Shown: positions 1-64,000, numbered from the stretch's first letter. The stretch: 64,000 bases of DNA from Deltaproteobacteria bacterium (GCA_029261855.1 JAJDAN010000024.1:124001-188000), one strand, 5' to 3'. Made by a program: numbers and translations. The notes: generated by a model from the sequence alone, not told the origin.

Positions 1-449
1 TCGAGCTACCGCCGTTCCGCGCGGCGATCGACGCGGGCGTTGCGAGCATCATGACCGCACACATCCTGTTCCCGGCACTCGATGCCGACCGCCCGGCCAC
101 CCTGTCTCCCGACGTCATGCGGATCCTGCGCCGGGACCTCGGCTACGACGGTGTGGTCTTCTCGGACGACCTCGAGATGAAGGCCGTCGCGGATCACTTC
201 TCTCCCACACGACTCGTGGACGAAAGCCTGTCGGCAGGCGTCGATTCAGTGCTGGTGTGCCGGGACGCGGCCCTGCGCGACGAAGTGCTCGCCCTGCTCG
301 AAGCCACCTCTCCCTCGCGCCTGGCCGCCAGCCTCGGTCGGATCGCCGCGCTCAAGCAGCGCTTCGGGGGGCTCTCCTCGTCCCCGCCCTCCTCGCCGCC
401 GTATGCAGCCCATGCGGCGCTTGCGCGGCGTCTCGAGACGATCGCCTAA
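1..449 (+). CDS. nagZ: Beta-N-acetylhexosaminidase (GH3, NagZ-like), 3' end only
   Basis: The reading frame is open from the left edge (first full codon at base 3) and stops at 447-449, giving the last 148 residues of a larger protein. The segments ASIMTAHILFPALD and FSDDLEMKAV are the signature of the C-terminal half of bacterial GH3 N-acetylglucosaminidases. In NagZ the first Asp of the SDDL segment is the nucleophile. NagZ acts in the cytoplasm in peptidoglycan recycling, removing GlcNAc from anhydro-muropeptides. The His/Asp loop that precedes it in the family lies outside the window, so the family fits well but the exact substrate cannot be checked here. The Ala/Ser/Pro-rich C-terminus looks like a poorly conserved tail. 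Confidence 0.72.
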   Translation, partial: ELPPFRAAIDAGVASIMTAHILFPALDADRPATLSPDVMRILRRDLGYDGVVFSDDLEMKAVADHFSPTRLVDESLSAGVDSVLVCRDAALRDEVLALLEATSPSRLAASLGRIAALKQRFGGLSSSPPSSPPYAAHAALARRLETIA

Positions 450-507
450 TCGTTTCGCCACTTCTGGCGGATTTCCGCCAGAGTCGGCGAACCCCGGCGA
501 CACCGGA

Positions 508-530
508 CGCGTACGGACACACGCGTACGT
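508..530. promoter_or_regulatory. Direct repeat, candidate operator upstream of the response regulator
   Basis: The 9-mer ACGCGTACG occurs at 508-516 and again at 522-530, a 14-base period. Each copy holds the palindrome CGTACG. The pair lies just upstream of a promoter-like element (549-577). Tandem repeats in this position are typical binding sites of response regulators, so autoregulation by the 598-1836 protein is possible but is inference. Confidence 0.3.
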
Positions 531-548
531 CCATGTCGCGAGTTCCCG

Positions 549-577
549 TTGCTTCTTCTCGGCGAGGTCTGCATAAC
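549..577 (+). promoter_or_regulatory. Sigma70-like promoter for the regulator/RND operon
   Basis: TTGCTT (549-554) and CATAAC (572-577) are separated by 17 bases. They are followed by the strong ribosome site AAGGAGGAG (585-593) and the ATG at 598. The match to consensus is moderate; spacing and position are the main support. Confidence 0.3.
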
Positions 578-597
578 GACTTCGAAGGAGGAGACTC

Positions 598-1836
598 ATG
601 ACGACGGTGCTGGTGGTGGACGACCAGGAACGGGCTCGAAGGCTGCTGGGCTCGGAGCTCGCGACGGCGGGCTTCTCGGTGATCGAAGCCGCGGACGGCG
701 AAGAGGGATGGGCGAGCTTCTGCGAGTCGCAACCGGAAGTCGTCGTCACCGACATGGCGATGCCTCGCTGCGACGGCATCGAGCTGCTGCGCCGCATCCG
801 GTCGCGCTCCGACGTCCCGGTGATCGTGTTCAGCGGTCACGGATCGGTGAGCAGCGCCGCCGACGCGTTCAAGGCCGGTGCCGACGACTTCCTCGATTCT
901 CTCGACATGGAGATCGACGACCTGGTGGCGCGAGTTCGACAGTCCGCCGGGTCGGACCAGAAGCCTCCGAGCAACGACGCCATCGAAGAGCGGATCGTGG
1001 GCGGGAGTCCGGCGATCTCGCGCATCCGCTGGCAGATCGCCGGACTCGCGCCACTCTCGACGCCGGTGCTCGTGACCGGCGAGCAGGGCACCGGCCGCTC
1101 CCTCGCGATCGATACGATGCACAGCCTCGGTGCGACGGGAAGTGGCACTCTGCGCCGCTTCGAGGCGGCGGCCTTCGTGCCCGCGGACTTCGCAGACCCC
1201 GGCACCATCGGCGCCGTCCACCTCGCAGACGTGGAGCGCTTGACACCGGACGCCCAACGCTACTGGGCGCACCGCCTGGCCCGGGACGAGCGATCCAGCA
1301 TGCCGCCCGCGCTGCGTCTCTTCGCGAGCACCGCCGTCCCCTTACCGGAACGCGTGGAAGCGGGTCGCTTCGACGCGTCCCTCGCCCGGGCACTGTTGCG
1401 CTTCCAGGTCGAGATGCCGCCCTTGCGGGAGAGGCCCGGGGACGTCCCGACCATCGCCCGCACCCTGCTCGGGCGAATCGGGCGCAGCGTCGGGCGGCCG
1501 CGGATCCAGCTGTCGCCCGCGGCGCTGGAAACGCTGGCGGCCTGCAAGCTGCCGGAGAACATCGGCCAGCTGGAGCGATTGCTCGAGCGCGCGGTCGCGT
1601 ACTCCCTCGGCAAGAGGATCCGACGGCAGACGATCGAGGACCTGATGGCCGATCTCGAACGGACCGTTGCGGGCATGCGCGAGGAGCATCGTCTTCACGA
1701 ACGCGAGCGGCTGCTCGAGACGCTCCAGGAGACCGGCGGAAACATCACGCACACCGCGGAGATCCTCGAGAAGAGCCGCGCGGCGGTGTACCGGCTGATC
1801 GCCAAGCACGACATCCCCCTCGCCCGACGCAGCTAG
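598..1836 (+). CDS. NtrC-like response regulator with degenerate AAA+ core
   Basis: This 412-residue protein has three parts: receiver (about 1-120), AAA+ core (about 135-365) and a Fis-type helix-turn-helix (about 370-412). The receiver keeps the acid pair D8/D9 and the phosphoacceptor D52. The conserved Lys of the usual D-x-L-T-K-P segment is missing (here DFLDSLDM). The core has GEQGTGRS at 161-168 with Arg for the Walker A Lys. There is no GAFTGA sigma-54 loop, and the Walker B region reads HLADVE instead of LDE. Only the LRERPGDVP segment and the HTH remain near consensus. It should bind DNA, but sigma-54 activation by ATP hydrolysis is unlikely. The start is set by AAGGAGGAG seven bases upstream. 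The RND-kinase gene follows after 5 bases, so the two are almost certainly partners. Confidence 0.85.
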   Translation: MTTVLVVDDQERARRLLGSELATAGFSVIEAADGEEGWASFCESQPEVVVTDMAMPRCDGIELLRRIRSRSDVPVIVFSGHGSVSSAADAFKAGADDFLDSLDMEIDDLVARVRQSAGSDQKPPSNDAIEERIVGGSPAISRIRWQIAGLAPLSTPVLVTGEQGTGRSLAIDTMHSLGATGSGTLRRFEAAAFVPADFADPGTIGAVHLADVERLTPDAQRYWAHRLARDERSSMPPALRLFASTAVPLPERVEAGRFDASLARALLRFQVEMPPLRERPGDVPTIARTLLGRIGRSVGRPRIQLSPAALETLAACKLPENIGQLERLLERAVAYSLGKRIRRQTIEDLMADLERTVAGMREEHRLHERERLLETLQETGGNITHTAEILEKSRAAVYRLIAKHDIPLARRS

Positions 1837-1841
1837 CGCCG

Positions 1842-4800
1842 GTGTACATCCTCGCTCGATTCTGTCTCCACCACCCGAAGGCAGCAGCGTTGATGCTTGT
1901 CTTCGCGACGGGTGTGCTGGCCCTCGGTCTGCCGCGCGTGCATCCCGAGTTCGGGTACCGCGTCCTCATCGGGGACGATCATCCTGCCGTCCGAAGCCTG
2001 GACGGCTTCATCGAGCGCTTCGGCGGCGGTCTCCCAATCCAGATCGGCTGGGAATGCGGCGAGGGCCTGCCCTGCGGCGACGTCTTCGACGCGGAGTCCC
2101 TCAGCATGGCCGCGGCGATCGTCGACACGCTGCGGTCGAGCGCCGGCGTGAGCACCGTTCTCGGGCCTCCCAACGCGCCACTGCTGGTCGCTGCGCCGGC
2201 TGCAGAGTCCGATCGCAAGCCCGACCGGGAGCCTGATCCGGAGCCTGATCCGGAGCCCAGGGGCTTCGCGGTGCGTCGTTTCATCGAGCACGGCGCGAGG
2301 GCCGGCGATGCCGACGCGCTCGCGCAGCTGGCCGTGGACGATCCGCTCTGGCAGGAGCTCCTCGTGTCACGCGACCGAACGGCGGCCATCGTCGTCGTTC
2401 AGCCCGTCGACAGCAGTGCGGAAACGAGTCGACGTGTGAGCGCCGCCGTGCTGCGAGCGGTCGCTCCTCATCGCGCCCGGGGCCACCGCTTCCACCTCAC
2501 CGGCGACCCCATCCAGAACGGGATCGTCGGTCGCGACCTCGCCGACAGCACGTCGCGTCTGGTTCCGTTCACGATTCTCGTGATCGTGGCGATCCTGTAC
2601 GCCTTGTCGCGCTCGCTGCGCGCGACCGCGATCGCGCTGGCAACCCTGGGGGTCGCACTCGTCTGGACCTTCGGGCTGCTGGGCTGGATCGGCTGGCCCC
2701 AGGACGGAATCCTGGAGGTGCTGGCTCCCCTCATCCTCGTCGTCGGTGTGTGCGACTCGGTCCACCTGCTCTCCCAACACGCAGAGCTCTCAGCTGCCGC
2801 GGCAAGGGGAGCGGACGTTGAAACGGAAGAGACGGGCGCAGCCGACTCCGACCGAATCCTCGAAGCGGCCCGGCGCGTCGCCGGGCCGTGCGCCATCACG
2901 ACAGCAACGACCGCCGCCGCGTTCCTGTCCTTTACCACGAGCGACCTCGCCACCTTCCACCGCTTCGGCTCGATTGCGGCGTTCGGCACCGCGGCCTGTC
3001 TGGTGTTGACCTTCTCGTTGCTCCCGCTGCTGATGCAGTGGCTGCCCGACCACCGCCCGCGCAGCGTCGCAACGACCCGCGCCTGGGTCGTCGCCATCGA
3101 GGCGATCCTCGGAGCCAGTGAGCGCCGGGCAGTCCCGATCCTCGTCGCGTCCGCGGCCGTTCTGGTCTTCTGCGGGGCGGGCTGGTGGCTTCATCTGCGG
3201 GTCGACCACGAATGGACCGAGTCCCTGGGTGAGTCGAGCCAGGTCGTCCAGTCCTGGCGCTTCATGGAGCAGCGCATCGGACGTTCCGACACCCTCGAGG
3301 TCGAAGTCGTCCTGCCCACGGGCACGCCGCTCGAATCACCCGACAGCCTGCGGCGCTTGCGCGCTTTCGCCGAGCGCCTCGGCAGACTCGAGAACCTGCG
3401 ATCCCCGCGAAGCATCGTCGACGTGATCGAACGCGTGAACCAGCTGCTGCACGACGACGACCCGACCCACCGCGACATCCCCGACACGGCCACGGCGAAC
3501 GCCGAGATCCTCGAGCTCATCGGCTTCGATGATCCCGGCCTGATCGCCCAGTGGGTCAGTTTCGACCGCTCGCGCGTTCGCGTCTCCGTGGGAGCGCCCG
3601 AGCAGGCCTTCTCGACCCGGGAACGGGTGGTGGCGGGGCTGCGGCGCATCGCGCGCGAAGAGCTGCCGCCCGACTGGCAAGTCATCCCCACCGGCCGCGT
3701 CGCCATGCAGCACGCCTGGATCCAGGACGTGCAGACGACGCAGCTGCGAAGCTTTCCCACGGCGCTCGGCCTCGTCTTCGTGCTGGTGGCTGGCTTCCTG
3801 CGGTCCGCCAGGCTCGGGCTGGCCGCCCTGGTCCCGACCGGGCTGCCCATCGTGGTGACCCTCGGCGCCATGGGCTGGTCGGGAATGACCCTCGACGTCG
3901 GCCGCGCCATGATCGCCGCGATCCTGATCGGGATCGGGGTCGACGACAGCGTCCACATCCTCGATGACTATCGGAAGCGGCGTCGTGCGGGAAGCCCGCC
4001 CCGAACGTCGATCCGGGCCGCCGTGCTTCACACCGGAAGAGCGGTCGTCACCACGTCACTCGCTCTGGCCCTCGGCTTCCTCACCTTGATGGCGTCGGCG
4101 TGGCAGTCGATCGCCAGCTTCGGCTTCCTTTCGGCAGTCGCGATCCTCGGGGCGCTGGTCGCTTCGCTGCTGGTGCTGCCTGCGCTGGTGTTCGCGTTCT
4201 CGGACGCGCCGGGCGCTCCCCGCGAGACCGCCGAGGCCGCCGGCCCCGGCGGCTGGAGGGCATGTCTGGGCGTCCTGCTGCCGGTCGTCGCGATGCTCGC
4301 GGGGTCCGTCCTGCTCGCGAGCCGAGACCCGCGCGTCTGGAGCGCCCCCTGCTGGCTGCTTCCCAAGGGACACGTCGTCGCCCTCCCCGGGTCCGGGCTG
4401 TGCCCGCTGCAGCTCCTCGACGAGATCCGTTGGGTCGCGGACGCCAGGGGAGCGCGGATCCCGGTGAGCACCGGGGATGGCATCCGCGAGGCGCTTGCGG
4501 GCGTCGGGCCCGTCGCAACGATCGGCCTGATCCGTCGCGGCGAGCCCGTGACCGCGTTCCTGCCCCTCGAACGCAACACGCCCGAACGACGCGTAAAGCA
4601 ACTCGCGGCAGCCGGCGGCGTCGCGAGCCTGCTGCTCGCCCTGCCCGTGCGACTCCTCGCCCGTCGTCGTTTCCGCGGCGCCCTGCCCTTCGGTGTCTTC
4701 GTCGCCTCGATCGCGACCGTCGTGATCCCGGCCATCGCGGGTCAGCAGTCCCGCGCCAGCGACCTTGCCGCCATCGTCGCCCTCGCCACGGGCCCCGCCG

Positions 4801-5579
4801 CCCTCGCCCATCTGGGTATGGTGTTTCCGAGCGAGTCCCGGATGGTCCGCGTGGCGCCGGGACTGCAGCTGCTGCCCTACGCGGCGAGCGCCGTCCTCGC
4901 CGCGGTCGCGATCGTCGCCCTCGACCACTCGCCCCTGCTGTGGCCGAGCTTCGTCTACCTGCTGCTCGCACTGCACGTGGGCGGCTGCGTGGTGCTGGTG
5001 GCGGCGTGTGCTTTCGCCCCGCGCGAGGCCGTTCGCACCGCCCGTGCACGCGAGGCCGCTGTTCGCGGCGCGACAGCGGCTCGGGTTGCGAACTCGCTCA
5101 TGCACGACCTCGGCAAGGACCTCGGATGGATGCGCGGTCTCGCCAAGCGCCTGGTTCGCCAGTCTCCACGCGACACCTCACTGGGACGCGACATGTCCGA
5201 GGTGGACGCGCTGGCCGAAGACCTGGTGAGGCGGATGCGTTGCTTCGTCGACGAGACGAACGCCCAACGGCACGACCCGCCGGGCGTCGTCCGCCTCGAC
5301 GAGCTGCTCGATCGCTGCGCGAACCAGCTCGAGGGCGACCACGGCAGCGGGTGCCTCGAAGCGAACCGCGACCCGACCTGGCGCCTCATCCGCTGTCCGG
5401 AGCTTCTCTACGACATGTTGCTCGAAGGGTGCCAGGACGCGCTCTCCCAGGCGGACACGGCCACGCCCCTGCACGTCGTCGTGCGGCAGTCGGGCGACCC
5501 GGGCCTTCGACTCTTGCTCGTGGACCGGGCCGGAGCTGTGAAGTGCAGCCTGGCGGTCCCGGCGGAGGGCAGCGGATGA
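1842..5579 (+). CDS. RND/MMPL exporter fused to a sensor-kinase-like C-terminus
   Basis: The GTG at 1842 opens 1,245 residues. TM1 follows at once (about 14-33), then a periplasmic loop and two sets of transmembrane helices. Each set carries the RND helix-4 signature (VGVCDSVHLL near 305; IGIGVDDSVHIL near 700). After about residue 800 the protein goes beyond a normal RND exporter. It adds more hydrophobic segments, a small soluble part (about 870-920) ending like a PDZ fold, a stretch HLGMVFPSE typical of 7TM-type sensor kinases, then MHDLGKDLGWMRGL with H1088 as a dimerisation/phosphoacceptor helix. The final ATPase-like part lacks the N-box Asn residues (LLEGCQDAL) and the DxGxG motif. The reading frame is unbroken, so the fusion is encoded directly. 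The response regulator lies upstream and the LolA-like gene overlaps downstream. The likely role is export of a lipid or hydrophobic cargo coupled to signalling; cargo unknown. Confidence 0.82.
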   Translation: MYILARFCLHHPKAAALMLVFATGVLALGLPRVHPEFGYRVLIGDDHPAVRSLDGFIERFGGGLPIQIGWECGEGLPCGDVFDAESLSMAAAIVDTLRSSAGVSTVLGPPNAPLLVAAPAAESDRKPDREPDPEPDPEPRGFAVRRFIEHGARAGDADALAQLAVDDPLWQELLVSRDRTAAIVVVQPVDSSAETSRRVSAAVLRAVAPHRARGHRFHLTGDPIQNGIVGRDLADSTSRLVPFTILVIVAILYALSRSLRATAIALATLGVALVWTFGLLGWIGWPQDGILEVLAPLILVVGVCDSVHLLSQHAELSAAAARGADVETEETGAADSDRILEAARRVAGPCAITTATTAAAFLSFTTSDLATFHRFGSIAAFGTAACLVLTFSLLPLLMQWLPDHRPRSVATTRAWVVAIEAILGASERRAVPILVASAAVLVFCGAGWWLHLRVDHEWTESLGESSQVVQSWRFMEQRIGRSDTLEVEVVLPTGTPLESPDSLRRLRAFAERLGRLENLRSPRSIVDVIERVNQLLHDDDPTHRDIPDTATANAEILELIGFDDPGLIAQWVSFDRSRVRVSVGAPEQAFSTRERVVAGLRRIAREELPPDWQVIPTGRVAMQHAWIQDVQTTQLRSFPTALGLVFVLVAGFLRSARLGLAALVPTGLPIVVTLGAMGWSGMTLDVGRAMIAAILIGIGVDDSVHILDDYRKRRRAGSPPRTSIRAAVLHTGRAVVTTSLALALGFLTLMASAWQSIASFGFLSAVAILGALVASLLVLPALVFAFSDAPGAPRETAEAAGPGGWRACLGVLLPVVAMLAGSVLLASRDPRVWSAPCWLLPKGHVVALPGSGLCPLQLLDEIRWVADARGARIPVSTGDGIREALAGVGPVATIGLIRRGEPVTAFLPLERNTPERRVKQLAAAGGVASLLLALPVRLLARRRFRGALPFGVFVASIATVVIPAIAGQQSRASDLAAIVALATGPAALAHLGMVFPSESRMVRVAPGLQLLPYAASAVLAAVAIVALDHSPLLWPSFVYLLLALHVGGCVVLVAACAFAPREAVRTARAREAAVRGATAARVANSLMHDLGKDLGWMRGLAKRLVRQSPRDTSLGRDMSEVDALAEDLVRRMRCFVDETNAQRHDPPGVVRLDELLDRCANQLEGDHGSGCLEANRDPTWRLIRCPELLYDMLLEGCQDALSQADTATPLHVVVRQSGDPGLRLLLVDRAGAVKCSLAVPAEGSG

Positions 5580-6403
5580 AGAAGAGTCGCCGGTCGTCGC
5601 TCGCGATGCTCGCGCTGACCGCGCTGTCGGTCGCCGCCGACGCACCGTCCGGCGACGTGTCCCCGGAGACAGCGACGCAGTTGCTGAACGAGGCGTTCGC
5701 CAACCAGTACGAGATCGACAGCACGGCCCGCATCGAGCTCGTCATCCGGAACCGATCTGGCCAGGAACGGCGGCGCCACATCGATGCCGCCACTCGCATC
5801 GTCGGAGACCGTCTGCAATCGATCGGCAGACTCGTCTACCCCGAGCGCCTGCGCGGCATGACGATTCTCCAGATCGAGACCGCGAACCGCAGCCACGACG
5901 CCTACGTGTACCTGCCTTCCATGCGGTCCGTGCGCCGCGTATCCGCCGCGCAGCGCGGGGACGCGTTCTTCGGAACCGACGTAACCTACGAAGACCTCGA
6001 GCGGCGGGACATCCGCGACTACCAGGTCGTGGCCGCCTGGACCGAAACCAACGACGGTGAGGCGGTCGTCGTGGTGGAAGCCCGCCCCCGAAGACCCCGA
6101 TCCTACTCACTGCTCCGCTTCTGGATCGCCCTGGCCGATCGCGCGTTCTTGAAGCTGCATTTCTACAAGCGAGACTCGTCCGCGGAGGTGTCGGAGCCGT
6201 TCCGCACGATCGCGGCCCTGCGCTCCGACATGCTGAAAACCAACGGCCACACGCTTCCCACGCGCCTCGTGGTCGCGAATCACGCGCGCGGTACCACGAC
6301 GGAGATCCGCTACCTCGACCTGCAGGTGAACCCCGAGATCGACGGGCGAGTCTTCTCGATCCAGACTCTCGAGCGCGGCGGACGCATCCCGGGCGCGCGC
6401 TGA
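5576..6403 (+). CDS. Outer-membrane lipoprotein-sorting (LolA-like) protein
   Basis: The ATG at 5576 overlaps the RND gene's TGA (ATGA) and encodes 275 residues. It starts with a Lys/Arg-rich signal peptide (about 1-22). The body matches the COG2834 LolA-like family found beside MMPL/RND exporters, including YVYLPSMRSVRRV and a GDAFFGTDVTYEDL segment. Members form a half-open beta-barrel that carries lipid or lipoprotein across the periplasm. A translational coupling with the exporter suggests it takes the exported cargo onward to the outer membrane. There is no lipobox, so it should be soluble and periplasmic. Family assignment is firm; cargo is unknown. Confidence 0.8.
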   Translation: MKKSRRSSLAMLALTALSVAADAPSGDVSPETATQLLNEAFANQYEIDSTARIELVIRNRSGQERRRHIDAATRIVGDRLQSIGRLVYPERLRGMTILQIETANRSHDAYVYLPSMRSVRRVSAAQRGDAFFGTDVTYEDLERRDIRDYQVVAAWTETNDGEAVVVVEARPRRPRSYSLLRFWIALADRAFLKLHFYKRDSSAEVSEPFRTIAALRSDMLKTNGHTLPTRLVVANHARGTTTEIRYLDLQVNPEIDGRVFSIQTLERGGRIPGAR

Positions 6404-6422
6404 CCCCAAGCCCGCCAGCCAA

Positions 6423-7109
6423 TCAGGCGTAGTGTTCGGAGGTCTTCGCGTCCTCAGCCACGTCGTTCCACGCGCGCAGCCACAGCCACGCGAAGCGGAA
6501 CGACAAGGTCAACCTCCACTGCAGCGCCCGCAGCTTGCGCAGGTCCGCACCCCGGGCTCGCTGGGCCAGACAGGACAACAGCTCGAGCGCAGCGTCGGGC
6601 AGGTCCGAGCGCGCATACAGCCGCGCCAGATCGAGCACGACATGGGTGTCCCAGGGTTCGATGCTGCGCGCGCGAGACAACAGCGCGATGGACTGGGCCT
6701 GTCCCGACGGACCGCGGAAGTGCATACGGCCGTCGATGAGTGTCTGAAAGGCCGCGTCGTCCTGACCCATCTTGAGCAGCAGCTCGGCGCACAGGCGCCA
6801 GGCTTCGAACTCGTAGGGAATGACGCGACAAGCCTCGCGGTAGACGGTCAGGCATTCGTTGAATCGCTTCGCTTTGGCGAAATCTCGTGCCGATCGCCGG
6901 TAGAGCTGCCACGCCTCGAAGCCGTCTCCGCGACGAGCCAGCATCGGCGCGACCCGCAGCGCAACGTCCGGGTTGTGCGGGTCTTCGAGCAGCACGCGCT
7001 TGTACAGGCCGATCGCCCGGCGATCGCGCCCCCTGTTGCGCGCGCGATGCGCTTCGGTGAGCTGCTCCTGCAGATGATCCGATGTGATCGGGCTTCTCGT
7101 GGACGACAA
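6423..7109 (-). CDS. TPR-repeat protein, end of the cytochrome operon
   Basis: This is a 228-residue helical-repeat protein. The start is TTG at 7109, supported by GGAGG nine bases upstream. Repeats such as AIGLYKRVLLEDPHNPDVAL, EAWQLYRRSARDFAKAKRFN and LDLARLYARSDLPDAALELL are typical TPR units, covering about residues 15-185. No signal peptide or membrane helix is evident, although a Trp/Arg-rich stretch near 195-215 is unusual. It lies 85 bases downstream of the 12-heme cytochrome gene on the same strand. A scaffold or assembly role for the cytochromes is inferred from position only. Confidence 0.7.
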   Translation of the reverse strand: MSSTRSPITSDHLQEQLTEAHRARNRGRDRRAIGLYKRVLLEDPHNPDVALRVAPMLARRGDGFEAWQLYRRSARDFAKAKRFNECLTVYREACRVIPYEFEAWRLCAELLLKMGQDDAAFQTLIDGRMHFRGPSGQAQSIALLSRARSIEPWDTHVVLDLARLYARSDLPDAALELLSCLAQRARGADLRKLRALQWRLTLSFRFAWLWLRAWNDVAEDAKTSEHYA

Positions 7110-7194
7110 CGCAACGGGCCTCCGGCGATTCGCCAGACCCGTGGATCGGCAGGAGTTGCCCGGTGGGGAGTGACCGAGGTCACGGGATCGCCGA

Positions 7195-8250
7195 TCAGTC
7201 GAAGTCCGAATCGCTCACGCGGTGCTCCCGATTCCGGGTGTCCTTGATCTGCGAGAGCGTTGCATCCTCGTAGACGTGGCAGGACCCGGTGCAATCCCTC
7301 AGCTCTTGCACGGTGTAGTTCACGTCGGGATTCTCGTGCTTCTTGTGAGGACCCGTCCGGTAGTCGTTTCGGTGACAGCCCGCGCAGTCGGGCGCCAGCG
7401 AGGGATCGTCGGTATAGACGACCATCTCGCTGTTCCCCGGGTGACACGCGCGACAATCGAGATTGCGGCGATGATCGCCCGGGTAGTTGGGCGAAGCGTG
7501 GCGGAAGGTGTCCGGGTCCCAGGCGTTGGTCGTATGGCACATGTCGCATTCCTGATTGGTGATGAAGTGGCCGTTGGGCTTGCCGGTAGCTTCGTTTCCG
7601 TTGTGGCAGTTCGAGCACGGCTCGGTGACGTTGCTGTGATCGAAGAACGCCGGCGACCAGGCGCGCGTGGTGTGGCACTGGTCGCATTCGGCGGTCGTCT
7701 GGATGTGGCCGTTGGGCTTGCCCGTGGCTTCCATGCCGTTGTGACAGGTCGAGCAGGGCTCGGTCACTGTGGCATGATCGAAGCGGACGGAGTCCCACAC
7801 GATCGTGTTGTGACAGACGTCGCAGTCGGCGTTGGTTATGATGTGGTCGAACGGCTTGCCGGTGGCTCCCGAACCGTTGTGACAGCTCGCGCAGCTCCCG
7901 ATCGCGGCAATGTGGTCGAAGCGGATCTGCTCCCAGGTGTTCGACGTGTGGCAATCTTCGCAGCGATTGTTCGTCGGGACGTGGTCGAGGGGCTTTCCGC
8001 TCTCCGCGCGGATGCCCGATCCATCGTGGCAGAACGAGCAGTCGGTGGGCGTCCCCGCAAAGACGCCGAGTCCGTGGCAACCCTCGCAGGGCACGTCCTC
8101 GTGAGACCCGGTGAGAACGAAGCGGGTCGCGGTGTGATCGAATTCGGGCTCGGGTCCCTGTGCGAGCACGCTTCCGCCGATCAGCATGGGGAGGACGGCG
8201 GCGGCGATGCGGATGGACGAACGATCCAAGAACTTCTGCGAACGGCTCAT
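7195..8250 (-). CDS. Secreted dodecaheme c-type cytochrome
   Basis: The ATG at 8250 gives 351 residues with a signal peptide (IAAAVLPMLIGGSVLAQ, cleavage near 31). Eleven CXXCH sites and one C-terminal CTGSCH (CX3CH) predict twelve hemes c. Residues 97-142, 143-188 and 189-234 are three tandem 46-residue modules of the form CxxCH-W-FDH-CxxCHNG-ATGKP-H. The FDH and GKPxxH histidines can serve as distal heme ligands. The last 40 residues are charged and heme-free. Its ATG overlaps the stop of the 21-heme gene, so both are made from one message. Families of this kind (cytochrome c3/c7-like) carry electrons through the periplasm or to the cell surface. Confidence 0.9.
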   Translation of the reverse strand: MSRSQKFLDRSSIRIAAAVLPMLIGGSVLAQGPEPEFDHTATRFVLTGSHEDVPCEGCHGLGVFAGTPTDCSFCHDGSGIRAESGKPLDHVPTNNRCEDCHTSNTWEQIRFDHIAAIGSCASCHNGSGATGKPFDHIITNADCDVCHNTIVWDSVRFDHATVTEPCSTCHNGMEATGKPNGHIQTTAECDQCHTTRAWSPAFFDHSNVTEPCSNCHNGNEATGKPNGHFITNQECDMCHTTNAWDPDTFRHASPNYPGDHRRNLDCRACHPGNSEMVVYTDDPSLAPDCAGCHRNDYRTGPHKKHENPDVNYTVQELRDCTGSCHVYEDATLSQIKDTRNREHRVSDSDFD

Positions 8251-9824
8251 TGGCGGCCCCGCTTGATCTGCTTCCAGGAAGTATCCACGTGGCAACGCTC
8301 GCAGTCCCTGCCGTAGGCGTCATCGTGGGGTGAATCGGGCAGGTGGCAGCTGCGACAGGTCGTTCCCAGCTCCGGGAGCTCGCCGCCGGGGTCACGCGCC
8401 TCCTGCCGGTGGCATGCGACACAGCCCAGGTCCGTGTGCGCCCCGGTCAGCTCGAATCGCGTCTGACGCGTGTGATCGAAGAGCCAACGCGGCCAGCCGT
8501 TCGGATTGTGACATTGGGCGCATGCCGGGCCCAGCCGGGCTTCGTGGGCGTCCGCACCCGCGTGGCAAGCAACGCAGGCCGTTTCGGTCGCACCATAGCT
8601 TCGGGTCACGTGACAGTCCTCACAGGAGGCAAGCTGATGCAGTGACAGCAGGGGAAAATCGGTGAGATCGTGGTCGAAACGAATTCGGCCGGCGAAGCTC
8701 GTTTCCGTGTGACAGGCGCCACAGTCGCGGCCGAGACTGCCCTGATGGACGTCGACGGTGGCGTGGCAGTCTACGCATGCGACAGGCGTCGAGCTCGCAT
8801 ACATCTCGCCAACATGGCAGAGCTCGCAGGCGAGCTTCTCGTGTGCGCCTCGAAGAGCCGTCTTCCCGTCGCGGGCGTGATCGAAACGAGACGGAGTCCA
8901 CGCCCGCGCGTCGTGGCAACGCTCGCAATTCGGCCCGCGCAGTCCGCGGTGGTCATCGTCCCGGGCGTGACAGCTCGCACAGTCCATGGCGAGCTTCACT
9001 CGCTTGGGGTCGGACGCGTGGCAGCCCTGGCAGCTCACCTCGGCGTGGCGCCCCTCGAGCGCGAAGCGGGTCGCGCGTCCGTGGTCGAAGTTTCCCTTCT
9101 TCCAGCCCGACGGGTCGTGGCAGTCGGCGCAGGCAGGTCCAAGCTTGCCACGGTGCGAATCGTCGACCCGATGGCACGCAACACACTCCATCGCGGTCTC
9201 GCCGAAGCGCTGACCCGGATGACAGGCGAGGCACGTTGCTTCGGCATGCAACCCCTCGAGCGGGAAGCGGGTCTTCGCATGATCGAAGGAGAAGTCCTGC
9301 CAGTTCGTCGCGCGGTGGCAGTCCTGGCAGCTCTCTCCGAGCTGGCCGCGGTGGGGATCCGCCTTCCCGTGGCAGGCGAAGCAGGTGCTCTCGGCCTCCC
9401 GGTGGCGGGCCCCGGACGGATGGCAACCCGAACACGCCACGACGGCATGGGCTCCTTCGAGGACGAAGTCCGTCCGCGCATGGTCGAAGGATTCCGGTAC
9501 GAGCCCCACGATGTCGGCCTCAGGCCCTTCGTGCTCGGTGTGACAAACGCGACACTCGCGGTCTCCCTCGAGACGGCCGTGGAAGCCCTCTCCACTCGCA
9601 AGGTCCTGGCCAACGGTCTCGTGGCACTTCAAGCAGAGGCTCTTCTGCGAGCTCCGATCGAATCGCTGGTGACATTCCGCGCATTCGCGGACCTCGCGTT
9701 CGTGGGCCGCGATCAGCGGACCTGGTGAGATGAGGTTCTCGAGATCAACTGCTCCGGCGTCGCCCGCAAGCGCCAGCGCGGCTCCCACGCACACGGCCCA
9801 CCGCGAAGAGTCGAACCAGCCCAT
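8247..9824 (-). CDS. Secreted 21-heme c-type cytochrome
   Basis: The gene encodes 525 residues with an N-terminal signal peptide (WAVCVGAALALAGDAGA). I count 21 CXXCH motifs: two at the N-terminus, six repeated blocks of three, and one at the end. Each block follows the plan CxxCH-W-FDH-xTxF-L-G-H-CxxCH-CxxCH-D-H with a period near 66-70 residues, so the protein is a string of triheme units. Nearly every heme site has a conserved extra His nearby, in line with bis-His ligation. It has no lipobox or C-terminal membrane helix. It overlaps the 12-heme gene by 4 bases and follows the cytochrome b-like gene after 2 bases. A long electron wire in the periplasm or outer membrane is the likely role. 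Confidence 0.92.
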   Translation of the reverse strand: MGWFDSSRWAVCVGAALALAGDAGAVDLENLISPGPLIAAHEREVRECAECHQRFDRSSQKSLCLKCHETVGQDLASGEGFHGRLEGDRECRVCHTEHEGPEADIVGLVPESFDHARTDFVLEGAHAVVACSGCHPSGARHREAESTCFACHGKADPHRGQLGESCQDCHRATNWQDFSFDHAKTRFPLEGLHAEATCLACHPGQRFGETAMECVACHRVDDSHRGKLGPACADCHDPSGWKKGNFDHGRATRFALEGRHAEVSCQGCHASDPKRVKLAMDCASCHARDDDHRGLRGPNCERCHDARAWTPSRFDHARDGKTALRGAHEKLACELCHVGEMYASSTPVACVDCHATVDVHQGSLGRDCGACHTETSFAGRIRFDHDLTDFPLLSLHQLASCEDCHVTRSYGATETACVACHAGADAHEARLGPACAQCHNPNGWPRWLFDHTRQTRFELTGAHTDLGCVACHRQEARDPGGELPELGTTCRSCHLPDSPHDDAYGRDCERCHVDTSWKQIKRGRQ

Positions 9825-9826
9825 CT

Positions 9827-10714
9827 CTAGTACATGTGCACCGCCACGACGTGCACCGCCGCGGCGAGGAAGAGGATCACCGTGAAGGGGAGATGGAACG
9901 CATGCCAGAGCGCGAACGCGCGCTCGTAGGCGCCGTACTCCCCGACGCGGCGAATCGCGGAAACCTGCCTCTTCAGCATCTTCTTCACCTCACGTGCGGG
10001 CATTCGCGACGTCCGCCCGGTCCGCTCCGTGTTCTTCCAGGCGCGCAGTGCCCGACGATACGCCGCGCGCCCACGGCTCCCGGTCGAGACAAAGGCGAAG
10101 GCACGCCCGATCCACGTCGCCCTCGGGACGAGACAGGATTCACGGAAGGCGCCGAGCGCCCGCACTGCTTCGGGCGCGCTGCGAACGAGATCCGCGAACG
10201 TGCCCTCTTCGCCCTGCGCCTGCCTTCGAAGCTCCTCGAGGGTCGCCATGCGCCCCAGATACTCGTAGTGGATCCGCGTGTAGATGAAGCGTCCAACGAT
10301 GCCACTGAGGCTGACCGTCAGCATGCAGACGAGGGCCACGTTCGCATTCAGGGAGCCCAGCTGGAAGTTCGAATGGAACAGGATTGCCGTGGGTCCGAGG
10401 AGACCGAGCAGCATGTGAACGTGGAACCAGCGCTGCACGCGGCCCGCGCGGGCGAGCGGGCGCCAACGCTTGCGCAACGAATACAGCAGCAGCAGCGCCA
10501 TCATCGCGAGACCTGCGATACCGAGCGCGTAGCCCAGACCTTCGTCGGGAACCAGGTAGTACTCGTCCCGGACCCGCCAGCCGAGGAAGACCGCGAGCCC
10601 GCACAAAAGGGCAACGGGCCCGAGCAGCGGTGCGCGCTCGGGCCTGGCGTGTCCCGTTGCAGCTGGACGCAACGGGGATGTGTCGTCTTCTGCGATGTAC
10701 GCGGATTGAGTCAA
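9827..10714 (-). CDS. Cytochrome b-like membrane protein
   Basis: About 295 residues with five predicted membrane helices: near VALLCGLAVFLGW, YALGIAGLAMMALLLLYSL, HMLLGLLGPTAILFH, NVALVCMLTVSLSGIVG and, at the C-terminus, FTVILFLAAAVHVVAVH. Histidines sit at the ends of helices 3 (FHVH and FHSNF) and 5 (WHAFH and VHVVAVH), as expected for two b-type hemes. A basic cytoplasmic loop of about 100 residues separates helices 4 and 5. I chose TTG at 10714 because GGAG lies five bases upstream. A GTG at 10849 would add 45 residues of poor quality. As first gene of the cytochrome operon it probably passes electrons between the quinone pool or ferredoxin-flavoprotein and the multiheme proteins. Confidence 0.78.
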   Translation of the reverse strand: MTQSAYIAEDDTSPLRPAATGHARPERAPLLGPVALLCGLAVFLGWRVRDEYYLVPDEGLGYALGIAGLAMMALLLLYSLRKRWRPLARAGRVQRWFHVHMLLGLLGPTAILFHSNFQLGSLNANVALVCMLTVSLSGIVGRFIYTRIHYEYLGRMATLEELRRQAQGEEGTFADLVRSAPEAVRALGAFRESCLVPRATWIGRAFAFVSTGSRGRAAYRRALRAWKNTERTGRTSRMPAREVKKMLKRQVSAIRRVGEYGAYERAFALWHAFHLPFTVILFLAAAVHVVAVHMY

Positions 10715-10849
10715 CGAGGCTCCGAACGAGGCAGACAACCAGGACCACCGCAGCGGCACTCCAGGTCGCGAACGTGAATCCAGATGAAATCGATGTTCAA
10801 GATCGAATCCAACACCGGGGTAGCGCCCCGCGTGCGGAATGCGGCTCAC

Positions 10850-11034
10850 GGCCCCATCGACTCTCGGCCGTGCCCCGATTAATCTTTGGGAAAAATATCA
10901 CAAAACTGTTCGATCGCTCCGCCGATTGCAAAGAGAGCCCTCTCTACCTCGAAGCGACGCTCCGCCGCGAAGGAAGGAAAAGGAACGAGAACCGCCCGCT
11001 TCCATCCGCGGCGGCTCCTCATGCCCACGCAGCC
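10850..11034. promoter_or_regulatory. Divergent promoter region of the electron-transfer locus
   Basis: The gap between the two divergent operons holds the most AT-rich stretch nearby (about 10878-10910, with AAAAATATCACAAAA). Read on the minus strand it contains TTGTGAT, a half-site like those of CRP/FNR-family regulators. No full palindrome is visible. Both operons must be driven from here or from within the N-terminal part of the cytochrome b-like frame. Confidence 0.35.
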
Positions 11035-13137
11035 ATGACCTCCCCGACTGGCAGTCGCCAACGAAGAATCCGAAGCGCTCAGGCTTGCGTGTCGCTCATT
11101 GGACTCGTGGCCGTGTACGCGTCGGCGGTCGACGCGCAGACCCTCCCCGAAGCATCCGGCTCGGATCGCGTGCTGCAATCTGTCGATTCCCAGCGTTCCG
11201 CCGATGGCTGGCGCGTCTCGATCCAGCTATCGATCCCGCTTCGCTACGTACGCCACACGCCTCGAGGCCACGCGGCTCTGGCCATCATCGAGCTCCAGTC
11301 CATCGGCCTCGAGCGTACCGAGGGCGGGCAGCCTGTCGGACATCAGGCGATCCGCCCGTTCGGCGGCGCGAACGATCCGCCGATCCTCGAGATCTCGACG
11401 AACCCGGCCGGACCGCGGGACCGCGTGATCGAGATCCGATTCCTGCGGGACCTGCCGTACGAGGTTTCCCAGGGAAGCGACCTTCGCCAGCTGCATATCG
11501 ATCTGCCGCGAGCCGGTGATCCCGCGGCAGAAGCGCGCGCGGCCCAGTTTCTTTCGGCGGGTCGTGATGCGATGACGAATGGCGAATACGATCGCGCGGC
11601 GCAGCTCTACACGAAGGCTCTCACGCTGAACGCTCCCGCCGCGCATCCGGAAGCGCAGGAAATGCTAGGCCTCGCCCGCGAGCGAAACGGGCAACGTGCC
11701 CATGCGCGTGCCGAGTACGAGACGTTTCTGGACAGCTACCCCGACCACGCCGACGCTCCGCGCGTACGCCAAAGGCTGCAGGCGATCACGACCGCAAGCG
11801 AGCCCGTGCCGGAGCCCAGGTTCGCAAGCAACCGCCGGTCGGACGACGACCTGCGCTTCGACCTTCACGGGGGCATCGCGAGCTACTACTCGCGCTCGGA
11901 GATCTACTTCGACGACGGTTTCGGCAGTGCGGTGACGGACCAGTCCTGGATCAACGATCTCTACTTGAACGCACGCCTCCGCACTCGGGCCTACGAGATC
12001 CAGGCCAGCGCCGCCGGACGCGCTCGCCTCGACTTCGAGGGGGGAGATGTCGGCAACGATTCCCGCGTCAACGCGTTCCTGCTCGAGGCCGAGCAACGCG
12101 GAAGTGGGTTCTGGGGGAACATCGGGCGCCAGCGCGGAGGGGGCGGGGTGACCGGACGCTTCGACGGCATGCGGCTGGGCTATCGGCCAAACGACAACCT
12201 CGACTTTCAGGTACTCGGCGGCTTCCCACTCGCGAGCTACTCGTCCGATGACTTCAACACGGATCGCTTTCAGGTAGGCAGCGTGGGCCAGGTGCTCGAC
12301 GTCTACTCCCTGTTCGACGTCGAGCTCTACAGCAACTACCAGAACGAGGACGACCTCACCTACCGCGCGGCCCTCGGCGGCCAGATCCGGCATCTGCGCG
12401 AGGGGCGTTCGATCGTCGCCAGCCTCGACTACGACGCCTACTTCAACGCAATCAACATCGCGATGCTGCTCGCCGATATAGAGGTAATGGAAGGACTGAG
12501 CGTCAACACGCTGGTCGAGTACCGCAAGAGCCCGATCCTCACGCTCGGCAACGCGCTCATCGGACAGACGGCCGGCTCGGTCAGCGACCTCCACGACGCC
12601 TTCTCGGCGAGCCAGATGAAGGACCTCGCCGAGGACCGCACCGCCGACGCCACCAACTACACGCTCGGTGCGCGCTATTCGCTCAACGATCGCTTCGACC
12701 TGAGCGGCAACTGGACCGCCTCGAAGCTGTCGGGAACGCCCGGATCGGGCGGCGTGCTCGGGACACCGAGCACGGACTACAACTTCACCTACTACGCACA
12801 GATCGCCGGTCGCGCGCTCCTGATGGATCGCGGCGTCAGCGTCGTCGGCGTGCGAATCTTCGACGGCGACCGCTTGGACGCGTACATGCTGCAGCTGAAT
12901 GGACGCTACCCGGTCGCCCCGAAGCTCCGGCTCAACCCGATCATGCGGCTCGAGTACCTGGACGGCGACGAAGACGACCAGGTTCGCTGGATCCCGCGGC
13001 TCCGATTCGACTACACGTGGTACGACGTCGTGTTCGAGGTCGACGCCGCGTTCGAAATGCTGCAATCGGTCGGCGGCGCCGATCGTCCGAACGAGTACGG
13101 CTACTCGCTCTTCGCCGGGCTTCGTTATGACTTCTGA
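11035..13137 (+). CDS. TPR-beta-barrel outer-membrane protein
   Basis: The ATG at 11035 gives 700 residues. A signal peptide ends near VYASAVDA. Residues about 35-165 form a beta-rich AMIN-like region, followed by a short TPR block (about 165-250; EYDRAAQLYTKALTLN, GQRAHARAEYETFLDSYPDH). From about 270 to the end there are alternating aromatic strands with acidic turns, ending in GYSLFAGLRYDF. The terminal Phe is the usual C-terminal signal for the BAM machinery. It stands divergent to the multiheme cytochromes and is followed after 9 bases by the ferredoxin-flavoprotein. A porin that sheathes or docks the cytochromes at the outer membrane is a reasonable inference. Confidence 0.8.
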   Translation: MTSPTGSRQRRIRSAQACVSLIGLVAVYASAVDAQTLPEASGSDRVLQSVDSQRSADGWRVSIQLSIPLRYVRHTPRGHAALAIIELQSIGLERTEGGQPVGHQAIRPFGGANDPPILEISTNPAGPRDRVIEIRFLRDLPYEVSQGSDLRQLHIDLPRAGDPAAEARAAQFLSAGRDAMTNGEYDRAAQLYTKALTLNAPAAHPEAQEMLGLARERNGQRAHARAEYETFLDSYPDHADAPRVRQRLQAITTASEPVPEPRFASNRRSDDDLRFDLHGGIASYYSRSEIYFDDGFGSAVTDQSWINDLYLNARLRTRAYEIQASAAGRARLDFEGGDVGNDSRVNAFLLEAEQRGSGFWGNIGRQRGGGGVTGRFDGMRLGYRPNDNLDFQVLGGFPLASYSSDDFNTDRFQVGSVGQVLDVYSLFDVELYSNYQNEDDLTYRAALGGQIRHLREGRSIVASLDYDAYFNAINIAMLLADIEVMEGLSVNTLVEYRKSPILTLGNALIGQTAGSVSDLHDAFSASQMKDLAEDRTADATNYTLGARYSLNDRFDLSGNWTASKLSGTPGSGGVLGTPSTDYNFTYYAQIAGRALLMDRGVSVVGVRIFDGDRLDAYMLQLNGRYPVAPKLRLNPIMRLEYLDGDEDDQVRWIPRLRFDYTWYDVVFEVDAAFEMLQSVGGADRPNEYGYSLFAGLRYDF

Positions 13138-13146
13138 GGGACCCCG

Positions 13147-14469
13147 ATGAGTTCGAGCACCGTTCTATCCGTCGCCCTCGGCGCCCTGGTCTACGGGGCG
13201 CCGCTGGTGCTGCTCGTCTGGATCCTCCTGCGCCGCCGGGAACGCGGGGACCGGGCCACGACCCGGAAGCTCGTCGAAGCGCGTGCCGCCGGCCTCGACG
13301 TTCCGCCTTCGATTCATCCCTACATCAACCCCAACCGCTGTCTCGGTTGCGCGGTGTGCGTCGAGGCGTGCCCGGAGAACGACGTGCTGGGGCTGATCCG
13401 CGACAAGGCGGTCCTCGTCACTGCAGCCAACTGCGTGGGTCACGGCGCCTGCCGCGATGTCTGTCCGACGGACGCGATCCAGCTGGTTCTCGGGACGAAG
13501 GACCAGGGAGTCGAGGTCCCCGTACTCGACCCGAGCTTCGAAACGAATCTTCCCGGCATCTTCGTCGCCGGCGAGCTGGGCGGCATGGGTCTGATCCGGA
13601 ACGCCATCGAGCAGGGGCGCCAGGTGATCGAGTCGGTTCGGCGCCTCGAGGGCATCGGCGATCCGGAACGACTGGACGTCGTGATCGTGGGCGCCGGTCC
13701 CGCTGGCTTCGCCGCCACCCTCGCTGCCCGGGAACAGGGTCTCCGCTCTCGCACTCTGGAGCAGGACGGACTCGGCGGGGCGGTCGCCCACTACCCGCGG
13801 CGCAAGTTGGTGCTCACCTCACCCGTCGTCCTGCCCCTCGTCGGAACCGTCAAGCTACGTGAGACGACGAAGGAGTCCCTGCTCGAGCTGTGGCGATCGA
13901 CCGAGCGCGAAACGGGGATCGAGATCGACTACGGCGAAAAAGTCGCAAGCATCGAACGAGACGGAGACGGCTTTGTCGTAACCAGCACCGGCGGCACCAC
14001 CCGCTGCCGCGCGGTGGTCCTGGCTCTCGGCCGCCGCGGGTCGCCTCGAAAGCTCGACGTGGAGGGAGAGAACCTCCCGAAGGTCGTGTATCTGCTGGAA
14101 GACCCGACGGACCACCGGGGACGCCGGGTTCTGGTCGTCGGTGCGGGGGACAGCGCACTCGAGGCGGCCATCACGATCAGCGACGAGCCCGGCACCCAGG
14201 TCACGTTGTCGTGCAGGGGAGACGCGTTTCCCCGCGCAAAAGCGGCCAACCGGGCGCGTCTCGAAGAGCGTACCCGCGACGGGCGCATTCGCGTGCTCTA
14301 CAAGTCTTCGGTCGAGCACGTCGATCCGGACGCCGTGCAGATCCGCACGCCCGACGGCAGCGAACGGCTCGGAAACGACGCCGTCATCGTCTGCATCGGC
14401 GGCGAGCTGCCCTTCGGGTTCCTGCGCGCGGTCGGAGTCGAAACGGAGATGCGCTATGGCGAGCCCTGA
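13147..14469 (+). CDS. Membrane-anchored ferredoxin/FAD-NAD(P) oxidoreductase
   Basis: The protein has 440 residues. One N-terminal helix (about 6-28, ending in RRRERG) anchors it with the rest in the cytoplasm. Residues 60-115 form a two-cluster ferredoxin domain. The first site is a full CLGCAVCVEACP. The second is CVGHGACRDVCP, where His replaces one Cys. A thioredoxin-reductase-like flavoprotein follows: VIVGAGPAGFAA binds FAD, VLVVGAGDSALEAA binds NAD(P), and the end keeps IVCIGGELP. The linker PGIFVAGELGGMGLIRNA resembles a displaced C-terminal FAD segment of the same fold. It can link NAD(P)H to iron-sulfur clusters at the membrane, which suits it as electron donor or acceptor for the cytochrome operon. 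Confidence 0.85.
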   Translation: MSSSTVLSVALGALVYGAPLVLLVWILLRRRERGDRATTRKLVEARAAGLDVPPSIHPYINPNRCLGCAVCVEACPENDVLGLIRDKAVLVTAANCVGHGACRDVCPTDAIQLVLGTKDQGVEVPVLDPSFETNLPGIFVAGELGGMGLIRNAIEQGRQVIESVRRLEGIGDPERLDVVIVGAGPAGFAATLAAREQGLRSRTLEQDGLGGAVAHYPRRKLVLTSPVVLPLVGTVKLRETTKESLLELWRSTERETGIEIDYGEKVASIERDGDGFVVTSTGGTTRCRAVVLALGRRGSPRKLDVEGENLPKVVYLLEDPTDHRGRRVLVVGAGDSALEAAITISDEPGTQVTLSCRGDAFPRAKAANRARLEERTRDGRIRVLYKSSVEHVDPDAVQIRTPDGSERLGNDAVIVCIGGELPFGFLRAVGVETEMRYGEP

Positions 14470-16465
14470 GCGGACGTTCCGCGGCTCGCCGTTGGCACTG
14501 CTCGCGGGATGCGCGGTTCTCGTGTTCGCGACGCCGGCCGTGCGCGCCGGCGACGCGGCACTCGAGCCGGCTCTCCGGGCGGTGCGGGACGGTCAGCTGA
14601 AACGGGCGGCGGGCACCCTCGACAAGCTGGCGCGCAGCGGCGATTCCGGCGCCGCCGTACGACTCGCGAGCCTGTACCGCAACGGCCACGCCATTCCGAG
14701 CGACTACGACGCCGCGCGCGCGTGGCTCACCCGCGCGGCTCGCGACGACGACGCGCGCGCCGCCTACAACCTGGGGATGTTCCTGCTGGAGGGCCGTGGC
14801 GGCCCAGCCGACCCCGAGCAGGGCCGCAAGTGGATTTCGCGCGCGGCTCGCGCGGGCTACGAGCCGGCACGCCGCCAACTCGTCGCCGCCAGCCGCGAGA
14901 GAGCGTCCGCCAGCGCGCGACAGAGCGCGTTGTGGAATGCGATTCTCGCCGATGACCCGGCGCGGGTGAAGCAAGCGGCGGCGGCAGGCGCAGATCTCGA
15001 TCGCGCCGACTCTCGCGGTAGACACCCCATCCACGTGGCGGCGCAGGGAGACCGCGCGGCGGCCCTGAAGGCGCTGCTCGCAGGTGGAGCGGACGTCGAC
15101 CGCAAAGACAGCGCGGGCGACACGGCTCTGCTGATCGCATCCCGCAGTGGATCCGTTTCGACGCTTCGCGTTCTGCTCGCCGGCGGGGCCAACGTACGGA
15201 TACGAGACAAGAACGGCCGCACCGCGGCCATGAACGCATCCTCGAACGGACATCTGGGCGCCCTTGAACGCCTGATCGCCGCCAGGTCGCCACTCGAGAC
15301 GAAGGATCCTGAAGGGCGGACGGCTCTGCATCTGGCAGAGCTGCGGGTGCAGGCGGGCCCGGCGAAGCTGCTGCGGCGCGCAGGCGCCCGCCCGAAGCAG
15401 AAGACGTCCGGCGGCAGTGATCTCGCGTGGCTTCGATCTTCGGCGGCAAGCCGGGGGACGACCGGCTTCCCCGGCTGGAGCCCGCTGATGATCGCGGCCT
15501 GGCAGGGCAACGCGGCGAGCGTCGAATCGCTGCTCGCCGCCGGGCCGAAGCTCGAGGACACGAACCCCGACGGCCACACCGCATTGATGCTCGCCGCGCT
15601 TCGCGGGCGTTCGAAGGTCGTGCTGCGACTGATTCGTGCGGGCTCGAACGTGGAGGCCCGATCCAAATCGGGCCAGCGCACACTCCACCTCGCCGCAGCG
15701 GGCGGGCACGCGGAATGCGTCCGCCAGCTGCTCGACGCCGGCGCCAGGCCGGACGCGGCGGACGCCGACGGCCGGACACCCTTGATGGAGGCCGTCGAAG
15801 CAGACTCGCCGGCCGCTGTCGCGTTGCTCGTCGCCTCCGGGGCGCAGCTGCAATCGCGCAGCGGATCGGGAGCCACCGCGCTCGCCCTCGCGACGCGCTT
15901 CGCCGGCGCGAAGACCGTCGCTGCGCTGATCGACGCGGGCGCTCCGACGCGCGCAGACGGGGACGCCAATGACCCCATCTGCGTCGCCGCGCACAGGGGT
16001 GACGAAGGAATCCTCCGGCTGCTCCTGACGCACGGTGCTCGGTCGGATGCCCGCTGCCCGGAAGGCGTCCCCGCGCTCGGCATCGCGGCGAAGAGAGGCG
16101 ACGAAGCCAGCGTCGCGTTGCTCCTCGAGCATGGCGCGCCCGTCGACGGCGCGAGTGCTGCGGGGAGTGCACCGCTGCTCCTCGCCGCAGCTGCAGGTCA
16201 CCCCGGGGTCTGCCGGATCCTGCTGGGCCACGGTGCGGAGGTCGATCGTCGCGGCACAGGCCGCGCGACGCCACTGATGCGCGCCGCCGCGGCCGGGCAC
16301 GCGGATGTCGTCGAGCTGCTGCTCGCGAACGAGGCGAACCCGTCCCGGCGCGACCCCCAGGGCCGAAACGCCGCCCAGCTCGCGGCCGCCAGCGGACACG
16401 CCGAGATCGAAAAGCAGATCGAACGGTCCCGCCAGACGCGGAAGAAGATCTTCGGCATTCTCTGA
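14456..16465 (+). CDS. Exported Sel1/ankyrin-repeat protein
   Basis: The ATG at 14456 overlaps the preceding gene by 14 bases and encodes 669 residues. The N-terminal hydrophobic region ends in ATPAVRA, a normal Sec cleavage site. A lipobox-like LLAGC sits early in the same segment but has too little hydrophobic sequence before it. Residues about 45-145 are Sel1-like units (AARAWLTRAARDDDARAAYNL). From about 155 to 655 there are at least 14 ankyrin repeats of the form GRTALHLAAxxGHxxxVxxLLxxGA, with a looser insertion around 310-340. Export of a long ankyrin array suggests a periplasmic docking scaffold. Its place at the end of the plus-strand operon ties it to the electron-transfer system. 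Confidence 0.85.
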   Translation: MASPERTFRGSPLALLAGCAVLVFATPAVRAGDAALEPALRAVRDGQLKRAAGTLDKLARSGDSGAAVRLASLYRNGHAIPSDYDAARAWLTRAARDDDARAAYNLGMFLLEGRGGPADPEQGRKWISRAARAGYEPARRQLVAASRERASASARQSALWNAILADDPARVKQAAAAGADLDRADSRGRHPIHVAAQGDRAAALKALLAGGADVDRKDSAGDTALLIASRSGSVSTLRVLLAGGANVRIRDKNGRTAAMNASSNGHLGALERLIAARSPLETKDPEGRTALHLAELRVQAGPAKLLRRAGARPKQKTSGGSDLAWLRSSAASRGTTGFPGWSPLMIAAWQGNAASVESLLAAGPKLEDTNPDGHTALMLAALRGRSKVVLRLIRAGSNVEARSKSGQRTLHLAAAGGHAECVRQLLDAGARPDAADADGRTPLMEAVEADSPAAVALLVASGAQLQSRSGSGATALALATRFAGAKTVAALIDAGAPTRADGDANDPICVAAHRGDEGILRLLLTHGARSDARCPEGVPALGIAAKRGDEASVALLLEHGAPVDGASAAGSAPLLLAAAAGHPGVCRILLGHGAEVDRRGTGRATPLMRAAAAGHADVVELLLANEANPSRRDPQGRNAAQLAAASGHAEIEKQIERSRQTRKKIFGIL

Positions 16466-16538
16466 AGCCCGATCGGGTACCTTGGCCCGACCCACCTTCT
16501 CCCCACCCTCTCCCCCATTCGAGCCCCCGGAGACTCCC

Positions 16539-17489
16539 ATGACCCATCCGTTCCGCTTTGGCGTCCAGATCAGCGCCCTGCCCGCCGCGAGCTGGCAGCA
16601 GGACGCGCGAAACATCGAGGCACTCGGCTACTCGTCGATCTTCCTGCCCGATCACTTCAGCAAGCAGTGGGACCCGCAGACCGCCCTCGCCGGCATCGCC
16701 GCGGTCACCGAGCGGCTCAAGGTGGGCAGTCTCGTGTACGACGTCGACTACCGGCACCCTGTGGTGTTCGCCAAGCAGTCGGCCACCCTGCACCTGATGT
16801 CGGGGGGACGTCACGAGTTCGGTATCGGCGCCGGCTGGATGGCGACGGACTATGTCGAAGCGGGCATCCCCTACGACGCGCCGGGCGTGCGCATTTCCCG
16901 ACTCGAAGAAGCGCTACAGATCATCACGTCCATGTGGGACAACAAGCGGACGAGCTTCGAGGGCGAGTTCTACACGATTCGCGACATCGTGCGCGCGGCC
17001 GACATGGGCGATGCGGGTCGCCCGCCCATCCTGATCGGCGGCGGTGGCAAGCGGCTGCTCGGCCTGGCGGGACGCTACGCCGACATCGTCGGCATCAATC
17101 CGAAGATGGTCGAGGGCAAGATCACCGCCGAGACCCCGGCGGACAGCACACCGGAGATGATCCGCAAGAAGGTCGCCTGGGTGCGCGCGGGCGCCGAGAA
17201 GGCCGGCCGCAACCCCGACGATATCGAGCTCAACTCGCTGACCTTCGTCACCGCCATCACCGACGACGCCCAGGGATTGCGCGAGGCCCTGGGTCAGCGC
17301 AGCGGCATGACGGCCGAACAGGTCGCCGACTGTCCGCTGTTCCTGACCGGTTCGGCGAGCGAGATCCGCGAGCGCCTCGAAAAGCGACGCGAAGAGACCG
17401 GCATCAGCTACATCGTCATCCAGGGCGGCGACGAGGCCGTGCTCGAGAGCTTCGCCAAGGAAATCGTGGAGCCCCTCGCCGGTCGCTGA
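16539..17489 (+). CDS. LLM-class (luciferase-like) F420/flavin oxidoreductase
   Basis: The ATG at 16539 gives 316 residues, a full-length bacterial luciferase-like TIM barrel. Characteristic pieces are LGYSSIFLPDHF, the central GRHEFGIGAGWMATDY, the cofactor-phosphate loop ILIGGGGKRLLGLAGRYADIVGIN (residues near 165-190), and the C-terminal ISYIVIQGGDE. Sequence style matches F420-dependent members (TIGR03621-like) rather than FMN luciferases, but cofactor choice cannot be proven from sequence. Substrate unknown. It stands alone between the ankyrin gene and an orphan gene. Confidence 0.85.
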   Translation: MTHPFRFGVQISALPAASWQQDARNIEALGYSSIFLPDHFSKQWDPQTALAGIAAVTERLKVGSLVYDVDYRHPVVFAKQSATLHLMSGGRHEFGIGAGWMATDYVEAGIPYDAPGVRISRLEEALQIITSMWDNKRTSFEGEFYTIRDIVRAADMGDAGRPPILIGGGGKRLLGLAGRYADIVGINPKMVEGKITAETPADSTPEMIRKKVAWVRAGAEKAGRNPDDIELNSLTFVTAITDDAQGLREALGQRSGMTAEQVADCPLFLTGSASEIRERLEKRREETGISYIVIQGGDEAVLESFAKEIVEPLAGR

Positions 17490-17741
17490 GGCGCCCCTCA
17501 CCGCAAACGACTTCTCATTCGCCTTCATTTGGATGGATCGATGCAGCGGCGCCCTCTCGCGAGGTGCCGTGGTAGAATGGGCACCACGTGGAGCCAGAGC
17601 CGGAGCCGAAGACGCTCCGGTCCTTCTGCAACGTGCTGCACCGCGCATCGCCCAGCAGCTGCAACCGATTCGGCGACGACTCGACTCCCGCACGACGCAT
17701 GTGCCCCGGACTGGGATCCGGCGAGCACCGGGAGGACGATC

Positions 17742-18311
17742 GTGGACCGAGTCAGCATGATCCGTTGGTTGGAAGAACACCCCCAGACGGTCGGCCGGGA
17801 TCCGGCCGCGCTCGTGGAACGCTGCGAGCGCGAAGTAAAGCGCCATGCCGTCGAAGACGCCTGGCTCACCGCCAAGGCGTACGTCGAGCGGATCGAGCAC
17901 GAGTGGGAACAGAGCTGGGGTTTCCCGCGCGCGAGTGAAGCCTTCGTGGCACTCGAAGTCTGTCGACGGCTGGCGCGCGAACTCGAACATCTCGAGCCCC
18001 GCCTCGAGCCGGGGGACGAGGCTCACCTGATCGGCGAGAAGCTGCTTCAGACTCTCGACCCCGAGGCGCGCCGCCAGATCGGTCGCTGGGCGCTCGAGCT
18101 CGCCCAGGCGGAGGAGCACATCGCGTGGTTGGAGATCGTCGAGCTGACCCGCATGCATGCCCGCAGCCTGGTCCGAAGGGGCGCACTCAGCCGGGACGTG
18201 TCTCCACAGAGCGGGAACTACTTCGCCAAGGCGGCGGGCGTCGCCCATCGCCTGGTGGAGGAGTACGAGGTACACGCACACCCGCGGCCGCGGCGGATGT
18301 CGCAGCACTGA
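17742..18311 (+). CDS. Hypothetical helical protein
   Basis: I do not recognise this 189-residue protein. The GTG at 17742 is chosen because GGGAGG lies just upstream; an ATG at 17757 is the alternative. The frame stays open about 210 bases further upstream, but that part reads as Arg/Ser/Thr-rich noise. The product is rich in Glu, Arg and Leu and should be almost wholly alpha-helical (EVCRRLARELEHLEPRLE, QAEEHIAWLEIVELTRMHAR), with no signal peptide, membrane helix or Cys pair. It ends in a basic His/Pro-rich tail. The 252 bases before it hold a TAGAAT element near 17573 and nothing else I can name. Confidence 0.6.
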   Translation: MDRVSMIRWLEEHPQTVGRDPAALVERCEREVKRHAVEDAWLTAKAYVERIEHEWEQSWGFPRASEAFVALEVCRRLARELEHLEPRLEPGDEAHLIGEKLLQTLDPEARRQIGRWALELAQAEEHIAWLEIVELTRMHARSLVRRGALSRDVSPQSGNYFAKAAGVAHRLVEEYEVHAHPRPRRMSQH

Positions 18312-18535
18312 ACCCCGGAGCACGCGAGCGCTGATCCCCCCGCTCGCGCCACCGGCGGACCCCTGCGAGCGCCAGCGCAGCCGATTCCGGGCCGCCGTGA
18401 TCGACCGCGGCCGTGTCTCGGTCTGCGGTCGGCACCTCCTCCTCTGTCCCTCCGTCCGCCGTCAGGAGCGATAGAATACGGGACGCGTCCCGAATCCATC
18501 CGACAGTCGCATTCCGACGATCGACAGGAGAGCTC

Positions 18536-19432
18536 GTGAACGGTTCCGGTTATGAAGCACCGCGTACGGTCGAAGAGACCGTCACGCTGCTGCAGCAGGC
18601 GAATGGCGCGGCACGCGTCCTGGCGGGGGGCACCGACCTCCTGGCCCAGATGAAGATGGGCATGACGTCGCCCGCACTGCTGATCGACGTGAAGAAGATC
18701 CCCGAACTCGCGAGCATCGAGCAGACCGCCGACGGTGGCTTCCGCATCGGTGCCGCAGTGTGCGGCGCCGCACTCGCGGAGCACGCGGCCCTGGTCGCAG
18801 CCTGGCCGGGCATCGTCGAAGCCGCGCGTCTGATCGGATCGGAGCAGATCCAGGGACGTGCATCCCTTGGCGGCAACCTGTGCAACGGATCACCGGCCGC
18901 CGACAGCGTTCCCGCGCTGATCGCTGCAGGGGCGACCTGCACGATCGCCGGCCCCGGCGGAACCCGCAGTGTCGCGGTGGAGGACGTGATCACCGCACCG
19001 GGCAAGACCTGCCTCGCCACCGGCGAGCTGGTGGTCGACTTCCGGCTGCCGCCCCGACCTGACGGCTCGGATGCCAGAGCGGCCAAGGCGGGTGACGCCT
19101 ACCTGCGGATGATCCCCCGCAGCGAGATGGACATCGCGATCGTGGGTGCCGGCGTCAGCCTGACCCTCGACGAAGCGGGCGTCTGCACAGCGGCTCGCGT
19201 GGGCCTCGGGGCCGTCGCCGCCACACCGCTGCGCGTCGACGCCGCAGCCGCAGCCCTGATCGGGACGACCCTGGACGACGCGGCGCTCGCCGCCGCCGGG
19301 GAAGCTGCCTCGGCTGCCGCCCGTCCCATCGACGACAAGCGAGGCACGATCGCCTATCGCAAGCAGGTGGCGGGGGTGCTGACCCGTCGGGCCGCCAAGA
19401 TCGCGCTCGCACGCGCAGGAGGAAACGGCTGA
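18536..19432 (+). CDS. Molybdenum hydroxylase FAD subunit (CoxM/XdhB-like)
   Basis: The GTG at 18536 follows CAGGAG and gives 298 residues, the usual size for a medium subunit. The FAD pyrophosphate loop AGGTDLLAQM (about 27-36) and the second FAD segment ASLGGNLCNGSPAADSVP (about 105-122) are both intact. The C-terminus has the CO-dehydrogenase flavoprotein domain (ARVGLGAVAATPLR). It carries electrons from the iron-sulfur subunit to the external acceptor. Its TGA overlaps the ATG of the next gene. A TAGAAT element at 18472-18477 may be the -10 box of the operon. Confidence 0.92.
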   Translation: MNGSGYEAPRTVEETVTLLQQANGAARVLAGGTDLLAQMKMGMTSPALLIDVKKIPELASIEQTADGGFRIGAAVCGAALAEHAALVAAWPGIVEAARLIGSEQIQGRASLGGNLCNGSPAADSVPALIAAGATCTIAGPGGTRSVAVEDVITAPGKTCLATGELVVDFRLPPRPDGSDARAAKAGDAYLRMIPRSEMDIAIVGAGVSLTLDEAGVCTAARVGLGAVAATPLRVDAAAAALIGTTLDDAALAAAGEAASAAARPIDDKRGTIAYRKQVAGVLTRRAAKIALARAGGNG

Positions 19433-19911
19433 TGGCGCGGCGACACGTATCGACCCGAGTCAACGGCGAGCCGGTGGAGTTCTTGTGCGAACCCCACCAG
19501 ACCCTGCTGGACGTGCTGCGCGACGAGCTGCAGCTGACGGGCACCAAGGAAGGTTGCGGAACCGGAGACTGCGGCGCCTGCAGCGTGATGCTCGACGGGC
19601 GGCTCATCTGCTCCTGCCTCGCCCTCGCCGCCGAGGTCGAGGGCGCCGAGGTGCGGACGGTGGAGGGCATCGCGTCGGGCAACGAGCTGCACCCGCTACA
19701 GCGGCACTTCCTGGAGGAAGCGGCGCTGCAATGCGGCATCTGCACGCCCGGCTTCCTGGTCGCCGCCAAGGCACTGCTCGACGGCAACCCGGACCCGACG
19801 GAAAGAGAGGTGCGCTTCGCCCTCGCTGGCAACCTCTGCCGCTGTACGGGCTACGACAAGATCATTCGCGCGGTGTTGGACAGCGCCGCAGAGCTACGTG
19901 GGGAGGCGTGA
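19432..19911 (+). CDS. Molybdenum hydroxylase [2Fe-2S] subunit (CoxS/XdhC-like)
   Basis: This 159-residue protein has both [2Fe-2S] clusters of the family. The plant-type cluster uses C42, C47, C50 and C62 (GCGTGDCGACSVMLDG). The alpha-helical cluster uses C101, C104, C136 and C138 (CGICTPGFL and CRCTGYDK). It relays electrons from the molybdenum site to FAD. Start and preceding stop overlap as TGATG, so translation is coupled. All ligands are present and length is standard. Confidence 0.95.
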   Translation: MARRHVSTRVNGEPVEFLCEPHQTLLDVLRDELQLTGTKEGCGTGDCGACSVMLDGRLICSCLALAAEVEGAEVRTVEGIASGNELHPLQRHFLEEAALQCGICTPGFLVAAKALLDGNPDPTEREVRFALAGNLCRCTGYDKIIRAVLDSAAELRGEA

Positions 19912-19913
19912 AG

Positions 19914-22193
19914 ATGGCAACGGCCGAAGTCGACCAGCAGAAGAAGTTCAAGTGGATCGGCACGCGTCCCGTACGACCGGACGGCCTCGACAAGGTGCGC
20001 GGCCGCGCGAACTACGGCGCCGACCACGCCCTGCCCGGAATGATCTGGGGCAAGGTACTGCGCAGCCCCCACGCCCACGCGCGCATCGTTTCCATCGACA
20101 CGAGCAAGGCGGAAGCGATGGAGGGTGTACACGCGGTGATCACCGCGGCGGACCTTCCCGAGATCCTGTCCGAAGAGTCGAAGATCGGCGAGGGCCCGAC
20201 CAACTTCCGGGATCTGTCCCACAACGTGATCGCTCGCGAGAAGGCGCTGTATCACGGCCACGCGGTCGCTGCCGTCGCGGCCACCACCTCGGCCATCGCC
20301 CAACAGGCCCTCGAGGCGATCCAGGTCGAGTACGAGGTGCTGCCCCACGTCCTCGAAGGCGACGACGCCCAGGCGCCGGACGCGCCGATCCTGCACGACG
20401 ATCTCTTCACCAAGGGGGTCGAGCCCCGGCCGACACGGCCGTCGAACGTGGCATCGCGCACCGAGATGGGCCGGGGAGACGCCGAGGCCGGCCTCGCGAA
20501 GGCCGACCATGTCATCACGCGCAGCTTCCGCACCAAGGCCGTCCACCAGGGCTACATCGAGCCGCACGCCGTCGTCGCGACCCTCGGTGAAGACGGGAGA
20601 GCCACCGTCTGGGCCAGCTCCCAGGGTCACTTCATGATCCGGGCCTACTGCGCCAAGCTGCTCGGCATGGACCAGTCGCAGATCAAGGTCATCCCGGCCG
20701 AGATCGGCGGCGGCTTCGGCGGCAAGACCACCGTCTACCTCGAGCCACTGGCGATCGCGCTTTCGGGCAAGGCCGGCCGCCCGGTCAAGATGGTGATGTC
20801 CCGGGAAGAGGTCTTCCGGGCCACCGGTCCCGCGTCCGCCACGCGCATCGAGCTTCGCATGGGCTGTACGAAGGACGGCAAGCTCACGGGCGCGCACGCG
20901 CGCCTCGAGTACGAGGCCGGGGCCTTCCCGGGTTCACCGGTCGGCGCCGCGGTCATGACCCTGTTCGCCCCGTACGACATCGACGGCTGTCTGGCCGAGG
21001 GCTACGACATCGTCGTCAACAAGTGCAAGGTCGCTGCCTACCGCGCGCCCGGCGCACCGATGGCAGCCTATGCGGTCGAGACGGTGGTAGACGAGCTGGC
21101 TGAAAAGTGCGGCATCGACCCGATCGAGTTCCGGCTGCAGAACGCGTCGCGGGAGGGCACCCAGTCCGCCTTCGGGCCGAAGTTCAAGCGCATTGGCAAC
21201 ATCGAGACCCTCGAAGCCGCGAAGGCACATCCGCACTACAGCGCGCCGCTCGGACCGAACCAGGGTCGAGGCGTCGCGAGCGGGTTCTGGTTCAACGGCG
21301 GCATGCAGTCGAGCGCGACCGTACAGGTCGCCGACGACGGCACGATCTGCGTGGTCTCGGGCAACCCCGACATCGGCGGGTCGCGCGCCTCCCTCGCGAT
21401 GATGGCCGCCGAGGAGTTCGGCATCGACGTAAAGCTCGTGGACCCGCAGATCGCGGACACCAGTGTCGTGGGCTTCAGCGATCTCACGGGTGGCAGTCGC
21501 GTCACGTTCGCGACGGGCATGGCCGTCGTCGACGCCTGCCGCGACGTGATCCGCCAGCTGCGGGAACGCGCCGCTTCCATCTGGGGCATCGAGGTCGACG
21601 CCGTGAAATGGTCGGACGGCGCCGCCCGCGCGACGAACGGCGACGCCGGACTCGAACCCCTGAGCCTGCGCGACATTGCACTGAAGGCCGCGCGCACAGG
21701 CGGGCCCATCAGCGGTCGGGCGTCGCTCACCGCGCGCGGGGTCGGCATGGCCTTCGCGGTGCACATCTGCGACGTCGAGGTCGACCCGGAAACCGGCAAG
21801 GTCGACGTCGTCCGCTACACCACCGTGCAGGACGCTGGACGCGCCATCCACCCGAGCTATGTCGAGGGGCAGATGCAGGGCGGCGCCGCCCAGGGGATCG
21901 GCTGGGCGCTCAACGAGGAGTACATCTACGACGCCGATGGCAAGATGGAGAATCCGGGCTTCCTCGACTACCGCATGCCCGTGGCGTCCGACCTCCCGAT
22001 GATCGACACGGTGATCGTCGAGGTGCCGAACCCCACGCATCCGTACGGGGTCCGCGGCGTCGGGGAGGTGCCGATCGTTCCGCCCATCCCCGCAGTCGTG
22101 AACGCCGTGCATGCCGCGACCGGAGTGCGGATCACCGAGCTGCCGCTGTCACCGCCGCGCGTGCTCGCGGCCATGGACGCCCGACGGAATTGA
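19914..22193 (+). CDS. Molybdenum hydroxylase catalytic subunit (xanthine dehydrogenase family)
   Basis: The ATG at 19914 (GGGAGG upstream, 2-base gap after the CoxS-like gene) gives 759 residues. The cofactor loops EIGGGFGGKTTVYLEP and VAAYRAPGAPMAAYAVE are those of the xanthine dehydrogenase large subunit. The catalytic Glu is E718 in GVGEVPIVPP. The CO-dehydrogenase active-site loop with Cys (AYxCSFR) is absent and replaced by AYRAPG, so this is not a form I CO dehydrogenase. It hydroxylates an aromatic heterocycle, aldehyde or similar compound with water as oxygen source. The substrate cannot be read from the sequence. Cofactor sulfuration and insertion would need XdhC/MoxR-type helpers, which are not in this operon. 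Confidence 0.93.
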   Translation: MATAEVDQQKKFKWIGTRPVRPDGLDKVRGRANYGADHALPGMIWGKVLRSPHAHARIVSIDTSKAEAMEGVHAVITAADLPEILSEESKIGEGPTNFRDLSHNVIAREKALYHGHAVAAVAATTSAIAQQALEAIQVEYEVLPHVLEGDDAQAPDAPILHDDLFTKGVEPRPTRPSNVASRTEMGRGDAEAGLAKADHVITRSFRTKAVHQGYIEPHAVVATLGEDGRATVWASSQGHFMIRAYCAKLLGMDQSQIKVIPAEIGGGFGGKTTVYLEPLAIALSGKAGRPVKMVMSREEVFRATGPASATRIELRMGCTKDGKLTGAHARLEYEAGAFPGSPVGAAVMTLFAPYDIDGCLAEGYDIVVNKCKVAAYRAPGAPMAAYAVETVVDELAEKCGIDPIEFRLQNASREGTQSAFGPKFKRIGNIETLEAAKAHPHYSAPLGPNQGRGVASGFWFNGGMQSSATVQVADDGTICVVSGNPDIGGSRASLAMMAAEEFGIDVKLVDPQIADTSVVGFSDLTGGSRVTFATGMAVVDACRDVIRQLRERAASIWGIEVDAVKWSDGAARATNGDAGLEPLSLRDIALKAARTGGPISGRASLTARGVGMAFAVHICDVEVDPETGKVDVVRYTTVQDAGRAIHPSYVEGQMQGGAAQGIGWALNEEYIYDADGKMENPGFLDYRMPVASDLPMIDTVIVEVPNPTHPYGVRGVGEVPIVPPIPAVVNAVHAATGVRITELPLSPPRVLAAMDARRN

Positions 22194-22221
22194 ACCGACC
22201 GAGCGAAGCGGGGCGTTGCGA

Positions 22222-22476
22222 ATGGCGCGGGTGATCCTGACCGGCAGCCTGCGTGATCTCGCGCAGACGAAGGACACAGGGCCGATCGAGATCGACGCGG
22301 CCGACGTGCGCGAGCTGTTGCGAAAGCTCGAGGACCGCCTGCCGGGCATCGCGAAGCGCGTCGAGGATGGTCTCTCGATCGCGATCGACGGAGACATCGT
22401 CGCCGACCCACTGCTCGAGCCGATCGGGGCGGACAGCGAAATCCACTTCCTTCCGTCGATCCAGGGGGGGAGCTGA
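22222..22476 (+). CDS. MoaD/ThiS-family sulfur-carrier-like protein
   Basis: This is an 84-residue ubiquitin-like protein starting at ATG 22222. The pattern LTGSLRDLAQ, VRELLRKLEDRLPGI, SIAIDGDIV and EIHFLPSIQGG is typical of MoaD-like carriers. MoaD passes sulfur as a C-terminal thiocarboxylate on Gly-Gly during molybdopterin synthesis. Here the protein ends GGS, one residue past the diglycine, so it would need trimming or has another role. It sits between the molybdenum enzyme and the Nudix gene and overlaps the latter by one base. Confidence 0.82.
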   Translation: MARVILTGSLRDLAQTKDTGPIEIDAADVRELLRKLEDRLPGIAKRVEDGLSIAIDGDIVADPLLEPIGADSEIHFLPSIQGGS

Positions 22477-23285
22477 TGGCAGCCATTCCGGTTCCCGCGG
22501 CGACCATCATGTTGATGCGCGAGACACGCGGGTCGGTCGAAGTCCTGATGCTCGAGCGACACGCGAAGAGCAGCTTCCTGCCGGACCTCTACGTCTTCCC
22601 GGGAGGGCGCGTCGACCCGGGCGACCACGAGCTGGCCGACCGGGTGCGCGGGCTTTCGTCCGACGAGGCCCGAGCCCGGGCGAGCACCGTCGACGCCGAG
22701 GCCGCCCTCGGCTTCTACGTCGCCGCGATCCGCGAGACCTTCGAAGAATCCGGCGTCCTGCTCGCGACGCGCCGGGGCGAACGCGAACTCATCAGCGGCG
22801 CGCTCGCCGCCGAGCTGAGCGGTCATCGTCTCGAGATGCAGGCCGGGCGCGTTTCGTTTCGCGACATCGTCGAAGCCCACGATCTCGACCTCGCGGCGAA
22901 CCGACTGAGCGTCCACGGGCACTGGATCACCCCGGAGATCGTCCCCCACCGCTTCGACACGCTCTTCTTCCTGACGGCGGCGCCGCCGGGACACGAGGCC
23001 GCCCACGACGGCGTCGAGTCGAGCAACCACGTATGGATCCGCCCCGAGGACGCTCTGGCCCAGGCGCGCCGAAAGGAACGTCAGATGATCTTCCCGCAGA
23101 TCGCCAACCTCGAGACCCTCACCGGCTTCACGAATGTGTCGGACGTCGTCGCCAGCTCGCATGCGCGCCCCGTCGTGCCGATCACCCCTCGCATCGCCGG
23201 CGAAGGCGACGACCGCAAGCTCGTCATCCCCGACGACGCCGGCTACGCGACGACCGAGGACGCGCTCGAGCTGCCAGGACGCTGA
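22476..23285 (+). CDS. Nudix hydrolase
   Basis: The protein is 269 residues and starts inside the TGA of the MoaD-like gene (TGATG). Near the N-terminus it has LMLERHAKSSFLPDLYVFPGGRVDPGD, then after an insertion the core Nudix helix AIRETFEESGVLL with the REUxEExGU pattern intact for metal binding. Members with such an insert are NUDT19/RDD1-like. They cleave nucleoside diphosphates linked to another group, such as CoA or NAD derivatives. Location at the end of a molybdenum hydroxylase operon hints that it acts on a CoA ester or cofactor of the same pathway, but this is inference. Confidence 0.87.
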   Translation: MAAIPVPAATIMLMRETRGSVEVLMLERHAKSSFLPDLYVFPGGRVDPGDHELADRVRGLSSDEARARASTVDAEAALGFYVAAIRETFEESGVLLATRRGERELISGALAAELSGHRLEMQAGRVSFRDIVEAHDLDLAANRLSVHGHWITPEIVPHRFDTLFFLTAAPPGHEAAHDGVESSNHVWIRPEDALAQARRKERQMIFPQIANLETLTGFTNVSDVVASSHARPVVPITPRIAGEGDDRKLVIPDDAGYATTEDALELPGR

Positions 23286-23295
23286 GCGGACCCGG

Positions 23296-23328
23296 GACGT
23301 CGCTGCCCGATTGCTGGGCAGCGATGTC
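23296..23328 (+). terminator. Hairpin after the molybdenum hydroxylase operon
   Basis: GACGTCGCTGCCC (23296-23308) pairs with GGGCAGCGATGTC (23316-23328) across a 7-base loop, with one G-T pair. There is no T-run after it, so termination would be imperfect or Rho-assisted. Two more hairpins lie in the same gap: one near 23365-23379 and a GCCAGCGGC/GCCGCTGGC stem at 23382-23404. Confidence 0.5.
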
Positions 23329-23451
23329 AACTTCCACTCAGACCGCGCCCAGAGTCCGGCCGAGCCCAACTGGGTTGGGTCGCCAGCGGCGCGGCGCCGC
23401 TGGCACGGCTCTTGCTCTTACCTGGGGTGCCCCCCGAGCAAGGAGTCCCCG

Positions 23452-24927
23452 ATGCAGAAGCTTTCCGGTCTCGACACCGTCTTCCTACACGCCGAGACCC
23501 CGCGAACCCCCATGAACGTCATTGCCACGATCGTCCTCGAGGCGGGGGCCGTCGACACCCTCGAGCAGGCGACTCCCGAGAAGAATGTACATACGACCGT
23601 GTTGGCGCGTTTGCGGGAGCGCGTGGCATTCATGCCGCCGTTCCGCCGCAAGCTGGTCGAGACGCCCTTCGGGCTCGACCAACCCGGCTGGATCGAGGAC
23701 GCGCGCTTCGCGATCGAGGACCACGTCCTCCACACCGTCGTGGCCGGAGCGGGAACACCTGAGGATCTCGAGAGGCTCGTCGCCCGCATTGCAGAGCGCC
23801 CGCTCGACCGCTCGCGCCCGTTGTGGGAGCTATGGGTGATCGAGGGCCTCGACGACGGCGGAGTCGCCCTCGTCACGAAGGCACATCACGCCGCCCTCGA
23901 CGGGGTCTCGGGCGCGAGTCTGTTGCTGCATCTGTTCGACCGCCCGGAGGCCGAGGGCGCCGAGCCGCACACAGGCGCGTTGTCCGACCCCTGGAGAGGC
24001 GAGGAGGAACCCAGTCCCGCAGCACTCGTGTCCGAAGCCGCTTCGCGCGTCGGGGAGCGAACCCGAACCCTGGCGGACGCGGCGCGGGTCGCCGGCGGCG
24101 GGATCGCGCGCATCCTGCGATCGCGCATCGAGGATGCCGCCCCGGTTCGCGACGCCGCGCAGCCCTTCACTGCACCGCCCACGCCGTTCAACCGGGCGAT
24201 CTCGCCTCGTCGCAGCGTCGCCTACGCGAGCACCCCGCTCGACCGCGTCGGGTCGATCCGTGAGGCCTTCGGCGGCAGCATCAACGACGTCGTCCTCGCC
24301 GCTTGCACGGGCGCTCTGCGCGACTGGTTGATCGATCGCAACGAGCTTCCCGAGACCCCGCTCGTTGCATCGATTCCGGTCTCGACTCGCGGCGCCGAAG
24401 ACGAAGCGGGCGGAAATCACATCTCGGCCATGCTGGCCGACCTTCCCGTGCACATCGACGACCCGGCCCATCGCTATTTCGAGGTCTGTCGCGCCGGACG
24501 CCGGGCGAAGCGCTTCCATTCGCTACTGGGCAAGCAGACCGTCGCCGCCTTCGCCGAGCTGAGCCCCGGCCCCCTGGTCGCCGGGGCCCTACGCCTCTAC
24601 TCGCGCTGGGGTCTCGCCGACCTACACCGGCCATTGCAGAACCTCGTCATCTCCAACGTCCCCGGGCCGCCGCAGCCCTTGTCCTTCGCCGGCGCGGCAG
24701 TCCGCGCCCTGCATCCGCACGGGCCCTTGATGGACGGCGCCGGTCTCAACATCACCGTGATGAGCTACGCCGGGTCCCTCGATGTCGGCGTACTCGCCTG
24801 TCGCGAAGCCATCCCGGACCCGGGAACCCTGGCCCGGGGCGTTGCTGCAGAGTTCGAGGCCCTCGCGAAGCGCGCAGAGACCGAGCTCTCGGACCGCGGG
24901 ACCGTTCGACTGCGAATCGCCAGCTAG
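23452..24927 (+). CDS. Wax ester synthase/diacylglycerol acyltransferase (WS/DGAT)
   Basis: The ATG at 23452 (AAGGAG just upstream) gives 491 residues. The acyltransferase active site HHxxxDG is present with H145, H146 and D150 (KAHHAALDGVSG). Flanking family features include PLWELWVIEGL, INDVVLAACTGALRDWL, and the C-terminal NLVISNVPGPPQPL and GLNITVMSYAGSLDVGVL. The enzyme joins acyl-CoA to fatty alcohols or diacylglycerol to form storage wax esters or triacylglycerol. All motifs are intact and the length is standard. It stands as a single gene downstream of tandem hairpins. Confidence 0.93.
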   Translation: MQKLSGLDTVFLHAETPRTPMNVIATIVLEAGAVDTLEQATPEKNVHTTVLARLRERVAFMPPFRRKLVETPFGLDQPGWIEDARFAIEDHVLHTVVAGAGTPEDLERLVARIAERPLDRSRPLWELWVIEGLDDGGVALVTKAHHAALDGVSGASLLLHLFDRPEAEGAEPHTGALSDPWRGEEEPSPAALVSEAASRVGERTRTLADAARVAGGGIARILRSRIEDAAPVRDAAQPFTAPPTPFNRAISPRRSVAYASTPLDRVGSIREAFGGSINDVVLAACTGALRDWLIDRNELPETPLVASIPVSTRGAEDEAGGNHISAMLADLPVHIDDPAHRYFEVCRAGRRAKRFHSLLGKQTVAAFAELSPGPLVAGALRLYSRWGLADLHRPLQNLVISNVPGPPQPLSFAGAAVRALHPHGPLMDGAGLNITVMSYAGSLDVGVLACREAIPDPGTLARGVAAEFEALAKRAETELSDRGTVRLRIAS

Positions 24928-24947
24928 CGACGGTCGGCAGACCGCGG

Positions 24948-25820
24948 CTAGAGCTCTGCGAACGACACGAGGTTCCCGTCCGGATCCTCGACGATGAAGC
25001 CCTGCTTGCCCCACGGCTCCGTGACGAGCCGCTTGTGGAAGGTGGCACCCGCGGCCTCGTAGTCTTCGAAGAGCAGCCGCGGGTCGTTCACCAGGATCGT
25101 CGCCGACAGCAGCTCTTGCTCCTTGCGCCGTTCCCGCGGCGGCTGCCGGTCCGACTCGTCTGCGAGGCGCAGGGCCAGCTGGACCCCATCGCGACGGATC
25201 TCTGCATAGAAGGGCGGGTCGCCGCCGTAGCGGAACGCGACGTCGAACCCCAGCCGGCCCACGTAGAAATCACACGCGGCGTTGATGTCGGAAACGAACA
25301 GGAAGGGCTTCGCGACGACGAGGCGCGCCCGGGTGGCACGCGGCCGGTTCAGCGATTTCTCGAGATAGAGCTCGGCGTTCGCGAAGCCCTCCCCGCGATA
25401 GAGCGCCTCCGCACCGGTGTTGCCCGCCTTGACGGAGAGACGGATCGCAGGCGCTCCCGTCTCCCGCGCACGGGCCTCGGCCGCGTGCAGGAGCGCGCGC
25501 CCGAAGCCCTGCCCGCGGTGCGACGCCAGGACCACGAGGTCCGAGATGAAGCCGAACTCGGCGGGATCGTCGTCGGGCTCGGACGAGCGGTAGCGCGCCC
25601 AGACCGTGACGAAGCCGACCACGGAGCCCTCGGAGTCGGCTACGAGGACCGCGCCGTCGAACTCGCGACAGCGTTTCCACATGAGTTCGAGATAGGCGTC
25701 TGCGATCTGCTCGCCCGCAGGCATTCGCGAATCGAGCGCGCGCTCGAAATCCTGAAGTTCCAGGAAGCAGGCGCGAACCGCATCGCGATCCCGCGTGTCA
25801 TCGTAGTCACGAATCTCCAT
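24948..25820 (-). CDS. GNAT acetyltransferase fused to a VOC/glyoxalase domain
   Basis: The 290-residue protein joins two families. Residues 1-155 are a GNAT domain: FISDLVVLASHRGQGFGRAL includes the acetyl-CoA binding R/Q-x-x-G-x-G/A loop, and NTGAEALYRGEGF is the usual end. Residues about 165-290 are a VOC domain (PFLFVSDINAACDFYVGRLGF to VEDPDGNLVSFAEL), as in glyoxalase and bleomycin-resistance proteins. Both halves look complete. The VOC half probably binds or sequesters a small toxic molecule and the GNAT half acetylates it, but no substrate can be named. A short VOC-like remnant lies directly upstream and overlaps the start. Confidence 0.85.
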   Translation of the reverse strand: MEIRDYDDTRDRDAVRACFLELQDFERALDSRMPAGEQIADAYLELMWKRCREFDGAVLVADSEGSVVGFVTVWARYRSSEPDDDPAEFGFISDLVVLASHRGQGFGRALLHAAEARARETGAPAIRLSVKAGNTGAEALYRGEGFANAELYLEKSLNRPRATRARLVVAKPFLFVSDINAACDFYVGRLGFDVAFRYGGDPPFYAEIRRDGVQLALRLADESDRQPPRERRKEQELLSATILVNDPRLLFEDYEAAGATFHKRLVTEPWGKQGFIVEDPDGNLVSFAEL

Positions 25821-25956
25821 CGGGTTCCCGTTCGGTCAAGCTGACGAGGTTTCCGTCCGGGTCCCGGTAGCGCGAGGTCGCGCCCCACGGTTCGGGCCGT
25901 GGCAGAGGTCGTGCGAGTTGAACGCGATGAAGAAGACGCGGGGCACGGACGCGCAT
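25807..25956 (-). pseudogene. Remnant of a VOC-domain protein (C-terminal tail)
   Basis: A 49-codon frame (ATG 25956, TGA 25807-25809) ends in PEPWGATSRYRDPDGNLVSL-TERE, which is the last strand of a VOC/glyoxalase domain. The neighbouring fusion protein ends in the related EPWGKQGFIVEDPDGNLVSF. Nothing of the first 90 residues of a VOC fold is present. Its stop overlaps the start of the GNAT-VOC gene. A TACAAT box directly before the ATG may serve the downstream gene. Most likely a tandem VOC gene decayed here. Confidence 0.55.
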
Positions 25957-25968
25957 TGTATCACGGCG

Positions 25969-26592
25969 CTAGTCGACGGCAGAACTTCGTGAAGCGGCGA
26001 TCGCGCTCACGTAGGCGATCCACCCGAACACAGCCAGCTCGGAGACGCGTTGGCTGACCCCGCGCACGGGATCGAGGGCCGGAATCAGCATCCCCGCGAA
26101 GCCCAGAGCGACGATCGCGGCCCCAGCGACACTGACAAATGACAGCCGCCGCCACTCTGGTGCCGCGCGCAGCGCGATCGCGAGCAGGACCAGACCCGTG
26201 CTTGCACCCAGATACCCCAACAAGCCGAAGAAGCTGTGGATGGCTTGAGAAGTCGAGCCCTCCGTCGGGCAGCCCGGGTCGCAAGGGAAGACCGCGCTGG
26301 CGACGTACGCCACACCGATCGCACCGAGACAGGCGAGAGCGGTGCTGACCCGACGCGATCGCGGCAGCACGCCGCGCAGCAGCCAGAGGAACCCGAGCTC
26401 GAAGAACCCGACCGGGCCGAAACCGGCGAGCGACACCAGGTCGCCATGCGCGGCACCCCGCGCCCCGAGCTCGCTGATGAACTGCGAGACGTGCGAGTAG
26501 GACGGACTCCAGCAAGACGCGAAAACGGGAACGAGCAGCGCCCAGACGGCCGCGACGAAACCCGACGTTGCCGTCGCCTGCGCTCGCGTCAC
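25969..26592 (-). CDS. DUF998 integral membrane protein
   Basis: The GTG at 26592 encodes 207 residues with about six membrane helices. The segments HVSQFISELGA near the first loop and VFPCDPGCP in the middle are hallmarks of DUF998. The family is widespread in bacteria and of unknown function. The protein ends in a short Ser-rich tail. No neighbour explains its role. Confidence 0.82.
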   Translation of the reverse strand: MTRAQATATSGFVAAVWALLVPVFASCWSPSYSHVSQFISELGARGAAHGDLVSLAGFGPVGFFELGFLWLLRGVLPRSRRVSTALACLGAIGVAYVASAVFPCDPGCPTEGSTSQAIHSFFGLLGYLGASTGLVLLAIALRAAPEWRRLSFVSVAGAAIVALGFAGMLIPALDPVRGVSQRVSELAVFGWIAYVSAIAASRSSAVD

Positions 26593-26686
26593 GTTCTGGC
26601 TTCGGGGAAGGAAGGCAACCCGCGGTCCGCACAGCCTGCGAAGCCGCAGGAGCAGCCGCCCTCGAGCATCGAAGAATCATCACGCA

Positions 26687-27259
26687 TCACGAGTCTGTCC
26701 CGCGGCTGATCAGGTAGTCGGCGACCCGTGCAAGGTCGTCGAACACGAGGGCGGTATCGATGCCGGTCCCATCGCGCTCGGCGGCGGCCCCCTTCCCGGT
26801 CCGCACCAGGATCGGTTCACAGCCCGCTCTCCGCGCCGCTTCGAGATCGGCAGGCTTGTCTCCGACGAGCGGCGCGCCCGCGACGGGAATTCCGAGGCTG
26901 CGCTCGACGTCGAGCAGCAGGCCGGGCTGGGGCTTGCGGCAGCCGCAGCCCTCCTCGGGCCCATGGGGGCACACGAAGACCCCGCTGATGCGACCGCCCG
27001 CGGCCTCGACCTGGCGGTGCATTTCCCGGTGGATCTGGCGCAGGTCTTCGCGATCGAGCAGACCCCGCGCGATCCCCGACTGATTCGAGACGACGACGAC
27101 GGTGAAGTCCGCGTCGCAGAGACGGGCGATTGCCTGCAAGCTGCCGGGGATGGGCTTCCACTCGTCGACCGACTTGATGTAGTCGTCCGAATCCTGGTTC
27201 ACGACGCCGTCGCGATCCAGGAGCACGAGCTTCGGAATCGTTCTTCGTCTAGCCGGCAC
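26687..27259 (-). CDS. gmhB: D-glycero-beta-D-manno-heptose-1,7-bisphosphate 7-phosphatase
   Basis: This 190-residue HAD phosphatase starts at GTG 27259. The catalytic DRDGV pair is D15/D17, and the zinc site has the GmhB form with C97, H99, C105 and C107 (CPHG then CGCRKP). VVSNQSGIARG and VGDKPADLEAARRAG complete the HAD motifs. It removes the 7-phosphate in ADP-heptose synthesis for the lipopolysaccharide core, or the equivalent step for surface heptose. It overlaps the molybdopterin oxidoreductase by 11 bases, although the functions do not appear related. Confidence 0.9.
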   Translation of the reverse strand: MPARRRTIPKLVLLDRDGVVNQDSDDYIKSVDEWKPIPGSLQAIARLCDADFTVVVVSNQSGIARGLLDREDLRQIHREMHRQVEAAGGRISGVFVCPHGPEEGCGCRKPQPGLLLDVERSLGIPVAGAPLVGDKPADLEAARRAGCEPILVRTGKGAAAERDGTGIDTALVFDDLARVADYLISRGTDS

Positions 27260-29441
27260 GGGCGTGCGTCACCTCGACGGGCACGCCATTCAGGACGGCG
27301 TTGCCGACGACCGGCTCGATCACGAGATCGTCCGTCAGGTCGTTGATGCTGGCATGGGCGTTGGCTTGCGCGAGCCGCATCTGCATGCCGGGTCGATCGT
27401 GCCCCCAGCCGTGGGGCAGCGACACGACGCCGGGCATGACGTCGTCCGTGATCTCCAGAACGACCTCGACCTCGCCAACCCGACTGCGCACCCGCACGGG
27501 CTCTCCATTGGACAGGTCGTGTCCCTTGGCGTCGTCGGGATGCATCAGCAGCGTGCAGCGATTCCGGCCCTTCACGGCGAGGGGCACGTTGTGCAGCCAG
27601 GAGTTGTTGGTGCGGGAATCCCGGCGGCCGATCAGCTGCAGCCCCTTCGTTCCTTCGAAGGCGTCGCGCTCGGCGCTCAGGCGAACCAGCTCGGCGGCCA
27701 TCGCGGGATGTGCGAGGTCGATGCGAAGCTCCCGCTCGCCGAGCCACGCGTCGAGCGACGGACCCAGGGGCCCGAGATCGACACCGCGGGGCTCTGCGAT
27801 CAGCCTGGCAACCCGCAACCCCCGTCGCCAGGGACGAAAGCCGTCCCCGTGGTGGCCCAGGCGCAACATCCAATCGAGCACCCGGGTAGGGTGGAAGAAG
27901 CCGTAGAACGCGCGTGCGAGGCGCAGACCGACTCTCCCGGCGGGCTTCGCCTTCTTCTCTGCGATGCGCAGGGCGAGCTCCACCAGGATCTGCCACTCAC
28001 AGCGCGCACGCGGGTCGCGTGCAAGCACCGGTGGCGAGTACTTCGCGCTGTTGTGCACCGCGAACTGGTGGAAGACGATCTCGTAGTTCTCGTGTTCGAG
28101 CGACCAGGTCGGCGGCAGGATGATGTTGGCGTGCCGGGTCGTCTCGTTGCGGTAGATGTCGATCGCCGCATAGTACTCGAGCGACTCGAAGCCGCGGTCG
28201 AGCTGGCGACCGTTGGGCGTCGAGAGCACGGGATTTCCAGCGACCGTCAGCATGCCCCGCAGCTGCCCCGCGCCGGGCGTGAGCATCTCTTCCGCCAGGC
28301 ACGCGACCGGCTGCTCACCGTTGAAGGCCGGTGCGCCGCGGACGCGGGTCTTCCATTCGCGCTCGCCCCCGGCCGGCATCATCTCGGTCAGGGTCGCCAG
28401 GTCGACGGCCGGGGTCGCGTGCAGTGCGCCGCCCGGACGGTCGAGATTTCCGGTCACGATGTTGAGCACGTCCACCAGCCAGTTGGCCAGGGTGCCGAAG
28501 GGGTTGAGGGAGGTTCCCACGCGGCCGTAGCAGACCGCGCGCCGCGCCGCGGAAAAGTCACGAGCGAGATCGCGGATGACGGCTGCCGTGATTCCTGTCG
28601 GCCCGGCGACCGCTTCCGGGTCGAAGGCCGAGACCAGGCGCCGCAGCTCGCCCTCGCCGTCCAGGTACGCGGCGAGATGCCCGCTATCGCCGAGGCCCTC
28701 GGACAAGACGACGTGCACCAGGGACGCCAGCAGGAATGCGTCGGCACCCGGACGGATGAAGTGGTGGGCGTCTGCCAGGGCGGCGGTCGCCGTTCGACGC
28801 GGGTCGATGACCACCAGGCGGCCGCCGCGTTCCTTGAGTCCCCGAAGTCGCCGCCGCATCCCGGGCGCGGTCATGAGGCTTCCGTTCGAGACGATGGGAT
28901 TGGCGCCCAGCACGAGCAGGAAGTCGGTGTGGTCGACGTCGGGCACGGCGATCTTGAAGACGTTCCCGAACAGGTACAGGCTGGCCGCGTGCTTCGGGTT
29001 CTGATCCACGGAAGAAGCCGTGTACTGGTTGCGCGTGCCGAGAGCGCCGCGCAACCCTGCGATGTAGGCCACCGTGCCGAAGTTGTGGGCGCCGGGGTTC
29101 CCCAGGTACATGCCGACGGCGTCGTCGCCGTCGCGGGTCTGGATGTGCGCCAGCTTCGAAGCGACTTCGTCGAGGGCCTCGTCCCAGGAAACGACCTGCC
29201 AGCCGCTCGCGGTTCGACGCATGGGCCGACGCAGGCGGTCCGGATCTTCCTGGACCTCCTGCAAAGCCATGGCCTTGGGGCAGATGTGGCCGCGGCTGAT
29301 CGGGTCGTCTTCGTCGGCGCGAATCCGCACGACGCGCTCGTTCTCGACGTCGATGACGAGCCCGCAGCCCGCCTCGCACAAGTTGCAGGTCTTGAAGACG
29401 CTTCGGGCCATGGACGAAAGGCTAGCTGCGGTCTTCGACAT
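27249..29441 (-). CDS. Molybdopterin-dependent oxidoreductase (formate-dehydrogenase/DMSO-reductase type)
   Basis: The protein has up to 730 residues. C19, C22, C26 and C54 (CNLCEAGCG, then GHICPKA) bind a [4Fe-4S] cluster. The molybdopterin guanine dinucleotide domains follow, with LVLGANPIVSNGSLMTAPG, the VVIDPRRTATA loop, and a C-terminal dinucleotide domain (LLMHPDDAKGHDLSNGEPVRV, VSLPHGWGH). No Cys or Sec is visible at the metal ligand position, where TASSVDQNP suggests Ser. There is no twin-arginine signal, so it should be cytoplasmic. The ATG at 29441 lies in a degenerate repeat copy; the ATG at 29411 (MARSVFK) may be the true start. Together with the P450s it may oxidise a hydrocarbon or sterol-like compound, but this is inference. 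Confidence 0.85.
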   Translation of the reverse strand: MSKTAASLSSMARSVFKTCNLCEAGCGLVIDVENERVVRIRADEDDPISRGHICPKAMALQEVQEDPDRLRRPMRRTASGWQVVSWDEALDEVASKLAHIQTRDGDDAVGMYLGNPGAHNFGTVAYIAGLRGALGTRNQYTASSVDQNPKHAASLYLFGNVFKIAVPDVDHTDFLLVLGANPIVSNGSLMTAPGMRRRLRGLKERGGRLVVIDPRRTATAALADAHHFIRPGADAFLLASLVHVVLSEGLGDSGHLAAYLDGEGELRRLVSAFDPEAVAGPTGITAAVIRDLARDFSAARRAVCYGRVGTSLNPFGTLANWLVDVLNIVTGNLDRPGGALHATPAVDLATLTEMMPAGGEREWKTRVRGAPAFNGEQPVACLAEEMLTPGAGQLRGMLTVAGNPVLSTPNGRQLDRGFESLEYYAAIDIYRNETTRHANIILPPTWSLEHENYEIVFHQFAVHNSAKYSPPVLARDPRARCEWQILVELALRIAEKKAKPAGRVGLRLARAFYGFFHPTRVLDWMLRLGHHGDGFRPWRRGLRVARLIAEPRGVDLGPLGPSLDAWLGERELRIDLAHPAMAAELVRLSAERDAFEGTKGLQLIGRRDSRTNNSWLHNVPLAVKGRNRCTLLMHPDDAKGHDLSNGEPVRVRSRVGEVEVVLEITDDVMPGVVSLPHGWGHDRPGMQMRLAQANAHASINDLTDDLVIEPVVGNAVLNGVPVEVTHARAG

Positions 29442-29678
29442 TTGCGTCGTCGCACCCCAAGACGCCGTCTCGGGTCCGCTCCGAGGAGCGTGGCGGCAGA
29501 AGGCCGTACACCCGCAGCAAGCCAGAACCCCGGTTTCGGCTGGCTCGCTGCGGTCGGACGACCTTTGCGTCGCCGCCTGTCCCCCAAGACTGCGTCCTGG
29601 GTCAGGCGGCTAGCTGCGGTCGGACGACCTTTGCGTCGCCGCCTGTTCCCCAAGACCGCGTCTTGGGTCAGGCGGCTA
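29421..29678. repeat. 66-base tandem repeat with internal hairpins
   Basis: Two near-identical 66-base units lie at 29547-29612 and 29613-29678 and differ at three positions. A shorter, more diverged copy begins near 29421 and runs into the 5' end of the molybdopterin oxidoreductase frame. Each full unit ends in an inverted repeat. The P450 stop codon (29676-29678) is the last three bases of the second unit. Confidence 0.75.
29638..29676 (-). terminator. Strong hairpin at the P450 stop codon
   Basis: GCCGCCTG (29638-29645) pairs with CAGGCGGC (29669-29676), and inside it CCCCAAGAC (29648-29656) pairs with GTCTTGGG (29660-29667), around a CGC loop. A slightly weaker copy with the same outer arms is at 29572-29610. 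Neither has a T-run, but two such stems in series at an operon end suggest transcript termination or 3' protection. Confidence 0.5.
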
Positions 29679-30875
29679 GCGGGCGGAGCCCGGCGGGTAG
29701 ACCAGCGGAAGACCCGCAAAACCGCGCACGTTGCTCGAGTGCATGCGCTCGACCCCCGCTTCGTCGACCTCGTACTCGGGGATGCGAGCCAGCACCTCTT
29801 GCAGCGCGATGCGGGATTCGAGCCGCGCGAGACTCGCGCCCAGACAGAAGTGACGGCCATACCCGAAGCCGAGATGCACGTCGATCTCGCGCTGCACGTC
29901 GAAGCGGTCCGGGTCGTCGAACTTGCGCGGGTCCCGGCCGCTGGCACCGTTGATGATGAGCAGTCGCGCGCCCTTCGGGATGATCGTGCCGTCGACCTCC
30001 GCGTCCCGGGTCAGGACACGGCCCTGGTACTGGGACGGCGGATCGAAGCGCAGGGTCTCCTCGACGGCGTTGCGACACAGGGCGGGGTCGTCGACGAGCA
30101 GCTTCCGCTGGTCCGGGTTCCACCACAGCCAGTAGAAGGCCGTCGCCAGCAGTTTGGTCACGGTTTCGTTGCCGGCCGTCGCGAGAAGCATGAAGAACGC
30201 GCTGATCTCGCTGTCACTCAACCGCTGAGGCCGGCCGTCCTCCTCGACCTCGGCCTGGATGAGCTGGGTCATGATGTCGTCGCGAGGCTGCTTGCGACGG
30301 GTCTCGATCGCCTCGGCGAAGTACTGGCTGAGGAAGGCTCCCGCCTGCATGCCGCGCTCGGTGACTCCGGGATTGCCGGGATCCCGGTGGAGAACGTCAT
30401 TCGACCACCCGCGCACGGCGTCGCGGTCGTGTTCGGGGATGCCGAGCAACGTGCTGATGACGTCCATGGGAAGCTTCGCCGTGAAGTCCTTCACGATGTC
30501 GATGCGGCCGTCGCCCCGGGCGAAGGCGCGATCGAGGTGGCCCACCGCGATCGCGCGGATTTCATCTTCCAGGGTGCCGATCTGGCGCAAGGTGAAGGCC
30601 TGGTTGACGAGGTTCCGCAACCGCGTCTGGCGAGGCGGATCCATGAAGATCATCAGGGTGGGGATGGGCTTGCCCATCAACTCGAGCACGGTGCCCTGCG
30701 CCGAGCTGTAGGTTTCCCAGTCGAGAAACGCCGCGAGGCAGTGGTCGAAACGCGTGAGCGCCCAGAAGTCCTGCCGCGGGTTGTGGTAGACCGGCGCCTG
30801 CTCGAGCAGCTCGCGATAGACCGGGTACGGATCGGCGTCCAGCTCGTAGGAGTAGGGGTCGTAGTCGACGGTCAT
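29676..30875 (-). CDS. Cytochrome P450 (first of a tandem pair)
   Basis: The protein is 399 residues, the length of soluble bacterial P450s. The heme-thiolate loop is FGYGRHFCLGASLARLE with C344. The K-helix ExxR is in EETLRFDPP, and the I-helix oxygen-activation site reads TAGNETVT, with Glu in place of the usual Asp. No membrane anchor is present. It would need a ferredoxin and reductase, and none is encoded beside it. Its ATG overlaps the stop of the second P450 (ATGA). The C-terminal segment VERMHSSNVRGFAGLP is shared with that neighbour, so the two are paralogs. The substrate is probably a hydrophobic compound. Confidence 0.93.
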   Translation of the reverse strand: MTVDYDPYSYELDADPYPVYRELLEQAPVYHNPRQDFWALTRFDHCLAAFLDWETYSSAQGTVLELMGKPIPTLMIFMDPPRQTRLRNLVNQAFTLRQIGTLEDEIRAIAVGHLDRAFARGDGRIDIVKDFTAKLPMDVISTLLGIPEHDRDAVRGWSNDVLHRDPGNPGVTERGMQAGAFLSQYFAEAIETRRKQPRDDIMTQLIQAEVEEDGRPQRLSDSEISAFFMLLATAGNETVTKLLATAFYWLWWNPDQRKLLVDDPALCRNAVEETLRFDPPSQYQGRVLTRDAEVDGTIIPKGARLLIINGASGRDPRKFDDPDRFDVQREIDVHLGFGYGRHFCLGASLARLESRIALQEVLARIPEYEVDEAGVERMHSSNVRGFAGLPLVYPPGSAR

Positions 30876-32083
30876 GACGACGCAGCTCCTTCTTTCTTGC
30901 CGGGCGGGAACGCGATCGGCATCTTCGCGAAGCCCCGGACGTTGCTCGAGTGCACCCGCACCAGCCCGGCTTCGTCGATCTCGAAGTTGAGAAGCCTCGC
31001 GTGGATCTCCTCCAGCGAGACCCGCGCCTCCAGGCGCGCGAGCGAGGCACCGAGACAGAAGTGCGTGCCCTGGCCAAAGGCCAGGGAGGGTTGGGTCACA
31101 CGTTCGATTGCGTAGGTATCGGGGTCTCCGAAGACCCGCTCGTCTCGGTTCGCAGCGCCGATCAGCAACGCGAGCTTCGCGCCCTCCGGGATCGTGCGGT
31201 CGTGGATGTCGAAATCGCGCGTCGTCGTTCGTGCGATCAGCTGCGACGACGGGTCGTAGCGCAGGGTCTCCTCGGCCCAGCCGGGGATGAGCCCCGGGTC
31301 GGCGTCCAGCAACGCTCGCTGCTCGGGGTTCCTCGAGATCCAGTAGAGCGCATTCGCCAGCAGCTTGGTCGTGGTCTCGTTGCCCGCGATCACCATCAGG
31401 AACAGGAAGGCGATGATGTCGCGATCCTCGAGGCGATCGCCCTCGATTTCGGCAGCCACCAGCGCGTCGGTCAGGTCGTCGTCTCCTGCGCCTTTGCGCC
31501 GGGTCTCGACGTGCTGGGCGAAGTACCCGATCAGCTGCGCGGCCGCCTTCTGGCCTGCGGGCGGGACAGCTTGGCTGCCCTCTTCCCGGTGCAGCACGGT
31601 GTCCGCCCAGCCCCGCAGCGTGTCGCGGTCGTCCGGGGGCACGCCGACCATTTCCGAGATCACGTCCATCGGCAGCTTGCCGGCGAACTCATCGACGAAG
31701 TCGCAGGCACCGCGCTCGATGAAGGCGTCGATGTAGTGGGTCGCCAGCGCGCGGATGCGCGGCTCGAGCTGGGCGACCCGGCGCGGCGTGAAGCCGCTCG
31801 AGACCAGGGTGCGCAGGCGCCCGTGCTCGGGCGGATCCATGCCGAGAAAGGACATCACCGCCGGCGCGTCTCCGACATCGTCGATGGATACCCCGCGGCG
31901 ATTCGAGAAGGTGACCGGGTCGCGGAAGGCGGCCATCACGTCCTCGTGTCGGGACAGGGCCCAGAAGTCCCGCTGCTCGTTGTAGTAGGCGGGCGCCTCG
32001 TCGCGCAGCAGGCGATAGGTCGGATACGGGTCGTCGTGGATCTTCCAGTCGTAAGGGTCGTAGACGACCTGCTCGAATCCCAT
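30872..32083 (-). CDS. Cytochrome P450 (second of a tandem pair)
   Basis: The 403-residue protein has the heme loop FGQGTHFCLGASLARLE with C343, the ExxR in EETLRYDPSSQ and the I-helix site IAGNETTT. It shares nearly every landmark and the C-terminal VHSSNVRGFAKMP with its downstream paralog. It begins nine bases after the stop of the TetR regulator, so the regulator and both P450s form one transcription unit. Retention of both copies after duplication suggests consecutive or differing oxidations of the same kind of substrate. Confidence 0.93.
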   Translation of the reverse strand: MGFEQVVYDPYDWKIHDDPYPTYRLLRDEAPAYYNEQRDFWALSRHEDVMAAFRDPVTFSNRRGVSIDDVGDAPAVMSFLGMDPPEHGRLRTLVSSGFTPRRVAQLEPRIRALATHYIDAFIERGACDFVDEFAGKLPMDVISEMVGVPPDDRDTLRGWADTVLHREEGSQAVPPAGQKAAAQLIGYFAQHVETRRKGAGDDDLTDALVAAEIEGDRLEDRDIIAFLFLMVIAGNETTTKLLANALYWISRNPEQRALLDADPGLIPGWAEETLRYDPSSQLIARTTTRDFDIHDRTIPEGAKLALLIGAANRDERVFGDPDTYAIERVTQPSLAFGQGTHFCLGASLARLEARVSLEEIHARLLNFEIDEAGLVRVHSSNVRGFAKMPIAFPPGKKEGAASS

Positions 32084-32092
32084 CTCGAAGCC

Positions 32093-32761
32093 TCAGTCCT
32101 TCTCTAGATCGCGGCAGTCTGGATTTCGGCAGAAGGTGCGACGCGCCTGGATCTGCATCTCGCTGACGAGATCCGCCGGGTCGCGTTGCATGCCCTCCTC
32201 GACCCAATCCGCGAGCTGCACCTGCTGCATCGCGACCAGCAACCGCGCCATCACCCGCGGACGTCCCGGGTGGAAGACCCCGGCCGCCATACCCCGTTCG
32301 AACAGCGTTTCTTGCGCGGCGATCCCGGCGCCGAAGGCCGCCTCATGGGCGGGGCTCGGCTGGCTGCCCGCGAGCCCCCAGGCGTAGCCCTGACGAAGGT
32401 GCATTCGCAGATAGTCCGGGTGAGACGCGAAGAAGCGCACGTAACCCTCGATGCCGGACATCAACGCCTGGGCGGGCTCGCGCGTCGACCGCGTGAGCGC
32501 GTCGATCCCGGTTACCGCCTCGCGCATGCGCGTCTCGTGGATCTCGACGACGAGCTTCGCCTTGCCGGAAAAGACGTTGTACAGGGTGCCGAGCGCCAGA
32601 CCGGCTTCTGCCGCGATCTCCTCCATCTTCGAATCCTCGACGCCCTTCTCGGCGAAGGTGCGCTCGGCGGCCTCGAAGATCAGCTGGCGATAGACGGCGT
32701 TGCGCGCTTCCCGGGCGCTCTGGCGACGACTCGAACGAGATTCAGTCCGTGTGCGCGGCAT
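32093..32761 (-). CDS. TetR-family transcriptional regulator
   Basis: This 222-residue regulator has the TetR DNA-binding domain at about 20-70 (RQLIFEAAERTFAEKGVED, then EIAAEAGLALGTLYNVFSGKAKLV). The C-terminal ligand domain is helical and includes VRFFASHPDYLRMHLRQGYAWG, with C-terminal Cys pairs of unknown use (TFCRNPDCRD). It heads the P450 operon and is divergent from the SnoaL-like gene. A palindrome 19 bases upstream of its start is the obvious operator. It most likely represses both directions until a substrate-like ligand binds. Confidence 0.92.
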   Translation of the reverse strand: MPRTRTESRSSRRQSAREARNAVYRQLIFEAAERTFAEKGVEDSKMEEIAAEAGLALGTLYNVFSGKAKLVVEIHETRMREAVTGIDALTRSTREPAQALMSGIEGYVRFFASHPDYLRMHLRQGYAWGLAGSQPSPAHEAAFGAGIAAQETLFERGMAAGVFHPGRPRVMARLLVAMQQVQLADWVEEGMQRDPADLVSEMQIQARRTFCRNPDCRDLEKD

Positions 32762-32779
32762 GCGGGCATCTTGCCAGAT

Positions 32780-32815
32780 TGAAATGACGATTTCAAAGTA
32801 TGAATGATCGTTTCA
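32780..32815. promoter_or_regulatory. Palindromic operator of the TetR regulator
   Basis: TGAAATGACGATTTCA (32780-32795) is a perfect inverted repeat with a four-base centre. A related site TGAATGATCGTTTCA lies at 32801-32815, 21 bases on. Both are AT-rich against the GC-rich background and sit between the divergent TetR and SnoaL-like genes. Two sites would permit cooperative binding and control of both directions. Confidence 0.65.
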
Positions 32816-32876
32816 TTTCGAGTGATTGCGTTACGCTTCGGCCTCGATGGACCGTGAAACGCCAGGAGGCCCCCCC

Positions 32877-33296
32877 ATGCCCACAAGCCCCGCCAAGGAA
32901 GGCAATCCCGCGATGCTCGCCGCCCGGAACTCCTGGCGCTGCGTGATGGCGCGCGACAAGCAGGCCTGGCTCGACCTGATGGCCGACGACATCGTGATGG
33001 AGGATCCCATCGGGATCGCGCCCACCAACCCCGACGGCAAGGGCATCCAGGGAAAGGCGGCGGTCGAACGCTTCTGGGACGAGACCATGTCCAAGGTCGA
33101 GATCCAGATCGAGACGCACGAGTCCTTCGCGGCCGCCAACGAGTCGGCCCACCGCATGACCCTGACGACGAGCTTCCCGGGCGGCGGGGGCATGATCGTG
33201 AACGGCATCTTCACCTACCGCGTGAACGAGCACGGCAAGCTCACGAACCTGCGGGGCTACTGGGCGCTCGACGAGACGCAGATCCGGCCGGCCTGA
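32877..33296 (+). CDS. SnoaL/NTF2-like protein
   Basis: The ATG at 32877 follows AGGAGG by seven bases and gives 139 residues. The alpha+beta cone pattern is clear: helical start (MLAARNSWRCVMARDKQAWL), MADDIVMEDPIG, GIQGKAAVERFWDETM, then strands to the end (FTYRVNEHGKLTNLRGYWAL). Relatives include ketosteroid isomerases and SnoaL cyclases; several only bind ligands. It shares the operator region with the TetR/P450 operon and precedes an LLM enzyme, which suggests one catabolic regulon for a polycyclic or steroid-like compound. Confidence 0.82.
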   Translation: MPTSPAKEGNPAMLAARNSWRCVMARDKQAWLDLMADDIVMEDPIGIAPTNPDGKGIQGKAAVERFWDETMSKVEIQIETHESFAAANESAHRMTLTTSFPGGGGMIVNGIFTYRVNEHGKLTNLRGYWALDETQIRPA

Positions 33297-33366
33297 CCCA
33301 ACCAACCCAGCCCAACCAACCCGGCCGAAGCAATCCGGCCGAAGCAAACCCAAGCGAGCCCGAGCA
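33297..33366. repeat. Degenerate 14-base tandem repeat
   Basis: Four to five units of 14 bases follow the SnoaL-like stop: CCCAACCAACCCAG, CCCAACCAACCCGG, CCGAAGCAATCCGG, CCGAAGCAAACCCA, then a weaker unit. They fill most of the 98-base gap before the LLM gene. No hairpin forms and no function is apparent. Confidence 0.55.
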
Positions 33367-33394
33367 GGCCCGGCACCGCCCCGAGGAGACCCCC

Positions 33395-34270
33395 TTGCGC
33401 TTCACCTACACCGAGACCATGTGCGAACCGAGCTTCCTGCTACCCCTCGCCCAGGAAGCCGAGGCCGCGGGGTATGACGGCTACGCGGTGCCCGACAGCA
33501 TCTGCTACCCGCAGGAATCGGACTCGAAGTACCCGTACAATGCCGACGGCAGCCGCGAGTTCCTGGACGGCAAGCCGATCCTCGACCCGTTCACACTCAT
33601 CCCGGCGATGGCGGCGGTCACCACGAAGCTGGTTCTCTCGACCTTCGTCGTGAAGCTGCCCGTGCGGGGCTGCGTGCTGGTCGCCAAGCAGGCCGCGTCC
33701 GTTGCCGTCCTGTCCCAGAACCGCTTCAAGTTCGGTGTCGGCGTGAGCCCGTGGCCCGACGACTACCGCATCCTCGGCGTTCCCTGGGAGAAGCGGGGCA
33801 AGCGCATGGATGAGATGATCGACATCGTCCGTGGCCTGTGCACCGGCGAGTTCTTCGGTTACGACGGCGAGGTGCACCAGCTCGAGCCGGTCAAGATCAG
33901 CCCCGTCCCCACGAAGCCCCTGCCGATCCTCGTCGGTGGCCACGCCGAGCCGGCGTTGCGGCGCGCGGTCACTCGGGGCGACGGCTGGATGCACGCGGGC
34001 GGAGACCCCCAGCAGCTCGCCAAGATGATCGCCCGCATCCAGGAGCTCCGCGTCGAGCACGGCAAGGACAAGGATCCCTTCGAGATCCACGTCATCTCCA
34101 TGGACGGCTTCAGCGTCGACGGCGTCCGCCGCCTCGAAGACCTCGGTGTGACGGACGTGATCGTCGGCTTCCGCAACGCCTATTCGAACGACAAGGACGT
34201 CCAGAGCCTCGACGAGAAGATCGGCGCGCTGCGAAGCTTCGCAGACAACGTGATCGCCAAGACGCGCTAG
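33395..34270 (+). CDS. LLM-class (F420-dependent type) oxidoreductase
   Basis: This 291-residue luciferase-like enzyme uses a TTG start at 33395 with GAGGAG seven bases upstream. It has the expected strands and loops: EAAGYDGYAVPDSICYP, the central FKFGVGVSPWPDDYRILGVPW, the phosphate-binding PLPILVGGHAEPALRRA and a short C-terminal half (LGVTDVIVGFRN). Pattern and neighbours suggest an F420-dependent monooxygenase or dehydrogenase (TIGR03619-like). It lies 98 bases after the SnoaL-like gene on the same strand and probably belongs to the same catabolic set. Confidence 0.85.
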   Translation: MRFTYTETMCEPSFLLPLAQEAEAAGYDGYAVPDSICYPQESDSKYPYNADGSREFLDGKPILDPFTLIPAMAAVTTKLVLSTFVVKLPVRGCVLVAKQAASVAVLSQNRFKFGVGVSPWPDDYRILGVPWEKRGKRMDEMIDIVRGLCTGEFFGYDGEVHQLEPVKISPVPTKPLPILVGGHAEPALRRAVTRGDGWMHAGGDPQQLAKMIARIQELRVEHGKDKDPFEIHVISMDGFSVDGVRRLEDLGVTDVIVGFRNAYSNDKDVQSLDEKIGALRSFADNVIAKTR

Positions 34271-34454
34271 GAACTTCGAGCTTCTTCCCCACGAAGTAGA
34301 GCTTCTGCCCGCGATCGACCTTGGCCTGGGTGGAAGCCGTCTCGACGGGGAGCGGGCCGAAGATCTGCTTCGATTGCTCGATCAGCACCCCGACATCGAC
34401 TTGGGCGCCCAACGCCGCAGGCCCCACTCGTACCGCCGGCACCAGCCAGGGCAA
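34271..34454 (-). pseudogene. Fragment of a di-heme cytochrome-c peroxidase, N-terminal part
   Basis: Read on the minus strand, this stretch encodes VLIEQSKQIFGPLPVETAS then TQAKVDRGQKLYFVGKKLEV. That matches the start of mature CcpA/MauG-type peroxidases, where a GPLP turn is followed by LGxxLYFDxRLS just before the first CXXCH. The similarity stops at the 3' end of the LLM gene, and no heme motif follows. No ribosome site or signal peptide is clear at the 5' side. It looks like a 5' scrap left after a deletion or rearrangement. Confidence 0.5.
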
Positions 34455-34522
34455 GATTCGACGAATGCCACGGGTCGCGGAAGCGCTCGACGTACGCAGC
34501 CTGCCCGGGCCCAGGTGCCTCG

Positions 34523-34906
34523 TTAGCGGCGAAACCCCAGGACGACTAGCAGCTCAGCGACTGCAACTACCCGGCCGGCTTCGGGAACCTGCTCGATCGA
34601 GACCTCCGCGGGGTCGTCCGAAGGGGATAGACGGTGGTCGTGGGCTTGCCGGCGGTGTACGCCGAACGACAGGATCTGCAGTCCCGTGTCGGCGTCGAGG
34701 TAGATGTCGACCTGGACGACGTCGCCCGGCCGCAGGGACGAACAAGCGCTCTCGAGCTCGCAGAAGCCCGTGGTCGTCCAGTTCTGCGTGTGGTCGACGA
34801 CGTAGCGGATCGCGTAGGCGTGGACGTCGCCCGCCATGGAGAACGCGACGAGTGCGGTGAGAACCGCCCCAAGGGTTGAAAAGATCGCCGCTCGGGACCG
34901 CCCCAT
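34523..34906 (-). CDS. Small secreted protein with PEP-CTERM-like tail, possibly decayed
   Basis: The ATG at 34906 has a good AGGAGG site and starts 127 residues. A signal peptide (about 1-30, ending GDVHA) leads into YVVDHTQNWTTTGFCELESACSSL and RPGDVVQVDIYLDADTGLQI, the start of a secreted beta-rich domain. After LSFGV the frame turns charged and irregular, while the +1 frame reads YTAGKPTTTVYP. The C-terminus VPEAGRVVAVAELLVVLGFRR resembles a PEP-CTERM/exosortase sorting tail but has VPEA for VPEP and a Glu inside the helix. A frameshift or internal deletion is likely. Not a known enzyme. Confidence 0.5.
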   Translation of the reverse strand: MGRSRAAIFSTLGAVLTALVAFSMAGDVHAYAIRYVVDHTQNWTTTGFCELESACSSLRPGDVVQVDIYLDADTGLQILSFGVHRRQAHDHRLSPSDDPAEVSIEQVPEAGRVVAVAELLVVLGFRR

Positions 34907-34969
34907 GCCCGCGCCTCCTGTTCCGACTGCCGCCTATGCTACACCGAACGCCCCCCCTGGAGGGCCCCG

Positions 34970-36331
34970 ATGATTCCCCGCTGGCTCCCGCTCTATCTGC
35001 TGGGGATCGCCGCGCTCACGCTCTTCCCGTTCTCGGCGCCCGAATGTCCGCGCCCGGGCTGGGTGATGCGCATGGGGGGCTTCGACTTCGTCGCGAATCT
35101 GCTCGCCTTCCTGCCCATCGGACTCGCGCTCCATCGGTCTTCGCTGGCCCGCATGCTGGCCCTGGCGTTCGGCCTTTCCCTGACCATCGAGTTCTGCCAG
35201 CAGTGGCTTCCGCGTCAGCAGGACGTCACCGACCTCCTCTCGAACACGAGCGGCGCGTGGGTCGGATGGGTGGTCGCTCGCGCCTGGCGTGCGCGTTGGC
35301 CGGGCCCCCTGCTGCACCCGATCACGCGACGGCTGCTGCTGCGCGCTTCGGCGGCGGCGTTTCTGACCGCGACCGCGTGGCAGGCGTTCTCGAGTCCTGC
35401 GCACGACTTCTCGAACTGGGTGCCCCTTCCCCTCGCGATCGGAAACTCGGCGTACGGCGACCGGCCCTGGATGGGAGAGCTGTCAGAGCTGGCCGTCTAC
35501 GACCGCGCCCTGGTTCCGGGCGGCGAGGCCAGGCGACAGGAGCAGGCCGACACCCCGGTACTGTGGGCCGAAGGCGGTCCGATCCTGTGGATCCGCTTCT
35601 CGGGTGAGTCGCCGCTGGGCCGTGTCGACGGTCCTGGCGGACCCATCGCGTTCACTCCGCGGGTGGACGAGTCCACGATTCTCTCTCCCACGGGTCTCAC
35701 GCTACTGCCCAGCGGCATCGTCCTCGATTCCTGGGTGGCGGACCACGTCACCGCCTTGCTGCGCGAAGTGGGCCAGCTCAGTCTGGACGTGCACCTGCGC
35801 GCCTTCGTGAAGCGCCAGCACGGGCCGGCGCGCATCGTCGCCCTCGGCGACGGCGGACGCTTTCGCAACTTCATGCTCGCCCAACGAAGCTCGACCTACA
35901 TCGCGCGCGTTCGCACGCCCGCGACTGGGCGCGGCGGAACCAATGTCGAAATCGAGACGCCGCCCGGGGTCGTCAATCTCGAGGAGCAACACGTCCTCGT
36001 CGTCTACGACGGGTCGAACGGACGCATGTGGGTGGACGGGATCTGCGAGAGCGATTCCCCCATCGCCATCGGGACGGCGCCGCTGCTCGTCGGACCACTG
36101 CTCGGCGTGTCGATCGTCGTGTGCACGGCCTTCGGGGGTCTCGCCTTCGCGACGCTCACCCGACGTCGCGACCTGCGCCTGCTGCTGACCACGCTTGGTG
36201 GCGCGGCCGCGTGGACGCTGCTCGCGCAGCTCGGCGCCTGGTCCTACCTGCCGGACTTCGAGCTCGAGGCGGCGGCCCTCGGCGCGGCGGCCGTCGCTTC
36301 CACGATCCCCGTCCTGCTGAAGCGGCGCTAG
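34970..36331 (+). CDS. VanZ-like membrane protein with LamG-type domain
   Basis: The protein has 453 residues, with GGAGGG five bases before the ATG. The N-terminal 130 residues are VanZ-like with about four membrane helices (FDFVANLLAFLPIGLAL, LSLTIEFCQQWLPRQQDVTDL). Residues about 140-350 are an extracytoplasmic beta-sandwich of the LamG/concanavalin type (GELSELAVYDRAL, LLVVYDGSNG-like strand VLVVYDGSNGRMWVDG). At least two further helices close the protein and it ends KRR. VanZ proteins give teicoplanin resistance in some Firmicutes, but the wider family has no known activity. The MFS gene follows after 11 bases. Confidence 0.78.
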   Translation: MIPRWLPLYLLGIAALTLFPFSAPECPRPGWVMRMGGFDFVANLLAFLPIGLALHRSSLARMLALAFGLSLTIEFCQQWLPRQQDVTDLLSNTSGAWVGWVVARAWRARWPGPLLHPITRRLLLRASAAAFLTATAWQAFSSPAHDFSNWVPLPLAIGNSAYGDRPWMGELSELAVYDRALVPGGEARRQEQADTPVLWAEGGPILWIRFSGESPLGRVDGPGGPIAFTPRVDESTILSPTGLTLLPSGIVLDSWVADHVTALLREVGQLSLDVHLRAFVKRQHGPARIVALGDGGRFRNFMLAQRSSTYIARVRTPATGRGGTNVEIETPPGVVNLEEQHVLVVYDGSNGRMWVDGICESDSPIAIGTAPLLVGPLLGVSIVVCTAFGGLAFATLTRRRDLRLLLTTLGGAAAWTLLAQLGAWSYLPDFELEAAALGAAAVASTIPVLLKRR

Positions 36332-36342
36332 CGGAGCGGATC

Positions 36343-37545
36343 ATGGGGGTGGAACGGAACCCGGCTCTGGTTTGCGCCTTCCGCGCGATTCAGATGTCGC
36401 TCTTTCCGATCGCGATCATCACGATCTTCTGGCAGCACGATCTCGGCTTCGACATGGTCGAGATCTTCACCCTGCAGGCGATCCTCGCGGGCACCACCGG
36501 GTTGCTCGAGTTCCCTTCGGGTTTCATCGCGGACCGCATCGGATACCGCCCGACCTTGCTGATCGCGTCTGCCTGCAACCTCGTCGGATGGACCGTCTAT
36601 CTCTTCTCGCCGGACTTCTGGACCCTTGCGGCAGCCGAGGTGATCCTCGGTCTCGGGCTCTCTCTCATCTCTGGAACCGACGCGGCGCTGTTGTACGAGT
36701 CCCTGGCGGAAAGCGGCGACGAAGCGCGCTTCACGGTCTGGTCCGGCCGAGTCCGCTTCTTCGGGCAGAGTGCCGAGGGCTCCGCAGCCCTGGCGGCGGG
36801 CCTCCTCTACGCCGTCTCGCCTCGCGCTCCCTTCGTGCTCGAGATCGCCATCTGGGTGGCCGGGCTCATCGTCGCGTGGAAGCTCGTCGAGCCACGCCGA
36901 CATCGCCCGGTGGTCGCCAGTGCCGTGCGGCACATGGCGGGCGTCTTCGGCCGCATCCTTCGCGGCGCGCCACGCCTGCGCGTCGTGATGTTCCTGACCG
37001 TGGTGCTGTCCATGACGACATTCGTACCGGTCTGGATCATCCAGATCTACGCGGAGAAGGCGGGGGTCTCGGTGACCTGGCTGGGCCCGATCTGGGCCAT
37101 CGCGAACTACGTGGTCGCCATCGGGTCCCTGGGCAGCGCGCGCCTGGGCGCCGCCGTCGGGCTCATGCCGGCCCTGCTCGGGTGCATCGCGCTGGGCACG
37201 GCGGGCTTCCTGGGCCTGGGACTGACCACTGCCTGGTGGGGCTTCGCGTTCTACTTCCTCATCACGCTGATGCGTGGCTTGAACGCTCCACTCCTCGGTC
37301 ACGAAGAGCAGCGCTGGATCCCGTCCGGCGAGCGCGCGACCTTCATCAGCGCACGCAACCTGGTCTTTCGCGGACTCTTCGTCGTCATCGGCCCGACCGT
37401 CGGATGGGCGATCGACCGCAGCGGCGAACACACGGTGCTGCTGGCAACGGGCGCAGTTGCCGCGGGGCTGGGGTTCGTGGGTTGGCTCTGGTTGCTGCGG
37501 ACCCCGGAGCCCGCCATGCTGCAACCCGCCGATCGTGCTCCCTGA
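36343..37545 (+). CDS. MFS transporter
   Basis: The ATG at 36343 encodes 400 residues with about twelve membrane helices. The loop 2-3 signature GFIADRIGYRPTLL is MFS motif A. Helix 5 has the Gly/Ser-rich GLGLSLISGTDAALLYESLAESGD, typical of multidrug and related exporters. The second half has the weaker repeat of the same fold. The substrate is unknown. It lies between the VanZ-LamG and GST genes on the same strand with gaps of 11 and 21 bases, so the three may be co-transcribed. Confidence 0.88.
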   Translation: MGVERNPALVCAFRAIQMSLFPIAIITIFWQHDLGFDMVEIFTLQAILAGTTGLLEFPSGFIADRIGYRPTLLIASACNLVGWTVYLFSPDFWTLAAAEVILGLGLSLISGTDAALLYESLAESGDEARFTVWSGRVRFFGQSAEGSAALAAGLLYAVSPRAPFVLEIAIWVAGLIVAWKLVEPRRHRPVVASAVRHMAGVFGRILRGAPRLRVVMFLTVVLSMTTFVPVWIIQIYAEKAGVSVTWLGPIWAIANYVVAIGSLGSARLGAAVGLMPALLGCIALGTAGFLGLGLTTAWWGFAFYFLITLMRGLNAPLLGHEEQRWIPSGERATFISARNLVFRGLFVVIGPTVGWAIDRSGEHTVLLATGAVAAGLGFVGWLWLLRTPEPAMLQPADRAP

Positions 37546-37566
37546 AATCTTCTCGCCGAGGACCCC

Positions 37567-38169
37567 ATGCTCAAGCTCTATGATTTTCTCGAATCCGGAA
37601 ACGGCTACAAGGTGCGACTTCTGCTCACGCAGTTGGGTCTCTCCTTCGAACGGATCGAGCTCGACATCACCCAAGGCGAATCCCGCACACCGGACTTCCT
37701 CGCCCGCAATCCGAACGGCCGCATTCCGACCCTCGAACTCGAAGACGGAAGCTGTCTGGCCGAGTCGAACGCCATCCAGTGGTACCTGGCGGACGGGACC
37801 GACTTCCTGCCCGCGAGTGCGCTGGAAAGAGCGCAGGTCCTGCAGTGGATGTTCTTCGAGCAGTACAGCCACGAACCCTACATTGCCGTAGTGCGCTACT
37901 GGGTCCACCACGGCATGGATGTCGGGCGCGAGCTGGAGGTCGCGGAAAGGCGGAAGCGCGGCTACGACGCGCTGTCGGTGATGGAGACCCACCTCGACGG
38001 TCGCGACTTCTTCGTGGCCGGGCGCTACTCGATCGCGGACATTGCGCTCTATGCCTACACCCACGTCGCAGACGAGGGCGGCTTCGATCTCGCGCCCTAC
38101 CCCGAGCTGCGCAGCTGGCTGGACCGTGTCGCGAGCCAGCCGGGTCACATCCCGATCACTCGTTCCTGA
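37567..38169 (+). CDS. Glutathione S-transferase family protein
   Basis: The protein is 200 residues. It has a thioredoxin-fold N-terminal domain (LKLYDFLESGNGYKVRLLL, then PNGRIPTLELEDG with the cis-Pro and CLAESNAIQWYLA as the gamma-glutamyl site). The C-terminal helical domain ends with FFVAGRYSIADIALYAYTHV, the N-capping box of GSTs. The catalytic position has Ser in ESGNGYK, as in beta/theta-like classes. It could detoxify electrophiles; the neighbouring exporter fits this, but no substrate is implied. Confidence 0.9.
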   Translation: MLKLYDFLESGNGYKVRLLLTQLGLSFERIELDITQGESRTPDFLARNPNGRIPTLELEDGSCLAESNAIQWYLADGTDFLPASALERAQVLQWMFFEQYSHEPYIAVVRYWVHHGMDVGRELEVAERRKRGYDALSVMETHLDGRDFFVAGRYSIADIALYAYTHVADEGGFDLAPYPELRSWLDRVASQPGHIPITRS

Positions 38170-38184
38170 CGCGCGACGAGCCCT

Positions 38185-38225
38185 CTTGCTAGGCCTGATC
38201 CGTCATGCGGATCGGGGCTAGCAAG
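38185..38225. terminator. Bidirectional terminator between convergent genes
   Basis: CTTGCTAG (38185-38192) pairs with CTAGCAAG (38218-38225), and inside it GATCCG (38197-38202) pairs with CGGATC (38208-38213). The hairpin lies between the convergent GST and zinc-ribbon genes. The stop codon of the latter (38218-38220) is inside the right arm. Confidence 0.65.
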
Positions 38226-39276
38226 CTGCGAGCGCCTCTTCGACGGCGCGTTCGCTTTCGTCGGGGACGAGCCCCGAATACCGCAAGGCGAGCAGCACGT
38301 CGCGACAACGGCGGTAGAGGGCGAGGCCGGGATCCCAGCTCGGCGCGAACGAACGCTCGATGTCCCAGAATTCGCGAACGACATCGACGATGGGTGCGAT
38401 CTCCTGAGCGGTCACGCGGCTGGCCCCCGCCCGCAGCAGATCTTCGATCTCGCACACCAGGTTCTCGACGCCTTCGGAACGTCCGGGAGTCGCGGGCGTC
38501 TGGGGCGCGACACCCGGCGGTGCGAGCACCGGCGGCGACGTGTCGCCACCCGCGACCATGGCGATCAGCGCGGCTCGGGATTCGGACGAGGTCTGCATGC
38601 GGTCCTGCTCGTCGCTCGACCCGAAACCGAACGCCGTGCCGAATGCCGCCCGGGCAACTCCCGCGAGCAGACGCTTGATCTCGTGGATCTCGCTCGCGCG
38701 CCGCACGTCGTCCAGGGCCAGGAAGTCGTCGCGGCGGAGCAGCTCGACGAGCGGGGTCGCATCGCCGACGACTACCGTCCGGCCTCGACCCGCACCAGCG
38801 AGCACTGCAGCCAGAAAATCCAGCAGCCTCACGGCGAGGCGCGTCGACAGCACCTCGCGCCCCAGCGCGCATACCAGCCCGTCGGCGGCGGCGCTCGGGT
38901 CGTAGTCCGCCAGCGCGAACCAGTCCCGGATCATCAGCTGGAGCAGAGAGTCCGAGGACACCGCCAGAGGCAGGATCTGGTCGAGCCTGGCGTCGACGGA
39001 CACGATCTCGCGCAGCTCGGGCGAGAGTTCGATCACGTCGGTGTAGTAGTCCTGCGCGGGGTCCAGGAAGAGCAGCCACAGCGTCCCGCACGCTTCGCAG
39101 AACACCACACCCTTCATGTCGCCACGCGGCACCCACGGCCCCGGACGCAACGACGGATGCTCGTCGATCGGACGCCAGCTAGCTGGAAGGCGGTGGCTTT
39201 CCGCGTGACTCACGCGGACCTTCGGCAGCGCGTCGCAGTTGCGGCACACGCGCTCCTGACGGATGTCGGAGCTCAT
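38218..39276 (-). CDS. Hypothetical zinc-ribbon protein
   Basis: I do not recognise this family. The ATG at 39276 gives 352 residues; the frame stays open upstream but becomes Arg/Ser-rich. Two Cys pairs near the N-terminus (VCRNCDAL at about 11-18 and FCEACGTLWLLFL near 58) form a likely zinc ribbon. The middle is helical (LLDFLAAVLAGAGRG, DDVRRASEIHEIKRLLAGV). A Pro-rich linker near 245-265 leads to a helical C-terminus (FWDIERSFAPSWDPGLALYRR). There is no signal or membrane helix. The 200-base gap upstream holds no gene or motif that I can name. Confidence 0.65.
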   Translation of the reverse strand: MSSDIRQERVCRNCDALPKVRVSHAESHRLPASWRPIDEHPSLRPGPWVPRGDMKGVVFCEACGTLWLLFLDPAQDYYTDVIELSPELREIVSVDARLDQILPLAVSSDSLLQLMIRDWFALADYDPSAAADGLVCALGREVLSTRLAVRLLDFLAAVLAGAGRGRTVVVGDATPLVELLRRDDFLALDDVRRASEIHEIKRLLAGVARAAFGTAFGFGSSDEQDRMQTSSESRAALIAMVAGGDTSPPVLAPPGVAPQTPATPGRSEGVENLVCEIEDLLRAGASRVTAQEIAPIVDVVREFWDIERSFAPSWDPGLALYRRCRDVLLALRYSGLVPDESERAVEEALAAC

Positions 39277-39476
39277 CGCTTCGGACCGATCAATGGAATG
39301 CTCCTCCCCGGGTCCGGCTGCGTCGCTTGGACGCGAGACTGGGACCGGTCGACGATCTTGAGCTTGACGCCACGGCCGCTTTTGCGGGGAGGAAGAGCGG
39401 GTGGAGGTGGTGCCTAACCTAGCATCGGAGGGGTGTGTCTTTGCAAGCTCTTTCGTCAGCGCGCTGACACGCCCGG

Positions 39477-39884
39477 CTAGTCTGCAGGCACCGCTTCGAC
39501 GTGCAGGGTCAAGCCCTCGACGGACTTCACACACACCTCATTGCCCTCATCGAGGGGATCGCAGCCGCTATCGATACACGCGCGCCACAGCTCCGACCCG
39601 ACCCGGACACTCCCGCGCGGATCGAGACGTGCTGTCACGACACCGATCCTGCCGACCAACATCGAAGACACATTCGGATCTGACGGTTCGTAAGCGGCAC
39701 GTACGAAGGGGAAGAGCGCGATCTCCTTGACGATCCAGACGCCGAACAAGATGCGGGCCCAGAACGCAGGGACGACCTCGTACTGGACGCCTGCCACCAG
39801 CGCGACACCGACGATGGCCATCTCGGGAAGCTGGAACAGCGTGTAGCGACCGACGACCTGCCAGCGCAGGGGCAAGGGTTTCAC
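39477..39884 (-). CDS. NfeD-like membrane protein
   Basis: The GTG at 39884 encodes 135 residues. Two membrane helices (about 15-32 and 42-58) are followed by an OB-fold with LVGRIGVVTARLDPRGSVRVGSELW, the NfeD C-terminal signature, and KSVEGLTLHVEAV at the end. NfeD proteins partner with stomatin/SPFH membrane proteins or with serine peptidases. No such partner is adjacent here. It stands alone, so its role is open. Confidence 0.85.
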   Translation of the reverse strand: MKPLPLRWQVVGRYTLFQLPEMAIVGVALVAGVQYEVVPAFWARILFGVWIVKEIALFPFVRAAYEPSDPNVSSMLVGRIGVVTARLDPRGSVRVGSELWRACIDSGCDPLDEGNEVCVKSVEGLTLHVEAVPAD

Positions 39885-39981
39885 CTCACTCCCCCAGCTC
39901 GCTCCTGGCGACTCTCGCGTCCCGTCCGAGTGTGCCGTTCTTCGCCCGGCGGAGTCCCCATGGGCGGATCGCTCTCCCGGG

Positions 39982-41178
39982 TCAGTGCAAGGCCGACGCG
40001 CGTCTCGACCCGACCAGCGCGGAGACCGCTCCCTCGATGCCGTCCACGCTCATGTGGAACATCGGGAACAGGCGCTGGATGATCCGGCAGGTCTGGCTGT
40101 GATTCCAGATCTTCTCCGGGTCGGGGTTCAACCAGACGCTGCGCTCGAAGTGGTCCTGGATGCGCATCAGCCAGTCGACGCCGCGGGTCTCCGATTCGTA
40201 GCGGGGATTGATGTTGCCGCGCGGGTTCATGAGCTCTGCCGGGTGCATGGCACCGTCTCCGACGATCAGCACCTTCCAGCGTTCGTCGAGGGTGCGCAGC
40301 ACGTCACCGGTGGGAATCGAGTCCTTGTACAGACGCGCCGTCGTGCCGAGCGTGTCGTAGATGCAGTTGTGGAAGTAGTAGGCGCGGAAGTCGCGCAGCC
40401 CGCGCTCTTCGTGGAGAGCTGTCAGCAGCCGGCTGACTGGCCGGAAGTACGGATCCATCGTGCCACCCACGTCCATCAGCAGCAGCAGGCGCACGTTGTT
40501 GCGCTTCTCCTGGCTGAAGACGACTTCGATGTCGCCGCCGTTCTTGCAGGTCTCGTCCACGCTCTCGTCGATGTCGAGCTGATCGTAGGCGCCGGACCGG
40601 GTGAGGTGGCGCAGTCGCTTGAGCGCGACCTTCGTCTGTCGCAGATCGAGAGTCGAGTCGGTGCGGTACTCCTCGAAGTTCCGGTCTTCGGCGACCTTCA
40701 TCGCCGAGCGAGACCGGCTCTCGCCGCCGACCCGGATGCCCGTCGGGTGCTCACCGCCGTTGCCGAAGGGCGATCGGCCTCCGGTGCCAACCCAGCGCCC
40801 TCCCCCGTCGTGACGTTCGTCCTGCTCTTCGAGGGTCTCGAGGAACTTCCGCATCAGCTCGTCGGCATCGAGCCGTTGCAGTTGGGCGCGCTGCTCGTCC
40901 GTCAGGCCGTCGAACTTCTTGGGATCGTTCAGCCAGTCCTCGAGGTCCTGGGTGATGTTGAGCTCTCCCTCGACACCGTGGAAGACGCGGGCGAAGACCC
41001 GATCGAAGGCATCGAAGTAGGTCTCACTCTTGACCAGCGTCGCGCGCGACAGGTGATAGAAGGCGAGCAGGTTCGAGCCGTGCAAGCCCTTCTCGAGGGC
41101 CGTCATCAGCATCTGCCATTCCTGCAGGGACACCGGAACGCCTTCGTCGCGCAGGCCATAGAAGAGGTCGAGGAACAT
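39982..41178 (-). CDS. CoxE-like VWA-domain protein
   Basis: The ATG at 41178 gives 398 residues. The helical N-terminal half (MFLDLFYGLRDEGVPVSLQE) matches CoxE family proteins. The C-terminal half is a von Willebrand A domain with an adapted MIDAS motif in LLLMDVGGTMDP and YFHNCIYD downstream. MoxR/VWA pairs act as chaperones that insert metals or remodel enzymes. It follows its MoxR partner and shares duplicated start-site sequence with it (41160-41220). A Gly-rich linker (about 140-165) joins the halves. Its client might be the molybdenum enzymes elsewhere in the window, which is inference. Confidence 0.88.
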   Translation of the reverse strand: MFLDLFYGLRDEGVPVSLQEWQMLMTALEKGLHGSNLLAFYHLSRATLVKSETYFDAFDRVFARVFHGVEGELNITQDLEDWLNDPKKFDGLTDEQRAQLQRLDADELMRKFLETLEEQDERHDGGGRWVGTGGRSPFGNGGEHPTGIRVGGESRSRSAMKVAEDRNFEEYRTDSTLDLRQTKVALKRLRHLTRSGAYDQLDIDESVDETCKNGGDIEVVFSQEKRNNVRLLLLMDVGGTMDPYFRPVSRLLTALHEERGLRDFRAYYFHNCIYDTLGTTARLYKDSIPTGDVLRTLDERWKVLIVGDGAMHPAELMNPRGNINPRYESETRGVDWLMRIQDHFERSVWLNPDPEKIWNHSQTCRIIQRLFPMFHMSVDGIEGAVSALVGSRRASALH

Positions 41179-41220
41179 GGTGCTTCCTACTGGGTTTAGA
41201 AGAGGTCGAGGAACATGGCG
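41160..41220 (-). repeat. Tandem duplication of a translation start region
   Basis: A segment with a 38-base period is repeated. On the minus strand each copy reads CCAGTAGGAAG, a short spacer, then ATGTTCCTCGACCTCTTCTA. The copy nearest the MoxR gene gives only MFLDLF and a TAA (41196-41216). The next copy is the real start of the CoxE-like gene. The copies differ by one base in the spacer. Confidence 0.8.
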
Positions 41221-41224
41221 CTTC

Positions 41225-42115
41225 CTACTGGTTGTACTTGGGGCCGAGGTCGCTCCACTGGGCCGGCATCTCGCCCCCGCCGTCGGCGTAGCTGACGAGT
41301 GCCTCGGTGTCCTGCTCGTTCTTGAGCAACGACCCGAGGAAGGGGATGTGGCTCTCGAGCTGCTGGGCGGACACACCGGACCGCAGCAACGCCGAGATCC
41401 AGTCGATCAGCTCGGAGGTCGACGGCTTCTTCCGAAGCTCGTTCTGCCCTCGTAGCCAGTAGAACTTCACGAGCACCTGATCGAGCAGGGTGGTGTCGAG
41501 GTTGGGATGGTGGACGTCGATGATGCGCCTCATGAGCGGCACGTCCGGAAAGTCGATGAAGTGGAACACGCAGCGGCGCAGGAACGCGTCCGGCAGCTCC
41601 TTCTCGTTGTTCGACGTGATGATCACGATGGGACGCTCCTGGGCGATGACCTCGTCGCCGGTCTCCATCACCGTGAAGCGCATCTCGTCGATCTCGCGCA
41701 GGATGTCGTTGGGGAACTCGAGGTCTGCCTTGTCGATCTCATCGATGAGCAGCACGTGTCGATTCGGCGCCGAGAACACACGACCCAGCGGGCCCATCTT
41801 GATGTAGTGACGGACGTCGCTGACCTCGCCCTCTCCGAAGCGCGCATCGTTGAGGCGCTGCAGGGTGTCGTATACGTACAATCCCTCACTGGCCTTCGAC
41901 GTGGACTTGATGTGCCACGACTCCATCGGCAACCCGAGTCCCTCGGACACGTGGCGCGCGAGCAGCGTCTTGCCGGTGCCGGGCTCACCCTTGATGAGCA
42001 ACGGTCGCTCGAGAGCGATGGCACAGTTCACGGCCTCGACGAGGGCCGGAGAGACGATGTAGCCGTCGGTACCGGTGAACTGATGGAAGTCGCGCTCGGA
42101 CGCGGCCTGGGACAT
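41225..42115 (-). CDS. MoxR-family AAA+ ATPase (CoxD-like)
   Basis: The protein has 296 residues. Walker A is GEPGTGKT at 43-50, Walker B is VLLIDEIDKAD near 120, and sensor 1 is IVIITSNNEKELPDAFLRRC, with the arginine pair after it. KSTSKASEGLYVYDTLQRL is typical of the CoxD-like MoxR branch. These ATPases work with VWA proteins in activating molybdenum or other metal enzymes, as CoxD does for CO dehydrogenase. Its stop is 47 bases before the CoxE-like start. The 230-base gap upstream (42116-42345) has only a short dyad (GGTTC-CGT-GAACC, 42320-42332). Confidence 0.93.
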   Translation of the reverse strand: MSQAASERDFHQFTGTDGYIVSPALVEAVNCAIALERPLLIKGEPGTGKTLLARHVSEGLGLPMESWHIKSTSKASEGLYVYDTLQRLNDARFGEGEVSDVRHYIKMGPLGRVFSAPNRHVLLIDEIDKADLEFPNDILREIDEMRFTVMETGDEVIAQERPIVIITSNNEKELPDAFLRRCVFHFIDFPDVPLMRRIIDVHHPNLDTTLLDQVLVKFYWLRGQNELRKKPSTSELIDWISALLRSGVSAQQLESHIPFLGSLLKNEQDTEALVSYADGGGEMPAQWSDLGPKYNQ

Positions 42116-42345
42116 GGGATCGGATCCTTCCTGACTGAGTCGTTGTAGGTCGGTGCCCTGCGCGCGGCCCGGCGCGGGCCCGCTGCGGCGTGTGCGATCT
42201 GGTTTGGGGGTTCTGGGCGCTCCATGGTGACGCGCGGCGGGGAGCGTCGCAAATCGGCCACACGGGCGCCGAAGCGGCCCTTGCGCTTCCGTTGCACCAG
42301 CGCAGACGGCGAGAATCCCGGTTCCGTGAACCCTGTGGAGAGATC

Positions 42346-43347
42346 ATGCGATTCCTGATGAAGACCTTTGGCCTGCTGCTCGTCGCCGGGCTGATCCTGG
42401 CCGCCGCCGCTCTGGCCTGGGGACACTTCAACATCCTGCGGATCCACCCCGATCTTCCCGAGCTGGCGCAGATCACGCAGCCGGACCGCAGCCTCGAGCT
42501 CCCCGTTCGCATCACCTACATCAACACCGCCAGCCAACGGATGCCGCGTTCGGCGGTGCTCGACCCCGACCTCGACCCTCACCCGGACGCGAGCTACGCC
42601 ATGAGCCACCCCTCCTTCGTCGTCGAATGGCAGGACGGGCGCATCTTCCTGATCGATCTCGGCATGGATGCGGGCGCGGCCATCGACTTCGGTCTTCCGA
42701 TGGAGATGGTCGTCGGCGCCGAGCCCATCGAGCCCCACGACGCCACCTCGATCGCCCTCGCCGAACACCGCAAGCGCGTCGCGGGTATCGGCTTCACGCA
42801 CATGCACGTCGACCATACGTCGGGACTCGAGAAGCTCTGCGCCGACCTGATTCCGCGCCAACCCGACAGCGAACCGATCCCCGTGTTCCAGCACCACAAC
42901 CAGCTGGCCCAGGTGAATCACACGACCCGCGGCGCCAAGGCGGCAGTTCACGCTGCGGACTGCACCGAGATTCGAAGTCTCGGCTTCGAGACGGGCCTGC
43001 TTTCGGTGCCGGGCTTTCCGGGCCTGTACGCGATCCCCGCCGCGGGCCACACCCCCGGCAGCACGCTGTACGTCGTACAGCTGCGGACCTATCCCGGCGG
43101 CAGCGAGGGCTTCCACGATGACGTCCAGACCTGGGTGATCACCGGCGACATCGTCAATCACTACCAGGGCATCGAGGACGGCATTCGCAAGCCGCCCCTC
43201 TACAGCCTGCTCGTCGTCCCGGAGAACGACGAGCAGCTGGGGCGCGTGCGCGACTTCCTGAAGCGGCTCTCACACGAGCCGGGCGTCGAGCTGCTCGTCA
43301 ACCACGACCGCAACCAGCTCGAAGCGACGGGCATCGAGAAGTACTAG
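42346..43347 (+). CDS. Metallo-beta-lactamase-fold hydrolase, membrane-anchored or secreted
   Basis: The ATG at 42346 encodes 333 residues, with a GTGGAGAG ribosome site. The first 25 residues form a hydrophobic segment (MKTFGLLLVAGLILAAAALAW) that is either an uncleaved anchor or a signal. The metal site THMHVDHTSG is present, then AAGHTPGSTLYVV for the third His and WVITGDIVNHY for the bridging Asp, with a late NHDRNQ. Substrates in this family range from lactones to phosphodiesters. The neighbours do not point to one. Confidence 0.85.
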   Translation: MRFLMKTFGLLLVAGLILAAAALAWGHFNILRIHPDLPELAQITQPDRSLELPVRITYINTASQRMPRSAVLDPDLDPHPDASYAMSHPSFVVEWQDGRIFLIDLGMDAGAAIDFGLPMEMVVGAEPIEPHDATSIALAEHRKRVAGIGFTHMHVDHTSGLEKLCADLIPRQPDSEPIPVFQHHNQLAQVNHTTRGAKAAVHAADCTEIRSLGFETGLLSVPGFPGLYAIPAAGHTPGSTLYVVQLRTYPGGSEGFHDDVQTWVITGDIVNHYQGIEDGIRKPPLYSLLVVPENDEQLGRVRDFLKRLSHEPGVELLVNHDRNQLEATGIEKY

Positions 43348-43377
43348 CGACACAGCCGGACCGAGCCCGGGCAGCGT

Positions 43378-44460
43378 TCAGGCGCGCTCGTGCACCAGCA
43401 GGCTGCGTTTTTCGTCGAAGAGCACGCTGATCTTCCCGACGCCTGCGATCGATTGCACGACGCCGAGCCCCAGGGTCGGATGCTCGATGCGGTCTCCGGG
43501 CTCGTAGCTCTCGCGGATGCCGTAGGCCCGCGGCGGGCGGGACAGGTCCGCTTCCACCAGCAGGTCTTCCTCATTGGCCTTCGGTCGGGACTTGGGCTTG
43601 GGCTTCAGCTTGCCCGCACGCGCCTCCCAGGCGGGCTCGATGCCGGGCGCACCCGTGAGCACGGGGCCCTCGTCGTCGTAGTCCCAACCCGGATCGCCGT
43701 CCACGTCGATGCCGAGGTAGACGATCTCGACGCCGGTGACTTCGGGCACCTCGCGGCCGATGCGCTCGAGCTCGCGGATCCAGGCTGCGCCCTTCTGGGC
43801 TTCGCGCTTGCGACAGATCTCCCAGTACCGCTTGCCGCCCAGCAGGATCAGCACCGGCGCTTCGGCAGACACGGTGCGACCGGTTGCGGTCTTGACCTCT
43901 TCCGAGAGGGCGTCCCGGTTGGCATCGACCATGGCCGTGAGGGCCAGGCCTTCGAGGAGCGCGCGCAGCGGCGTGTCTCCAGTGCCGCCGCGGGTGGCGG
44001 ACGGCGGGACGAACTTCACCACGATCACGGCAAGGCGGTCGTCGGGCATCAACCCCAGCAGATCGACCTTGCCGACGCCCTTGTTCGGGTCGTTGTCGCC
44101 GAGACTCTTGTCGGGCGCTGCGGTCGCAAGGGGCAACTGGTAGTCGAGCAGCGTGACCTCTCCGCCTTCCGGCAGATCGAAGACCCCGGCCCCACCCTCG
44201 TCGGCGGCCGCACGAGCGGCACGCAGCAGACCCATCGCCAGATGCTCCGGGTCCTTGCCGTTGCGGCGGCCCGTCGGAGCCTTGGGATGGGATCCGAAGA
44301 ACTTCTTGCCGGCCTGCGCACGCTTCGGGGCGTTGGCGACCTCCTGTCGGTACTTCTCGTCCAGCAACTCACCGTTCAGACCCTCCGCCACCAGGCGAAA
44401 ACCCTTCGCCTGCTTGACGTCTCGGGACTGGGCGAGATCGATCAGGGGATGCCGTTGCAA
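43378..44460 (-). CDS. Nuclease-fold-like protein with C-terminal Tudor/SH3-like domain
   Basis: I do not recognise a named family. TTG at 44460 is chosen because AGGAG lies six bases upstream; no ATG fits. The product is 360 residues. The region around VGKVDLLGLMPDDRLAVIVVKF resembles the D...ExK strand pair of PD-(D/E)XK nucleases, but the Glu is Val. The C-terminal 45 residues (YEPGDRIEHPTLGLGVVQSI then VLFDEKRSLLVHE) form a compact beta domain like the Tudor/CarD-type tails of UvrD-like helicases and transcription factors. A Lys/Pro linker separates the parts. A cold-shock gene lies upstream on the same strand. Confidence 0.6.
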   Translation of the reverse strand: MQRHPLIDLAQSRDVKQAKGFRLVAEGLNGELLDEKYRQEVANAPKRAQAGKKFFGSHPKAPTGRRNGKDPEHLAMGLLRAARAAADEGGAGVFDLPEGGEVTLLDYQLPLATAAPDKSLGDNDPNKGVGKVDLLGLMPDDRLAVIVVKFVPPSATRGGTGDTPLRALLEGLALTAMVDANRDALSEEVKTATGRTVSAEAPVLILLGGKRYWEICRKREAQKGAAWIRELERIGREVPEVTGVEIVYLGIDVDGDPGWDYDDEGPVLTGAPGIEPAWEARAGKLKPKPKSRPKANEEDLLVEADLSRPPRAYGIRESYEPGDRIEHPTLGLGVVQSIAGVGKISVLFDEKRSLLVHERA

Positions 44461-44564
44461 AGAGGTCTCCTGCACACCGTGAAGATGAATGTGGAAACCG
44501 ACAGCATAACGCTCCCCCGGGATGTTTCCCAAAGGGTCGGTTTCGCGGGCCTTTTCGCGAGGGG

Positions 44565-44768
44565 TCAGCGCGGCTGGACGTCGCTCGCCTCGTCTCCCTT
44601 GCGGCCCTGTGCGACCTCGTACTCGACCGGCTGCCCGTCCTGCAGATTCCGGAAGCCTTCTCCCACGATGTTCGAGAAGTGGACGAAGACGTCCTTGCCG
44701 CCGTCGTCCGGAGTGATGAACCCGTATCCCTTCTGCTCGCTGAACCACTTCACCTTGCCAGTTGCCAC
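44565..44768 (-). CDS. Cold-shock domain protein (CspA family)
   Basis: The GTG at 44768 follows AAGGAG and gives 67 residues, the standard length of a CspA-type protein. RNP1 (KGYGFITP) and RNP2 (VFVHFSNI) are both intact in a five-stranded OB fold, starting [11 protein letters not shown]. It binds single-stranded RNA or DNA and melts structure in mRNA. The start is certain because the family begins at this residue. The C-terminus is slightly longer and more charged than usual ([10 protein letters not shown]). Confidence 0.95.
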
Positions 44769-44919
44769 GACGCACTCCTTGCTATTGACCGAACCCTGAT
44801 TCGGGAAGCTAGCGCCGGCACCCGGCCCCTGAATCACCCCTTTGGGCCCAGGGATCGAACGCGCACGTCAGAAGGGGACGCAACGTCCACAGTCTGCCCC
44901 TGTGCTAACCCCACCCGGC

Positions 44920-45794
44920 GTGAGCCGGATACTCGACGAGCTGCTTTCCGTCCTCGATCTCGAGCAGATCGACACGAACATCTTCCGCGGACAGAACGAG
45001 CCGTCCCGTCAGGGCCGACTCTTTGGCGGCCAGGTCGCCGCCCAGGCGTTGGTCGCCGCCGGTCGCACGGTGAAGGACCTGCCGGCGCATTCCCTGCACG
45101 GGTACTTCCTGCGGCCGGGCGACCCGTCGGTGCCCGTCGTCTACACCGTCGACCGCATTCGGGACGGACGCTCCTTCGTGACCCGGCGCGTGGTCGGGCA
45201 GCAACGCGGCAAGGCCATCTTCAACATGGCCGCTTCGTTCCACCAGCCCGAGTACAGCTACGAACACCAGGAACCCATGCCCGACGCGCCGCCGCCCGAA
45301 GAGGTCCCGACCTGGCGCGAACGCATGGAGGTCCTGTGGGCCAAGCTCCCCGACGAAATGAAGAAGGTGGCGCCCGGTGAGCGGCCCATCGACGTTCGTC
45401 ACGTGCAGCTCCCGACCTATCTCGGCGGTGAAGCCTCACACGGTCCCAGCTACGTCTGGATGAAGTGCGACGGCAAGCTCGGCGACGATCCGTTCCTCCA
45501 CCAGACCCTGCTCACCTACGCCACCGACATCTCCCTCCTCGACAACATCCTGCGCCCACACGGACGACTGGGAAAGCTCGGGCCGATGATGGTGGCGAGT
45601 CTCGATCACGCCGTGTGGCTGCACCGACCGCTCCGCTTCGACGACTGGCTGCTCTATGCGATGGACAGCCCCACCGCTTTCGGCGCAAGGGGCTATGCGC
45701 GCGGCGCCCTCTACACCCGGGACGGCGAGCTCGTTGCGTCGACCGCCCAGGAAGGCCTGATGCGACCCGCGCGAGAGGCCGAGGATCGATCCCA

Positions 45795-45798
<4 letters not shown>
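44920..45798 (+). CDS. tesB: Acyl-CoA thioesterase II
   Basis: The GTG at 44920 gives 292 residues, close to E. coli TesB, and begins where the family does (RILDELLSVLDLEQIDTNIFRG split over residues 3-24). GTG 44902 is a second option. The double hot-dog fold is clear (RLFGGQVAAQALVAA, SLHGYFLRPGD). The catalytic triad seen in TesB maps to Asp in YATDISLLD, Ser for Thr in ASLDHAVWLHR, and Gln in STAQEGLMR. It hydrolyses medium and long acyl-CoA. Its stop overlaps the start of the peptidase gene (GTGA). Confidence 0.92.
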
Positions 45799-47598
<1,800 letters not shown>

Positions 47599-47609
<11 letters not shown>

Positions 47610-48876
47610 AGGTCAGCTGGAACCACAGCCGGTAGATGTCGGCGGGGCCGCGCGACGTGCCGTCGAAGTACGCGCCACCCACCAGCGCCGTCATGTAGTC
47701 GTTGATCGGGCGCGTGATCACCGTGTCGATCTCGCGACCCAGATGGTTTCCACCCTGATCGCTCCAGAACTCGTGGAACACGATGCTGGCCGCGAACCTC
47801 CACGGAAGCGCTGGCTTGACGGTCAGGTGCAGGTCCTGGAGGCCGGTGGGTCCGCCGTTGTTGAGAAACACGTCGGCCAGGCCGTTGAACTTGTGCGCCG
47901 TGGCGAGGGGCGTGACGAAACGAGCCTTGCCATCGTCGCTGCCGAGCAGCTCGTAGGCGACGCCGATGGTGCCGATCTTCTCGGGGCCGATGTCGCCTCC
48001 GACCCAGACGTAGTGCGCGTCGTAGTCCACCGGGTTGTCGGCGGCGTCGGTCTGGTACGCGTAGGACCCCGCGTACTTCACGAGCCAGTCGACGCCGAAC
48101 TCCGTCTGGCCGGCGACGCGAAAGCCATAGCTGTTCGACGAGTTCGTAGGCGAGTCCTGCTCGAAGTCGAGGAAGTAGGCGAAGACCGTCATGTCGAGGA
48201 AGTCGAGCCCGCTGTAGTTCACCCGGGCCAGGTGCGACTTCGAATCCCAGTCGCGAGTCCCCTGGGACCTCGGACCCTGGTCACCGAACACCCGACGGAT
48301 GTCCCACAGGTAGGCGTACTCGAGGGTCAGGTCGTCCACGCCCAGGCTGGTGCTCCCGCGCGCGGAATCGAAGGTCTGCTCGCCCTGCCGCCATCCGACG
48401 TTGCCCACGAAGCGCTGATCGTCGAGCAGGATCAGCTGGCGACCACCCTTGGCTCGGACGCGCCACCATTCCGGCATGGAGAACTGCAGCCAGGCCCGGT
48501 TCAGTTCGGTCTGCGCGGGGTCCGCGATCGCGGTGTCGCCGTTCGGCGTAGAGGCCACGTCGAAGTAGCTGCCCTGATCCAGGGACCACACGTTGAGCAG
48601 CTCGGCCAGCGCCGAGAAGCCGTAGTAGGACTTGGCCTCGAGCGCAGCCTTCGTGCGGATCGTGTAGGCCTGGGACGCGTCGAATCCATCCTGGTCCGCC
48701 AGCTCGATCCGCGGTCGGGCTTCCAGGTGGACCTTGTAGAACTCGTTGTCGAGCCACGGGAGAAGGGGATCGCGCTGCGGCTCTTCCTCGGCGGCGGCGC
48801 CCGCGCCGGGGAGCGCGACTGCGATCATCGCGATCGCGGTCCGGATCGCGCGCAACACTTTTCTGTTCGGCTGCAT
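47599..48876 (-). CDS. Outer-membrane porin, alginate-export-like
   Basis: The ATG at 48876 encodes 425 residues, with AAGGGGG upstream. A signal peptide ends near LPGAGAAAE. The rest consists of amphipathic strands with a C-terminal Phe-Lys-Tyr (WFQLTFKY). Segments such as AWLQFSMPEWWRVRAKGGRQ and WRQGEQTFDSARGSTSLGVDDL match the alginate_export barrel family, which also holds porins for other anions and aromatic compounds. It lies 35 bases after the nitrite reductase gene and on the same strand, so nitrate/nitrite uptake is one possibility. Confidence 0.82.
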
Positions 48877-48911
48877 GGGCGCCCCCTTGCGCCGCAGCCT
48901 ACCCCGAAGGC

Positions 48912-51866
48912 TCAATGACCGCAGGCGACGGGTTCGGCTCCCAGGGTCTCCGCCGGCGGGAGCTTCAGGTACACATCCTCGCCGTCGACTCGCACGGGGA
49001 AGGTCTGCACCGAGTAGCGAGGGTCCGAGAGGCCCTTCCCCGATGCGAGGGAAAAGGTCTTCTTGTGCAACGGGCAGGCGACCTTGGGCTCGCCCGCCTG
49101 GTCTCCCAACAGTCCGCGGGCCAGCACATTGTCCTTGCGGTGGGGGCATCGGTTCTGGATCGCGTACCACTCCCCGCGCCGGCTGAAACGGTAGACGGCG
49201 ATCTGCGCCGAGCCATGTCGTACAGCGGCGCTGCCGTTCTCGGGGAAGTCCGCCACAGCTGCGACGCGCACCCAGGACCAGCTCTGCTCGGGGACTGTCT
49301 CGACCGGGGTCGGCGGCGCTTCGTCGGGCCAATCCACAGGACGTCGCTGCGCGCGTTCGCGGACGAAGTGCACGCCGTCGTCGGGCTCCTCGCTGCCGGC
49401 GAAGTGGCGGAAGTGCCGCCGCAGCTCGGGCGACTCCACCACGTCACGCCACTCACAGTGGAAGCTGTCGACGAGCGCCCGCATGTCGGCTTCCAGCTGG
49501 CTACAGATCCCGAGACTGTCGTCGAGGATGACCTTCTTCAGGGTGTCGATGCCGCCGGGCAGCTCCTCGAGCCAACGCGCGCTGCGTTGCAGGGGCTTCG
49601 CGGTCTGGATGTAGTACATCAGGAAGCGATCGATGACGCGGATCACCTCGTCGTCGGGCGCGTCCGCGAGAACCAGGTCTCCGTGCCGCGGGCTCGATCC
49701 GCCGTTCCCACACAGATAGAGGTTCCAGCCGTTCTCCGTGGCGATGATTCCGAAGTCCTTGTTCTGGGCTTCGGCACACTCGCGGATACACCCGGAAACC
49801 GCGGACTTCAGCTTGTGCGGCGCGCGCAAGCCCCGGTATCGCTCCTCCACGCGAATCGCGAAGGCCGTCGAGTCCTGCACCCCGTAGCGGCACCAGGTGG
49901 ACCCGATGCAGCTCTTCACCGTTCGCATGGCCTTGCCGTAGGCGTGGCCGCTCTCGAAGCCCGCCGCCACCAGCTCTTCCCAGATGGCCGGGAGCTGCTC
50001 GACCCGGGCGCCGAGCAGGTCGATCCGCTGACCGCCCGTGATCTTGCAGTAGAGGTCGTAGCGCTTCGCGATCTCCCCGAGCACGATCAGCTTGTCCGGC
50101 GTGATCTCGCCGCCGGGTACGCGCGGGATCACCGAATAGGTGCCGCCTCGCTGGATGTTCGCGAGGAAGCGGTCGTTGGTGTCCTGGATGTTCTCGTGGC
50201 GAACGACGAGATCGTTCCAGCTGGAAGCCAGGATCGATGCAACCGCCGGACGGCACACCTCACAGCCGTCGCCGCTTCCGTGAGAGCCGAGCAGAGCGTC
50301 GAAGGACTCGATGCGGCCGAGCTTCACGATCTGGAACAGCTCGCCGCGGGTGTACCGGAAGTGCTCGCAAAGGCTGGCGTCGACCTCGCGCCCGGAACGC
50401 GCCAGCTCGGCGCTCAGGATCTGGGACACGAAGGGCACGCAGCCGCCGCAGCCGGTACCCGCGCGGGTGCAGGCCTTGACGGCATCCAGGCTGTCGAGGT
50501 CCTGCTCGGCGATTGCGGCCGCAATCTGGCCCTTGCTGACGTTGTTGCACGAGCAGACCTGGGACTCGTCGTCCCAGTCGCCGACTTCGGCGCTGGCCCC
50601 CGCGCCGCCGACGCCGCCGATCCAGTCGACGGGGCGTCCGGGCAGGATGCTGCCGCGACGCGTGGCGTCTGCCAGACGCATGTAGGGACTGGTGTCCCCG
50701 ACGAGGATGCCGCCGACGATCCGAGCGCCGTCGCTCTCCCCGTCACTCTCTGCGGCCGGCCGTTCCAGCAGCAGCTTCTGGTAGACGCCGGAGATCGGGT
50801 CCTGCACGACCGCGCTGTGGATTCCTTCACGCCCTTCGAGGTCCGCGAAGTAGTCCCCGAAGCTCGCGACGTCGACACCGAGCAGCTTCAGCTGGGTGGA
50901 GAGGTCGGCACCGCTGAAGCGCGCGTCTTCCCCCGAGAGTCGCCGGGCGATCACGTCGGCCATCTCGTAGCCGGGTCCGACGAGGCCATAGACCGAGCCG
51001 CGATGCAGCGCACACTCCCCCACAGCCAGGATGCGCGGATCGCTCGTGACCAGCGCGTCGTCGACCTGGATCCCGCCGCGTTCGCCGACGGTGAGTCCGG
51101 CTGCCCGCGCGAGCTCGTCCCGGGGACGAATTCCTGCGGACACGATCACCATGTCGACGGGGAAGTCCGGCGGGTTCGCGAAGCGGAGCGACTCGACGCG
51201 GTGCTCTCCGACGATCATCTGGGCGCTCGACTCGAGGTGGACGGTCACACCGAGCTTCTCGATGGCGCGCAGCAGGAAGCCGCCGCCGATCGGGTCGAGC
51301 TGTCGCGGCATGAGCCGGTCGCTGAACTCGACGACGTGCGCCTCGAGACCGAGGTCGAGCAGCGCCTTCGCGGCTTCGAGCCCGAGCAGACCTCCGCCGA
51401 TGACGGCGGCCCGCCGGGATCGTTTCGCGTAGCCGCGAATTGCGCCGAGATCGTCGATCGTGCGGTAGACGAAGACGCCGTCGAGGTCGACTCCCTTGAT
51501 GGGCGGGACGAAGGGACTCGAACCCGTCGCCAGCACCAGCCGATCGTATGCGACGCGCGCGCCGCCCTCGGTCACGACCTCGCAGCGGTCGCGATCGATG
51601 GACGTGATGGCCTGATTGAGCCGAAGCTCGATCCCGTGGTCTCGGTACCAGCCGGTCGACGTGAGCGCGAGCTCTTCGGCACCCCGGCCAGAGAAGTACT
51701 CGCTCAGGTGGACACGGTCGTACGCCGGCCTCGGCTCCTCACCGTAGACGACGATCTCCATGGTTTCATGAAGGCCGCACTCGACGAGACGCTCGCATAG
51801 GCGATGCCCCACCATGCCGTTTCCGACGACGACGATCCGTTCCGGGCGCGCAGCTGTCTCATTCAT
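48912..51866 (-). CDS. nirBD: Fused NirB-NirD NAD(P)H nitrite reductase
   Basis: A single 984-residue chain joins both subunits. Residues 1-400 are the FAD/NAD(P) reductase (IVVVGNGMVG, AAVIGGGLLGLEAA, GVFVYRTIDDL). BFD-type [2Fe-2S] ligands are C438, C440, C473 and C476. The siroheme-[4Fe-4S] site uses C653, C659, C693 and C697. After a linker near 825-860, a NirD-type Rieske domain has C907, H909, C931 and H934, all intact. The enzyme reduces nitrite to ammonium in the cytoplasm with six electrons. Usually NirB and NirD are separate. No nitrate reductase or NirC transporter is adjacent, so nitrite assimilation or detoxification is inferred. Confidence 0.95.
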   Translation of the reverse strand: MNETAARPERIVVVGNGMVGHRLCERLVECGLHETMEIVVYGEEPRPAYDRVHLSEYFSGRGAEELALTSTGWYRDHGIELRLNQAITSIDRDRCEVVTEGGARVAYDRLVLATGSSPFVPPIKGVDLDGVFVYRTIDDLGAIRGYAKRSRRAAVIGGGLLGLEAAKALLDLGLEAHVVEFSDRLMPRQLDPIGGGFLLRAIEKLGVTVHLESSAQMIVGEHRVESLRFANPPDFPVDMVIVSAGIRPRDELARAAGLTVGERGGIQVDDALVTSDPRILAVGECALHRGSVYGLVGPGYEMADVIARRLSGEDARFSGADLSTQLKLLGVDVASFGDYFADLEGREGIHSAVVQDPISGVYQKLLLERPAAESDGESDGARIVGGILVGDTSPYMRLADATRRGSILPGRPVDWIGGVGGAGASAEVGDWDDESQVCSCNNVSKGQIAAAIAEQDLDSLDAVKACTRAGTGCGGCVPFVSQILSAELARSGREVDASLCEHFRYTRGELFQIVKLGRIESFDALLGSHGSGDGCEVCRPAVASILASSWNDLVVRHENIQDTNDRFLANIQRGGTYSVIPRVPGGEITPDKLIVLGEIAKRYDLYCKITGGQRIDLLGARVEQLPAIWEELVAAGFESGHAYGKAMRTVKSCIGSTWCRYGVQDSTAFAIRVEERYRGLRAPHKLKSAVSGCIRECAEAQNKDFGIIATENGWNLYLCGNGGSSPRHGDLVLADAPDDEVIRVIDRFLMYYIQTAKPLQRSARWLEELPGGIDTLKKVILDDSLGICSQLEADMRALVDSFHCEWRDVVESPELRRHFRHFAGSEEPDDGVHFVRERAQRRPVDWPDEAPPTPVETVPEQSWSWVRVAAVADFPENGSAAVRHGSAQIAVYRFSRRGEWYAIQNRCPHRKDNVLARGLLGDQAGEPKVACPLHKKTFSLASGKGLSDPRYSVQTFPVRVDGEDVYLKLPPAETLGAEPVACGH

Positions 51867-52206
51867 CGTGCGCTTGCGTCTTCAATGAATGTGCCAACCT
51901 GGGAGCGCCTTCTCGCAGCGGACGCCCTTTCCCGAGACCGCGGCTGCCTATGCCGGCGACAGGCACCGCACAAGGCTTGTGCGACGCGGGAAGCCGGACC
52001 TCCGGCGGAACCGGGCCACAGTGCCGCGCACCGCCCAACTGTTTCGATCCCGGCGCGGCGACCGCGCAGGCCGAAAGCGAGCCCGATCGCTCACGCTGTG
52101 CGGCCATTCGGCCGAAGTCTCTTGCGAGCCCGTCGCATTCTTGCGTTCCGTGGCCCGTGGAACCTTGAAGAAGCACGCGAACGCGCGCGGAGAACCGAAG
52201 GTCGTG
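51867..52206. other. 340-base gap between divergent nirBD and sugar-transferase genes
   Basis: The frame of the sugar-transferase gene stays open upstream to 51889, but that part reads as Arg/Pro/Thr-rich noise without homology. The gap holds the perfect dyad described separately and no other gene that I can support. It must carry both promoters; no good -35/-10 pair stands out. Confidence 0.6.
51967..51983. promoter_or_regulatory. Perfect 17-base dyad, candidate operator for nirBD
   Basis: CGCACAAG-G-CTTGTGCG (51967-51983) is a perfect inverted repeat with a one-base centre, about 100 bases upstream of the nirBD start. It does not match the FNR (TTGAT-N4-ATCAA) or NsrR patterns. An operator for a regulator not encoded in this window is the likely meaning. 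Confidence 0.45.
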
Positions 52207-53622
52207 ATGCTGCAGGCGCACTCCGAGAAGCTCACCCTCCTGCTCCAGGTCGCCGACGTGGCACTCGCGGCGGCAACCTTCGTGGCGGTGCTGGCCCTGC
52301 CCGGCATGTGGGTGCCCGGACTCGACTCGAGGGCCGACGACGGATCGACCCTCCAGCTGCTGGCTCTCGGCGTCGTCGCCTCGGCGTCCTGGCCCGTCGC
52401 CCTGCACCGGCTCGGCGTCTACCTGTCCCAGCGGTTGCTGCGCCTCGGCGAGGTCGCGACCCAGGTGGCCATTGCCGGCGCGACGGCCACGGGCGTCCAC
52501 TTCGCCGCGGCCTTCCTGCTTTCCGCCCCGGTCGCTCCCTACTTCCCGCTGGTATGCGGCGCGGCCCAGCTACTCGTACTGTCGGCCCTGCGTCTAGGCG
52601 CTTACGGCGCCCTTCGCTGGCTGCGAAGAGACGGCCGCAATACGCGCCACGTCCTGATCGTTGGATCCGGTCCGCGGGCGGCCTACATCCAGAAGGTCAT
52701 CAGCTGGAATCCGAGCTGGGGCTTGACGGTGATGGGCTTCATCGACGACGGCGTTCCCGCCGAAGGGCCCTCCGTGATCACGCACCAGGTCTTCAAGCTG
52801 CGAGACATGGTCGAGATCCTGAACGACCAGGTGGTGGACGAGGTGATCGTGGCGTGCCCGCGGTCGATGCTCGCAGAGATCGTGGAAGTCGTGGACGCCT
52901 GCGCGCTCGCCGGCGTCCCAATCACTCTGCTGTCGGATCTCTTTGGTGACTTCCTGCCCGCGCCCCGAGCGACCCGTTTCGGCTCACTTCCTGCGCTGAG
53001 CTTCGCGCCCGTGCACCACAACCGCGCAAAGCTGGTCGTGAAGCGCGCCATGGACATGGCGGGCGCGACCGTCGGCTTGCTGGCGAGCGCGCCGATTCTG
53101 GCGGCCTCCGCCCTCGCGATCCGTGCGACCTCTCCCGGCCCGATCTTCTTCCGCCAGGTCCGCTGCGGGCTGAACGGACGGCAGTTCGTGATGTTGAAGC
53201 TGCGCACCATGTACGTCGACGCCGAAGACCGCAAGCACGCCCTGCAGGATCACAACGAGATGGACGGACCGGTCTTCAAGATGAAGGACGACCCGCGCAT
53301 CACGCCGGTGGGCGCATGGCTGCGGCGCTTCAGCGTCGACGAGCTACCGCAGATCTGGAACGTCCTGTGCGGGCAGATGAGCCTCGTCGGCCCGCGTCCC
53401 CCCGTCCCGATGGAAGTGGTCGAGTACCAGACCTTCGAACGCCGTCGCCTGTCCATGCGTCCGGGCCTGACCTGTCTGTGGCAGGTCAGCGGCCGAAACG
53501 AGATCGGGTTCGAGGACTGGGTGCGGCTCGACCTCGAGTACATCGACACCTGGTCCCTGCGCAACGATCTGAAGATCCTGCTGCGGACGCTCCCGGCGGT
53601 GATCGGCGGGTCCGGCTCCTGA
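52207..53622 (+). CDS. Polyprenyl-phosphate sugar-1-phosphate transferase (WcaJ/PssY-like)
   Basis: The ATG at 52207 gives 471 residues. Four membrane helices (about 10-130) and a CoA-binding-like Rossmann domain ([17 protein letters not shown]) precede the C-terminal bacterial sugar-transferase domain. That domain shows [22 protein letters not shown]-like [33 protein letters not shown] and [14 protein letters not shown]-like [17 protein letters not shown]. It passes hexose-1-phosphate onto undecaprenyl phosphate, the first step of exopolysaccharide or O-antigen assembly. It stands alone; no polymerase or Wzx gene follows. An upstream extension to 51889 was not used. Confidence 0.9.
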
Positions 53623-53680
53623 CTTCCAGCCAAAACCTCTAGACTGAGAGCGGCTGGAGGCCCCCATCGACTCGCCGCTC

Positions 53681-55660
53681 TTGTTCGAGATCCTGCTTCT
53701 GCTCGGCCTGACGGCCGGTGGGCTCGCCCTTTTCGAACGACTCAAGTTGCCGGCGATCGCGGGCTTCCTCGCCGCCGGTGCCATCGCCGGGCCCGGCATC
53801 CTCGGGTTGGTGCCCGATTCCGAACGCGTGCGCGCCCTGGCAGAGATCGGCGTCGTCTTCCTTTTGTTCGAGATCGGCCTCGAGCTGCCGGTCGACCGGC
53901 TGAGACGCTTGTGGCGCGGCACGATGATCGCCGGGACCTCGCAGGTCGTCATCACGCTGGCGGTGGTCGCGACCGTGGCCGTTCTCTCCGGATTCCCGCT
54001 CGCCGCCGCGCTGGTGCTGGGCGGCGGTGTCGCCATGTCGAGTACGGCGCTGGTGATGCGACTGCTGTCCGAGCAGGGGCAGGTGGACAGCCCGCACGGT
54101 CAGCTGACGGTCTCGATCCTCATCCTGCAGGACCTGAGCGTCGTCCCACTGCTGCTCGCGATCCCCTTGCTCGCGGCCGGCGCGGGCAGCTCGCCGTCGG
54201 CGCTCGCCTTCGCGATCGGCAAGCTGGTAGTCGGCCTGGCCGTCGTCTTCGCGGTCGTTCGTTTCATCGTGCCCCGCCTGCTGACGCGAGCCGCCAAGGC
54301 CCGCTCGAACGACCTGTTCAGCTTGATCGCGGTGCTCGTCGTCCTCGGATCGGCGTTCTTCGCGGAAGAGCTCGGCCTGACCCTGGCCGTGGGCGCATTC
54401 CTCGCAGGCGTCTCCGCGAGCACCTCACCCTACGCCCAACAGCTGTTCTCGGAAGTCGTCCCCCTGCGCGGCGTCTTTCTCGGGGTCTTCTTCACCGCCG
54501 TCGGCATGCTCTTCGACCCGATGGTCCTGGCGGAACACCCGGGCTTCGTCGCCGCGTATCTGGCGGCGGTGCTGTTCGTGAAGGGTGGCGTCATCGCGGC
54601 GGCCAATGCGCTGCTGCTGCGGCAGAGCGCGCGCATCGGCGTGATGGCGGGGCTCACCCTTTCCCAGACGGGCGAGTTCACCTTCGTGCTCGCAGCAGCT
54701 GCGGAAAAGGCCGGGCTGATCGAGCCGTGGCTCCACCAGGGAGTGATCGCGGGCTCGATCGTCAGCCTGATCGCGACGCCCTTCCTGATCCGGGTCGCGC
54801 CGTCGGCCGGTGACTGGGTGGCCGGCAGCCGCGGAAGCGATGGCGGTGCGCCCGGCGACGGCCCGGCGACGTCGCAAGGAAGCGACGGGGGAGAGGAGGA
54901 CCTCCGGCCTGTCGTCATCATTGGCTTCGGACCCGCCGGCCAGACGCTCAGCCGCCTGTTGCGGTCCCTCGACATCCCCTACGTGGTGGTGGATGCCAAT
55001 GCCAGCAGCGCGGAGGCCGCGCGCGCGCGCGGGGAGACTGCCATCTTCGGAGACGCGACCCGCCCCCAGCTGCTGCGCGTCCTGGACGTCGCCAACGCCC
55101 GGCTCGTGGTCGTCGCCATCTCGGACGCCCTCGCGACCCGTCGCATCGTCTCCCGCATCCGCACCCTGTCCCGGGACGTACCCGTATTGGCGCGAACCCG
55201 CTACGTGCGCGAGGTCGACCCCCTGGACGCGGCCGGCGCGACGACCGTCGTCGCAGAAGAATTCGAGAGCAGCATCGAGCTCGTCGCGCGCACCCTGCAG
55301 CTGTTCAAGATCCCGGAAGCCAGCATCCAGAGGTTCACCGAGGCCCTTCGCGAAGGCGGCTACGACGCCATTCGCGGCGACGTCGCCCTGGGCATCGACC
55401 CGTGGCTCGTCGAGATCCTGCAGGAGGTGGACGCCCAGTGGATCGACGTCCCCTACGGCCTGGCGGGTCCGACGAGCCTGGCCGAGCTCGACGTGCGCGC
55501 CGAGACGGGAGCGAGCATCCTCGCGATCAGCCGCGGCGGCACCACCACCGCGAACCCGCCACCGCAGTTCGACCTGCGCGGCGGCGATCGTCTGCTGGTC
55601 CTCGGCGACGCGACGATCCTGTCCCGACTCGAGGCTCTGCTCGCAGCCCGCAGCTCTTAA
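53681..55660 (+). CDS. CPA2 monovalent cation:proton antiporter (KefB-like)
   Basis: A TTG at 53681 gives 659 residues with about twelve membrane helices and the family core [20 protein letters not shown] and [14 protein letters not shown] cytoplasmic TrkA_N domain ([15 protein letters not shown], GxGxx[10 protein letters not shown]) is followed by a TrkA_C region. A better ribosome site, GGAGG (53656-53660), is spaced for ATC at 53666, which would add IDSPL. Members exchange potassium or sodium for protons, often gated by NAD(H) or glutathione adducts. The gene stops in a 4-base overlap with the convergent TPR lipoprotein. Confidence 0.9.
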
Positions 55661-57360
55661 CGGGTCGAACTCGGGCTTGCCGGTGAAGGTTCACCCCCCA
55701 GCTTCTCCGCCAGGGTCTGCAGCTGCGGCGCCTCCACCGCATAGGCGTAAGTGCGGGCGGCGGCATGCGCGAGTCGCGCCGCCGCAGAGGAAGGCTGGAA
55801 GCGTCCGTACGGCCCATAGGCGTCTACCAGCAGCTGCTCGAGATCGTCGTATACGCCGGGAATCACGAAAGGAAGCACGCGTTCGAACAGCTTTACCTCT
55901 TCGGCATCACGCGCTTCGGAATGGGCGAGTGCCGCGAGGCGCAACAACAGCTGCAGCCGCAGGGCCGGCGTCGCGCCCTCGTCCTCTTCGGACATCATCA
56001 GCGCGCGACCCAGGGCATGTCGGGCGGCCTTCGCATTGCCGGCGCGGACGGCGACCCGGCCGCAGGCAAGCAGGCGGTCGGGATGCGCTTCCCTGGCGTC
56101 CGGACTGAGCTGATCGGAGCTCTCGACCAGCCAGTCGCAGCGCTTGCTCGCCGCCGAATAGCGCCGTCGCGACTCGAGGGCCATCGCGATCTGGAACTGC
56201 GCGGCGACGGCGGCGTCGTGCGCGCGCCCGTCGACCGCCGCGGAAATGACGTGCCGCCCCGCCGCCATGAGCCGAAGCCCGGGGTCCGTTTGACCCGCAT
56301 CGAAGAGGGCCTGGCCGACCTCGACCGCGCGACGGCCCGCCTGCATTCTCCGCAGCGGCGAGCCGGTTTCCGCGCTCGCGAGCGCGCGCAACACGGTGTC
56401 GACGAGCCCGTCTGCGTCCGCCTCCGGGTCGAAGAGCTGCCCCGCCAGCACGATCGCGCGGGCAGGTGCCGCGACGTCGCGCCGAACCTCGGGGTCGTCG
56501 GCTTCCAGCAGCGCGAGTCCTTCTCCGAGACGCACCGCCGCGCGCTCCCGATTGCCCTGTCCGACGTCGATGCGACCCCGGATGAGCATCCAGCCCACGC
56601 GCAGGGGAGCAGCGGTCACGCCGTCGGTGCGCGCCTCCGCCAGCAACGCAGCGGCAGACGCCGCGCGATCGCTCTCGAGCTTGGCTTCCGCGACGCGGAA
56701 GAGTGCCAGACCCAGGAGGATCTCATCGCTCTGGACGAAGCTTCGCGCCTGATCGAGACTCGATCGGAAGAGGGCCCGTGCGGTGGCCTCCTGGCCCAGC
56801 GCGAGTCGCAGCTCGCCGAGCAGGATCTGCGCTTCGGTCGACTCGCGTGCGTCGCCACCGTCCTCGCCGCGCACGCGTACGAAGTCGGCGAGCGCGGCCT
56901 CGGCGGCGGTGAAGTCCCCGCGTTCGATCTCGAGGCGTCCGCGCTCGAGCAGGTACGCGGCACCCACGCGATAGACGCCGGAACTCGAGCCTCCGTGACC
57001 CAGGCGGTGCCTGGCGAGCACCTGTGACGCGACGTTGGCGTGGGCAAGCGCCTCGTCGAGGCGTCCGAGCTCCCGGCAGGAACGAGTCAGCAAGGTCAGC
57101 GCGTCGATGACCTCGAGATCCGATGCGGCCGAGATCTTCGCGAGCTTGGCGGCCTCGAGCAGATGTTCGCGGGCTGCCTCGAAGTCGCGTACGTCGACCG
57201 CGTCGCCGCCGACCCGCCGCAGGTACTCGAACTGCCGGTGGTACTGGACGGTGGGGTTGGCGCAGCCTACGAGCCAGGCGAAAACCAGGAGACAGACGAG
57301 CGCAACGCTCGGAACGCCGCCCCGGGCGCTCGTACGCCTCGTCCCCGCCCGCGCTTGCAT
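55657..57360 (-). CDS. TPR lipoprotein
   Basis: The ATG at 57360 encodes 567 residues. The signal sequence ends in a lipobox (FAWLVGCANP) with the lipid-modified Cys near residue 33. At least eight helical repeats follow, rich in Ala and Arg (REHLLEAAKLAKISAASD, GDFTAAEAALADFVRVR, GQEATARALFRSSLDQA). Such lipoproteins sit at the inner face of the outer membrane or on the outer leaflet of the inner membrane and serve as scaffolds. It stands 13 bases downstream of an ADC-like gene, and its role there is unknown. Confidence 0.82.
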   Translation of the reverse strand: MQARAGTRRTSARGGVPSVALVCLLVFAWLVGCANPTVQYHRQFEYLRRVGGDAVDVRDFEAAREHLLEAAKLAKISAASDLEVIDALTLLTRSCRELGRLDEALAHANVASQVLARHRLGHGGSSSGVYRVGAAYLLERGRLEIERGDFTAAEAALADFVRVRGEDGGDARESTEAQILLGELRLALGQEATARALFRSSLDQARSFVQSDEILLGLALFRVAEAKLESDRAASAAALLAEARTDGVTAAPLRVGWMLIRGRIDVGQGNRERAAVRLGEGLALLEADDPEVRRDVAAPARAIVLAGQLFDPEADADGLVDTVLRALASAETGSPLRRMQAGRRAVEVGQALFDAGQTDPGLRLMAAGRHVISAAVDGRAHDAAVAAQFQIAMALESRRRYSAASKRCDWLVESSDQLSPDAREAHPDRLLACGRVAVRAGNAKAARHALGRALMMSEEDEGATPALRLQLLLRLAALAHSEARDAEEVKLFERVLPFVIPGVYDDLEQLLVDAYGPYGRFQPSSAAARLAHAAARTYAYAVEAPQLQTLAEKLGGEPSPASPSSTR

Positions 57361-57373
57361 GCCGTCACCCCGT

Positions 57374-58117
57374 TCATCCGGCAGCCACGGTTTCGGTCCC
57401 GGTGAAGGACATCTCCCCGGGCCGGCACACGAAGCGCAATCGCCGGAGGGTCACGTCTGCCGTGCAGATCGAGGCAGAGATCGGATAGGTCGGAACCATC
57501 CGATCCTCTCCCCACGCCCCCGCGTCGAAGTAATCGATCACGGGATCTCCCCGCTCGGCCCGATGGACCTCGTGGAGAGCGTCGACCTGCACCAGCCGGA
57601 ACCCACTGGGTGTATCGGCCGGATGCACGCCGGACACGAACTGAACTGCACCCGGCGGCAGCATGACCGGGTCCTGCAAGCCGACCGCCAGCAGTGCGTC
57701 GCCTTCAGGACTGCGCACCGAGGCGTGTACCCGGTCGTATCCACGCAGGAAATCGATCTCGCCCGGCGCCAGACGGAAGCCCCAGCGGGCGGTCAGGGCT
57801 TCTCCCGCGGCGGCGCTGGTCACCACTCCGGACACGAGCAATCCGCGCGGTCGTGTACCGCTGCGGCACTGGATGCGGGTCTGGGCCATTCGGAACGGAC
57901 CCCAGGGCGACGTGGGGAAGTCGTAGACCTGCCAGGCCACGACGCCCGGAAGGGTCGGGTGCAGGGCCGGGGGCAGCAGCGCTTGCGTACCCCCGGACAC
58001 TTCACACAGCAGCTGCAGCACGCTCGCTCCGGCGAGGGAGAGCGGCTCGCTGCCGAAGTCGTGCATCACGGGGGCGCCCGGGCGGAGCGCTTCGGGCTCG
58101 GCGCTGCCGACGATCAT
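57374..58117 (-). CDS. Acetoacetate-decarboxylase-like fold protein
   Basis: The ATG at 58117 gives 247 residues. Its order of strands matches the ADC fold: AWQVYDFPTSPWGPFRMAQ, then RPRGLLVSGVVTSAAAGEAL, GFRLAPGEIDFLRGYDRVHA and PVIDYFDAGAWGEDRMV. The Schiff-base Lys of true acetoacetate decarboxylase is not evident at the usual place. The family also includes enzymes for other beta-keto acids and enol ethers. It starts in a 4-base overlap with the LLM gene, so it is translated with it; a shared degradation pathway is likely. Confidence 0.72.
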   Translation of the reverse strand: MIVGSAEPEALRPGAPVMHDFGSEPLSLAGASVLQLLCEVSGGTQALLPPALHPTLPGVVAWQVYDFPTSPWGPFRMAQTRIQCRSGTRPRGLLVSGVVTSAAAGEALTARWGFRLAPGEIDFLRGYDRVHASVRSPEGDALLAVGLQDPVMLPPGAVQFVSGVHPADTPSGFRLVQVDALHEVHRAERGDPVIDYFDAGAWGEDRMVPTYPISASICTADVTLRRLRFVCRPGEMSFTGTETVAAG

Positions 58118-59220
58118 GCGCCCGACCCGTCGCGACGGCCTCGCGCAAAGGCGGGCATCACTTCTCGTGCGAAGAGTCGCAGGCTGTCGAGCACCTGGTC
58201 CTGGGGCAGGATCTCGGCGGCATTCAGCATGAAGTTCACCTGGTCGACTCCGATGGATTCCCATTCCTTGATGGCCGCGGTGATCGTTGCCGGGTCGCCG
58301 ATGCCCATGCCTTCCGGAATGCCATAGGCGTCGGCCGGACTGCCAGACTCGGTCTTGCGACCCTTGCCCGGCGCCAGGTTGCCGAGGGTCTGATAGGCCC
58401 GTGTCGGGTAGGCCTCGCGCGTAAAGAGCAAGTGCGAGTTCAACAGTCCGAAGTTCCCGAGCATCTGCATGCCGCGTTCGGCGCCCGTCGCGAGGTCTTC
58501 GTGGCAGTAGAGGAAGTTCAGGGTCGCGACCTGGTCGTTCACGGCGCCGACCGGATCGCAGAGCTGGATGCGACGGTGGTACTCCTTCGTCCGTCGCTCC
58601 TGCTCTTCGAAGCCGGCGGCCGCGACTCCCAGGCATCCGATGCCACGGTCGGCGGCGTCGAGTTCGGTGCCGGGGCTGGTCACGGTGACCCACAGCGGTG
58701 GATGCGGCTTCTGGATCGGCTTCGGCAGGATCGCGCGTTCGGGCATCGAGAAGCAGGTGCCCTCCCAGGAGAAGTGCTCCTCGGTCCACATCCGGGGAAG
58801 GACCCGCACGTACTCGTCCCAATACTGCTTGGTGGCGTCGGCGTCGGCCTCGAAGCCGCCGATCTCGGTCCAGGTAGAAGACCGCGCAGTACCCAGCTCG
58901 AGACGGCCGCCGGACAGGATGTCGAGGAAGGCCGCGCGCTCGGCCACGCGGATCGGATGGTTCATTTCCGGGATGCAAACGACAGCGCTGTGCCCCACGC
59001 GAATGCGCTCGGTCTGCACGGCGGCCGCGGTCAGGAACAGCTCTGGCGCCGAGCTGTGGGAGTACTCCTCGAGGAAGTGATGCTCGACGCACCAGGCCGT
59101 ATCGAAGCCCAGCGAATCCGCGACGCGAATCTGCTCGAGGGCGTTCTCGATGACCGTGCGTTCGACGCCGCTGGCGAAGGGGCGCGGCACGGACAGCTCG
59201 AACATGATCCCGAACTTCAC
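58114..59220 (-). CDS. LLM-class flavin-dependent monooxygenase
   Basis: The GTG at 59220 overlaps the stop of the permease gene (GTGA) and gives 368 residues. It begins VKFGIMFELSVPRPF and has the luciferase-like features FDTAWCVEHHFLEEYSHS, SGGRLELGTARSS and PLWVTVTSPGTELDAADRG. The EHHF motif and length resemble FMN-type LuxA-like enzymes more than F420 types. It would insert oxygen into a substrate using reduced flavin. The three-gene set permease / LLM / ADC-like looks like uptake and oxidation of one organic compound. Confidence 0.88.
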   Translation of the reverse strand: MKFGIMFELSVPRPFASGVERTVIENALEQIRVADSLGFDTAWCVEHHFLEEYSHSSAPELFLTAAAVQTERIRVGHSAVVCIPEMNHPIRVAERAAFLDILSGGRLELGTARSSTWTEIGGFEADADATKQYWDEYVRVLPRMWTEEHFSWEGTCFSMPERAILPKPIQKPHPPLWVTVTSPGTELDAADRGIGCLGVAAAGFEEQERRTKEYHRRIQLCDPVGAVNDQVATLNFLYCHEDLATGAERGMQMLGNFGLLNSHLLFTREAYPTRAYQTLGNLAPGKGRKTESGSPADAYGIPEGMGIGDPATITAAIKEWESIGVDQVNFMLNAAEILPQDQVLDSLRLFAREVMPAFARGRRDGSGA

Positions 59221-60590
59221 GGTGTCGTCGCCTTCGTCGTCTTCCGGTTGGTCACGAGGAACAGGATGCCACCGAGCGCGACCGTCGCGAGGGCCAGCAG
59301 CGACTCCAGGGGCCGCCCCTGCAGCGCCCAGAACATCATCCAACCCGAAACCCCGAGAAACAGAAGCGGGGTAAGGGGATAGGCGAAGACCTTGAAGGGA
59401 CGCACGAGGTCCGGCCGGCGAATGCGGAGGACGATCACGCAGGACACGGCGAGGCTGGCGAACAGGGTGAGGGTGAAGCCCGAGTACTGCTGGATCTGGT
59501 CGACCCGCCCGAGCAGGATGATGCCCGAGGTGACGACCCCCTGGACCAGCAGCGCGGTGACCGGCGCGCCGGTACGGGGGTTGGTGGTCCGCAGGAACGC
59601 GAAGAGCGGGTAGTCGTTGCCCAGCGCGTAGTAGACGCGCGGGCCGGCGATGGTCATCGCGGATGCCGAAGCCACCAGGGAAACCAGCAAGACGATCACC
59701 ACCCCGTTCGTTCCGGCTGGACCGAACAGGTGCCGGGACGCCACCAGCCCCACCTCGACCTTCCCCGCCAGCTCCGACACCGGTGCGCCGTAGAAGTAGA
59801 CGGCGTTGATGAGCAGATACAGGACGACCACGATCGCCGTGCCGATCAGCAGGCCCCGCGGCAGGTCGCGCTGGGGATTCTCGAACTCGCTCGCTACGTA
59901 CGCGGACGCGTTCCAGCCGGAATAGCAGAACATCACGAAGACCAGCGATGTGGCCAGCGCCGCCGTGCGGTCTGCCGTCGACAGACTGTCATAGACGACC
60001 GAGACCTCGGTCAGGTTCGACAGGCTGCCGCGTCCCACCGCGAACGCGGCGACGATGATGACGACGAGGCCCACCACCTTGAAGACCGTCAGCCAGTCCC
60101 CGACCTTCATGCCGGCGCGCGCGCCGCGCAACTGCACGGCGATCAGCAGCCACACCAGGCCCAGCGCGGCGACGTCCGCGAGCGTCACGCCGAAGAAGCC
60201 GGCGCCCCCGTCCAGCACGGGAAAGAAGTGGGTCGCGTAGCGCACCATCGACTTGGCGGCGGCGGCGATGGGCGCCGAGAAACCCGCGATCAATGAGACG
60301 ACCGCGCTCATGAACCCGAAGACGCCACCGTAGGTGTCTCGCAAGTAGGCGTACTCGGCGCCGGCACCGGGCATCGCCGCGCCCAGCTCCGCGTAGCAGA
60401 GCGCTCCGCACAGGGCGAGCACTCCGCCCACGATCCACAGGCCGAAGATGACGCCGGGATGTCCGAGGTCCGCCGCCTGGAAGCCGGTGGTGGTGAAGAT
60501 GCCGGCGCCGATGACGTTGGCGACGACCAGGGCGACGGCCGACCGCACGCCGATGTAGCGGTGCAGACCGGGTCCCGATGCCTCGCTCAT
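59217..60590 (-). CDS. APC-family amino acid permease
   Basis: The protein has 457 residues with twelve membrane helices. VIGAGIFTTTGFQAADLG in helix 1 is the GxGIF unwound segment that binds the substrate backbone, and helix 6 has VMFCYSGWNASAYVASEFENP, the usual second unwound segment. Family members import amino acids or amines with protons or by exchange. It overlaps the LLM gene and heads the operon. The substrate is unknown but should be an amino-acid-like compound. Confidence 0.9.
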   Translation of the reverse strand: MSEASGPGLHRYIGVRSAVALVVANVIGAGIFTTTGFQAADLGHPGVIFGLWIVGGVLALCGALCYAELGAAMPGAGAEYAYLRDTYGGVFGFMSAVVSLIAGFSAPIAAAAKSMVRYATHFFPVLDGGAGFFGVTLADVAALGLVWLLIAVQLRGARAGMKVGDWLTVFKVVGLVVIIVAAFAVGRGSLSNLTEVSVVYDSLSTADRTAALATSLVFVMFCYSGWNASAYVASEFENPQRDLPRGLLIGTAIVVVLYLLINAVYFYGAPVSELAGKVEVGLVASRHLFGPAGTNGVVIVLLVSLVASASAMTIAGPRVYYALGNDYPLFAFLRTTNPRTGAPVTALLVQGVVTSGIILLGRVDQIQQYSGFTLTLFASLAVSCVIVLRIRRPDLVRPFKVFAYPLTPLLFLGVSGWMMFWALQGRPLESLLALATVALGGILFLVTNRKTTKATTP

Positions 60591-60634
60591 CGCCGGATCG
60601 TGACACAGCTTCCCGCACTATGCTCCGGCGGGTC

Positions 60635-61471
60635 ATGTCCCCGATCCGGATCCAGACCCAGTCCCAGAGCCTGACCCGAGATGACTGCACGATCGCCTGG
60701 GAACGGCTCGAGTACGGCAATGCGACGCCGGACGCACCGGTCGTGCTGCTGCACGGCTTCGGGATGAGTCGCACGGGCATGCGACCGCTCGCCGAGGCGT
60801 TGCTGGCGCGAAACGCCAGCGGACGCGTCTTTCTGGCGGATGCGCGGGGCCACGGCGACACCCGTTCACCGGCGCGCGACGACGCCTACGGCTACCCGCC
60901 GATGCGGGACGACTGTCTCGCGCTTCTCGAGCGCGCGGCTCCCGATGGAGCCCACCTCGTCGGTCACTCGATGGGCGGACAGATCGCGCTGATGGCAGCG
61001 ATCGCTCGTCCCGACCGGATCCGCTCGCTATCGCTTCTGGGCGCCGGCCCCTGCCGTGCGGTGACCCACGAGAAGGAGCGCCGCAGCTGGGAACGAGCGG
61101 CGGCTCGCTTCGAGGCGGCGACCCCGAGCGAGGTCGCCGCTTCCCTCGCCGCGGCGGCGGCCACCCACGACGAGCACCTGACCCCGGAACGCGTGTACGC
61201 GGGCGCTCGAGGCGATGAGCTGGCGCGGGTGGTCCGGGGAGCCTTTCTCGGGGTCGAGAGCAACGATGAAGAATGCGCACGGCTCGAGACGCCGACCCTG
61301 TTGATTGCGGGCAGCAACGACGCGGGCTGGCTCGAACCGACCCGGAAGCTGGCGGGGATCCTGCCCGACGCAGAGCTGATGATCCTCGAGGACGCGGGCC
61401 ACCTCGTACATCTCGAACGCACTGGCACCTGCGCGGACGCGATTTCGCGCTTCCTCGAGAGAGTGCGCTGA
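60635..61471 (+). CDS. Alpha/beta hydrolase
   Basis: The ATG at 60635 gives 278 residues (an ATG at 60620 is also possible). The oxyanion loop VVLLHGFGMSRTG, the nucleophile elbow VGHSMGGQ, the acid in LLIAGSNDAGW and the final EDAGHLVHLERT supply the catalytic Ser-Asp-His. The protein is soluble, without signal peptide. The family covers esterases, epoxide hydrolases and C-C hydrolases. It is divergent from the permease operon, which may be its functional context. Confidence 0.9.
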   Translation: MSPIRIQTQSQSLTRDDCTIAWERLEYGNATPDAPVVLLHGFGMSRTGMRPLAEALLARNASGRVFLADARGHGDTRSPARDDAYGYPPMRDDCLALLERAAPDGAHLVGHSMGGQIALMAAIARPDRIRSLSLLGAGPCRAVTHEKERRSWERAAARFEAATPSEVAASLAAAAATHDEHLTPERVYAGARGDELARVVRGAFLGVESNDEECARLETPTLLIAGSNDAGWLEPTRKLAGILPDAELMILEDAGHLVHLERTGTCADAISRFLERVR

Positions 61472-61513
61472 CGCGCCGCGCGCCTCCGTTCTGGGCGAGG
61501 CGTGCCGGGCCGC

Positions 61514-62620
61514 TCAGGCCTTGGCGCGACTCGCTCCATGGGCGACGACCGTAGTCGGGTCGAACTCCGTCCGGCCCCGCGTCCCGAAGTATGCGCCCAC
61601 TCCGTCCTGCACCATGGGCAGGTAGGTGGTGCCACCGGCCAGGAGGACGGCGTCCATGCTGCGGGCGGAAACGCCTGCGTCCGCGAGGGCCTCGTCGCAT
61701 GCGATGAAGGTCCGCTGCAGGAGGTCCATGCACAGCTTTTCCATCGCGGCGCGCCGGATGGGCAGGCCCTCGGCTGCGATCGGGCATTCGGGATCGACCT
61801 GTGCGAGATCGATACGCGTCTCCTCCGCCCAGGCGAGACGGATCTTCGCGTTCTCGCATTCGGCGACGAGGCGCATCGAGACCTCGGCGTAGTTCGAAAG
61901 ATCCCAGTTGTGCTGCTTGAGAACTTCTTCCGTCACCCAGTCGGCGATCTTCTGGTCGATGTCGTCGCCACCCAGGAAGGGCTCGGTCGCCCGGGACAGC
62001 ACGCGCAACCCCTTGTCGCTGGACTCGACCACCGAGACATCGAAGGTACCGCCGCCAAGGTCGTACACGGCCACCGTTCCGCGCATCGCGGCCGCATCGT
62101 GATAGGCGTGAGCCGTCGCGACGGCTTCGTCGACCAGGCGCAGGTTCACGAAGCCCGCCTTGCGCGCTGCGTCCAGGGTCGCCTCTCGCTGAGACTCGCC
62201 GAAGCCAGTCGGGACGGTGACGACGACTTCGATGTCCCGGACCTCGTCGCCCAGGGGCTCTGCGATCCGGCGCATCAGGTGCGCCGCGATGTCCGTGGGG
62301 CTGTGCCTGCCCGCGCGCGTCACGAAAACGGGCGTGTCGTCGCCGGCATCGACGACGTCGAAGGGATAGCGCTCGCAGAACTCTCGCGTGCGTTCGTCCT
62401 CGAAGCGCCGCCCGATGATCCGCTTCGACGAGAAGATGGTGTTCGAACCGTCGATGGCGCGGCGCCGGCGAGCCGCCTGCCCCGTGCTGATGGTGCCGTT
62501 CGGCAAGAACGCCACCACCGAGGGGAGCGTGCCGACACCTCCGTCCCCGATACCGAGGATCTCGTCGTCGAAGCACGCGACGGTGTTCGTGGTACCGAGG
62601 TCGATTCCCAACTGTCTCAT
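61514..62620 (-). CDS. Hsp70-like ATPase lacking the substrate-binding domain
   Basis: The ATG at 62620 gives 368 residues, just the actin-like ATPase domain of DnaK (normally about 380 residues followed by 250 more). Phosphate loops [12 protein letters not shown] and [15 protein letters not shown] and the adenosine loop [13 protein letters not shown] are intact. The usual linker and beta-sandwich domain are absent, and the chain ends at HGASRAKA. It therefore cannot act as a standard chaperone. It is translationally coupled (ATGA) to an upstream PilZ-like gene, which may be its partner. Confidence 0.88.
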
Positions 62621-63057
62621 GACTGGCTCCCGGAGCGTCGCTCCGCGTGGAGTTTCTCGATGGCTTCCTTGGATCGATCCGTGATCTTCGAGACCCGCGC
62701 GCTGTAGTGCAGCTGCTCTTCGTCGCGACACTGGGCGATCATGCAGCGAAGCGAGATCTTGGTCCGGCCCAGGTCCGAGCCGGAATCGGGCAGGAAGAAG
62801 TTCATGTCGAGGGTGTCGCCGGCCTTGAAAGGCACGTCTCCCTCGAGCATGAGGCGACGATCGGCCAGCTCGAGGAGCACCGCGAAGCCACTGCGGGCAC
62901 GGCCTGTGGATTCCTCGACGAGCTCGTAGTGCGCGAGCAGCTCGAGATCCGACACATCACACCCGGTGGTGACCAGGGAAGATGCCTTCTGCAAGCCATT
63001 GAGCGTCAAGTGGACCTCGCCTGGAGGACGCCCCGGTCCGCCCGGAGTCGTCTCCAC
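62617..63057 (-). CDS. PilZ-like domain protein
   Basis: The GTG at 63057 gives 146 residues. The C-terminal 90 residues have the PilZ-like barrel layout (LMLEGDVPFKAGDTLDMNFFLP, then RCMIAQCRDEEQLHYSARV, then ITDRSKEAIEKL). The RxxxR and D/NxSxxG residues that bind cyclic di-GMP in canonical PilZ domains are missing. It probably is a non-binding PilZ relative that works through protein contacts. It overlaps the Hsp70-like gene by 4 bases, so the two likely act together. Confidence 0.65.
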   Translation of the reverse strand: METTPGGPGRPPGEVHLTLNGLQKASSLVTTGCDVSDLELLAHYELVEESTGRARSGFAVLLELADRRLMLEGDVPFKAGDTLDMNFFLPDSGSDLGRTKISLRCMIAQCRDEEQLHYSARVSKITDRSKEAIEKLHAERRSGSQS

Positions 63058-63163
63058 CCCGTTCCCTTCGTCCGAACCGGGCTTCGGCTGAACCGGAGTC
63101 CTGCTTGGCAGCGACGGGCGACACCCGGTCCCCGCGGCTAGCAGACGCGTGCTCCCGCGGCGA

Positions 63164-63192
63164 CTTGCGCCGCAAGCTGCCGCAGGCCTGCG
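63164..63192. promoter_or_regulatory. Two adjacent dyads upstream of the MocA-like gene
   Basis: CTTGCG-C-CGCAAG (63164-63176) and the perfect 12-base palindrome CGCAGGCCTGCG (63181-63192) lie side by side. They fall between the divergent PilZ-like and oxidoreductase genes. They may be an operator pair; GC-rich chance hairpins are the alternative. Confidence 0.25.
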
Positions 63193-63230
63193 TTTGCCGG
63201 GGGTTCGGGTTCGGTGTTAACTGGGCGGGC

Positions 63231-64000
63231 ATGACCGACCTCCAGCCCGACCCGGGACCTCCGCTGCGCCTGGGCGTCCTCGGCGCCGCCCGCATCGCGC
63301 CGCCCGCGCTGATCCGCCCGGCTCGGAGCGTGACCGAAGCGGAGGTCTTCGCCGTGGCGGCCCGCGACCCGGACCGGGCGCGCGCCTTCGCGCAGCGCCA
63401 CGGAATCCCCCGAGTTCATGCCCACTACGACGACCTGATCGCAGACCCGGAGATCGATGCCATCTACAACCCGCTGCCGAACGGGCTCCACGCCAGCTGG
63501 ACCATTGCGGCGCTCGATGCGGGCAAGCACGTCCTGTGCGAGAAGCCCCTCGCCGCCAACGCCGACGAGGCGCAGCAGATGGCGGATGCGGCGTCTCGCA
63601 ACGGCCGCGTCCTGATGGAGGCCTTCCACTGGCGCTACCACCCCCTGGCAGACCGCATCGTCGAGATCCTGTCGAGCGGTGAGATCGGCGACGTGCTGCA
63701 CATCGAGGCCAGTGTCTGCTTTCCCCTGCCCGTGTTCAGCGACATCCGCTACCGCTGGGACCTCGCGGGAGGCGCCATGATGGATGCCGGCTGCTATGCC
63801 GTCAGCCAGGTCCGACAGCTGGCGGGCGCTGAGCCGAGTGTGACCCACGCGGAGGCGCGCCTGCGATCCCCAAAGGTCGACCGCTTCATGCGCGCCGACC
63901 TGCGCTTCGACGATGGACGCAGCGCACGTGTCACGGCTTCCCTCTTCTCGAGCCGGCTCCTCTCGGTCTCTCTGCGTGTTCGCGGTGACGCCGGCGAGCT
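63231..64000 (+). CDS. Gfo/Idh/MocA-family oxidoreductase, 5' part
   Basis: The ATG at 63231 opens a frame that runs off the right edge (256 full codons). The Rossmann start LRLGVLGAARIAPPALI, the typical AIYNPLPNGLHASWTIAAL, the catalytic HVLCEKPLAAN with its Lys, and MEAFHWRYHPLADRI are all present. GGAMMDAGCYAVSQVRQLAG supplies the substrate His-like region (here Cys-Tyr). It oxidises or reduces a sugar, cyclitol or dihydrodiol with NAD(P). The C-terminus lies outside. Confidence 0.9.
   Translation, partial: MTDLQPDPGPPLRLGVLGAARIAPPALIRPARSVTEAEVFAVAARDPDRARAFAQRHGIPRVHAHYDDLIADPEIDAIYNPLPNGLHASWTIAALDAGKHVLCEKPLAANADEAQQMADAASRNGRVLMEAFHWRYHPLADRIVEILSSGEIGDVLHIEASVCFPLPVFSDIRYRWDLAGGAMMDAGCYAVSQVRQLAGAEPSVTHAEARLRSPKVDRFMRADLRFDDGRSARVTASLFSSRLLSVSLRVRGDAGE

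Follow-up and report, generated by a model that had tools for sequence, protein, structure and literature searches.

What do two divergent gene clusters encoding multiheme cytochromes, an outer-membrane barrel, a membrane flavoprotein and an ankyrin-repeat protein do together, and which way would electrons run through their products? We addressed this question for positions 6,423 to 16,465 of a 64,000-nucleotide stretch of DNA (the window) from Deltaproteobacteria bacterium (GCA_029261855.1, JAJDAN010000024.1:124001-188000). The answer matters for PCC3, which is widespread in the genomes of iron oxidizers and treated as a possible iron oxidase. With a conserved NADPH-type flavoprotein, in some cases fused, PCC3 would have a cytoplasmic source of electrons and its direction of flow would be simple to test; such a partner also bears on the use of PCC3 as a marker of iron oxidation. 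We propose that the products of the locus probably form a protein wire that moves electrons from a fuel inside the cell across both membranes to the outside.

Organization of the locus

An earlier, sequence-only reading of the window had listed the genes of the locus, and each of them was found where it had placed them (Table 1). From the middle outward, the minus-strand genes encode a cytochrome b, a 21-heme cytochrome, a 12-heme cytochrome and a TPR protein, and the barrel operon on the plus strand diverges from this cytochrome operon. The cytochrome b and 21-heme genes are separated by 2 bases, and the 21-heme and 12-heme genes overlap by 4, suggesting that the three genes form one transcript. 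On the plus strand, 9 bases lie between the barrel and flavoprotein genes, and the flavoprotein and ankyrin genes overlap by 14 bases.

The flanks lie outside the module. Just upstream, positions 549-6403 (+) encode an HAE3-like MMPL/RND-type transporter with a tail that resembles a histidine kinase by eye, and after it a LolA-like outer-membrane lipoprotein-sorting protein. Downstream, positions 16305-19432 (+) encode, as judged by eye, a luciferase-like oxidoreductase and an FAD-binding molybdopterin-dehydrogenase subunit.

Table 1. Coordinates of the genes, domains and motifs of the locus, and of the fused frames of three other genomes.
Feature	Position	Strand	Basis
TPR gene	6423-7109	-	outermost minus-strand gene, beyond the 12-heme gene
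12-heme c-type cytochrome with signal peptide; counterpart of the PCC3 'extracellular' cytochrome	7195-8250	-	11 CXXCH + 1 CX3CH
21-heme periplasmic c-type cytochrome	8247-9824	-	21 CXXCH, all invariant in 12 members
Inner-membrane di-heme cytochrome b, PCC3 'IMP'	9827-10849	-	conserved motifs
Cytochrome b WX3HX13H motif 2 (W315, H319, H333)	9851-9907	-	alignment
Cytochrome b SGXXG motif (S182-G183-G186)	10292-10306	-	alignment
Cytochrome b WX3HX13H motif 1 (W141, H145, H159)	10373-10429	-	alignment
Outer-membrane protein: N-terminal beta domain, TPR, 22-strand barrel	11035-13137	+	Pfam, predicted model
TPR region of barrel protein	about 11521-11799	+	
Barrel domain, residues 274-699	11854-13131	+	predicted model
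Membrane-anchored Fe-S/FAD/NAD(P) flavoprotein, YpdA/TrxR-like, probably circularly permuted	13147-14469	+	Pfam, motifs
First Fe-S site (C65, C68, C71, C75)	13339-13371	+	alignment
Second Fe-S site (C96, H99, C102, C106), His for second Cys	13432-13464	+	alignment
Segment matching the C-terminal end of Pyr_redox_2, ahead of the first Rossmann motif (putative permutation)	13498-13617	+	Pfam
FAD-binding GxGPAG Rossmann motif	13675-13731	+	Pfam, alignment
Presumed NADP-type Rossmann motif GxGDSA ... RG...R	14140-14241	+	
Exported Sel1/ankyrin-repeat protein	14456-16465	+	signal-type N-terminus, Sel1 + ankyrin repeats
Fused flavoprotein-cytochrome b frame, L122	9971-12226		
Fused flavoprotein-cytochrome b frame, L125	9947-12220		
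Fused flavoprotein-cytochrome b frame, L127	5734-7959		

The locus is a member of the PCC3 family

PCC3 was proposed in 2017 from the genomes of iron oxidizers as a predicted porin-cytochrome complex of Alpha-, Beta- and Gammaproteobacteria. Its described parts are a porin, an extracellular cytochrome, a periplasmic cytochrome (median, 21 hemes) and an inner-membrane protein, about 300 amino acids long, with five transmembrane segments, SGXXG on TM4 and WX3HX13H on TM3 and TM5 (He et al. 2017, PMC5566968). The window cytochrome b carries this signature of five transmembrane segments, SGXXG and two WX3HX13H motifs. The five segments were read from hydrophobic stretches, of which an automatic hydropathy scan called four. 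The WX3HX13H and SGXXG residues are conserved in relatives, and largely so across phyla; the match to PF01292 is weak and below the cut-off, and the paired histidines are invariant. Since the first 70 or so residues are not conserved, translation may actually begin downstream of the first GTG. The locus also holds a periplasmic cytochrome of about 21 hemes, an adjacent PCC3-family barrel and a homologous second cytochrome.

A study of Sideroxydans lithotrophicus ES-1 reports two PCC3 clusters, Slit_0867-0870 with 17/21 hemes and Slit_1446-1449 with 24/28 (PMC8788666). Two loci of one genome in our Gallionella family search, L154 and L155, have 17/21 and 24/28 hemes, exactly the counts of these clusters, from which we infer that the genome is that of ES-1. 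Between the window and L154, identity amounts to 40% for the 21-heme protein (full length), 36% for the cytochrome b, 34.5% for the 12-heme protein against the 17-heme protein, 26% for the barrel (E 3e-32) and 51% for the flavoprotein, the gene of which adjoins this first ES-1-type cluster. Because every testable sequence feature of PCC3 is present, we conclude by homology that the window locus is a PCC3 member. The sequence-only reading had regarded the locus as unlike known porin-cytochrome systems; this stands for MtrCAB and Geobacter Pcc and falls for PCC3 (PMC5566968).

The same reading had counted the flavoprotein and the ankyrin protein as added parts, and this claim held. Supplements aside, neither an ankyrin protein nor a ferredoxin-flavoprotein is named as a PCC3 part in the passages found in six papers with terms that varied by paper (PMC5566968, PMC10734462, PMC8788666, PMC12442390, PMC12016527, PMC13386937), and titles and abstracts in the literature gave nothing relevant on a porin-cytochrome system with either partner. 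Both partners of PCC3 therefore appear to be unreported. Three things are new here: the flavoprotein as a partner, which can be fused to the cytochrome b; the ankyrin protein as a partner in some members of the family; and the range of taxa.

The module recurs across genomes

The sequence-only reading had staked its proposal on barrel and cytochromes co-occurring in other genomes. This search was run and co-occurrence was found, leaving the proposal unrefuted. At a loose threshold, the barrel was detected in 25 of 80 relatives, in some through its TPR part only. In wider stretches around it, the cytochrome b, the 21-heme protein, the second cytochrome, the barrel, the flavoprotein and the ankyrin protein recur with a partly shuffled gene order. 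Judged from sequence, a six-gene neighbourhood that recurs across the order with 21 invariant heme sites is far beyond chance. The operon parts had been presented as one unit, which is borne out for these six genes but not for the minus-strand TPR gene. We found no counterpart of the latter in the other loci compared, and ruled it out as a module member.

At E <= 1e-15, 17 of the 284 genomes of the phylum, including that of the window, encode the barrel, and 15 of these belong to the same order. All 17 have a flavoprotein scoring at least 640 bits, the next score being 550, and none of the barrel-less genomes among the 284 has a flavoprotein of this class. The ankyrin gene follows the flavoprotein gene in every own-order locus with a long enough contig (16/16), and also in two further loci of the class, L181 and L182. 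In Gallionellaceae, where we gathered PCC3 loci by the 21-heme profile alone, 20 of 26 intact loci include the flavoprotein. The other six, all with a large second cytochrome of 23-34 hemes, lack it, which means that the flavoprotein is not obligatory. One Gallionella MAG (G311, the genome of L058) has three PCC3-type barrel genes, on contigs C46, C105 and C117.

Furthermore, we searched 84,980 species genomes with the flavoprotein and kept the best 80 of 424 loci, 49 of which have at least 4 kb on both sides. Among these 49, a cytochrome b of the module type is present in 47 and a protein with at least nine hemes in 46. Many of the best 80 of 424 loci lie outside the 2017 range, in Bacteroidota, Ignavibacteria, Acidobacteria, Planctomycetota and Gemmatimonadota, with a core of cytochrome b, flavoprotein and multiheme cytochromes with up to 70 CXXCH; no strong match to the PCC3 barrel profile was found in these other-phyla loci. 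PCC3 thus now extends beyond the three proteobacterial classes named in 2017, and a related flavoprotein-cytochrome core exists in several other phyla.

In Bacteroidota, L094 (9147-17908, Yeosuana) and L097 (9112-18863, Emticicia) have the order cytochrome b, flavoprotein, 23-heme protein and 31/43-heme protein. Next come an exported protein of some 540 amino acids without a Pfam match, which may be a different barrel, and one that resembles a lipoprotein. Both cores adjoin a gene for ResB/CcsA cytochrome assembly (by Pfam in L094, by eye in L097).

Multiheme cytochromes and barrel

The 12-heme protein has an odd C-terminal CX3CH as its final heme site besides 11 CXXCH. Because a C-terminal CX3CH or CX4CH recurs in seven relatives, the previously claimed total of 33 hemes (21 + 12) is right. 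All 21 CXXCH sites are invariant in 12 aligned 21-heme proteins. No solved structural homologue of the 21-heme protein was found at E 0.01. Histidines outside the motifs number 22 for 21 hemes and 14 for 12 hemes, respectively; bis-His ligation is therefore possible for every heme. In the recurring loci, the second cytochrome has 9-31 CXXCH. Open frames with very many CXXCH, which places them among the most heme-rich single proteins, were seen beside flavoprotein and cytochrome b genes in L100 (13119-18362, 70 motifs), L077 (2193-7331, 67) and L070 (2211-7319, 67).

In the model predicted for the barrel protein (pLDDT 83, pTM 0.58), a beta domain at the N-terminus is followed by TPR helices and a barrel of 22 strands. 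Among the matches listed by VIA-align, the closest (Z up to 19) are barrels of outer-membrane transporters, likewise with 22 strands. The matches listed by Foldseek and VIA-align are generic outer-membrane barrels, and the absence of MtrB there is uninformative either way. The predicted barrel has no plug domain, and so could leave room for a slender heme wire; the model is compatible with a porin-cytochrome complex without proving one.

A membrane-anchored flavoprotein with two Fe-S sites

The flavoprotein combines a transmembrane helix (residues 9-27) with Fer4 and Pyr_redox domains. In most members a net positive charge follows the helix, which would place the rest of the protein in the cytoplasm. 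At the second Fe-S site, H99 takes the place of the second cysteine and is invariant across phyla; the second cysteine is missing from the first site as well in the flavoproteins of L154 and L058. The FAD/NAD(P) part most resembles YpdA and TrxR-like ferredoxin-NADP reductases (7a7b, 7a76, 3ab1). The protein falls outside YpdA and thioredoxin reductase by its score of 156.8 bits against TIGR04018 (cut-off 339.9, last 52 profile positions unmatched) and by the aligned flavoproteins having no redox-active CXXC besides the Fe-S sites. Apart from the Fe-S ligands, the sole invariant cysteine in them is C416, which stands isolated.

From its first position on, PF07992 aligns with residues 177-433, while a weak match to its final 47 positions lies at residues 118-157. 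In addition, a TNxPGxFVAGE segment stands ahead of the first Rossmann strand; in relatives, this segment closes the fold at the C-terminus. Weak Pfam matches supporting a permutation were found in three of four flavoprotein fragments, and rejoining the protein in the order of solved YpdA did not raise its score (85.9 vs 85.6 bits). Given the weak Pfam matches and the motif order, circular permutation is the simplest reading, likely rather than proven. We take GxGDSA ... RG...R to be an NADP-type motif. R357 and R363 presumably occupy the positions where TrxR binds the NADPH phosphate, making NADPH a likelier substrate than NADH.

Sequence support for a partnership of flavoprotein and cytochrome b

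L122, L125 and L127 each encode flavoprotein and cytochrome b as a single open frame, 742-758 residues long, that contains two WX3HX13H motifs. The three genomes are distant, L122 coming from an Anaeromyxobacter MAG and L125 from Planctomycetota, and several further flavoprotein frames of similar length exist in the phylum. These natural fusions are strong evidence for direct passage of electrons between the two proteins. The tree distances of these two proteins are correlated over 43 loci (r = 0.91) and within the Gallionellaceae set (0.92), as are those of the 21-heme protein and barrel (0.94), part of each correlation being shared ancestry. Taken at the level of sequence, the partnership of flavoprotein and cytochrome b is well supported. 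The earlier proposal that the locus could link NAD(P)H with the outer membrane is its most likely reading, and the fusions reinforce it.

Direction of electron flow

We consider, with fair confidence, that the locus encodes a porin-cytochrome conduit of the PCC3 type together with the enzyme that feeds it from the cytoplasm, passing electrons outward from NADPH to an extracellular oxidant. NADPH rather than NADH, the outward direction, the locations of the parts, the acceptor and the role of the ankyrin protein are what we infer. Electrons would pass from NADPH to FAD and the two Fe-S sites of the membrane-anchored flavoprotein, on to the two b hemes of the inner-membrane cytochrome, and then through the 21-heme periplasmic wire and an outer-membrane passage held by the barrel to the 12-heme cytochrome, which would reduce Fe(III), Mn(IV), humics or another oxidant outside the cell. 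The Sel1/ankyrin protein may act in the periplasm, either as a scaffold or in assembly.

Thermodynamics and published expression data together suggest the outward direction. Flow from Fe(II) inward to NADP+ is strongly uphill, by several hundred millivolts plus the membrane potential; with the flavoprotein joined to the cytochrome b, this favors outward flow. The outward model is also supported by the decrease of both ES-1 PCC3 clusters with Fe(II), as reported in one study (PMC8788666), and countered by the rise of one PCC3 inner-membrane component during iron oxidation in strain CL21, as reported in another (PMC12442390). Electron exchange between the cytochrome b and quinones is conceivable too, and likewise counts against the outward model.

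It is unlikely, in our judgment, that electrons run inward. In this reading, which is that of the published PCC3 model, Fe(II) or some other donor outside the cell would pass electrons through the cytochromes and the cytochrome b to the quinone pool, and the flavoprotein would be an accessory that has a separate job. The published model, a hypothesis drawn from habitats and iron oxidizers (PMC5566968), agrees with the commonness of PCC3 in Gallionellaceae (PMC10734462), with the CL21 data and with the six intact Gallionellaceae loci that lack the flavoprotein. The ES-1 response speaks against it, and the fusion to the cytochrome b makes a separate job for the flavoprotein unlikely.

A purely periplasmic system, in which the cytochromes would store or supply electrons for periplasmic reductases and the barrel would do another job such as transport, seems to us improbable. 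Surface location is proven for neither cytochrome, second cytochromes have plain signal-type N-termini, and in some relatives other module genes separate the barrel from the cytochrome genes. Nevertheless, barrel, 21-heme protein and second cytochrome are co-inherited with correlated trees, barrel genes accompany cytochromes in both Myxococcota-like and proteobacterial loci, and the modelled 22-strand barrel is unplugged. Finally, a role of the flavoprotein in cytochrome maturation or thiol redox, like that of thioredoxin or bacillithiol reductases, is very improbable despite its kinship with these enzymes, given that it carries Fe-S sites, lacks a CXXC disulphide, has no invariant cysteines other than the Fe-S ligands and C416, and forms one polypeptide with the cytochrome b in three genomes.

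Beyond the outward reading of the window locus, we tentatively extend the idea, in a form that could well hold, to PCC3 at large: many PCC3 loci may be NADPH-driven outward reductases, not iron-oxidizing conduits. The permuted Fe-S flavoprotein and di-heme cytochrome b, sometimes fused, would then constitute an NADPH:multiheme-cytochrome reductase in Myxococcota-like bacteria, Proteobacteria, Bacteroidota, Acidobacteria, Planctomycetota and others, an analogue of the eukaryotic ferric reductase/NOX with a different flavin domain.

Comparison with known systems

The window locus and PCC3 have in common the barrel, the 21-heme cytochrome, a second multiheme cytochrome and the five-TM cytochrome b. 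The locus differs from PCC3 as described in 2017 by its Myxococcota-like host, its divergent barrel and cytochrome operons and a second cytochrome of just 12 hemes. MtrCAB, MtoAB and PioAB work alike, with a barrel and multiheme cytochromes across the outer membrane. However, homology of the barrel to MtrB was ruled out, as neither the barrel nor the genome has a match to MtrB_PioB (PF11854). MtrA and MtoA are decahemes of the DmsE family, whereas one cytochrome of the locus has 21 hemes instead of 10, and the 12-heme protein scores 40.7 bits against the DmsE-family TIGR03508, far below the cut-off of 192.2. Geobacter Pcc (OmbB-OmaB-OmcB) also works alike through a porin with periplasmic and extracellular cytochromes; PCC3 is not homologous to it, according to He et al. 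(PMC5566968).

With the YpdA bacillithiol-disulphide reductase and TrxR-like ferredoxin-NADP reductase, the window flavoprotein has the FAD/NAD(P) fold in common. Unlike them, it is anchored by a TM helix, contains two Fe-S sites and an FAD segment that is probably permuted, and lacks a redox-active CXXC. The likeness of the PCC3 HX13H motif to ferric reductase/NADPH oxidase (FRE/NOX) was already pointed out by He et al. (PMC5566968). Both FRE/NOX and the window proteins would carry electrons from NADPH through a flavin to two b hemes across the membrane. The window system is unlike FRE/NOX in its other flavin domain, in the Fe-S sites in between and in the delivery of electrons to a multiheme wire, and the likeness seen here is one of function.
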